Virus record (IMG/VR): IMGVR_UViG_3300019360_000040
Location: 1-24,357 of that record
DNA: 24,357 bases
Reading direction: 5' to 3' (one strand)
Origin: a virus
Shown here: positions 1-24,357 of the stretch, one piece after another
Numbering within the stretch: position 1 is the first letter of the stretch
Layout: every line of letters begins with the position of its first letter
Translations under genes and position numbers: made by a program
The notes under the pieces: model-generated
The model's input: only the letters and a program-made list of their open reading frames with translations
Told to the model about the DNA's origin: nothing
Database searches by the model: none

Positions 1-33
1 AATCCCCTTGCTTTAGCTAGGGGAGTATCAAGC
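1..33 (+). mobile_element. Right end of an IS200/IS605-family (TnpB-type) element
   Basis: The window opens with a short hairpin: CCCCT at 4-8 pairs with AGGGG at 19-23 around a GCTTTAGC core, followed by TCAAG at 28-32. This hairpin with a CTTTAG-type loop and a terminal TCAA is the form I know from right ends of IS605-type transposons, where it is also the 3' end of the TnpB guide (omega) RNA. Bases 1-26 recur as an exact inverted copy at 24262-24287. The element body would lie left of the window, so no transposase is visible. If this is a functional end, the flanking bases from about 33 onward would be the guide. The family assignment rests on pattern recognition, not a database match. Confidence 0.6.
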
Positions 34-336
34 GGCTTTAGACCTTCCTATTGGAGTCCTGGGAATCAAACAATCTGCGCCTTGCCGGATTCCTATTGCG
101 ACCTCGCTAGGGGTATCTTTACTACTGGAGCCACATCCTGAGATGTGGAAGTGGAAAGGGCGGCGCCAATCAGGCTGTGGCCGCTCCGAGGATTTCGTTG
201 ATTTCCTTCTCCTTTTTCTGCCTCCTTTCGGTTTCCATATTGGCGACCGCCCTAACCCTCCGGTCATATTCGCTCTTGTGAGATCGGCAGACTCCGGGCG
301 GGCGGTCATATTACTATCATCTGAACGGGCTGTAGC
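34..336. other. Stretch of about 300 bases without a convincing gene
   Basis: No reading frame here has both a good ribosome binding site and protein-like composition. A leftward 93-codon frame (28-309) is open, but its stop is formed by the IS-end bases and its composition (many R, S and P) looks like an accidental frame. A leftward 22-codon peptide starting near 237 (METERRQKKEKEINEI) is open without a well-placed Shine-Dalgarno. A 7-bp hairpin (CCACATC, loop CTGA, GATGTGG) lies at 132-149. The stretch is the downstream flank of the leftward gene ending at 337 and may hold the debris of a gene cut by the insertion. Confidence 0.4.
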
Positions 337-645
337 TTATTCAAGCCTAATACCCTTCAGCCCCTCTTCGGCTTCAACTATATAGTGGAGTCCCGCTCCA
401 ACTATTATACAGACAACCTCATTACCGGCAGAGGAGGTTTGCGGGTAATAGACGTGCTGGTAGTCTATTACCTCTCGAATAGATTCCGGGATGGAATCGT
501 CCCAGCAATCCCATTCGCTTATCTCGGTCAAAGCGTTGTTTTCATGTGCCTCGAAAGCATTTCTGGCTCGCTGCCAGTCTGTCGCTGTCCATAACTCCTG
601 ATTAATATCGGTGCTTTTCCATATAGTTGCCGTATGCTCCGTCAT
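337..645 (-). CDS. Hypothetical early protein, 102 aa
   Basis: I do not recognise the family. The protein is acidic, rich in Trp and Glu, lacks a signal peptide or membrane segment, and looks like a small soluble phage early protein. The start is well supported: AGGAG sits 8 bases before the ATG, and the gene lies directly downstream of the strong -35/-10 pair at 689-717, giving a leader of about 36 bases. It is alone in its transcript and ends next to the IS-type end. Its promoter cassette is a near-identical copy of the one in front of 5104-5631, so the two genes are probably co-regulated and expressed at the same stage. Confidence 0.75.
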   Translation of the reverse strand: MTEHTATIWKSTDINQELWTATDWQRARNAFEAHENNALTEISEWDCWDDSIPESIREVIDYQHVYYPQTSSAGNEVVCIIVGAGLHYIVEAEEGLKGIRLE

Positions 646-651
646 TTTTCT

Positions 652-765
652 CTCTCCTATTCGTTGATTTCCTTTTCAGGATAGCCCTATTCTATACTAA
701 CGGCGTTCGTATGTTAATAGGCAAATGCAAAAAAACGAAATTATTTTCCGTGTCAAGGTTTTTAT
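652..765. repeat. Duplicated promoter cassette, copy 1 (direct repeat)
   Basis: About 114 bases recur at 5637-5749 in the same orientation with only three differences: T/C at 715 against 5700, one A fewer in the second copy, and one C/T change near 749. The repeat covers the ribosome binding site, untranslated leader, promoter, operator and about 48 bases upstream of it, and stops short of both coding regions. That makes it a transposed or duplicated regulatory unit. Such repeats can also recombine. The scar at 5750-6015 begins exactly where copy 2 ends. Confidence 0.93.
689..717 (-). promoter_or_regulatory. Sigma70-type promoter whose spacer is a palindromic operator, copy 1
   Basis: Read leftward, the -35 is TTAACA (717-712), the spacer is 17 bases (711-695) and the -10 is TAGAAT (694-689). 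The spacer, TACGAACGCCGTTAGTA, is a palindrome with 7 of 8 base pairs matched around one central base. A dimeric repressor bound there would cover the space between the two promoter elements, so this promoter should be tightly repressible. The regulator is unknown. Candidates in the window are the winged-helix protein at 2197-2541 and the XRE protein at 11724-11945. The leader contains TCCTGAAAAGGA, a weak hairpin, followed by the AGGAG site. Confidence 0.7.
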
Positions 766-798
766 GTTTGTTACCGGCTGGAGCTCCGATCCTGACTG

Positions 799-833
799 TC
801 AGGCACTGTGATGCCAAGCATCACAGTGCCTGA
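799..833 (-). terminator. Perfect 16-bp hairpin at the end of a leftward operon
   Basis: Bases 799-814 pair perfectly with 818-833 around a 3-base loop (CAA). It lies at the 3' end of the leftward three-gene operon, and the last stop codon (821-823) is inside the right arm. There is no T-run on the leftward side, so it may act as an mRNA 3' stabiliser or a factor-dependent terminator instead of a classical intrinsic terminator. On the plus strand only AAAA follows. It separates this operon from the promoter at 689-717. Confidence 0.7.
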
Positions 834-1018
834 AAATCTTCACATCGTTTGCTAAATGGGACATAGAGGACGCTTTTCAGGCAACTCTCGCAACTACAGC
901 GCTTACCCGGTGCAATCCATTTCGGGCAAATCTTCACATAATTCACTAAACAGCGAAGCGGCTGCCATTTCGGGCAACCGCTCCATCTTGCCAATTTTCC
1001 GCCAACCTTAATACTCAC
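821..1018 (-). CDS. Small cysteine-rich protein, possible zinc binder, 65 aa
   Basis: This is the last gene of a leftward operon. A GTG start at 1018 overlaps the end of the upstream gene by 11 bases, which suggests translational coupling. It contains eight cysteines, including two CPKW motifs about 16 residues apart and a CSCESC cluster. The pattern suggests a duplicated metal-binding knuckle. At the DNA level the same 13-base block (ccatttcgggcaa) occurs at 918-930 and 965-977, consistent with internal duplication. I do not recognise the family. The stop codon lies inside the 16-bp hairpin at 799-833. The lack of a clear independent ribosome binding site leaves some doubt that it is real. 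Confidence 0.5.
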   Translation of the reverse strand: MSIKVGGKLARWSGCPKWQPLRCLVNYVKICPKWIAPGKRCSCESCLKSVLYVPFSKRCEDFQAL

Positions 1019-1499
1019 TTGGCAGCAACACAGTTGTACTCTCTTTTGCTGTGCTGGTTAGCTCCTGCCTTACCCGCCTTGTTTTTATTGTTTTGACAGA
1101 GACCGGCAGATGATATAGCCGGTCTCTGTCGCCGCGAACCTGGCAGGACAACTTACGCAGCCGCAACTCCATCACTTTGAGTCGCCAGTTGCGCGACTCA
1201 AAGCCCGCTTTTCCCGACACCCGCCAGCACTCAAAAACGCACTCTTGGGCTAAATCATCCCATGACATATAGGATGGAAACGGGTATCCCAGCGCCGCCA
1301 TCCGTCCGACCATGTAGGAGGCATCGCGGACGATTTGCGGGTGCAGTGGCAGATAGGCGGCAGTGTTCTCCTGTGAGAGCTTGCGGTGATAGCCCGGACA
1401 GACCCAACCTCTTCGTCGAGCGCGGGAGCGAGTCGCCGACGGCAAGGCTGCTATCTGCGACTCGGAAAGAGAAGCCAGCGGTGTGCGAATATGGCTCAC
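1008..1499 (-). CDS. Sigma-factor-like DNA-binding protein, 163 aa (tentative)
   Basis: Residues 52-115 resemble region 2 of sigma70-family factors: a helical stretch with HPQIVRDASYMVGRMAALG, then SWDDLAQECVFECWRV, then basic residues. The D-D-L-x-Q-E core (81-86) is the recognisable part, since sigma factors typically have DDL(V/I)QE followed by an aromatic-rich helix. The basic N-terminus (residues 23-40) and basic C-terminus fit nucleic-acid binding. I see no confident region 4, so it may be a divergent sigma factor that redirects host polymerase or a relic with another role. It starts at GTG (1499) with a GTGA overlap of the upstream stop, so it is translationally coupled within the operon. 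Confidence 0.6.
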   Translation of the reverse strand: MSHIRTPLASLSESQIAALPSATRSRARRRGWVCPGYHRKLSQENTAAYLPLHPQIVRDASYMVGRMAALGYPFPSYMSWDDLAQECVFECWRVSGKAGFESRNWRLKVMELRLRKLSCQVRGDRDRLYHLPVSVKTIKTRRVRQELTSTAKESTTVLLPSEY

Positions 1500-2062
1500 T
1501 CTGATTGCTCCTGTGCTTTTCTGAGTCTATCCGCCCATGCCGGCGGCAAGCTCTCCGGCGTCAGGTTTGCGAGCGCCCAGTCCCGGTACTGCAACAGCGC
1601 TTCCGGCGCTTCAACCGGCTCGTCGTTGGGCATCTGGCGTATAGCGCGAGAGACTGCTTTGTAGGCGTCACGACACGCCTGCGGCTTAATGGCGCGTAAG
1701 AGCGTCAGTTTCCACGCTGCCAGAGGCGACTCAAACCCGCGTGTCTGTTGCTTGGCGAGAGTCAGTAGCTCGCCGCAAAAGATGATTTGTGCCTCCGGCT
1801 CGTCGTGCAGGCTGCGGATATGCTCTAGAGCCTCAACGGTGATTCTGCCGCGATGCCAAAAGCCGCTCTCGAAAAATCTCTGCATCAACCAAATGCGGGT
1901 GGTGCAGCCGCCGTTTTTGTTGCGTTGGCGGCGGCGGTAAATCGAAAACTCAAAAGTCCAGCCATCAGGGGCAATCCGCAGTAGTTGCGAGGTGTGCCCC
2001 TTCTCGCCTGCGTAAGCGCGGGTGGCGTCGTTGAAAATAACGGTCTCGGTGATTTCGGTCAT
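1496..2062 (-). CDS. Hypothetical early protein, 188 aa
   Basis: First gene of the leftward operon 821-2062. It has an ATG start with AGGAG five bases upstream (GGAGC-TACT-ATG). I do not recognise the family. The N-terminal half (residues 20-70) looks like a beta-rich domain with a basic patch (YRRRQRNKNGG) that could contact nucleic acid or a partner. The C-terminal half (residues 75-188) is helical, with repeated Leu/Ala heptads and a PNDEP linker. There is no signal peptide or membrane segment. The next gene, the sigma-like protein, overlaps it by 4 bases, so the two are made together. Confidence 0.75.
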   Translation of the reverse strand: MTEITETVIFNDATRAYAGEKGHTSQLLRIAPDGWTFEFSIYRRRQRNKNGGCTTRIWLMQRFFESGFWHRGRITVEALEHIRSLHDEPEAQIIFCGELLTLAKQQTRGFESPLAAWKLTLLRAIKPQACRDAYKAVSRAIRQMPNDEPVEAPEALLQYRDWALANLTPESLPPAWADRLRKAQEQSE

Positions 2063-2066
2063 AGTA

Positions 2067-2082
2067 GCTCCTATTATGGAGC
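2067..2082 (-). promoter_or_regulatory. Hairpin that can mask the ribosome binding site of the gene starting at 2062
   Basis: On the leftward mRNA, GCTCC pairs with GGAGC across a 6-base loop, and that second arm is the Shine-Dalgarno itself, 4-5 bases before the ATG. An overlapping CCTATT/AATAGG pairing strengthens the fold. If it forms, initiation of the operon's first gene would be reduced until a protein, a ribosome or a temperature change opens it. This is inference from base pairing only. Confidence 0.45.
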
Positions 2083-2143
2083 AATAGGCGAGAATCGTGG
2101 TAGGATACCTCCAGCCACGCGATACGCACTTATCGCTCGGTTA

Positions 2144-2179
2144 GCCCTGCTCGCTGAGGTGTCCGCCTCGCGGCAGGGC
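2144..2179 (-). terminator. Long GC-rich hairpin between two leftward transcription units
   Basis: GCCCTGC at 2144-2150 pairs with GCAGGGC at 2173-2179. Inside, CGC and GAGG pair with GCG and CCTC, so about 14 base pairs form with two single-base bulges. It lies in the 134-bp gap between the wHTH gene (ends 2197) and the gene starting at 2062. No T-run follows, so it could be a factor-dependent terminator, an attenuator or an mRNA processing site. Confidence 0.5.
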
Positions 2180-2196
2180 GTTAGTGTTTCAGGGGA

Positions 2197-2541
2197 CTAG
2201 CTAATCCCCTCGATTACGTAGACGGCTCGCTGCCCCGGCTCGCGGCGCGAAATGACGCGCTCGAATTTCGCCAGCTTCGACAGATAGGTATGCAGCGTAG
2301 CTGTTGAAACGCCGAACCCGGCAGCGAGTTCAGCCAGCGTATGCGGGCGCTCTCGCAACCGCGCCGCCAAGCGTTGCAGGTTAGGGGTGTAGGTTGGCTG
2401 ATAAGCGTACACCCGTTTTCGTTCTCTTATTATCATACCGCCAGTATACCCTGTCACTGGCGGCGGATTGAGTTGGGCAAACTTGCCCGAGGTCCGGTGT
2501 CTGTATATATTGCTCAGTCCGCTTTTTTGCGCCTTTGCCAC
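2197..2541 (-). CDS. Winged-helix DNA-binding regulator, up to 114 aa
   Basis: Residues about 54-112 form a compact winged helix-turn-helix: LRERPHTLAELAAGFGVSTA is the turn-and-recognition region, followed by a Leu-rich helix and a basic wing ending in GQRAVYVIEG. This matches the general MarR/ArsR-like fold used by transcriptional regulators. The longest start is GTG at 2541, overlapping the upstream gene by 28 bases. A better start may be the ATG at 2436 (MIIRERKRVY), which lies 6 bases after a TATACT sequence and would give a shorter, possibly leaderless protein. The start is therefore uncertain. It is a candidate repressor for the operators at 695-711 and 5680-5696. Confidence 0.75.
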   Translation of the reverse strand: MAKAQKSGLSNIYRHRTSGKFAQLNPPPVTGYTGGMIIRERKRVYAYQPTYTPNLQRLAARLRERPHTLAELAAGFGVSTATLHTYLSKLAKFERVISRREPGQRAVYVIEGIS

Positions 2542-2771
2542 CTGGTCTTGATGGCTTTTTTGGCGGCCCTTGTTTTGCGCGGGCTTTTGGCGCGGCCGGC
2601 TTTTTTGGCGGCTTCCGTCTGGCGAAACAGACGGCTGGCGACCGCGTGCATGGCGGGCTGTATCTCAGCAGGCAGTAGCGCCTCAGCGGGCGGCGTTGGC
2701 AAGCGCAGGCAAAAGCCGATGAACTGCTCGGCTAACTCCCTGTCTTTTTTGCGCTCTTCAGGCGTTTTCAA
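2514..2771 (-). CDS. Small basic-tailed protein, 85 aa
   Basis: A TTG start at 2771 overlaps the TGA of the upstream gene, and AGGAGA lies 5 bases before it inside the end of that gene, so start and coupling are well supported. Residues 1-50 are helical (KTPEERKKDRELAEQFIGF...). Residues 55-85 are a strongly basic tail rich in Lys, Arg and Ala, which suggests nucleic-acid binding similar to histone-like tails. I do not recognise the family. Its 3' end overlaps the wHTH frame, so the two may be translated in tandem. Confidence 0.65.
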   Translation of the reverse strand: MKTPEERKKDRELAEQFIGFCLRLPTPPAEALLPAEIQPAMHAVASRLFRQTEAAKKAGRAKSPRKTRAAKKAIKTRWQRRKKAD

Positions 2772-3709
2772 TCTAGTCTCCTTTCGTTTGAATGCCCGCC
2801 AATTAGCATCGGCTCAATCCAGACGGCGCGGCGCTGGCTGAAATCCACGCCGTAGGCTTGTTGGCGGAAATGTCCGCGCCGCCAGTGCAGGCGCGGGCTG
2901 GCGTGTTCGGTGTGCGCGGCGTTTGACTCAGAGGCTTGCCGCGCCGCCCGGTACTCCGCGCCGATAAGGTTGGGCGTCCACAGTTCCAAGCCGCTTTTGC
3001 GGTTGACCTCTTTTTTCCTGCCGCGCCGGTAATGCTCCGGGCGAGCCTGTAGCGCCATCAGAACGCGAAAGACCAATTCCGTAGCCTGGTGTAAAAACGC
3101 CGCCTCGTCGCCTTCTAGCGCCAGATCGAAGGCGTCAACATGGTAATCGTTGGCGGCGATGTCGGCGGTTTCGATAAACGGCGCGTCGGCGGCATTGAGC
3201 GCCCGCGAGAGTAACGGCAAGTCCGCCGCCTGGGTGTAGGCGGTGAACGTGATGAATGAATTATGGTTGAGCGTGGTTGCGCCGCCGCCCGGTATGGTGA
3301 GCGGCTCACCGGCGCGGATTCGCGCATAGCCGAGAAAGCTGACGGGCGCGGCGGCGGTCGCTAAAAACCCGGACGGGAACATGAGAAGCGCCGCCTCGAA
3401 TGGCAAGCGCAAGTCGTCCCAGCGGGTCGCGGGCGGCGGCGTGGTTTGGGAGGCGGCGGCGGCGAATTCCGGCGCGAGGAACAGCGTCGGGACATTCTGC
3501 TGAAAAAGTTTTAGCGCCGCGACGCCGACGGCGCGAAGGGTGTCCGATTGGTTGCCGCCCTGCAAGCCGAGTACGCCGGTGGCGAGAGCGGCGGCGACTG
3601 CTTTCACCGAGCCGTAGTTGCCGATGTCGCGGTAGGCTCGCGGGTAACACCGCCGCCACAGGTCGGGGTAGGCGGTTGCCGCGATTTTGTAAATCTCATC
3701 AAGGAGCAT
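2768..3709 (-). CDS. Conserved phage protein with C-terminal HWRRGH...WIEP motif, 313 aa
   Basis: The N-terminal two thirds are Ala/Leu-rich and helical with no domain I can name. The C-terminus carries a distinctive block: HWRRGHFRQQAYG at about residues 275-287, then R-R-x-V-W-I-E-P-x-L-I-G at about 293-304. I recognise this tail from uncharacterised phage and plasmid proteins but know no function for it. The same tail (R-T-I-W-I-E-P-A-L-V-G) survives in another frame at 5923-6015 as a remnant, so the phage once had a second member. The ATG at 3709 has AGGAGG 9 bases upstream and overlaps the end of 3699-3959 by 11 bases. The gene contains short GC-rich repeats but no frameshift. Confidence 0.75.
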   Translation of the reverse strand: MLLDEIYKIAATAYPDLWRRCYPRAYRDIGNYGSVKAVAAALATGVLGLQGGNQSDTLRAVGVAALKLFQQNVPTLFLAPEFAAAASQTTPPPATRWDDLRLPFEAALLMFPSGFLATAAAPVSFLGYARIRAGEPLTIPGGGATTLNHNSFITFTAYTQAADLPLLSRALNAADAPFIETADIAANDYHVDAFDLALEGDEAAFLHQATELVFRVLMALQARPEHYRRGRKKEVNRKSGLELWTPNLIGAEYRAARQASESNAAHTEHASPRLHWRRGHFRQQAYGVDFSQRRAVWIEPMLIGGHSNERRLD

Positions 3710-3959
3710 GAGATTTATCCTCCTCAGCCGCCCGTTCTGACCACTCGGAGGGCGGCGCTTCCAGTGAAATCTCTACGTCAGGGCGGGTGGCGTAGATTTT
3801 CAAATTTCCATTACGCAACACGCCCGCCTGCTCGTCCGGGATAGAGCGCGGGTCAATCCCCATGACCGCGAAGGCGCGGGCGGCGCGTTTTGCCTGCTGC
3901 TCCCACGCCGCGACGATGCGGGGTGAGAGCAGCACGTTGTCAAGTTGAATGCGCCGCAA
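3699..3959 (-). CDS. Hypothetical small protein, 86 aa
   Basis: A TTG start at 3959 is supported by AGGAGG 9 bases upstream, located in the last codons of the preceding gene, whose TAA ends only 2 bases before. The protein has a helical N-terminal half (LSPRIVAAWEQQAKRAARAF) and a short beta-like stretch (LRNGNLKIYATRPDVEISLE), ending in a charged tail. I do not recognise it. It sits in a tightly packed leftward operon (4849 down to 2197) and overlaps the next gene by 11 bases. Confidence 0.65.
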   Translation of the reverse strand: MRRIQLDNVLLSPRIVAAWEQQAKRAARAFAVMGIDPRSIPDEQAGVLRNGNLKIYATRPDVEISLEAPPSEWSERAAEEDKSHAP

Positions 3960-3961
3960 TT

Positions 3962-4849
3962 TTACAAACCTCCTAGGCGGCGCAAGGCTTCTCCAGCAGA
4001 AATTTTCGTCCTATTAGCTTCGATGAACTTGATTCCATCGACTACTCTAGCTTCTAGGCTAGAGCGAGGTGCAAACGGCACCTCAAAGCGTTTTTCTGTG
4101 CCCCCAAGCGCCGCTTGAAGCGGCAAGAATGGGACGATTCTATAGTATGAAAGTATTAGCGCACCTTCTTTCACTTCTATAAAACTGTTCTCCCTCCATC
4201 CTTCTCTGTAGTTAGGTATCTCTCGTATGTTACCTGCTATTATTGTATCGGGGATTACAGCTCCCCTGGTTTCGGCTTCGTTGATTACCGCTTGCCGGAA
4301 CTTATAAAACTGTTCTTTACTCAACGGCTTTGAGTGGTATGTATCATATTTTATAGGGCAATCTCGCGTTATAAGCCCTTTGAACAAACCCAACAATTCT
4401 CCATCCCCCAGCTTAGGGATTTTATCTATTCCTTTCAGGATTGCCTTCGCGCCGCGTTTCAGCACGTAAGCCGGAATGTTGTTGCTCAGGTAAAGGAATT
4501 TACGAGCCGGGTTGGCCTTTGCTCGCAATTCTTTTACCCGGGCGAGTCTTATACTCTTTTGCTTCTCTTTGGCCTCGTCAAAACTACAATCAAACGGGGC
4601 GATAATAATTTCCCCGCTAATTGATTGAAAACGAGCAAAAAGGTTGCTCTTGAATGGGCGGTGTGACCACCACACCCCGTCTATCTTCTGAATTTCAAAT
4701 TCTTGTCTTATTATTTTCTTGAAAGTTTCAGCAGCGACTGCCGCCTCTTCTTCCAGGGTGACTCTGTGGTTACCTATGTAATCAAAAATGCCCAGTACTT
4801 TGTCGGCTTGATATGTTTTGTTCGCCGTTATAGTGTATATATTTTCCAT
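3962..4849 (-). CDS. Hypothetical protein, 295 aa, first gene of a leftward operon
   Basis: I chose the ATG at 4849 (MENIYTITANKTYQADK) because GGAG lies 5 bases upstream. An ATG at 4870 would add seven residues but has no site. The protein is mixed alpha/beta with many Lys, Ile and Phe, and is lower in GC at the DNA level than its neighbours (for example 4130-4400 and 4540-4720), which hints at separate acquisition. I recognise no catalytic motif, membrane segment or signal peptide. Four genes follow within the same strand with 2-base gaps or overlaps (3959, 3709, 2771, 2541), so it probably heads that transcript. Confidence 0.75.
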   Translation of the reverse strand: MENIYTITANKTYQADKVLGIFDYIGNHRVTLEEEAAVAAETFKKIIRQEFEIQKIDGVWWSHRPFKSNLFARFQSISGEIIIAPFDCSFDEAKEKQKSIRLARVKELRAKANPARKFLYLSNNIPAYVLKRGAKAILKGIDKIPKLGDGELLGLFKGLITRDCPIKYDTYHSKPLSKEQFYKFRQAVINEAETRGAVIPDTIIAGNIREIPNYREGWRENSFIEVKEGALILSYYRIVPFLPLQAALGGTEKRFEVPFAPRSSLEARVVDGIKFIEANRTKISAGEALRRLGGL

Positions 4850-5103
4850 GCGTTCTCCATCCATCCGCATTCAGGGTCTCGGATGGTAGCCACTAAATTT
4901 CACACAAGCCGCGAGCCGCCTGTGAGACGGCAACTCTTATTTTCGCGGCATATATTGGCGTTCTGCCGGAGGCGGCGCTATACTCGCCTCCTATTCGTTG
5001 ACTGCCCCGCGGGGAATCCCTTTCGGGATGCTCTAACCGAGCAGGCTGGCGACTGTTACTCGCCGGAGCCACGCGGGGCATACATAATACTAAACGTAAC
5101 CTC
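4850..5103 (-). promoter_or_regulatory. Structured leader region between two leftward genes
   Basis: On the leftward strand this 254-base gap contains a hairpin CCCGAAAGGG, then CCCCGCGGGG, then CAACGAATAGGAGG, which resembles the leader plus ribosome binding site of the two cassette-driven genes. Here, however, the AGGAGG lies in a perfect 7-bp hairpin (GGAGGCG at 4991-4985 with CGCCTCC at 4974-4968) and no ATG follows at proper spacing. It looks like a degraded third copy of the leader whose gene is gone, or an RNA element controlling the downstream operon. A 62-codon open frame (4893-5081) crosses it, with an ATG 17 bases after a GGAGGT. I consider that frame unlikely to be a gene. Confidence 0.35.
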
Positions 5104-5631
5104 CTACACCACCGGGGCTGCCGGTCGGGCGTATTCAGTAGTATCGCAGTCGCCGGGATTGCGCTGCGAGCCAAGGTGCACCTCACGGCGGCGCAAACCG
5201 CAGACGGCGCAATGCGAGTTAAACTCCAGCGCCGTTCCGCCGAGACCCCAGACGCCTGGGTTCTCGGCGTTACCGCCCTCGCCCGCCGCCGTCCAGTCGT
5301 GGTCGTCGGGGGCGGCGCCGCATCCCTCACCGCCCATGACGGCGCGGATGAGATTTTCGTGGTTTGGCGGAATTTCGACTTCCAGCCGCTGCTCCGACCA
5401 CTCGGAGTCGTCGTCCTCCAAGCGGAAATAGGCGTTGACGACGCGGCCTTCGTCGCCGTCGTAAGAACCCTCTCTGACCCACTCCCGGGTTAGCCGTGCT
5501 GCCTGGAGCTGCGCCGCCGCATCCTGCTCGGACTCATCGCCGGCGGGAATGTAGAAGTAGTCGCAGTGGGACGCCCCGCTCTCCTCGCGGAGCGATACTT
5601 TGTATTCTCTCAAATCTCTCAAATCTCTCAT
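5104..5631 (-). CDS. Conserved phage zinc-ribbon protein, 175 aa
   Basis: The C-terminal part matches an unnamed family I know from phages and plasmids: HDW at 111-113, then ENPGVWGLGG at about 123-132, then H-C-A-V-C-G (140-145) and NPGDCDTTEY at 158-167. The CxxC pair plus later Cys/His suggests a small metal-binding fold, but no activity is known to me. The N-terminal half is acidic. The ATG at 5631 has AGGAG 7 bases upstream and is served by the second copy of the operator-in-spacer promoter, so it is probably an early, repressible gene co-expressed with 337-645. The first codons are a 9-base tandem repeat encoding RDL-RDL-RE. Confidence 0.8.
   Translation of the reverse strand: MRDLRDLREYKVSLREESGASHCDYFYIPAGDESEQDAAAQLQAARLTREWVREGSYDGDEGRVVNAYFRLEDDDSEWSEQRLEVEIPPNHENLIRAVMGGEGCGAAPDDHDWTAAGEGGNAENPGVWGLGGTALEFNSHCAVCGLRRREVHLGSQRNPGDCDTTEYARPAAPVV
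5607..5630 (-). repeat. In-frame 9-base tandem repeat at a start codon
   Basis: The unit CTCTCAAAT (plus strand) repeats almost three times and encodes Arg-Asp-Leu repeats directly after the initiator Met of the gene at 5104-5631. Because the period is a multiple of three, slippage would lengthen or shorten the N-terminus without changing frame. It may also keep the start region of the mRNA unstructured. Confidence 0.6.
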
Positions 5632-5636
5632 TTTAA

Positions 5637-5749
5637 CTCTCCTATTCGTTGATTTCCTTTTCAGGATAGCCCTATTCTATACTAACGGCGTTCGTATGTC
5701 AATAGGCAAATGCAAAAAACGAAATTATTTTTCGTGTCAAGGTTTTTAT
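5637..5749. repeat. Duplicated promoter cassette, copy 2 (direct repeat)
   Basis: This is the second copy of 652-765 with three differences. Its right boundary at 5749 abuts an open but headless coding fragment (5750-5881), so the cassette seems to have landed on, or recombined into, an older gene. The two copies flank the whole leftward block 765-5637. Recombination between them could delete that block. Confidence 0.93.
5674..5702 (-). promoter_or_regulatory. Sigma70-type promoter with operator spacer, copy 2
   Basis: Read leftward: -35 TTGACA (5702-5697, consensus), a 17-base spacer TACGAACGCCGTTAGTA (5696-5680) that is a palindrome, and -10 TAGAAT (5679-5674). The single T/C difference from copy 1 turns TTAACA into a consensus -35, so this copy should be the stronger promoter. 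It drives the gene at 5104-5631 through a leader of about 35 bases. Confidence 0.75.
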
Positions 5750-5881
5750 CGCCCGCAGTTCGGGCGTGTCGTCAAAACCGATTTGCCGCTGGACGATTAT
5801 CTGTACCGGGAAATGACGGAAATCATCCGGCACACCAACGAATTAACCCGGAGCCTCTACGATGCCCAAGACGATCTCTAA
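5750..5881 (+). pseudogene. 3' remnant of an unidentified rightward gene
   Basis: An open frame reads RPQFGRVVKTDLPLDDYLYR and on through a charged helix to TAA at 5879-5881. It looks like genuine protein (C-terminal helix with MTEIIRHTNELTRSLYDAQ), but it has no start, because immediately upstream is the promoter cassette repeat ending at 5749. It overlaps the start of the next remnant by 20 bases, as neighbouring phage genes do. The 5' part was therefore lost or replaced when the cassette arrived. The family is unknown. Confidence 0.5.
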
Positions 5882-5925
5882 ACTGTATCTGAAAAAAAAC
5901 GTGCTGGAAGCGGCGCGGGAGCGCT
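5862..5925 (+). pseudogene. 5' remnant of a PAPS-reductase/IbrA-like phage gene
   Basis: The ATG at 5862 has GGAG 8 bases upstream and begins an N-terminus, KTISKLYLKKNVLEAARER, that I associate with phage phosphoadenosine-phosphosulfate reductase-like (IbrA/DUF3440-type) proteins. Those continue into an SGGKDST ATP-binding loop. Here the similarity stops after about 21 codons and the frame runs into unrelated sequence, ending at a TGA near 5990. The SGGKD loop and everything after it are missing, so the gene is dead. The identification rests on a short N-terminus. Confidence 0.5.
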
Positions 5926-6015
5926 CGGCTGGGTGGTTACCAGAACGTCGGAATTCGCAGCGGAATTGCTGGCAGCCGCACCATCTGGATTGAGCCGGCT
6001 CTGGTCGGCGATTAG
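5923..6015 (+). pseudogene. 3' remnant of a second WIEP-tail gene
   Basis: In a different frame from the preceding remnant, codons 5932-6015 read GGYQNVGIRSG...SRTIWIEPALVGD and stop at TAG. This matches the C-terminal signature of the 313-aa protein at 2768-3709 (WRRGHFR...RRAVWIEPMLIG). The upstream 250 or so codons are absent. The junction with the IbrA-like remnant is around 5920-5930, which suggests an internal deletion that joined the start of one gene to the end of another. Confidence 0.55.
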
Positions 6016-6072
6016 CGCGGTTTTGAGCAAAAACAATTCTAGTATCCCGCCTTTAATTACATACCCCGAAAA

Positions 6073-6094
6073 AAAAGCGCTTGACGACGCTTTT
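6073..6094. terminator. Bidirectional terminator-like hairpin
   Basis: AAAAGCG (6073-6079) pairs with CGCTTTT (6088-6094) around an 8-base loop. It is preceded by a run of A and followed by T residues on the plus strand, so it can serve as an intrinsic terminator in either direction. It isolates the remnant region from the modification operon. Confidence 0.55.
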
Positions 6095-6122
6095 CAGGCT
6101 GTGTATCCTACGGTCAAGTACC

Positions 6123-6258
6123 AGCGGACACCTCCGCATTGCAGGCTGACAATTTACCATCTTTCTCTATCCCCTGAATTTTCAGGGTCGCCTTCAGGCG
6201 GTAAGTATCTGAGTTGAGCAGCCAAAATTCTCTTACCCGTCGTGTCTCTGCTCAACTC
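6123..6258 (+). promoter_or_regulatory. Cluster of hairpins upstream of the modification operon
   Basis: Four inverted repeats follow each other: GCGGA/TCCGC (6123-6136), CCCTGA/TCAGGG (6173-6188), CGCC/GGCG (6189-6200) and an 11-bp perfect pair GAGTTGAGCAG (6211-6221) with CTGCTCAACTC (6248-6258) spaced by 26 bases. No gene is visible between 6095 and 6294. The cluster could be a terminator series, a structured leader or a small RNA. I see no convincing promoter. A TACAAT sequence at 6291-6296 overlaps the start codon and cannot serve that start. Confidence 0.4.
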
Positions 6259-6294
6259 GCGGTCAATCACTCCTTACATTTTCGGCGCGGTACA

Positions 6295-6711
6295 ATGGCA
6301 AGAAATTTATCGGCGAAGAAGCAGGCGGACGTGCGCCGGCGCAAGCAGCGTCAGGCAGTCGTTTACGTCGCCCACCAGGCGGCTTTTTTGGCATCGTTGC
6401 GTGCCAGCCGCGAGTACCGGCGCTTGCAGGGGCTCACCAACAGCCCGGAACACGCCCTGATCGAGCGCAATCGCCGCATTGATGCCGAACGTAGCGCCGC
6501 GCATTATCGCTTTGAAGGAGCGCTGACCGCTACCAACTGGCACATCAGCGACGTGCCGGAGAACTGGCAATGGATAGACGACGTGCGCCATAAAGCGGCG
6601 GCTTACGACGAGGCGGTTGAACAACAGGCGGGCAAACGCCAATTGCGCCTGCTGCTCGGACGCCTGCACTATGCCGACCATCAGTTGCAGCAAACCATCG
6701 CGGCGGGCTGA
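6295..6711 (+). CDS. Hypothetical basic helical protein, 138 aa
   Basis: The first gene of the rightward modification operon begins at ATG 6295 (MARNLSAKKQADVRRRKQRQ). The ribosome binding site is weak (GCGG). The N-terminus is strongly basic, residues 25-60 are helical, and the C-terminal half is a long Gln/Leu/Ala-rich helix. No membrane segment or catalytic motif is seen, and I do not recognise the family. Its position directly in front of the ParB-like and dpdA genes makes an accessory role in the DNA modification pathway possible but unproven. Confidence 0.65.
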   Translation: MARNLSAKKQADVRRRKQRQAVVYVAHQAAFLASLRASREYRRLQGLTNSPEHALIERNRRIDAERSAAHYRFEGALTATNWHISDVPENWQWIDDVRHKAAAYDEAVEQQAGKRQLRLLLGRLHYADHQLQQTIAAG

Positions 6712-6714
6712 GGC

Positions 6715-6849
6715 GTGGCAATCAATCGTCTGACTTTGCTGAGAACACGACCGGCGGCGCAACCGCCGAGCCGTCGCGAGGTCGCCGATTGCATTGTTGA
6801 GCGTCGGGCGACGGACAGCCGGATATTCCGGCAGCAAGGCAAATCATGA
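6715..6849 (+). CDS. Possible small protein, 44 aa
   Basis: A GTG at 6715 opens a 44-codon frame (MAINRLTLLRTRPAAQPPSR...) ending in a TGA just before the next gene's leader. It is Arg-rich and helical at the C-terminal end (REVADCIVERRA). GAG lies just before the start, too close for an ideal site. It fills an otherwise empty 173-base gap. I include it as a weak call. Confidence 0.3.
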   Translation: MAINRLTLLRTRPAAQPPSRREVADCIVERRATDSRIFRQQGKS

Positions 6850-6884
6850 TGTGGCGCGGCTGGCACAACAACGGAGAATCGGGC

Positions 6885-7061
6885 ATGGGCAAGGAAGAGT
6901 TTAAGAACCCGGCAAAGGGCGACAAATTGGTGATTCAGGTAAACAAAGAGACGCACAGGGTGCGCTTCGCCAACGAGTCGGAAAAAAAAGCTGATGTCAT
7001 CATCGAGCCGCGAGATACAGCGAATGGCAACCCGGATAAGCAAACCGCAATTAAAAGTTGA
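6885..7061 (+). CDS. Small beta-rich protein, 58 aa
   Basis: ATG 6885 is chosen because GGAG lies 8 bases upstream; an earlier in-frame ATG pair at 6846/6849 lacks a site. The sequence MGKEEFKNPAKGDKLVIQVN followed by KETHRVRF suggests a short beta-hairpin or beta-grasp-like strand pair with a charged tail. The family is unknown. It overlaps the ParB-like gene by 38 bases, so the two are translated together. Confidence 0.55.
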   Translation: MGKEEFKNPAKGDKLVIQVNKETHRVRFANESEKKADVIIEPRDTANGNPDKQTAIKS

Positions 7062-7665
7062 ACGGCTGCCGCTTGCCGGAATCAAGCTGGAGCCGCAGAA
7101 CTGCCGCCGTCATGCTGAGCGCAATATCGCCACCATCAAAGCCAGCCTTGAGCAATTCGGGCAGCAAAAAGCGATCACGATTGATTATCGCAACTGTTGT
7201 CTGGCAGGCAACGGCACGGTGATTGCCGCCCGCGAACTCGGCTGGACGCACATTGACGCCTGCCGCTCGGCGCTGCGCGGTAAAGATGCGCGGGCGTATA
7301 GCATCGTAGATAATCGCGCCAGCGACCTCAGTGAATTCGATTTTGAAGAGCTAGCCGGACACCTTAAAAGCCTGAAAGCGGCGAACTATAATTTGCAGGC
7401 GCTCGGCTGGGAAGCGCATGAAATTGAGCCGTTGCTGAAAGCCACTTGGACGCCGCCGCCGCTCGCAGAATTACCGACGCGAACCGCAACAACGGAAAGC
7501 CTGTCGGATGAAGACCGGCAGGTGATTGACGAGGCGATCAGCCACTATCGGAAAAGCCACGCCGGACTGACCGACAGCGAATGTCTGGCGCGTATCTGCC
7601 GGTTCTATCTCGACCATGCCGGAACCAAAAAACTCAAGCGGGCAGCTTCCGGCGCTACTGGTTAG
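7024..7665 (+). CDS. ParB/sulfiredoxin-like protein adjacent to DpdA, 213 aa
   Basis: Residues 10-140 form a ParB-like nuclease/N-terminal domain: VERLPLAGIKLEPQNCRRH, then a helix with IKASLEQFGQQKAITID, then AGNGTVIAARELGW (61-74, the equivalent of the ParB GHGR box, here GNGT) and the IVDNRASDLSEFD segment (94-106). This form is common in phage ParB-like proteins. The C-terminal part (155-213) is helical with a basic end. The start at ATG 7024 is preferred over 6994. It overlaps dpdA by 50 bases. In bacterial dpd islands the DpdA transglycosylase works with DpdB, which I recall as carrying a ParB-superfamily domain, so this may be the phage counterpart. The alternative is an unrelated DNA-binding or nuclease role. 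Confidence 0.8.
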   Translation: MATRISKPQLKVERLPLAGIKLEPQNCRRHAERNIATIKASLEQFGQQKAITIDYRNCCLAGNGTVIAARELGWTHIDACRSALRGKDARAYSIVDNRASDLSEFDFEELAGHLKSLKAANYNLQALGWEAHEIEPLLKATWTPPPLAELPTRTATTESLSDEDRQVIDEAISHYRKSHAGLTDSECLARICRFYLDHAGTKKLKRAASGATG

Positions 7666-8365
7666 CTATGTCTACGGCAAGCGGTTTCTGAAACGCCGCC
7701 CTGAACTCGACTACCGCGATTGGGTCTTGGATTCCGGCGCCTACTCCGCTTTTAATAGCCAGATTGAAATTCGCCTCGATGATTACATCGTATTCGCTCG
7801 TCAGCAAATCGAAACCGACCCGACGCTCTCGGAAGTCTTCGCGCTCGATGTGATCGGCGATTATCGCGCCAGCCTCCGAAACACCGAAACGATGTGGAAG
7901 GCGGGCGTCCCGGCGATTCCGTGCTATCACTACGGCGAGCCGGAATGGGTCTTGAAGGAGATTGCCGCGCAGTATCCGAAAATTGCGCTAGGCGGTTGCG
8001 CCCGGGTGCCGGTAGAAACCAAAGTGCAGTGGTCCGCGCAAGTGTTTGCGCGGGTATTTCCCAAACGCATTCACGGCTTCGGCTTCGGCGGCGACCGCTA
8101 CGTGCGCGAATTGCCGTTTCATTCCGTTGACTCGACAAGCTGGGTAATTCAGCCGGGTCGCTACGGCAAGTGGCGGGCTTTCGGCAACCGGAAACTTCGC
8201 AGCCGCTCGGTCTCGATGCTGGCGGAAATCGAATGGTACTTACGGCTCGAACGCGAGGCGCAGGCGCGGTGGGCGGCGGTGATGCGGCAAATGAACACGA
8301 CGGGTCCGGCGGTACGGCTGGCGGTATCGTCAACGCAACTCAAATACTTCGTCAAAGCAGCATGA
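7616..8365 (+). CDS. dpdA: DpdA-type DNA 7-deazaguanine transglycosylase, 249 aa
   Basis: DpdA proteins are relatives of tRNA-guanine transglycosylase that swap guanine in DNA for a 7-deazaguanine. Visible hallmarks are WVLDSGAYSAFN (37-47) with the active-site Asp at 39, EVFALDVIGD (73-82) with a second conserved Asp, PCYHYGEP (102-109), IALGGCARVP (123-132), the phosphate-binding-type IHGFGFGG (152-159) and VDSTSW (171-176). The CxCxxC zinc site of canonical TGT is absent, as expected for short phage forms. Start ATG 7616 lacks a strong ribosome binding site but is the only in-frame one, and it is coupled to the ParB-like gene. The gene overlaps queC by ATGA. Together with queC/D/E and folE it forms a self-contained DNA modification pathway. 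Confidence 0.88.
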   Translation: MPEPKNSSGQLPALLVSYVYGKRFLKRRPELDYRDWVLDSGAYSAFNSQIEIRLDDYIVFARQQIETDPTLSEVFALDVIGDYRASLRNTETMWKAGVPAIPCYHYGEPEWVLKEIAAQYPKIALGGCARVPVETKVQWSAQVFARVFPKRIHGFGFGGDRYVRELPFHSVDSTSWVIQPGRYGKWRAFGNRKLRSRSVSMLAEIEWYLRLEREAQARWAAVMRQMNTTGPAVRLAVSSTQLKYFVKAA

Positions 8366-9045
8366 CAGAACGAACAGGCAGGGTCTTGCTTTATTCCGGC
8401 GGCATGGACAGCTACGCCCTACGGCGATTATGGAAGCCGGACGTAACCCTCTATATCAATCTCGATACCGCATACAGTGAACGCGAAATCGCCCGACTCG
8501 ACGCCGGCGTTACCGTTATTGACTGCCCGACTCTCCGGCAATTCGAGCGCCCCGATAAGATCATTCCGTTACGGAACCTCTTTCTGGTCTGTTTTGCAGC
8601 ACAATTCGGCACACGCATCGCCATCGGCGCTACTGCCGGCGACCGGGTACGTGATAAAGACGAAAAATTCGCTGCCGCGACGAGTAAACTCCTCCGCTAT
8701 ATCTGGCAGCCGGATCACTGGACAACCGGCAAACCAATCTTCGTTGAACTGCCCTTTAAGCAGTATACGAAGGCGCAAATCGTCGGGGCATTTATCCGCG
8801 ACGGCGGCGATCCGCAGGAATTGGCAAGCCGCAGCTTCTCCTGCTACCAGCCGACTGAAGACGGGCAGGAATGCGGCGCGTGCAAACCATGTTTCCGCAA
8901 ATGGGTGGCGTTCAAGCTGAACGGCATCGAGATTGAGCCGTCGGCGCGACCTTATATTGAACGCGAAATCCTGCCGCTGATTCAGGCGGGCAGTTACGGC
9001 AGAGCCGAGGAAGAGCAGGAAATTTTACAGGCCTTGGCGTTATGA
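8362..9045 (+). CDS. queC: 7-cyano-7-deazaguanine (preQ0) synthase QueC, 227 aa
   Basis: QueC uses ATP and ammonia to convert 7-carboxy-7-deazaguanine to preQ0. The N-terminal ATP loop is SGGMDS (12-17), NLDT follows at 33-36, and the C-terminal zinc site is complete: C161, C171, C174 and C177 in CYQPTEDGQECGACKPC. Length is normal for the family. The ATG overlaps the dpdA stop (ATGA), and the gene's own stop overlaps queD the same way, so dpdA, queC and queD are one translationally coupled unit. No glutamine amidotransferase fusion is present, so the cyano product should not be taken further by this protein. Confidence 0.95.
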   Translation: MTERTGRVLLYSGGMDSYALRRLWKPDVTLYINLDTAYSEREIARLDAGVTVIDCPTLRQFERPDKIIPLRNLFLVCFAAQFGTRIAIGATAGDRVRDKDEKFAAATSKLLRYIWQPDHWTTGKPIFVELPFKQYTKAQIVGAFIRDGGDPQELASRSFSCYQPTEDGQECGACKPCFRKWVAFKLNGIEIEPSARPYIEREILPLIQAGSYGRAEEEQEILQALAL

Positions 9046-9428
9046 GGTGGCGACTCGAGAAAGAGTTTCGCTTTGAAGCGGCGCATCAATTACCGGATCA
9101 CCATGGCAAATGCGCCAGATTGCACGGACATAGTTGGCGTGGCGCGTTGATTTGCGAAGGCGATGAATTACAGCAAGAAGGCAGCAGCGCCGGAATGCTG
9201 GTGGATTACGGCGAGATGAGCGCCGCCGTCAAGCCTTTGGTCGAAAATTATCTTGACCATTTTTTCCTCAACGATTCGCTAGACCTCGAAGCGCCGACTT
9301 CCGAAGTGATCGCGCAGTGGATTTACCGGCGCATCAAGCCCGCCTTGCCGGCGCTGGCGGCGGTCAGGATTGAGGAAACTTGCACTTCCGCCTGTATCTA
9401 CAGCGAAGCGCACTCACCTAACGGGTAG
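9042..9428 (+). CDS. queD: 6-carboxy-tetrahydropterin synthase QueD, 128 aa
   Basis: QueD converts dihydroneopterin triphosphate, the FolE product, to 6-carboxy-tetrahydropterin. The zinc ligands are visible as H15 (AAHQLPDH), H28 and H30 (LHGH). The catalytic Cys is C24 in HGKC, and the Asp72-His73 pair (LDH) and the Glu of EETC (111-112) complete the active site. PTSEVIAQWI at 85-94 is the usual signature helix. The ATG overlaps the queC stop. The gene ends the rightward unit and is followed by a 9-bp hairpin. Confidence 0.95.
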   Translation: MRWRLEKEFRFEAAHQLPDHHGKCARLHGHSWRGALICEGDELQQEGSSAGMLVDYGEMSAAVKPLVENYLDHFFLNDSLDLEAPTSEVIAQWIYRRIKPALPALAAVRIEETCTSACIYSEAHSPNG

Positions 9429-9431
9429 TAA

Positions 9432-9460
9432 AACGCTGTCTAGCTGTAGCTGACAGCGTT
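9432..9460 (+). terminator. Terminator-like hairpin after queD
   Basis: AACGCTGTC (9432-9440) pairs with GACAGCGTT (9452-9460). Inside the loop AGC/GCT pair again around TGTA. No long T-run follows directly, though TTTTTT appears at 9478-9483. It closes the ParB-dpdA-queC-queD transcript before the convergent ribbon-helix-helix gene. Confidence 0.65.
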
Positions 9461-9471
9461 CGATTTGACTG

Positions 9472-9636
9472 TTATGGTTTTTTGGCGTTCTGATTGCCCG
9501 CCGGCGCGCCCGACTTGCGCGCGGGTAATCCAAGGGCGCGACGCACATAACCGGATACGGATAAACCGGCGGCTTGCGCTTGCGTTTTGAGGAGCCGTAG
9601 CTCCTCGTCAGTCAACGAGAGTAAAATGCGCCGCAT
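9472..9636 (-). CDS. Ribbon-helix-helix-like small DNA-binding protein, 54 aa
   Basis: This short leftward frame reads MRRILLSLTDEELRLLKTQA then QAAGLSVSGYVRRALGLPAR, a typical ribbon-helix-helix layout: one short strand with basic residues, helix 1 (TDEELRLLKTQAQAAG) and helix 2 starting at S-V-S-G-Y-V-R-R-A-L. The tail is Lys/Ala/Gly-rich. It is the third gene of the HNH operon, with a TAATG overlap of the preceding stop. It may autoregulate the divergent promoter region at 10208-10268, which contains palindromic repeats, but that link is inference. Confidence 0.75.
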   Translation of the reverse strand: MRRILLSLTDEELRLLKTQAQAAGLSVSGYVRRALGLPARKSGAPAGNQNAKKP

Positions 9637-9830
9637 TAGAGGGTTTCTCCCGTCGTCTGGCTGCGGAGCAAACTTATTTGCCCGCTCTCAGCAATCGAAT
9701 AATACCGGCGGCGCGTCGGCTCTTCGCAGCGCACAGTGACGACGCGCCGCGCGGTAAAAACGGCAAGCTGATTATCCGGCGATAAGGTCTCGCGGATGCG
9801 CTGAACTGCTAGTTGCTGATGGTGGTTCAT
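9636..9830 (-). CDS. Hypothetical small protein, 64 aa
   Basis: The ATG at 9830 overlaps the HNH stop (ATGA), and TGGAGG lies 4 bases upstream, so the start is secure. The protein is MNHHQQLAVQRIRETL..., then a beta-like stretch (NQLAVFTARRVVTVRCEE) and a second one (RRRYYSIAESGQISLL). I do not recognise it. It is the middle gene of the three-gene leftward cassette. Confidence 0.65.
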   Translation of the reverse strand: MNHHQQLAVQRIRETLSPDNQLAVFTARRVVTVRCEEPTRRRYYSIAESGQISLLRSQTTGETL

Positions 9831-10207
9831 TTTGCCTCCACTTCAGCGTCGCCTACTTTATCGGAAAAATAGGCTTTCGCTAATTTTATATAAGGTTTCA
9901 AGCTACGCCTGACATTGCGCCGGATGTGGGCGCGGGTGGCAGCCGAAGCAAAGCGGTTAAGCGGCGTGTCCTGACGGCGGCTATTGCAACTGCGGCAAGC
10001 CGTTATGAGGTTTGTCTCGTGGTTCGCGCCGCCGTCAACGCGGCAGACGAGATGGTCGAGGGTGATGTCACGGGGGTCAGCGCCGTGCAAATCGCGCAAA
10101 CAATAGATGCACGTCATATTGTCCCGTAAATTGATGGCGAGCCGCTTTTCAGGGCGTATCCAATTGCCGCCACTCAATTTCTTGTACCCTTTAACCTTCG
10201 TTCTCAT
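9827..10207 (-). CDS. HNH endonuclease, 126 aa
   Basis: The HNH fold is clear: C33-x2-C36 (CIYC), the catalytic DH pair D51-H52 in ITLDHLVCRVDGG, N66 in HETNLITA, then C71-x2-C74-N75 (CRSCNSRR). Basic regions flank the domain. I chose the ATG at 10207 and not the longer open frame reaching 10558, because the extension runs antisense through queE and a promoter (TTGCAA, 18 bases, TATAAC) sits directly in front of this ATG, leaving almost no leader. The cassette separates queD from queE in inverted orientation, as a homing endonuclease or moron would. It could be a free-standing homing enzyme or a packaging/defence nuclease. Confidence 0.88.
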   Translation of the reverse strand: MRTKVKGYKKLSGGNWIRPEKRLAINLRDNMTCIYCLRDLHGADPRDITLDHLVCRVDGGANHETNLITACRSCNSRRQDTPLNRFASAATRAHIRRNVRRSLKPYIKLAKAYFSDKVGDAEVEAK

Positions 10208-10268
10208 AATCAATGTTATATCATATTGATTTAGGAGATTGCAAGAACAATGTGATATAAGATTGATT
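10208..10268. promoter_or_regulatory. Divergent promoter pair built on a 23-bp inverted repeat (HNH and queE-folE)
   Basis: The 23 bases at 10208-10230, read leftward, match the 23 bases at 10246-10268, read rightward, at 20 positions. Each copy contains an extended -10 element (TGATATAAC leftward, TGATATAAG rightward) and is itself an imperfect palindrome with AATCAAT/ATTGATT-type arms. A TTGCAA at 10239-10244 gives the leftward promoter a -35 with an 18-base spacer. The rightward one has only the extended -10. One regulator could bind both copies and control the endonuclease and the preQ0 genes together. Confidence 0.65.
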
Positions 10269-10283
10269 TTTTTTTGAAAAAAA

Positions 10284-10892
10284 TTGAAAACCTTTGCCAT
10301 TAACGAGATCTTCCTGAGCCTACAGGGAGAAGGGGGACGAGCCGGAACCGCCAATGTATTCGTGAGATTTGCCGGGTGCAACCTACGTTGCGCCGCCGAC
10401 AGCCCGGAAGAAAACGGGCAATTTGATTGTGATACGGAGTTTAGCGGCGGCAGAAAATTTACGGTCGCGGACTTGCTCGCGGAAGTTGAGCGCAGTAGCG
10501 GAGCGTGTCGCTGGGTAATCCTGACCGGCGGCGAACCGCTTTTGCAGGTTGACACCAATTTGCTGGCGGCGCTACACGACGCGGGTTACCAGATTGCGGT
10601 CGAAACTAACGGGACACAGCCGTTGCCGGTCGGGCTAGATTGGGTGTGTGTAAGTCCGAAAACTGCCGAACACACTCTAAAAGTTTATGAAGCCGATGAG
10701 GTCAAGTACGTTCGTCACGCCGGACAAGCGTTGCCGAAGCCGACTATAAAAGCCGCGCATTATTTCCTCTCGCCCGCCTGGGACGCACACGGCTTGAACC
10801 GCGACAACCTGGCGTGGTGCATCGAACTCGTAAAAGAGAATCCGCAGTGGAAACTTAGTCTACAGCAGCATAAATGGTGGAAAATCCGCTAA
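10284..10892 (+). CDS. queE: 7-carboxy-7-deazaguanine synthase QueE (radical SAM), 202 aa
   Basis: QueE is the radical S-adenosylmethionine enzyme that turns 6-carboxy-tetrahydropterin into 7-carboxy-7-deazaguanine. The N-terminal EIFLSLQGEGGRAGTANVFV and the cofactor-binding LTGGEPLLQ (80-88) are typical. The cluster cysteines are C32, C36 and C49 (GCNLRC, then FDCDTEF), that is CX3CX12C. The usual motif is CX3CX2C, so ten residues are inserted before the last Cys. The start is TTG at 10284, forced by an upstream in-frame TGA. It has no Shine-Dalgarno and follows a T- and A-rich leader of about 16 bases. The gene overlaps folE by 19 bases. Confidence 0.92.
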   Translation: MKTFAINEIFLSLQGEGGRAGTANVFVRFAGCNLRCAADSPEENGQFDCDTEFSGGRKFTVADLLAEVERSSGACRWVILTGGEPLLQVDTNLLAALHDAGYQIAVETNGTQPLPVGLDWVCVSPKTAEHTLKVYEADEVKYVRHAGQALPKPTIKAAHYFLSPAWDAHGLNRDNLAWCIELVKENPQWKLSLQQHKWWKIR

Positions 10893-11449
10893 CTCCAACA
10901 TTACTTATTCAACAAGCCGTGCGGCAGATTATCGGGGCGCTCGGTGAAGACCCGGCGCGAGATGGCTTAACCAAAACGCCGTCACGGGTGGCTCGCGCCT
11001 TTGAAGAGCTTACCTCCGGCTACACACAGAATCCTTCGGTTATTCTGGCCTCGCAATTCGACAATGAAGATTACGACGAGATGATCATCGTGAAGGATGT
11101 GGGATTCACCTCGCTTTGCGAACATCATTTGCTGCCGTTTACCGGCTTTGCCACGATTGCCTATATCCCGGCGCACGATAAAATCGTCGGCATCTCAAAG
11201 CTGGCGCGACTGGTCGAATGCTTTGCCCGCCGCTTGCAGGTGCAGGAACGTATCACTACGCAAATCGCACACGCGATTAACGAGAACCTCATGCCGCAAG
11301 GTGTCGGCGTAATCGTCCGGGCGACGCATTCCTGCATGGCGATTCGCGGCGTTCAAAAAGCCGCCGAAACCGTCACGAGTTGTATGTTGGGAGCGTTTCG
11401 CGTGGATGCCGGAGCGCGCGCTGAATTGATGGCGCTGGCGAAAAACTAA
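10874..11449 (+). CDS. folE: GTP cyclohydrolase I FolE, 191 aa
   Basis: FolE opens GTP to dihydroneopterin triphosphate, the first step to both folate and preQ0; here it feeds QueD. Key residues are the zinc ligands C82 and H85 in LCEHHLLPF and C154 in ATHSCMAIRG, with H152 and the VGISKLARLVE helix (105-115) also conserved. Length and order match the type IA enzyme. The ATG lies inside the last codons of queE, so the two are co-translated. The 3' end overlaps the convergent gene at 11446 by 4 bases and has no obvious terminator. Confidence 0.96.
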   Translation: MVENPLTPTLLIQQAVRQIIGALGEDPARDGLTKTPSRVARAFEELTSGYTQNPSVILASQFDNEDYDEMIIVKDVGFTSLCEHHLLPFTGFATIAYIPAHDKIVGISKLARLVECFARRLQVQERITTQIAHAINENLMPQGVGVIVRATHSCMAIRGVQKAAETVTSCMLGAFRVDAGARAELMALAKN

Positions 11450-11646
11450 AGCGGCGTAATCGTAACTCGTAAATTCACCTCTTCGGTTTCCGGCGGCTCT
11501 TCATCGCAGACCCGCAAGGTCAGGGCGCCGGACAGTTCCGCGCCGGTCACGTCATAGCGAAACGGCAAATCATTTGCCATCGCCACCGCCACCGGCAATC
11601 CCTTATCGTATTTTTGTAACTCTTTAATCAATTCGCCGACCGTCAC
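11446..11646 (-). CDS. Small conserved phage protein, 66 aa
   Basis: MTVGELIKELQKYDKGLPVAV is the beginning of a common small-protein family in phages and bacteria whose members start with (M)TVxELIxxLxxxDxxxxVxV. Its function is not known to me. It continues with beta strands (FRYDVTGAELSGALTLRVCD). It starts with GTG at 11646, six bases after a TATAGT -10 element, so the mRNA is probably leaderless. It is divergent from the XRE gene and convergent with folE. Confidence 0.7.
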   Translation of the reverse strand: MTVGELIKELQKYDKGLPVAVAMANDLPFRYDVTGAELSGALTLRVCDEEPPETEEVNLRVTITPL

Positions 11647-11652
11647 GCTGCC

Positions 11653-11681
11653 ACTATACTACAGACCTGTATGGAGTACAA
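11653..11681 (-). promoter_or_regulatory. Leftward promoter with palindromic operator in the spacer
   Basis: Read leftward: TTGTAC (11681-11676), a 17-base spacer and TATAGT (11658-11653), followed after 6 bases by the GTG start at 11646. The spacer contains the 12-bp palindrome TACAGGTCTGTA (11671-11660). On the plus strand TATACT at 11655-11660 is a possible overlapping -10 for the XRE gene. The palindrome is a natural candidate operator for that XRE protein. Confidence 0.6.
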
Positions 11682-11692
11682 AATTTGTTGTC

Positions 11693-11728
11693 TGCATAGA
11701 AACCGCTTCGCTACAAAGCGACTATGCA
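11693..11728 (+). promoter_or_regulatory. Hairpin enclosing the XRE start codon
   Basis: TGCATAG (11693-11699) pairs with CTATGCA (11722-11728), which includes the ATG at 11724. Inside it CGCT (11709-11712) pairs with AGCG (11717-11720). If formed in the mRNA, this would hide the start codon and keep the regulator at a low level. No Shine-Dalgarno is visible before the ATG. Confidence 0.4.
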
Positions 11729-11945
11729 CAATTACAGGCGCATTGTCGTTCGCTTGGATGAAGTCCTGAAAGCGCAAGGGCGCACCCGTTACTGGCTGGC
11801 GCAACAGACCGGTATCAGTGAAAATCAACTCAGCCGCATCGCCACACAAAAATCGAGCGGCATTATGTACGAAACGCTGGCGACCATTTGCGACGTGCTG
11901 GATTGCGACATCGGCGAGGTGCTGACACTCGTGCCGCGCAACTGA
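11724..11945 (+). CDS. XRE/Cro-family helix-turn-helix regulator, 73 aa
   Basis: This is a compact single-domain Cro/C1-type protein. The helix-turn-helix spans about residues 22-45 (RYWLAQQTGISENQLSRIA), followed by the helix YETLATICDVLDCDIGEVL that is typical of short YozG-like XRE repressors. It is likely a homodimeric DNA binder acting on its own control region. The palindrome TACAGACCTGTA at 11660-11671 lies just upstream. It sits at the border between early/modification genes and the late genes, so it could time that switch (inference). Confidence 0.88.
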   Translation: MHNYRRIVVRLDEVLKAQGRTRYWLAQQTGISENQLSRIATQKSSGIMYETLATICDVLDCDIGEVLTLVPRN

Positions 11946-11976
11946 CGCTCCTACGCGCCTCGCGCCCTCATGTCCG

Positions 11977-12801
11977 GTGAGCAAACAAGCCCTTTCTGCA
12001 AAACATCGCAAGCCGAAAAACCCGGAGCGTCCGGTCTGCGGCGCAAAACTGAAAAACGGCAAAGGCCGCTGCCCGATCAACATTCTCTACCCGAATGGCA
12101 GATGCCGCGTCCACGGCGGACCGACGCCAGCCGGCATCGCCGCGCCAAATTTCAAGCATGGTCGCCGCTCGCGCTATCAGCCCTTCTTTGTCGGCGCCGG
12201 CTTGGAGCAGGTCGTCAAGGAAGAACTTGGCGACTTGCAACTGCACTCTTCCGACGACGCTCTTGAGCTATTGCAACGGCGGGTCATGCTGCTGTTGAGT
12301 CGTGGCTACGGGATTGAATTTCTCAGTGCGTTGCTGAAAGGCTGGGACGTGCTGGAAAAAGCCTTGCTCGACAAAGATGCTGAAGCGCAGCGCCGCGCCC
12401 TCGTGGTCTTGCGCGACCTCATCAAAGAAGGCGGCGCAGAAGCCGGGCGCTGGAAAGAGATTTACCGGCTGGAAGAGCAGATGGATAAGCTGCGTGACCG
12501 CGCCAGCCAGAAGGAATACCGCCATCACAAATTGCAGATCGAGCGGCAGAAGCTGGTGCGCGTCGAACTCGTCAAGCAGCTGATGAGCGGGCTGGTCTAC
12601 GCCGCCAAAGATGTTATCCGGCAGGCGCTCGATGAAGCCGGACGCCCCGATTTAGCGCAGGATGCTATCACCGCACTTTTTAACGAATACTGCCGTTTCG
12701 CCGGAAGCGGACCTAAACAACTGGATTCAGGAGAAGATTCTCGACGGGCAGACTCCGAAGCAGTTGCTGCGGAGTGGCAGGCAACCGCCGAACCTGCTTG
12801 A
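11977..12801 (+). CDS. Putative terminase small subunit with N-terminal zinc motif, 274 aa
   Basis: Position directly before the large terminase and overlap with it suggest the DNA-recognition subunit of the packaging motor. The N-terminus carries a Cys/His motif, C21, C32, C43 and H46 (CGAKLKNGKGRC...NGRCRVHGG), then PTPAGIAAPNFKHGRRS, a combination I know from small proteins beside phage terminases. The rest is helical with a long coiled-coil-like segment (residues about 140-200, with EEQMDKLRDRASQKEYRHHK). The start is GTG at 11977 with a poor ribosome binding site. An ATG at 11970 is in another frame. The subunit call is by context. Confidence 0.7.
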   Translation: MSKQALSAKHRKPKNPERPVCGAKLKNGKGRCPINILYPNGRCRVHGGPTPAGIAAPNFKHGRRSRYQPFFVGAGLEQVVKEELGDLQLHSSDDALELLQRRVMLLLSRGYGIEFLSALLKGWDVLEKALLDKDAEAQRRALVVLRDLIKEGGAEAGRWKEIYRLEEQMDKLRDRASQKEYRHHKLQIERQKLVRVELVKQLMSGLVYAAKDVIRQALDEAGRPDLAQDAITALFNEYCRFAGSGPKQLDSGEDSRRADSEAVAAEWQATAEPA

Positions 12802-14155
12802 ACGGGAGCGCCGGGCACGACAAGGCAGGGGCGAGAAAAAAGAGCCGCCGACCTTCCGCGGCGCCAATCTGGAAGCCCAAACCACAATCCTGCACGAATG
12901 GTTGCTTTCCGGTCCGGCAGAAACCGGCAAGACGTTTGCCGCGCTCTGGCTATTGGATTCACTGCTGCGGCAAACCGCAAAGGCGCAGGCGATTTTAGCT
13001 CGCAAACTCCAGGTCTCAATCTGGGGGACGGTTCTTATCACCTATCAACGCATTCAGGATCTACGGGGGGCGATGGGGGATAAGCCTGTCATGGCTTATG
13101 GCGGGCAAAAGCCTGAATGGTACGACTATCCGAATGGCGCGCGACTGTGGATTGGCGGCTTGGACAATCCGCAAAAAATCCTTTCCGGTGAACGCGATTT
13201 CATCTACATCAACCAGGCGGAAGAATTTACGATTGACGACTGGGAAACGCTGCTGACGCGCTGTACCGGACGCGGCGCGGTAACGCCAACCCCGATGCTC
13301 TTTGGCGATTGCAATCCGGGCGCCGAAGATCACTGGATTCTGAAACGTCCGACGCTCAAGCTCTTTCACAGCAAACACCTTGATAACCCGGCGCTCTATG
13401 ATGAGGACGGCAGGTTGACAGCGCAGGGTAAGCGCACGATAACAACCTTGCGGTCGCTCACCGGCATTCGTAAAGCCCGCCTGTGTGACGGACTGTGGGT
13501 TGGCGCCGAAGGGCAATACTTTGAGGTCTGGGACGCTGACCTGCATACCTCTGAAGCCTTCGAGATTCCAGAAGACTGGCCGGTTTGGGGCGCTCTGGAT
13601 TATGGCTGGGCACACCCCACTGCCTTCGGACTCTTCACGCAAGACAATGACGGGGTGATTTATCTTGTCGGCGAACACATTCAGCATAAATGGCTAGCGC
13701 CACAACACTGCAAAGCGATTCGTCGGCTGGCGGAAGGCGCCGGAATCCACTGGCGCCGGGTTCGTCAGATTGTTGCCGGTCACGATGTTTTTCAACAGCG
13801 CGGCGCCAGCGACGGGAAAACGATTGCCGATCAATACAGGGACGCGACAGACCCGGAAACGGGCGACTTTATCGGGATGAACCTTGAAAAGGCGACGATT
13901 GACCGCATCACCGGCGCCCAGGAATTACTTGCCCGTTTGGGGAACCCGGAAGTGGGAATCAAACCGACGCTTAAATTTTTCAACAACTGTCGTCGAACGA
14001 TTGCCTCGATGACGCGCATGGTTTGTGACCCCCGTGACCCCGAAGATGTTAAGAAGGTTAATGCCGACGTCAATGGCGAGGGTGGCGACGACGAATTCGA
14101 CATGTGCCGCTATGGCGCTATGGTTAAGGCTGTTTACGTTCCTTCCGTTTATTAA
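12662..14155 (+). CDS. terL: Terminase large subunit (ATPase-nuclease), up to 497 aa
   Basis: The DNA-packaging motor is clear. Walker A is GPAETGKT (84-91), Walker B is FIYINQAEE (180-188), the coupling motif is FGDCNP (214-219), and the RNase H-like nuclease has D313 in GALDYGWAHP, D375 in AGHDVF and the acidic cluster GGDDEFDMCRYG (474-485). The first ATG (12662) would overlap the small subunit by 140 bases, and the first 50 or so residues are not typical. A TTG near 12759 or another internal codon may be the true start. The portal ATG follows the stop by 2 bases. Confidence 0.93.
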   Translation: MLSPHFLTNTAVSPEADLNNWIQEKILDGQTPKQLLRSGRQPPNLLERERRARQGRGEKKEPPTFRGANLEAQTTILHEWLLSGPAETGKTFAALWLLDSLLRQTAKAQAILARKLQVSIWGTVLITYQRIQDLRGAMGDKPVMAYGGQKPEWYDYPNGARLWIGGLDNPQKILSGERDFIYINQAEEFTIDDWETLLTRCTGRGAVTPTPMLFGDCNPGAEDHWILKRPTLKLFHSKHLDNPALYDEDGRLTAQGKRTITTLRSLTGIRKARLCDGLWVGAEGQYFEVWDADLHTSEAFEIPEDWPVWGALDYGWAHPTAFGLFTQDNDGVIYLVGEHIQHKWLAPQHCKAIRRLAEGAGIHWRRVRQIVAGHDVFQQRGASDGKTIADQYRDATDPETGDFIGMNLEKATIDRITGAQELLARLGNPEVGIKPTLKFFNNCRRTIASMTRMVCDPRDPEDVKKVNADVNGEGGDDEFDMCRYGAMVKAVYVPSVY

Positions 14156-14157
14156 CG

Positions 14158-15441
14158 ATGTCATTGTGGAATTCCGTTAAAGGCGCGTTTCGGCGCGCCA
14201 CCGTGGCCTTCAGTATTGTCCCGAATTACTTTGCCAATGTTCGCTGGCTGATTTCCAGTCAGTACTTGAACCTGGTTAAGGAGGGCTATAAAAAGAATTC
14301 CGTCGTTTATTCTTGTGTACGTCTGCTGTCGCAATCAGTCCCTGAAGCGCCATTAAAATTCTACCGGCAAAATGATGGCATGGAGACCGAAGCGCCGGAG
14401 CATGAATTCCGTGAGCTTATCCGCCATCCGAATGCGCTGCAAACCGAGTACGAATTCTGGGAACTCACGGTTATCCAGCTCTCCATGGTTGGACAGTCCT
14501 ATTGGTGGAAGCAGCGCGGCAAAAGCGGGCGAGTGATCGCCCTCTGGCCCCTCAGACCCGACCGCGTTACGCCGATTTACACGAATCAGTTGCCACCGCT
14601 GCAAGCGTGGTATTACAACCTGGAAGGCACACTTTATGAGCTTCCGGCTGATGATGTTCTGAACTTCAACTACCCTGACCCTGATGATGTAACCGGCGGC
14701 ATTGTGGAAGGTTTTGGACCGGCACAGGCGCTCAGGCGCGATGCCGATATTGACAATCAGGCGACGCGCTTTGCCTTCGCTTTGTTGAATAATTACGCCA
14801 TGCCTGGCACGGTGCTGACCACGAAAGCCAAGCTGGACCAAAAGCAAGCCGATGAGTTGAAAGAGCGATTTGCCCGCAAATACGGGCAAATGCATATCGG
14901 CGAACCGGCGGTCATTGACGGCGATACGACGATCCAGCAGCTGTCATTTAATCTCCGCGATTTGCAATTCAGTGGACTGCGCGATAACGATGAAGCGCGA
15001 ATCTGCGCGGGCTTTGGGGTCCCGGCGGTTCTGGTAGGCGTTAAAGTTGGGTTGGAAAAAGCTCACTTTTCCAACCAGCGGGAGGCACGCGAGTTTTTTG
15101 CCGAGACGACGCTGTCGATTCTCTGGACTAGGCTTGCCGACCGCATTAACGCCGACCCGGATTTCAGTGAGCCTAATTTACAGGCGCGCTTTGATACCTC
15201 GAATGTCCGCTCCCTGCAAGGACAGCATAACGAACATGCGACCCGTTATTACGACGGGCTGAAACTCGGCGCCGTAACCATCAATGAATATCGAACCAAA
15301 GGTTTGCGCCTGCCGTCCTTGCCGGATTGTGATGTCCGGGTAATGCCGACGACGTTTATGGAGGTTGGCGATGGCGGGCTGCCCGTGCTGCCGGTGGTTG
15401 ATGAGCCGGTGAAGCCAAATGGCGCGGCGAAGCCGAATTAG
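14158..15441 (+). CDS. Portal protein (HK97-type), 427 aa
   Basis: Twelve copies form the ring through which DNA enters the capsid. Recognisable portal features are NSVVYSCVRLLSQSVPEAPLKFY at about 43-65, WWKQRGKSGRVIALWPLRPDRV at about 119-140, the YELPADDVLNFNYPD segment, QQLSFNLRDLQFSGLRD with DNDEARICAGFGVPAVLVG at about 260-295, and the later LADRINADPDF. The C-terminal tail is Pro- and Val-rich. It is close-packed between terminase and protease as in HK97-like phages. No clear ribosome binding site is visible, so it may be coupled to terL. Confidence 0.95.
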   Translation: MSLWNSVKGAFRRATVAFSIVPNYFANVRWLISSQYLNLVKEGYKKNSVVYSCVRLLSQSVPEAPLKFYRQNDGMETEAPEHEFRELIRHPNALQTEYEFWELTVIQLSMVGQSYWWKQRGKSGRVIALWPLRPDRVTPIYTNQLPPLQAWYYNLEGTLYELPADDVLNFNYPDPDDVTGGIVEGFGPAQALRRDADIDNQATRFAFALLNNYAMPGTVLTTKAKLDQKQADELKERFARKYGQMHIGEPAVIDGDTTIQQLSFNLRDLQFSGLRDNDEARICAGFGVPAVLVGVKVGLEKAHFSNQREAREFFAETTLSILWTRLADRINADPDFSEPNLQARFDTSNVRSLQGQHNEHATRYYDGLKLGAVTINEYRTKGLRLPSLPDCDVRVMPTTFMEVGDGGLPVLPVVDEPVKPNGAAKPN

Positions 15442-15517
15442 GACGAGTATATGGTGATTGAAGCTGGCGCAATGTATTCTTGCTAAATCGTCTTGCGGAC
15501 ATTTTCACCAAACCATA

Positions 15518-17251
15518 ATGAACTATTCCTCCACGCAGTTTGAACTGCCGGATTATCTCGCCAAAAAGGTGCGCCGTTTGGGAACAGGCATCCCCGACGA
15601 TGAACTGGCGGCGGACGGTCGTGAAGCGCTCACCCATATCACCGTCAAATACGGCATCCACACGACGGACGTGGAGCTGGTGCAGCTTACGCTCGATAAG
15701 CAAGCGCCAGTCGCCGTGACGTTCGGCAAAACCGCGCTGTTCAAAGCCTCGGAGTCGGGAACCGATGTTGACGTGCTGTATGTTTCGGTTATCAGCCCGG
15801 AACTGGAAGCCCTGAACCAAAAACTAACCGAGCGACTGGCTCATACCACGACGCAATCATCTTATGTGCCCCACATCACAATTGCCTATCTCAAAGCAGG
15901 TGAAGGCGAAAAATATGTCGGCAGCGAATTTCTTGCGGCGCAGGAGTTTACCTTTACCCTTCTGACGTTTGCTGCTTCTGACGGGAATCGCTATTCGATT
16001 TATCTGAGCAACGACGGAGTAAAAACAATGTTTGAAGCAGTCAAATTCACCAACGACGAGAAGACGGAAATCACCGGACCGGGCATCCCTTTCGGCGGGC
16101 CGTTTAAGAACCGCGCTGGCGAAGATTCCGATTTGCATGGTGAGTTTTTCACCAAGAATACCAACTTTGCCTTTGATTGGTTCCAGGAGCGTCCGCTGCT
16201 TTACCAACATGGCAAAGACAATGACGTAAAGCTGGTTCCGGTCGGGCGCGTCAAGAGCTGGATGGTCGGCGACAAAGCCGTCACCACGCAAGCCATTCTC
16301 GATAAAAATAGCGAATACTTTGAGGCGATCCGGGAGGCGGTAGATAAAGGCGGTCTCTACTTCTCGTCCGGCGCCATGGGGCATCTGGTGCAGATTGACA
16401 AGCAGACTGGTGAGATTAAGACCTGGCCGTGGGTCGAACTCAGTCTCACGCCGACACCCGCCAATTTCTACGCCTCGGTGGATTTCGTCACAGCGCAAAA
16501 GCATTTCAAAGACGCCGGCATCGAATTCAATCTGACCGACCCTGCTGCCGACAAGCAACCTGCCGATAAAAAATCGTCCGGGCGGCTGGTCATTGCCGGC
16601 GTAAAGAGCCTCTTTGACGACGTACTGGCAGAGATCATGGAGCCGGATATGTGGCAACTTTATAACGCCTACATTCGGGTTGTCTGCCAGATCAAGCAAC
16701 TGCATGGTGTCACGGAAGGCACATCCGTGTCTATAAATCCGGAGGCTATGCTAGATGAAGCTGTGGCGCAATTTATGGGGCTGTTGCGTGAAGTCTCCCT
16801 CAAGTTTATCAGCGACGAGTCGGATAATTATTACCCATACCGGAGCGTCGAACTCGAAAAAATCAAAGCGCTAATTGACGCGAAACAAGACGGGGCGATG
16901 GTGCGCCTCAGTCTGGTGGACCACTCCGCTGCGGTGATGGCTGCCAACGAGGAGTTATTCGGGCGTGTGAAGGTAATCTGCACCGAGCGAGTAAAGGACG
17001 GCCGGGTGTTATCGGCGGCAAACCGTGACAAGCTGCGAACCTTGCATACCAAGATCGGCGAAGCGCATTCGCAGATGGGTGACCTGCTGGACCAGACCGA
17101 ACCGAAGAAAGCGGAAGCAGAAATGGCTGATAAGATGATAGAGCAGCCGGACAGTAAAAAGTCCGATGGCGCTCTATTGCTCAAAGCCCGCGCGCTATCG
17201 TTATTGGCATTTCAGAGCGGCGATGCCGCAACGGAGATAATCAATGATTAA
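15518..17251 (+). CDS. Fusion: 2H phosphoesterase - prohead protease - scaffold, about 577 aa
   Basis: Three parts lie in one frame. Residues 1-170 are a 2H phosphoesterase domain with two HxT motifs, H40-I-T42 (ALTHITVKYGI) and H119-I-T121 (YVPHITIAYLK). Residues 171-330 are a head maturation protease: H231 in LLYQHGKDNDVKLVPVGRV, the GGLYFSSGAMGH motif with Ser283/284, and WPWVELSLTPTPA at 303-315. Residues 330-577 are a helical scaffold-like region ending in RVLSAANRDKLRTLHTKIG-type coiled coil. ATG 15518 (MNYSSTQFELPDY) is preferred; TTG 15458 would add 20 residues. An internal ATG at 16028 with a good ribosome binding site would give protease-scaffold alone. The 2H fold is shared with phage Acb1, which cuts CBASS cyclic nucleotides. 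The substrate here is unknown. Confidence 0.88.
   Translation: MNYSSTQFELPDYLAKKVRRLGTGIPDDELAADGREALTHITVKYGIHTTDVELVQLTLDKQAPVAVTFGKTALFKASESGTDVDVLYVSVISPELEALNQKLTERLAHTTTQSSYVPHITIAYLKAGEGEKYVGSEFLAAQEFTFTLLTFAASDGNRYSIYLSNDGVKTMFEAVKFTNDEKTEITGPGIPFGGPFKNRAGEDSDLHGEFFTKNTNFAFDWFQERPLLYQHGKDNDVKLVPVGRVKSWMVGDKAVTTQAILDKNSEYFEAIREAVDKGGLYFSSGAMGHLVQIDKQTGEIKTWPWVELSLTPTPANFYASVDFVTAQKHFKDAGIEFNLTDPAADKQPADKKSSGRLVIAGVKSLFDDVLAEIMEPDMWQLYNAYIRVVCQIKQLHGVTEGTSVSINPEAMLDEAVAQFMGLLREVSLKFISDESDNYYPYRSVELEKIKALIDAKQDGAMVRLSLVDHSAAVMAANEELFGRVKVICTERVKDGRVLSAANRDKLRTLHTKIGEAHSQMGDLLDQTEPKKAEAEMADKMIEQPDSKKSDGALLLKARALSLLAFQSGDAATEIIND
16016..16030 (+). promoter_or_regulatory. Internal ribosome binding site and start codon inside the protease fusion
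   Basis: GGAG (16016-16019) stands 8 bases before an in-frame ATG (16028-16030) exactly at the border between the 2H domain and the prohead protease. This spacing is better than at either candidate start of the full-length fusion. It predicts that most protease-scaffold is made without the 2H domain and that the full-length protein is a minor product. Confidence 0.7.
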
Positions 17252-18632
17252 AGAGATTCAGAAAAAATTACAGACGGAAATGTCTGCCATTAAAGCCATC
17301 ACCGATCGCTATGCCGGTAAATCCGAGGATATGACCGAGGAGGACCGGCAGCAACTCATGCAGCATGTCACCAAGGGTGAAGCCTACCGCCAGGAGATCG
17401 AATCGTTGCAGAAAGCCGAGGCGTTGAAAGAATTCGCCGATGAGCCTGCTTCCACTCTGCCGCTGGCTGGCATTCAGGCGCAGCCCGGACAGATCAAGAT
17501 GGAAGGCAGTTATGAATCGGGGCTGACGGTGTTTGAGCGCGAGTTCAATAACCGCGACCGCGTGGCGCGTGAAATCCGTATGGCGTATGAGGAAGGCGAA
17601 TGCCGGGTTGATGATAAGACGCTGGCGGCTACCTCCACCAAAGATTACCGGGATTCCTACCGCGCTTATCTGCGAAAGGGGAAAGAAGGCGTCACCAGTA
17701 ATCAATTGAAGACCCTTCAGGAAGGCTCGGATACGGCAGGTGGTTTCCTGGTGCCGCCCGATATCCTCAACCGCGTCATTGCCAAAAAGCCGACGCCGAC
17801 CAGGATTGCCGGACGAGTGACGCGCTTACAGACCATGCGTGACCGGCTGCTCATCCCCAAGGTCAATTACACGACCGATGACCTGTACACCACCGGCATT
17901 CGCGTCACCTGGACGGGTGAAATCCCGGCGTCGGCAACCACGCATCGCGTCACCGACCCGATCTTTGGGCAGGTGGCGATTCCGATTCACACCGCCATGC
18001 TGTCGATGCCGATAACCAACGACATGATCGAAGACAGCAGCTTTCCGCTGGTGGAATGGTCAAGCGGCAAATTCGCCGAGACCATTGATTTACTGTACGA
18101 CAATATGATCCTGAATGGCAACGGCATCGGGCAGCCGTTCGGTATTCTCAACAATCCCGGTGGCGCTAATCAACCGGCGGTGGTGGTTTCAACCAACGGC
18201 TCGGCGGTCACCTGGGCCGGCTTGCAGAACATCGCCTTTGCGGTGCCGGAGCAGTACGACGACGACTGTGTATGGATCTTCAATAAAACCAGCACGGCGC
18301 TCGCCATCTCCAAGTTGGTAGACGGACAATCGCGCCCGTTCTGGAGCATGGGCTATGAAGACAGCGGTTTGATTCCGTCAATCAAGAATCGCCCGTTACT
18401 CGGCTACCCGGTGCTCTATAGCGGCTTTGCCCCGAATATCGCCGCCAATGCCTTTCCTTACATCTTCGGCGATCCGAAGGGCTACTACCACGTTGACCGC
18501 ATCGGCTTCTCGATTCAGGTGTTGAATGAACTCTACGCCGAATCGAATCAGAAACTGCTGCTCGGACGTGTCCGCTTTGGCGGGCAGGTTGCAGAAGACT
18601 GGCGGTTGAAGATCGGCAAATGCAGCGCCTAA
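17244..18632 (+). CDS. Major capsid protein (HK97 fold), 462 aa
   Basis: The N-terminal ~110 residues are a charged coiled-coil delta domain (KEIQKKLQTEMSAIKAITDR and so on), normally removed by the prohead protease. The HK97 core follows from about GSDTAGGFLVPPDILNRVIA, with TRLQTMRDRLLIPKV, the A-domain region, LYDNMILNGNGIGQPFGILN and the terminal strands LLLGRVRFGGQVAEDWRL. The gene overlaps the protease fusion by 8 bases, so it is translated in coupling with it. Two hairpins follow the stop. Confidence 0.95.
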   Translation: MIKEIQKKLQTEMSAIKAITDRYAGKSEDMTEEDRQQLMQHVTKGEAYRQEIESLQKAEALKEFADEPASTLPLAGIQAQPGQIKMEGSYESGLTVFEREFNNRDRVAREIRMAYEEGECRVDDKTLAATSTKDYRDSYRAYLRKGKEGVTSNQLKTLQEGSDTAGGFLVPPDILNRVIAKKPTPTRIAGRVTRLQTMRDRLLIPKVNYTTDDLYTTGIRVTWTGEIPASATTHRVTDPIFGQVAIPIHTAMLSMPITNDMIEDSSFPLVEWSSGKFAETIDLLYDNMILNGNGIGQPFGILNNPGGANQPAVVVSTNGSAVTWAGLQNIAFAVPEQYDDDCVWIFNKTSTALAISKLVDGQSRPFWSMGYEDSGLIPSIKNRPLLGYPVLYSGFAPNIAANAFPYIFGDPKGYYHVDRIGFSIQVLNELYAESNQKLLLGRVRFGGQVAEDWRLKIGKCSA

Positions 18633-18644
18633 TAGCGGAAGTCA

Positions 18645-18721
18645 GTAGTCAGTAGACTACGAGGCGATTTCTGATTCAGGGATAACAAGCAAAGGCAGGG
18701 AAGGGTAATGGCTCTTCCCTG
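18645..18721 (+). terminator. Two hairpins after the capsid gene
   Basis: GTAGTC/GACTAC (18645-18660, loop AGTA) is followed by CAGGGAAG (18696-18703) pairing with CTTCCCTG (18714-18721) around a 10-base loop. No strong T-run follows, so they may be partial terminators or protect the abundant capsid mRNA. Confidence 0.5.
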
Positions 18722-18744
18722 TTGCATCACAAGGAGAAAAGATC

Positions 18745-19164
18745 ATGCTTTATCATTTACTTTCGGCAGTGGGCTTACTGAAAGCCATGCTGATGACCGC
18801 AATTACCGCCGCTGCCAACAACAGCGCCGTGATTGACTGCCTGGGCTATGAACGGGCGGTGGTAATTTTCCACTCGAAACCAAGTGGCTCCGGCACGACT
18901 TCCGATTGCAAGTTGCAGGACGGCGACCAATCCGACGGCTCGGATGCGGCGGATATCACCAGCGCGACCTTTACTCAGGTAACGACCGCCGGTGGCGAGA
19001 AGGCGCAGTTCATGGAGGTCAATCTGGCGAAGCGCAAACGCTATTTGCGAGCGGTTCATACCGGCGCAGGGGGTTCGGCAGCCGGTCAGGCTTCTGTTGA
19101 AATTATCCTCTATCGTCCGCGCTATGCCGGCGTATCGCAAGACCTTACGGTTATCTCAATTTAA
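18745..19164 (+). CDS. Probable capsid decoration or head-associated protein, 139 aa
   Basis: It is placed right after the capsid gene, where decoration proteins are usually encoded. The sequence has the pattern of small head-surface proteins: a hydrophobic start, then YERAVVIFHSKPSGSGTTSD, DGDQSDGSDAADITSATFTQ, KRKRYLRAVHTGAGGSAAGQ and a final VEIILYRPRYAG. It is beta-rich with Gly/Ser loops. The start is well supported by AAGGAG with about 8 bases spacing. The role is by position and composition, not by a known motif. Confidence 0.7.
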   Translation: MLYHLLSAVGLLKAMLMTAITAAANNSAVIDCLGYERAVVIFHSKPSGSGTTSDCKLQDGDQSDGSDAADITSATFTQVTTAGGEKAQFMEVNLAKRKRYLRAVHTGAGGSAAGQASVEIILYRPRYAGVSQDLTVISI

Positions 19165-19187
19165 CCCTGTGTTGGTTCATCAACAGC

Positions 19188-19217
19188 GACAGGAGTAACT
19201 TGACGGTTACTCCTGTC
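19188..19217 (+). terminator. Perfect 12-bp hairpin between head genes
   Basis: GACAGGAGTAAC (19188-19199) pairs with GTTACTCCTGTC (19206-19217) around TTGACG. The left arm includes AGGAG, but no start codon follows at useful spacing. No T-run follows. It is a likely processing or partial termination site. Confidence 0.6.
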
Positions 19218-19237
19218 CACAGCATTCAAGGAGAGAT

Positions 19238-19444
19238 ATGCCTTATCCGCAACCCGGAGATACGGTGTTTATCAAAGGCACGGTAATCCGCACCCATAAT
19301 CTACAGGCAGACGAAGACCCGGCTCGCCAGTCCGTTGAGGCGCAGACCGCCGATGGACAGCATCTCTGGACTAACCTGGCAAACGTGGTGACCGCGCCGA
19401 ATGTGGTGACTGCGGAAGTGAAACCGAAGCCGAAATCGAAATAA
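19238..19444 (+). CDS. Small head-region protein, 68 aa
   Basis: ATG 19238 has AAGGAGAG just upstream. The protein, MPYPQPGDTVFIKGTVIRTH..., looks like a single small beta barrel (GDTVFIKGTVIR and GQHLWTNLANVV) with a Lys/Pro-rich tail (EVKPKPKSK). I do not recognise a function. Small proteins of this kind are common between decoration and connector genes. The next gene starts 3 bases after its stop region. Confidence 0.6.
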   Translation: MPYPQPGDTVFIKGTVIRTHNLQADEDPARQSVEAQTADGQHLWTNLANVVTAPNVVTAEVKPKPKSK

Positions 19445-19446
19445 CC

Positions 19447-20154
19447 ATGAGTTTAGCGGAAGACCCGATCTTGGGCGTCTCTTACATTGACCCGGAATAC
19501 TTCCTCCAGAACGCGCGGATATTCGGGTGTGAACGGGCGGTCGAAGGTCTGAATGCGCCCGAAGCGCTGCCGCTTCTGGCGTCCGCCAGTCGCAGAATTG
19601 ACGCCGAACTGGGGCGCAATTTCCTGCCCGATGAGATTCAGGAAAATCATGCATTTGACTCTGCGACGCGCCGCTGCGAGGTCAATTGCCCGCCGCTTCT
19701 GTCGCTTGTCAGTTTTAAAATCCGCAACAGCGCGGGACTTGTGACGAGCTACGCCGTGACTCCAGTTAGCGACGATGGCGAAAATAACATCATCTTCGGC
19801 TCTATCTTTTATAATCGCCAGCTAAACTATCTGGAACTGGCAAGTTCGGCAATTCAGTCGTCAGAAGCTGCTGCCGTAGGGATAGCAGAAACTCAGGTGG
19901 AAATTGTCTACACCAGTTACGCCGACGTGCCAAAAGAAGTGGCGGCAGCGACGGCCTATCTGGCGGCGCATCTGCTGAATGAAGCGAAAGCCAATAATAC
20001 CATCGCCCCGGGGATTGCCAGCCTGAAAGCCGATGATGTGGAAGTGAAAAGACTTGCGCAGTCAGGCTCGTCGTTTTCGAGCCGTCTGGATGAGTCCCTG
20101 CCCGCTATCGTCAAATCGCTGTTGAGTCCTTTTACTCGCGTGGTTTTAGCATAG
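19447..20154 (+). CDS. Head-tail connector (gp6/gp15-like adaptor), 235 aa
   Basis: The order portal-capsid-connector-stopper, the length and the helical N-terminus (YIDPEYFLQNARIFGCERAV... LLASASRRIDAELGRNF) match the ring-forming adaptor that binds the portal. The middle is beta-rich (FDSATRRCEVNCPPLLSLVS), and the C-terminal helix with YADVPKEVAAATAYLAAHLL is typical, because the adaptor family ends in such a helix plus a tail. Confidence in the exact homolog is moderate. Confidence 0.78.
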   Translation: MSLAEDPILGVSYIDPEYFLQNARIFGCERAVEGLNAPEALPLLASASRRIDAELGRNFLPDEIQENHAFDSATRRCEVNCPPLLSLVSFKIRNSAGLVTSYAVTPVSDDGENNIIFGSIFYNRQLNYLELASSAIQSSEAAAVGIAETQVEIVYTSYADVPKEVAAATAYLAAHLLNEAKANNTIAPGIASLKADDVEVKRLAQSGSSFSSRLDESLPAIVKSLLSPFTRVVLA

Positions 20155-20156
20155 AT

Positions 20157-20270
20157 ATGTCGCTCGCAAATCGGTCTGCCCGACTTTGTGACCTTAAAGC
20201 TACTGACTTGCTCAAGTCAGTAGGGGCGCTGGCGTACTTGGCGCGGCATTCCTTAGCCATCTTCAACTGA
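20157..20270 (+). CDS. Possible 37-aa peptide in a structural-gene gap
   Basis: ATG 20157 opens a 37-codon frame (MSLANRSARLCDLKATDLLK...) filling most of the 123-base gap between connector and stopper genes. No ribosome binding site is seen. A perfect hairpin lies inside it (20200-20223). I regard it as possible but weak; the gap may simply hold the hairpin. Confidence 0.2.
   Translation: MSLANRSARLCDLKATDLLKSVGALAYLARHSLAIFN
20200..20223 (+). terminator. Perfect 11-bp hairpin after the connector gene
   Basis: CTACTGACTTG pairs with CAAGTCAGTAG around only CT, so the tip must open slightly. No T-run follows. It is one of several hairpins at head-gene junctions and could tune transcript levels. 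Confidence 0.5.
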
Positions 20271-20277
20271 AATTCCG

Positions 20278-20694
20278 ATGTCATCATGGTTTACCGAGAC
20301 CGATCTAGCCGCCTTGCGCGACGTTTCGGAGTCCGCCATGGCGGACTCCCTGACGATGTACGCGCCCCCTACGGGCAATCTAAGTGACAAGGGACAGGAA
20401 GCGGATATGCTCTACCCGGACGATTGGACGGTGGTGGAAAGCGGCGTAGCCTGTCGCTTCGCGCCAAGCCAACAAGCCGCCGCCGAACATCAGATTGCCG
20501 GGAAGTTGCAAAGCAAAGCCTTCTTTCGGTTACGAAAGCCGATCAATTCAGCGCCTCCTCAATCTTCCTACCGCATTCGCATAACCCATCAAAACGGCGC
20601 GGCGCTTACAGAGCCGATTGATTTTGAAGTCGTAACCGCAAAAAAGCGGTCGTTTGCTACCGCTTGGCTTGTTGACCTTGTTGAGGTGAAATAG
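20278..20694 (+). CDS. Head completion / stopper protein, 138 aa
   Basis: Located between connector and tail terminator, this is a beta-rich protein of the length expected for the SPP1 gp16-like stopper. Visible segments are an N-terminal amphipathic helix (FTETDLAALRDVSESAMADS), then DWTVVESGVACRFAPSQQAA and RIRITHQNGAALTEPIDFEV. The ribosome binding site is weak. The stop TAG shares its last base with the next gene's GTG. The call is by position and general shape. Confidence 0.65.
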   Translation: MSSWFTETDLAALRDVSESAMADSLTMYAPPTGNLSDKGQEADMLYPDDWTVVESGVACRFAPSQQAAAEHQIAGKLQSKAFFRLRKPINSAPPQSSYRIRITHQNGAALTEPIDFEVVTAKKRSFATAWLVDLVEVK

Positions 20695-21146
20695 TGAGCG
20701 GCGAATTAAGTTTGATGCACAACTTTTTTTTTGACCGTTTAGCCTCAGATACCAGCCCGGGGGGCTTTGTCGAACTCTTCGGCGCAAGCAATCTGGCAAG
20801 TCGCATTGGTGTACCGATTGCTGACCAAGCGGCGGCATCGCCGTTAGTCAATATCCGCAATCTCGGTCAAGTCGGAGGCGGCGCACTCAGAATCAAAAAT
20901 CAAGGGGCTATCGTCTGGATTCAACAACGGTTTCTGGTTGTCGCTATCAATCAAAAGCGGCGTTATCCGTCTGCGATTGCCGCAAGGATGGAAACCCTTT
21001 TTGAGTTGACAACGGCTCTTGCGGTGAGTGGCGGCGTGATTCATCACTGCTACTTAGAAGCGCCTTATTCGACCATGTATGAATCAAGCGGCAAGGTCTA
21101 TGCGGAACAGGGCGGATATTGGATAATCGCCGCCAAAGCCGCTTAA
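20694..21146 (+). CDS. Probable tail terminator protein, 150 aa
   Basis: It starts with GTG in a TAGTG overlap. The protein MSGELSLMHNFFFDRLASDT... continues with WIQQRFLVVAINQKRR and ARMETLFELTTALAV, consistent with the small alpha/beta terminator fold that caps the tail tube. Position (after stopper, before tail tube) agrees with DUF3168-like terminators, but I see no diagnostic motif, so the call is contextual. Confidence 0.55.
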   Translation: MSGELSLMHNFFFDRLASDTSPGGFVELFGASNLASRIGVPIADQAAASPLVNIRNLGQVGGGALRIKNQGAIVWIQQRFLVVAINQKRRYPSAIAARMETLFELTTALAVSGGVIHHCYLEAPYSTMYESSGKVYAEQGGYWIIAAKAA

Positions 21147-21158
21147 CAAATCTTTCAC

Positions 21159-21217
21159 AAGTTGAAATTGGCTTACCTGTTTCAACTGCTACTTTCAATC
21201 AATTTCAACTTAGGAGG
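21159..21217 (+). promoter_or_regulatory. Leader hairpin next to the tail-tube ribosome binding site
   Basis: AAGTTGAAATT (21159-21169) pairs perfectly with AATTTCAACTT (21201-21211), and the AGGAGG of the tail-tube gene begins at 21212. A third partial copy (TTTCAACTG) lies in the loop. The fold could stabilise the mRNA while presenting the ribosome binding site as single-stranded, suiting a highly expressed gene. Confidence 0.55.
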
Positions 21218-21225
21218 AAACTACC

Positions 21226-22596
21226 TTGAGCGTTAGAAGCGCGGTATATTATCAAACAAAAGCGGCGTTGCAATCGGCAAAAGGCACGGCAGCAACGCTT
21301 GGCAGTATCGTAAACGGGGGCGGCTGGACGCGCCCGAAACCAATTCAGCGCGGCGGCACAATGCACACCAATCAGGGTGAGCCGTTCCCGTCAACCGTCG
21401 TGCCATCCACAAAGGGACACACCGAATCAGAGTTCGGCGGTAAACTGACCTTTAACAATCTGGTCTTGCCCTTCGCTACGATGTTCGGCAACGTCTCAAC
21501 AAGCGCCAATGGCACGAATGGCAAACTAAGAAATTTTCAGTTAGGCAATGGCATTTCGATCACCCGAACCTATCTAACGCTTGAGTTTGGCGATTCATCA
21601 CGCGCTAAAAAGATTATTGACTGGTTCGGCAAGGCGCTGACGATTTCGCTTTCAGATGAAAGTACGGATATTAAAATGCCGGGCATGGGCGGCGTCAGGC
21701 AAGACGACACAACGCCCACCTCGTCGCCTACATCTGTTACGCCGTCAATTATCAACCCGTCGGCATTTGATGTTTTCTTAGCGACCTCTGCCGCCGGGCT
21801 GGACACCGCAGAAGGAACGGCACAGGTAGAAACAGCAACCGTAGTTGGCACAATCGGCTCATCCGGCGCGGGTAATGCGACCGTTGTATTCACGAGCGCC
21901 GCCGTCACCGGCTCGCCAATCACCTTGCAAGTCGCGGTTGCTAATAACGACACCGCCGCGCAGGTTGCGGCGAAGATTATTACCGCGCTGCAAGCCGATG
22001 CCTATATATCGGCGGCGTTTGCAATCGGTGGTTCAAGCGCCAGTATCGTTGCAACCGCGCTAGTCAACGCCGCGAATGATTCAAGCCTGAATATCTCTAT
22101 TGATAACGGCACTTGTTCAGGGCTGACCACCGCCGCCACTTCTGCTAATACGACGGCGGGCGTTGCGCCTAACAAGTTTGCCTTGCCGTACATGACGGAA
22201 TTGAGCATCCCGGATATTGTCGGGCTGGTCTACAGAATGAACAGCGCCGATACGTCTTACCATGACACGGTGGCGCTGGCGGGAATCCCGTCACTGAAGG
22301 TTGAGACCGGCGATGATGATAACGAATACGGGACTTTGTTACCGTACATTGCGAGTGGCGCGTCACTGTTCTGGCGTATGGTCGCAAAGGGCGCGGTAAT
22401 CGCCGGCGCGGTGACCTCACGCGAACGCTTCGCCATTGATATTGCCACCAAACTGCCGCAAGCGGAGGAACCCGGCGAAAATCAGGGCGCCGCGTCGAAT
22501 GCCTTTTCGCTGATGGGCGTTCACGACCCGACTTGGGGCAAGATGTTGAATATCCAGCTTATCAACAGCGTTGCCGCCATCACCGGCACACCGTAA
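21226..22596 (+). CDS. Major tail (tube) protein with an inserted domain, 456 aa
   Basis: It starts at TTG with AGGAGG 8 bases upstream. Residues 1-180 and 330-456 are the tube-like parts (for example EFGGKLTFNNLVLPFATMFG, LEFGDSSRAKKIIDWFGKAL and the C-terminal VHDPTWGKMLNIQLINSVAA). Between them is a Ser/Thr/Ala-rich insert, about residues 195-325: GTIGSSGAGNATVVFTSAAV, then TAAQVAAKIITALQADAYIS and NISIDNGTCSGLTTAATSAN. I recognise this insert as a module that recurs in many phage virion proteins. It probably decorates the tail surface. Confidence 0.8.
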   Translation: MSVRSAVYYQTKAALQSAKGTAATLGSIVNGGGWTRPKPIQRGGTMHTNQGEPFPSTVVPSTKGHTESEFGGKLTFNNLVLPFATMFGNVSTSANGTNGKLRNFQLGNGISITRTYLTLEFGDSSRAKKIIDWFGKALTISLSDESTDIKMPGMGGVRQDDTTPTSSPTSVTPSIINPSAFDVFLATSAAGLDTAEGTAQVETATVVGTIGSSGAGNATVVFTSAAVTGSPITLQVAVANNDTAAQVAAKIITALQADAYISAAFAIGGSSASIVATALVNAANDSSLNISIDNGTCSGLTTAATSANTTAGVAPNKFALPYMTELSIPDIVGLVYRMNSADTSYHDTVALAGIPSLKVETGDDDNEYGTLLPYIASGASLFWRMVAKGAVIAGAVTSRERFAIDIATKLPQAEEPGENQGAASNAFSLMGVHDPTWGKMLNIQLINSVAAITGTP

Positions 22597-22616
22597 TCGG
22601 CGCAATGTCCATTCGC

Positions 22617-22640
22617 GCAGGGATGCTCCGGCGTCCCTGC
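22617..22640 (+). terminator. Terminator after the tail-tube gene
   Basis: GCAGGGA (22617-22623) pairs with TCCCTGC (22634-22640); inside, GC/GC pair around TCCG. TTT follows directly. It fits an intrinsic, perhaps leaky, terminator that lowers expression of the chaperone genes relative to the tube. Confidence 0.65.
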
Positions 22641-22666
22641 TTTAACCAATTAGCAGGAGACCCCCG

Positions 22667-23353
22667 ATGCCATTTTTTCAGAATGATTCGCACGCACAAA
22701 AACCCGCCGATGCCGTCAAGGTAGATTTTCCTGACGGCTCCGATATTACCCTTCAGGTACATCCCGACGGTCCGCAAGTCAAAGACACCGCAAATTATCT
22801 GGTACTTGTCCAACGCTCGCAAAGAGCAGCAAAGCACCTTACCCGCATTGACCTTCTGTTAAGCGCCGGAACCTTGTCTAAAGAGGAATACGAGGCGGCA
22901 GTGAAAGATATAGAGGAGGTCAAGACACAGGCGGAGGCTAAGGCTCTGGAAAATCCCGGCGAAGATAACGAATACCCCGACAGTGATTATCGCCAGCATT
23001 TAGCGCAACTCAGCAATTCTTATAACGGCAAGCCTATTTCGCCGGAAGAGTTTACGCGGGCGGCAAAAGAGCAGGATAAGTGGTTGCTTGAAGCCGACAT
23101 AAAAGGCAACGCCGTCCGTTACCTCAAACTGTGCGTTGTGGACTGGGACTACTACGAATCAAAGGAAGCCTTTGACAGAGGCGATTCCGCTTTGCCGGTA
23201 ACGCAAGAAAACCTTGAGCGTTTCAGTCAAGACCGGCTATTGATAATGTCAGGGTCGGTGATTGCTTACTATCGCAAAAAGGACGCAAAGGGAAAAAAGC
23301 CACCAGAGATTTCGCTAAATACTTCTCGAACCCGGAAGACAGCAAGAGCCTGA
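22667..23353 (+). CDS. Tail assembly chaperone, upstream (G-like) frame, 228 aa
   Basis: It lies immediately before the second frame with which it is joined by a -1 frameshift, as in lambda G/GT. The protein is acidic, with a beta-like N-terminus (AVKVDFPDGSDITLQVHPDG), a helical middle (RAAKHLTRIDLLLSAGTLSK) and a basic C-terminus. ATG 22667 has AGGAG 7 bases upstream. The expected role is to bind the tape measure protein and recruit tube subunits; these chaperones are not found in the finished tail. Confidence 0.8.
   Translation: MPFFQNDSHAQKPADAVKVDFPDGSDITLQVHPDGPQVKDTANYLVLVQRSQRAAKHLTRIDLLLSAGTLSKEEYEAAVKDIEEVKTQAEAKALENPGEDNEYPDSDYRQHLAQLSNSYNGKPISPEEFTRAAKEQDKWLLEADIKGNAVRYLKLCVVDWDYYESKEAFDRGDSALPVTQENLERFSQDRLLIMSGSVIAYYRKKDAKGKKPPEISLNTSRTRKTARA
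23290..23296 (+). promoter_or_regulatory. Programmed -1 ribosomal frameshift site GGGAAAA
   Basis: The heptamer GGGAAAA is in the correct phase of the G-like frame: AAG GGA AAA. A -1 slip puts ribosomes into a frame without stops that leads through KATRDFAKYFSNPEDS into the downstream 152-codon frame. The frames match exactly (23296 plus 90 bases reaches the ATG at 23386). GGGAAAA is among the best-known slippery sequences of tail chaperone genes. Confidence 0.88.
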
Positions 23354-23844
23354 TACCGGAATGGGCAACCCGCCACTCACTCGCCATGCGCTACGGACAG
23401 CGACCATCTGACATTGATAGCTGGAGCGAACGTGACTACGGCGAAGCCCTTTCTTTCATGAAGGCTGAGGCGGGCTACAGCATAGAATACGACGAGATCA
23501 AAGAGCAAAGGAAAGAACTTATGCAAGTTGGCACACTATTAGATTTGCCGCGTGATTACTGGCTCAAGTTTGTTGTTGACGGCAACCTTGATAAAGAGGC
23601 ATTGCTAAATGCCGGATATGACGGCGCGGGGCAACCCGATTGGCTTGAAGCGGAAATGAAGAAGTTGGGTTGGGTGGCAGGCGGTGAAGTTGTGCCGTTC
23701 GAGCAGGACGCCGGGCGTGTGCCGTTTACGCAGCCGCCATCAGAGCGCAAGCGGGCAGTAATCGTTGGAGACGTCTTTATGTTAGTCGAAACGCCAGTAG
23801 AAGAGATTACCGCGCCGCCCGCCGAAGTGATTGAAACCGAATAG
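23296..23844 (+). CDS. Tail assembly chaperone, downstream (T-like) frame, translated as GT fusion
   Basis: Read from the slip site, this gives 182 residues and a total fusion of about 392 residues. The segment LIPEWATRHSLAMRYGQRPS then DIDSWSERDYGEALSFMKAE is characteristic of T-part chaperone domains (helical, with an aromatic-rich D-I-D-S-W). The C-terminus is acidic and Pro-rich. An internal ATG at 23386 lacks a good ribosome binding site, so production by frameshift is more likely than independent initiation. Confidence 0.82.
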   Translation, partial: KATRDFAKYFSNPEDSKSLIPEWATRHSLAMRYGQRPSDIDSWSERDYGEALSFMKAEAGYSIEYDEIKEQRKELMQVGTLLDLPRDYWLKFVVDGNLDKEALLNAGYDGAGQPDWLEAEMKKLGWVAGGEVVPFEQDAGRVPFTQPPSERKRAVIVGDVFMLVETPVEEITAPPAEVIETE

Positions 23845-23846
23845 CC

Positions 23847-24260
23847 ATGCGTTTTACTCAGAAATCCAATATCCCGATAGCGATTGCCAACGTCAATCAA
23901 GACATCGCGGACGCTATTAAAGAAATTGGCGAGGGCATCGTGACGGATATTCGCACCGAAATGGACAGGGATAAAACAGGCGTCCACTATCCGAATTTGC
24001 CGCACCGCAGTTCTGCGCCGGGCGAATCCCCACGCACACAAAGCGGCGGCGTTGCCGCTTCTTACCAGTTTACGCCAATCTCTAAAACAAGCGGTATGGT
24101 TGGCAGTGATTCGCCGCTTGCTAAACGGCTTGAAAATGGCGATGTGACTTTAGCGCCGCGTCCGGTGTTCCATAAAACCGTTGAAAGTTGGCGAAAGTTA
24201 GCGTTAGAAAAATACAGCATTACCATACGCATTGGCGTAGAATCAGCGAGGATAAATTGA
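23847..24260 (+). CDS. HK97 gp10-like tail completion protein, 137 aa
   Basis: Features fit the gp10-like family: a helical N-terminus (VNQDIADAIKEIGEGIVTDI), HRSSAPGESPRTQSGGVAAS, then PRPVFHKTVESW near the C-terminus (AxRPF-type). It is unusually placed after the tail chaperone, not between connector and terminator. The last codon and the TGA (24258-24260) coincide with the TTGA that borders the IS605-type end at 24257, so the original C-terminus may have been changed by the insertion. The length still looks near normal. Confidence 0.72.
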   Translation: MRFTQKSNIPIAIANVNQDIADAIKEIGEGIVTDIRTEMDRDKTGVHYPNLPHRSSAPGESPRTQSGGVAASYQFTPISKTSGMVGSDSPLAKRLENGDVTLAPRPVFHKTVESWRKLALEKYSITIRIGVESARIN

Positions 24261-24357
24261 CACTCCCCTAGCTAAAGCAAGGGGATTCTTGGGCTGCACC
24301 CCTGTGGGATGCATAACTCCCGAAGCGTAACTTTCTCTGTGTCCCAGAGTAGGAGAA
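24257..24357 (-). mobile_element. Right end of a second IS200/IS605-family element, inverted
   Basis: Read leftward from 24357, this stretch ends in the same hairpin as the left window end, followed by GTGTCAA. Bases 24262-24287 are the exact inverse of 1-26. Further in, the leftward strand has TTACGCTTCGGGAGTTATGC and a CCCACAGGGG hairpin, like the omega-RNA scaffold upstream of the terminal hairpin. One frame reads AAQESPCFS and then a stop, compatible with the end of a TnpB gene. Only the 3' part is in the window, so a transposase gene to the right is inferred. The two IS-type ends face inward to the phage segment. Confidence 0.65.

Follow-up and report, generated by a model that had tools for sequence, protein, structure and literature searches.

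In Rosebush DNA, dPreQ0 is present at about 28% of G (PMC6884629, PMC6392294). The DNA of Escherichia phage CAjan also carries dPreQ0, and dpdA is genetically required for this modification (PMC6884629). A set of six genes for such a pathway, and their order, are already known from mycobacteriophages Saguaro and CRB2 and from Arthrobacter phage Sonali, phages to which Rosebush is related. In Mycobacterium phage Saguaro, the genes for ParB, DpdA, QueC, QueD, QueE, and FolE and for the small and large terminase subunits follow one another in this order; Sonali has the same six genes, and the human fecal phage MT835752 has them in the same order, followed by terminase.

The cassette and its phage context

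The DNA analysed here (the window) was the whole IMG/VR record IMGVR_UViG_3300019360_000040, 24,357 bp long, which was taken as part of a larger phage genome because the record stops inside structural genes. The fragment contained a phage packaging and head region, and directly upstream of the terminase and portal genes lay a cassette with the order ParB-like gene, dpdA, queC*, queD, queE, and folE. "QueC*" is the name used in this report for a phage clade of QueC-family proteins. The features were as follows.

6994..7665 (start at 6994 or 7024), + strand: ParB-like gene, overlapping dpdA (phrog_620, E 5.7e-30)
7616..8365, + strand: dpdA, compact 249-aa predicted DNA-guanine transglycosylase with the TGT fold (phrog_887, E 5.6e-33)
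8362..9045, + strand: queC*, occupying the position of queC and encoding a divergent 227-aa QueC-family protein (PF06508, E 1.4e-14)
9042..9428, + strand: queD, 6-carboxytetrahydropterin synthase (TIGR03367, 92.4 bits, passing the cut-off of 89.25)
9429..10283: about 855 bp inserted between queD and queE, with no counterpart in the closest relative, L154
9475..9636, - strand: 54-aa ribbon-helix-helix-like ORF in the insertion, by sequence reading only
9827..10207 (shortest likely reading; ORF to 10300 or 10558), - strand: HNH endonuclease gene in the insertion (PF01844, E 3.7e-9)
10284..10892, + strand: queE, radical-SAM 7-carboxy-7-deazaguanine synthase (TIGR04508, E 5.2e-52; phrog_2076, E 3e-31)
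10874..11449, + strand: folE, GTP cyclohydrolase I (TIGR00063, 226.8 bits, passing the cut-off of 181.6)
12662..14155, + strand: terminase large subunit, context (phrog_2, E 1.3e-23)
14158..15441, + strand: portal protein, context (PF04860, E 2e-66)
17244-18632: major head protein, context

The gene content, the gene order, the overlap of ParB and DpdA, and the place before the terminase were the same as in the mycobacteriophage B2/Saguaro/CRB2 cassette, and the order matched those of Saguaro and MT835752, broken only by the HNH insertion. Saguaro QueC, however, has YxQxH and YPDC, whereas the window has QueC*, a shorter DpdA, and the insertion. CAjan resembled the window in its complete FolE/QueD/QueE/QueC/DpdA set and its homologous DpdA but differed in having another gene order, no ParB adjoining dpdA, and a canonical QueC. 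The cassette itself is thus known, and what is new is a widespread phage QueC-family clade that fills the place of QueC in DNA-modification cassettes.

All six cassette ORFs were intact, and adjacent frames shared between a few and about 50 bases in an operon-like manner, the exception being the queD/queE junction. The genes for FolE, QueD, QueE, a QueC-family protein, and DpdA, which the first-pass annotation had placed at 7024-11449, were all present and intact, with the family matches listed above; the same range also held the ParB-like gene and the HNH-bearing insertion of about 855 bp, both unmentioned there. QueE scored 176.7 bits with its best model, TIGR04508, which was under the cut-off of 240; the match spanned the whole length, and on the strength of homology and context the product was classed as QueE-like. 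Its three radical-SAM cluster cysteines were spaced CX3CX12C in the window and in L154, as compared with CX3CX2C. The idea that this spacing is a defect was considered and rejected, varied spacing being common in phage QueE.

DpdA and the ParB-like protein

The window DpdA was 27% identical to CAjan DpdA (E 5e-19), and the A4 profile matched DpdA 7ui4 (E 1.8e-7). In its AlphaFold model (mean pLDDT 82.6), the top 50 rows obtained with VIA-align were all TGTs (Z 13.8 to 13.0); Foldseek alone returned poor DpdA matches, whereas VIA-align gave TGT. The TGT-type active-site residues Asp39, Asp78, and Asp172 were present and were invariant across 93 non-redundant DpdA proteins. A length of 249 aa is short for DpdA, yet many phage DpdAs have 232-260 aa. 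The Pfam TGT family PF01702, that of tRNA TGT, had no match in the window; this was attributed to divergence because the phage DpdA models and the fold did match. Similarly, a scan of viral contigs with a single DpdA sequence gave no matches, and alignments were required. From its sequence and modelled fold, the protein appears to be a phage-type DNA-guanine transglycosylase, which is predicted to exchange bases in DNA.

The ParB-like gene lay no more than 300 nt from dpdA in 48 of the 51 loci having both, and it belongs to the cassette. This adjacency supports a role shared with DpdA, and the product is possibly a DpdB-like helper of DpdA, since DpdB, the helper of bacterial DpdA, likewise has a ParB-type domain and adjoins dpdA. 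The DpdB models of PADLOC did not match the ParB-like protein, and PADLOC also missed the window DpdA. The gene is not obligatory because many DpdA cassettes are without it; it was present in 10 of the 37 non-redundant QueC* loci.

A divergent QueC-family enzyme

The protein in the place of QueC was over the Pfam cut-off for PF06508 but reached only 28.2 bits with TIGR00364 (cut-off 150.3), and pairwise comparison with CAjan QueC revealed no detectable similarity (E 0.10). Matches at E 1e-5 were found by tblastn in only 4 of 50,697 phage records, and a profile search of IMG/VR recovered 61 QueC* loci. In a tree of 116 proteins, the window protein and 47 other QueC* formed one clade (support 96/89), which appeared in 98% of bootstrap trees. 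Matches from Chloroflexi and Methylobacterium in the genome scan were set aside as other QueC relatives.

To compare residues, 45 non-redundant QueC* were aligned with 55 canonical QueC, including that of E. coli, whose numbering is used here. Tyr35, Tyr131, and Cys134 were present in 55/55 canonical proteins and His39 in 54/55, and none of these four occurred in any of the 45 QueC*, in which position 39 was Tyr in 32 and position 134 was Lys in 37. The window QueC* accordingly lacked the YxQxHxxE and YPDC motifs, and only E42 of the former was retained. The segment around Ser72 was missing from every QueC*, and the loop ahead of Asp133 was two residues shorter in nearly all of the examples printed. 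SGGxDS, Glu42, Arg99, Asn100, Asp133, and Lys165 were invariant in both groups, so that the ATP loop, the RN pair, and the guanine-reading Asp were kept in 45/45 QueC*; the zinc cysteines were kept in 44-45 of the 45, or 42-45 when Tyr189 was included. In the window protein, these elements were SGGMDS at residues 12-17, IPLRN at residues 68-72, and C161, C171, C174, and C177. Canonical QueC of E. coli and B. subtilis shares with QueC* the fold, the ATP loop, P-x-R-N, the guanine-reading Asp, Lys165, Cys-Tyr, and the zinc cysteines, and differs from it in the four missing residues, the shorter loop, and the Ser72 segment.

The model of the window QueC* (mean pLDDT 95.7) was aligned best by VIA-align to QueC 3bl5 (Z 17.0, 2.8 A over 175 residues), followed by QatC (Z 15.8) and Cap9 (Z 14.6). 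Cap9 of type IV CBASS has the QueC-family fold and is also short, like QueC*, but it has YxDC and a CD-NTase partner; QueC* is without YxDC. QatC of Qat shares the fold but is enlarged by long extensions; it has Thr at the positions of both Tyr and Asp, whereas QueC* retains the Asp. Unlike both Cap9 and QatC, QueC* sits with folE, queD, queE, and dpdA.

In E. coli QueC, alanine mutants of Tyr35, Arg99, Tyr131, and Tyr189 are inactive (PMC13329287). The Gat-QueC of phage 9g did not restore tRNA queuosine in an E. coli K-12 queC mutant (PMC6884629). The Cap9 counterpart of Tyr131 stacks against the deazaguanine, while that of Asp133 reads the Watson-Crick edge, and B. subtilis QueC has the same Tyr/Asp pair, with its role assigned by analogy (PMC13279940). 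QueC* has the guanine-recognising Asp without the stacking Tyr. By analogy with these structures, we infer that it would still bind 7-deazaguanine, through a rebuilt pocket; that Tyr38 takes over the base stacking in the model is only a guess. The missing residues are treated by a 2026 study as the signature of preQ0 synthesis, and either this signature is too narrow and another pocket suffices, or the phages with QueC* make a different DNA base.

QueC* in the place of QueC

The scan for QueC* loci was made without using dpdA, and dpdA was nevertheless nearby in 36 of the 37 non-redundant loci. Within the stretch available for each locus, queE, folE, and queD were found in 25, 22, and 21 of them, and canonical queC in none of the 37. 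QueC* was the sole QueC-family gene in 29/29 phage records, the largest being the 257,877-base phage NCTB. In GTDB genomes, QueC* occurred on five contigs (L154-L158) and was always next to further genes of the cassette, and the cassettes of L154 and L155 were seen to run on into terminase genes.

The closest relative of the window, L154, was a prophage in a groundwater MAG of Acidobacteria, where it lay on a contig of 204 kb (JACQDB010000138.1). It had the same cassette, with 75% identity in QueC*, 68% in DpdA, and 76% in the terminase, and this cassette was embedded in a long run of phage genes, of the contractile-tail type by our reading, that lay beside bacterial-looking genes. The genome bin held canonical queC and queF on other contigs, so the L154 phage has QueC* in a probable host that is itself able to make preQ0.

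On the DpdA tree, the QueC* status changed about 13 times, with at least 7 changes forced by well-supported branches, although the bootstrap was not fully settled. Related DpdAs have therefore been served now by QueC and now by QueC*. Such swapping, as read from the sequences, favours either one product common to both enzymes or a DpdA that would tolerate several. From these comparisons, we conclude that QueC* probably does the job of QueC with a rebuilt substrate pocket.

The predicted product and alternative explanations

The sequences themselves show which genes are present and to which families they belong, that the cassette is conserved, and that such phages have no QueC-family gene besides QueC*; what the enzymes do, which base results, and how the ParB-like protein contributes are predictions. 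FolE, QueD, and QueE would convert GTP to 7-carboxy-7-deazaguanine (CDG). QueC*, whose base pocket retains the guanine-reading Asp but not the stacking Tyr, would activate the CDG carboxylate with ATP and amidate it, most likely going on to the nitrile preQ0. DpdA would then exchange guanine in DNA for the product of the pathway, probably assisted on DNA by the ParB-like protein. It is highly probable that the cassette serves to modify DNA with a 7-deazaguanine, as had been proposed. The full route from GTP to preQ0, which had been proposed with it, is less secure: it is suggested by context because the QueC motifs YxQxHxxE and YPDC are missing, and the E. coli enzyme cannot do without Tyr35 and Tyr131 (PMC13329287). 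For the same reason, dPreQ0 as the simplest predicted base is plausible but less certain than first stated, since the QueC is non-canonical; we regard it as more likely than not to be the main base. On balance, a phage DNA-modification cassette in which QueC* replaces QueC, most likely yielding preQ0, explains the locus best. The missing QueC residues, the variable QueC slot, the fragmentary record, and the insertion, after which queE has a TTG start and no evident ribosome-binding site, were counted against this explanation.

The strongest alternative is that the QueC* reaction ends with the amide (ADG), or that QueC* couples CDG to some amine in place of ammonia, with DpdA inserting dADG or an unknown amide. 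Tyr35 and Tyr131 are missing from all QueC*, Cys134 has become Lys in 37/45, and the Ser72 segment is gone, all of which points in this direction. The QueC slot also differs among related cassettes: L075 and L122 had Gat-QueC-like proteins in it, and L073 had a methyltransferase-like gene together with two dpdA. In L043, L045, and L124, QueC* and a second QueC-like gene stood in tandem, as if two steps were split. Most QueC* loci, however, had no second gene, and the alternation of QueC* and canonical QueC beside closely related DpdAs favours a shared product; this alternative is less likely than dPreQ0 but still a serious one. If the QueC* reaction has changed, a large group of phages (Bacteroidota, Acidobacteriota, and others) would have a base other than dPreQ0, possibly an undescribed one. 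Bacteroides phage BS162P1 and the prophage of Phocaeicola plebeius DSM 17135 provide culturable material for deciding this.

The insertion between queD and queE could mean that the cassette is decaying, with queE and folE separated from the upstream operon. The HNH gene and the 54-aa ORF, together with a 64-aa ORF, were all on the strand opposite to the cassette, and no equivalent insertion was found in L001, L155, or the other six-gene cassettes. In L154, which unlike the window has no HNH insertion, the queD stop overlaps the queE start (TAATG), and the window queE has a TTG start with no obvious ribosome-binding site, while a hairpin follows queD. The opposite-strand insertion, the TTG start, and the hairpin would fit decay of the cassette, but queE and folE were full-length with conserved motifs, and terminator-like matches in the region were near the chance level. 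HNH insertions are also frequent in active phage genomes, and decay was judged improbable.

It is still less probable that QueC* and DpdA act on protein rather than DNA, like Cap9 and Cap10 of type IV CBASS. Cap10 is reported to be a TGT-family protein (PMC11996544), the QueC* profile aligned to Cap9 with few gaps, and Cap9 was the top match of the QueC* model in Foldseek alone. VIA-align, however, placed QueC above Cap9, the YxDC of Cap9 was absent from QueC*, no CD-NTase-like gene was recognised in or around the window cassette, and folE, queD, queE, and the ParB-like gene were all in the cassette. The same precursor enzymes serve tRNA queuosine, but an auxiliary pathway supplying the host with it is the least probable reading, as QueF was absent from the window and the L154 contig, the L154 host bin had its own canonical queC and queF, the transglycosylase was of the phage DpdA type, and PF01702 was unmatched.

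Tailoring and restriction

Within the 24-kb fragment, no QueF, DpdC-like, ArcS-like, or amidotransferase-QueC fusion gene was recognised, in agreement with the first-pass annotation. Tailoring genes may lie elsewhere in the phage genome because the record is a fragment. In the L154 genome, neither the DpdC family PF03883 nor DUF5591 (PF17884), which was used as the ArcS marker, had a match. The protection from many restriction enzymes that had been expected of the modified base was too strong a claim. Plasmid dPreQ0 gave no resistance to EcoRI, and the dPreQ0-containing DNA of Rosebush and CAjan withstands some enzymes but not others, in differing patterns (PMC6884629); broad protection is therefore not to be assumed.

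Variation within the cassette

The cluster cysteines of the window QueE (10284-10892) were spaced as CX3CX12C, and the same spacing was found in the QueE of the closest relative, the L154 prophage. The spacings in phage QueE proteins were varied (3-2, 3-8, 3-9, 3-13, 14-2, 16-3, and 5-6). The junction between queD and queE was interrupted in the window, whereas L154 lacked this insertion:

9429-10283, opposite strand: HNH endonuclease, 64-aa ORF, and ribbon-helix-helix-like ORF

The related cassettes also varied around the QueC position. Three loci (L043, L045, and L124) carried a second, distinct QueC-like gene directly 3' of that of QueC*, the divergent phage QueC clade, and its product had a TGG[MI]DS loop and the zinc cysteines. 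Each of these tandem genes may provide one of the two steps of QueC. In the L073 cassette (6518-11161), dpdA was present twice and the queC position was taken by a methyltransferase-like gene; the second DpdA of this cassette was the nearest IMG/VR relative of the window DpdA (about 50%). In L010, a DpdA-like ORF of 732 aa (6674-8872) adjoined QueC* and appeared to contain an intein-like insertion.

Genes outside the cassette

The left part of the window was occupied by one block:

340-5631, minus strand: gene block with family matches marginal at best

The family search returned no match for several of these genes, and unrecognised tailoring or early functions could lie within the block. A 103-nt direct repeat (646-748 and 5631-5733; 91% identical) was located immediately upstream of a minus-strand gene at both copies, which perhaps serve as a common promoter or operator.

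In the L154 prophage, three consecutive genes were assigned by reading the sequence of L177, a stretch of its contig:

50067-52420 (contig positions, G001:C46): putative PP-loop (PAPS-reductase-like), ParB-like, and methyltransferase-like genes

Follow-up and report, generated by a model that had tools for sequence, protein, structure and literature searches.

In bacteriophage lambda, the prohead protease-scaffold gene contains an in-frame internal start that yields a second, shorter product, so that gpC is accompanied by Nu3, the scaffold alone; this arrangement was reportedly described by Shaw and Murialdo in 1980. The internal head proteins of phage T4 (IPI) and Alt reach the head through targeting sequences and are injected with a role in countering host systems, and the internal proteins are trimmed by the prohead protease, which shows that protease-trimmed head cargo can be injected.

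A broader frame is provided by the polyvalent proteins of invasive elements, defined as single proteins that combine at least two disparate domains (PMC5512222). In the same study, Iyer et al. (2017) located 2H phosphoesterase domains in polyvalent proteins, including fusions to MuF and portal proteins, and assemblin-like peptidases at the C-termini of such proteins; the 2H domains were proposed to act as RNases or to degrade defence nucleotides, and the injection of T4 Alt was also described (PMC5512222). MuF and portal are the simple partners named in the passages on these fusions, which contain neither a direct 2H-prohead protease gene nor an internal start. In addition, the phage 2H enzyme Acb1 was characterised in 2022 as an anti-CBASS enzyme (PMC9117128).

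Here we analysed a single contig of an uncultured tailed phage, an IMG/VR virus record of 24,357 bases (the window), in which one gene is predicted to join a 2H phosphoesterase to a prohead protease and scaffold. Its product combines a 2H domain with a C-terminal assemblin-like peptidase, both of which are listed in the 2017 study (PMC5512222), and thus has the domain make-up of a polyvalent protein. In both cases the 2H domain is joined to head-interior proteins of terminase-portal phages, and the packaging, injection and action on RNA or defence nucleotides predicted in that study resemble the cargo role proposed below. A literature search, mostly outside subscription papers, found no paper on a gene combining a 2H domain with a capsid or prohead protease, the nearest being Iyer et al. 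(2017). To the known 2H domains on portal, MuF and polyvalent proteins, the window adds one joined to a prohead protease with a putative internal start. The initial annotation, made from the sequence alone, knew of no description of the combination. This has to be narrowed: portal and MuF proteins fused to 2H, as well as injected proteins with assemblin-like peptidases, were described in 2017 (PMC5512222), and public phage genomes contain 2H-protease fusions that have gone without comment.

Structure of the fused gene

The frame at 15518-17251 is free of stop codons and translates into 577 amino acids, with the 2H phosphoesterase at the N-terminus, followed by the assemblin-like prohead protease and the scaffold (Table 1). 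The single frame joining these parts and the HIT tripeptides at residues 40-42 and 119-121, both proposed in the initial annotation, were confirmed by translation, by the PF13563 match of the first part and by the membership of the second in a protease family with invariant His and Ser. As no stop separates the two parts, every translated 2H domain would be joined to the protease. The order portal, fused protease gene, major capsid gene is that expected of an HK97-type prohead protease. Since relatives carry 2H on the portal, we weighed whether a programmed frameshift might lead from the portal gene to the 2H part, but a TGA in the 2H frame at 15455-15457, beyond the portal stop, rules this out. 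When the entire fused protein served as query, direct protein search recovered no relatives among cellular genome contigs and one among viral contigs; the relatives of its parts discussed below were reached via alignments. The searches brought up no close relative of the window, the best capsid identity being 55-56%, and PADLOC gave no result on the window.

Table 1. Positions of the fused gene's predicted features and of the neighbouring genes in the window.
Feature	Position	Strand	Basis
Possible extension of the N-terminus by 20 codons, should TTG 15458 be the start; otherwise untranslated	15458..15517	+	Open frame, weak SD
2H phosphoesterase domain, residues 1-169 (predicted)	15518..16024	+	PF13563, AlphaFold2, Foldseek
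First HxT catalytic motif, HIT, residues 40-42	15635..15643	+	No variation at H40 or T42 across 65 aligned sequences
Second HxT catalytic motif, HIT, residues 119-121	15872..15880	+	H119 invariant, T121 at least 90%, 65 sequences
GGAG, putative Shine-Dalgarno (SD) of the internal start	16016..16019	+	Duplex energy -6.1
TAA in the +1 frame, between SD and ATG	16020..16022	+	Read directly from the sequence
Assemblin-like prohead protease domain (predicted), residues 171-320; internal ATG 16028-16030	16028..16477	+	Alignment, Foldseek, PHROG 7015
Candidate catalytic His (protease His61)	16208..16210	+	Invariant among relatives
Candidate catalytic Ser (protease Ser113)	16364..16366	+	Invariant among relatives
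Helical scaffold-like C-terminal part with DGRVLSAANRDKL motif, plus stop	16598..17251	+	Common to relatives; predicted long helices
Portal protein gene, neighbour	14158..15441	+	PF04860, E 2e-66
Major capsid protein gene, 8-nt overlap with the end of the fused gene	17244..18632	+	PF05065, E 8.5e-37

The 2H part matched PF13563 at 42.6 bits against a cut-off of 27 (E 8.4e-11), and the LigT, AKAP7 and Acb1 Pfam models matched it more weakly. An AlphaFold2 model, built on an alignment with 61 relatives whose rows came from our loci only, recovered the 2H fold with a pLDDT of 96.8 and a pTM of 0.90. All Foldseek matches to this model, namely CPDase, YjcG, Usb1, LigT, Acb1 and the poxvirus cGAMP phosphodiesterase, are 2H enzymes, the top ones at a probability of 1.00. 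The PF13563 and Foldseek matches bear out the earlier reading of residues 1-170 as a 2H phosphoesterase, and the HxT motifs, whose loss in homologs would have spoken against it, are kept across the 65 aligned sequences (Table 1). Residues 1-169 are thus predicted to form a 2H phosphoesterase with the 2H fold and apparently intact catalytic motifs.

The protease half alone had no Pfam match, and its matches to head-maturation-protease PHROGs, PHROG 7015 among them, were weak (E 1e-4). Within 43-44 aligned protease relatives, His61, Ser113, Trp133, Thr141 and Pro144 are invariant. Herpesvirus assemblins lead the Foldseek matches (probability 0.9-0.99 for the first five, E about 0.01, with a whole-model pTM of 0.43), and T4 gp21 also appears, at a lower rank; a PDB sequence search by the protease profile returned coiled-coil noise only. 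Based on the PHROG and Foldseek matches, the invariant His61 and Ser113 and the portal-capsid gene setting, the second part of the gene is assigned as an assemblin-like prohead protease plus scaffold, the identity of the protease being predicted at the family level. The scaffold part with its DGRVLSAANRDKL motif is shared by L050, L056, L073, L091, L094 and L098. A small domain (MPW.V...GCH.S..EA..QM.ALY) recurs ahead of the window-type protease in L094, L098, L126 and L287, which points to the protease N-terminus as a general attachment point for extra modules.

The GGAG at 16016-16019, followed after an 8-nt spacer by ATG 16028-16030 in frame at residue 171, is present as the initial annotation described it, and the ATG falls where members of the protease family naturally begin: L091, L095 and L120, which are free-standing relatives, start with M..AVKF or M.AVKF, and the window reads MFEAVKF from residue 171. 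No other in-frame start codon listed for 15458-16300 has as good an anti-SD energy as this ATG (-6.1), which comes close to the major capsid gene start (-6.6). An energy of this order is reached by some 5-10% of the ATGs on the strand, so the SD site alone is modest evidence; stronger evidence comes from the free-standing relatives that begin there, because of which ATG 16028 is probably the ancestral protease start, predicted to be still usable. The true 5' start of the fused gene, ATG 15518 or TTG 15458, is uncertain, because ATG 15518 lacks an SD (energy +2.4) and the frame stays open upstream as far as TTG 15458, which has a weak one (-3.0). Given this poor ribosome site at the 5' start, the fused product may be scarce. 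Two products from an in-frame internal start are workable, as lambda C/Nu3 makes them, and this is a precedent for the two products from one gene that the initial annotation included in the combination; in the window, however, the predicted short product would be the protease-scaffold without its 2H cargo.

Recurrence of 2H domains on head proteins

A profile scan of IMG/VR viral contigs recovered 467 relatives of the window 2H domain, and a scan of 84,980 cellular genomes, run with patterns that were a little stricter, gave 10; the window-type 2H domain is therefore mainly viral. Stand-alone genes of 2H size occurred at only about 9 of the 80 loci fetched from these 467, the other domains being parts of larger proteins. 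According to Pfam, the partners in 27 2H-bearing proteins, a set that also took in L087 and L108 from a different scan, include portal proteins (three families and the Mu type), MuF, S78 protease and Zeta toxin. The portal is the carrier in L050, L056, L073, L020 and L079. In the first three of these, 2H is the C-terminal part of the portal, or nearly so, and the protease/scaffold and capsid genes lie just downstream, which is the window's gene order with the cargo on the neighbouring carrier. The family also occurs in two giant multidomain proteins (L001 3589-12459 and L003 923-5017), one with apparent methylase and helicase regions and the other, gp321 of Tunturiibacter phage Tunturi_5, with parts that by eye resemble a metallopeptidase, an ADP-ribosyltransferase and an acetyltransferase.

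Fusions to proteases were found in several forms. By following the capsid gene, we found L108, in which 2H precedes a window-type protease, and L087, in which S78 protease, 2H and scaffold occur in that order, so that 2H must travel with the protease and scaffold between which it sits. A strong SD in L108 (ATG 4784) was considered as a second nested start and was dropped, as one in about 14 in-frame start codons is expected to show such a site by chance. The window's own 2H subfamily lies at the C-terminus of an apparent protease-scaffold in L074, where the protease part was assigned by motif and position, Pfam and PHROGs having detected only 2H. The homolog survey proposed in the initial annotation was extended to a sister 2H subfamily, in which 2H and a protease share one frame at 25 of 80 loci (21 of 67 non-redundant), with XkdF-type proteases in 18, S78 proteases in 5 and window-type proteases in 2, and 2H and portal are joined at 27 of 80; these counts are based on HMMs built for this analysis (E <= 1e-3), a subset being confirmed with Pfam. 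Every non-redundant protease fusion in this subfamily retains both HxT motifs. Overall, the 2H domain occurs N-terminal, internal and C-terminal in such fusions.

A window-type protease is fused to an N-terminal 2H domain in L108/L282 and L287, which resemble the window in this respect but carry the sister 2H subfamily; the exact pair, the window's 2H subfamily N-terminal to its protease family, is absent from close relatives. In L287, one frame of 934 amino acids (3830-6631) comprises an N-terminal domain, 2H, window-type protease, scaffold and, in addition, the major capsid protein. Where the capsid part begins, a strong SD (-8.5) is followed by an in-frame ATG (5129), and this predicted start could give the capsid protein alone. 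L287 is, as predicted from its frame, the window's design of fused gene and internal start taken one gene further.

Comparable fusions are also present in isolated phages. Arthrobacter phage Edmundo gp18 (QGJ88092.1) and Microbacterium phage ValentiniPuff gp7 (AYD87311.1) consist of 2H and Peptidase_S78_2, a fusion family represented by PHROG 14859, and provide cultured examples. Like the window gene, Laroyevirus gp18 (Edmundo being one case) and ValentiniPuff gp7 place an N-terminal 2H domain before a prohead serine protease in one gene, which adjoins the portal and MuF genes. Unlike it, they have a 2H domain of the sister subfamily, an XkdF-type (S78_2) protease and another genome layout. 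They are annotated only as protease or RNA ligase: depending on the record, Laroyevirus gp18 (L116 3399-4511 and homologues) is called "RNA ligase", "aldolase class I" or "capsid maturation protease", so that one domain or both go unmentioned, and labels of this kind hide the second domain of such fusions. In Streptomyces phage YDN12, gp12 combines MuF and 2H with other regions, and its annotation reads protease-MuF fusion.

Possible substrates of the 2H domain

The initial annotation had raised both Acb1, as a phage 2H enzyme that destroys cyclic nucleotides, and action on RNA ends. In a PDB profile search with the 2H family, the best match was Acb1 of Burkholderia phage BCSR5 (E 7.5e-8), followed by plant CPDase (1.6e-5), YjcG (5.5e-4), FBB1 Acb1 (9e-4) and the LigT-type structure 5h7e (0.24), and hhalign placed T4 Acb1 (P 2.5e-5) ahead of E. 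coli ThpR/LigT (1.8e-4). Because both orders put Acb1 first, albeit by small margins, Acb1-like cleavage of cyclic oligonucleotides appears the single most likely chemistry, before RNA-end or RNase activity, although a cyclic nucleotide as the actual substrate can be proposed only tentatively. The Acb1 link thus stands in part: 10 of 27 2H relatives matched the Pfam Acb1 model at E <= 1e-3 (best E 1.2e-8), but the window 2H domain itself reached 15.6 bits with this model (PF23474), under the cut-off of 27, and the Foldseek TM-scores do not set Acb1 apart from CPDase, YjcG, Usb1 and LigT. Acb1 uses the aromatic base-stacking residues Y12, W74, F107 and W147, together with E141 (PMC9117128); in an alignment that spans the central part only, the window domain has no aromatic residue at the F107 position. 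Acb1 (T4 gp57B, FBB1, BCSR5) and the window 2H domain share the 2H fold, the HxT/HxT tetrad and a phage origin, whereas the solved Acb1 proteins are small and single-domain.

The domain may instead be a Usb1-like RNase or an RNA 2',3'-cyclic phosphodiesterase that acts on host or phage RNA, either borne by the virion or made late in infection. Such a role is possible but doubtful. The Pfam name of PF13563 is 2_5_RNA_ligase2, the top Foldseek matches include CPDase (5h7e, 1jh6), YjcG and Usb1 at TM 0.5-0.68, and RNase function is what Iyer et al. proposed for portal- and MuF-fused 2H domains (PMC5512222). Against this, the profile is nearer to Acb1 than to CPDase or 5h7e, and T4 Acb1 ranks above ThpR/LigT in hhalign, the differences being modest. 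Simple RNA repair is disfavoured by the reported absence of 2H from RNA-ligase contexts (PMC5512222).

In the T4 genome, acb1 (gene 57B) directly adjoins ipI, an internal head protein gene (L210 1592-2411, corresponding to T4 73591-74410).

Possible delivery of the 2H domain and alternative explanations

We propose, with a probability of roughly 50%, that the fused gene encodes a prohead protease-scaffold carrying an active 2H enzyme as N-terminal cargo, which would be taken into the prohead and probably delivered with the DNA. The upstream start would produce some fused 2H-protease-scaffold, and the stronger internal start would supply the bulk as plain protease-scaffold. The fused form would co-assemble in the prohead via its scaffold part, where the protease would cleave the shell scaffold and probably also the 2H linker. 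The 2H enzyme would then remain in the head, enter the next host with the DNA and degrade a small nucleotide or RNA that serves host defence. Fusion to the protease would thus stand where T4 IPI and Alt have targeting sequences.

Support for cargo comes from the carriers, which are head-interior proteins (portal, MuF, proteases and a 2H-protease-capsid polyprotein) in addition to the giant multidomain proteins, and from the three kinds of protease (S78, XkdF-type and window type) that bear 2H. The retention of HxT motifs in 65 relatives across different carriers, and in the protease fusions, argues for an active enzyme. The presence of 2H relatives on capsid-interior proteins of many phages suggests a head-carried, ready-made form of counter-defence. 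The absence of a fused 2H domain from the other 80 nearest protease loci counts against cargo. Entry of the fused 2H domain into the prohead is probable, whereas its delivery to the host has about an even chance. Once cleaved, protease and scaffold largely exit the head in HK97-like phages, and hence a freed 2H domain might not stay inside.

The fusion may also be recent and neutral, the stop of a 2H gene having been lost just before the ribosome site of the protease gene, with a passive 2H domain and functional protease coming nearly all from the internal start. The linker of only about five codons, the intact SD and start of the protease, and the 2H-bearing portal with a separate protease gene in L050, L056 and L073, which have the same gene order, would all be expected on this account; moreover, since two adjacent genes share a frame by chance in 1/3 of cases, in-frame continuity alone is little proof of a functional joint. 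It is nonetheless distinctly unlikely, as 2H is found joined to proteases of three or more families, whether N-terminally, internally or C-terminally, and L108 and L287 join 2H to the window's own protease family. The joint could also reflect an indel in 16010-16019 that masks the stop of a free-standing 2H gene: GGAG-TAA-N5-ATG has the form of a typical gene junction in the +1 frame, and the window is a single uncultured contig without a close relative. However, the conserved tail of the 2H domain (TFAASDGNRYSIYLS) still reads in the fused frame as far as about 16009, so that an error would have to fall within roughly 10 bases, and because comparable fusions exist elsewhere, isolated phages included, an intact frame is likelier and a one-base error very improbable. 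Finally, the 2H fold might serve as a module for prohead assembly or targeting, its chemistry being irrelevant. Its attachment to several head proteins and the capacity of 2H folds to bind nucleic acid or nucleotides are compatible with such a role, but structure alone would not need the two HxT motifs, which persist on many unrelated carriers, and the role is therefore quite improbable.

If the 2H domain is indeed delivered as cargo, capsid maturation would double as the loading and release of counter-defence enzymes, and the breakdown of immune signals could start before any phage gene is expressed. In its most far-reaching form, which we consider rather unlikely, the proposal would have capsids pre-loaded with 2H enzymes as a virion-borne counterpart of Acb1: brought in by fusion to the protease or portal and freed by the protease, they would destroy cyclic-oligonucleotide alarm signals as soon as the DNA enters, and the internal start would determine how much armed relative to plain protease is made. 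With 2H recurring on three types of protease, on portals and MuF and in a capsid polyprotein, what began as one odd gene becomes a rule that can be tested in cultured Arthrobacter and Microbacterium phages.

Other features of the window

Positions 7616-11449 of the window hold a 7-deazaguanine cassette with QueC (PF06508), QueD/PTPS (PF01242), a QueE-like radical SAM protein and GTP cyclohydrolase I (PF01227), which suggests that the phage DNA is modified. The ORF at 7616-8365 (249 amino acids), which has no Pfam match, resembles by eye a phage DpdA-type transglycosylase.
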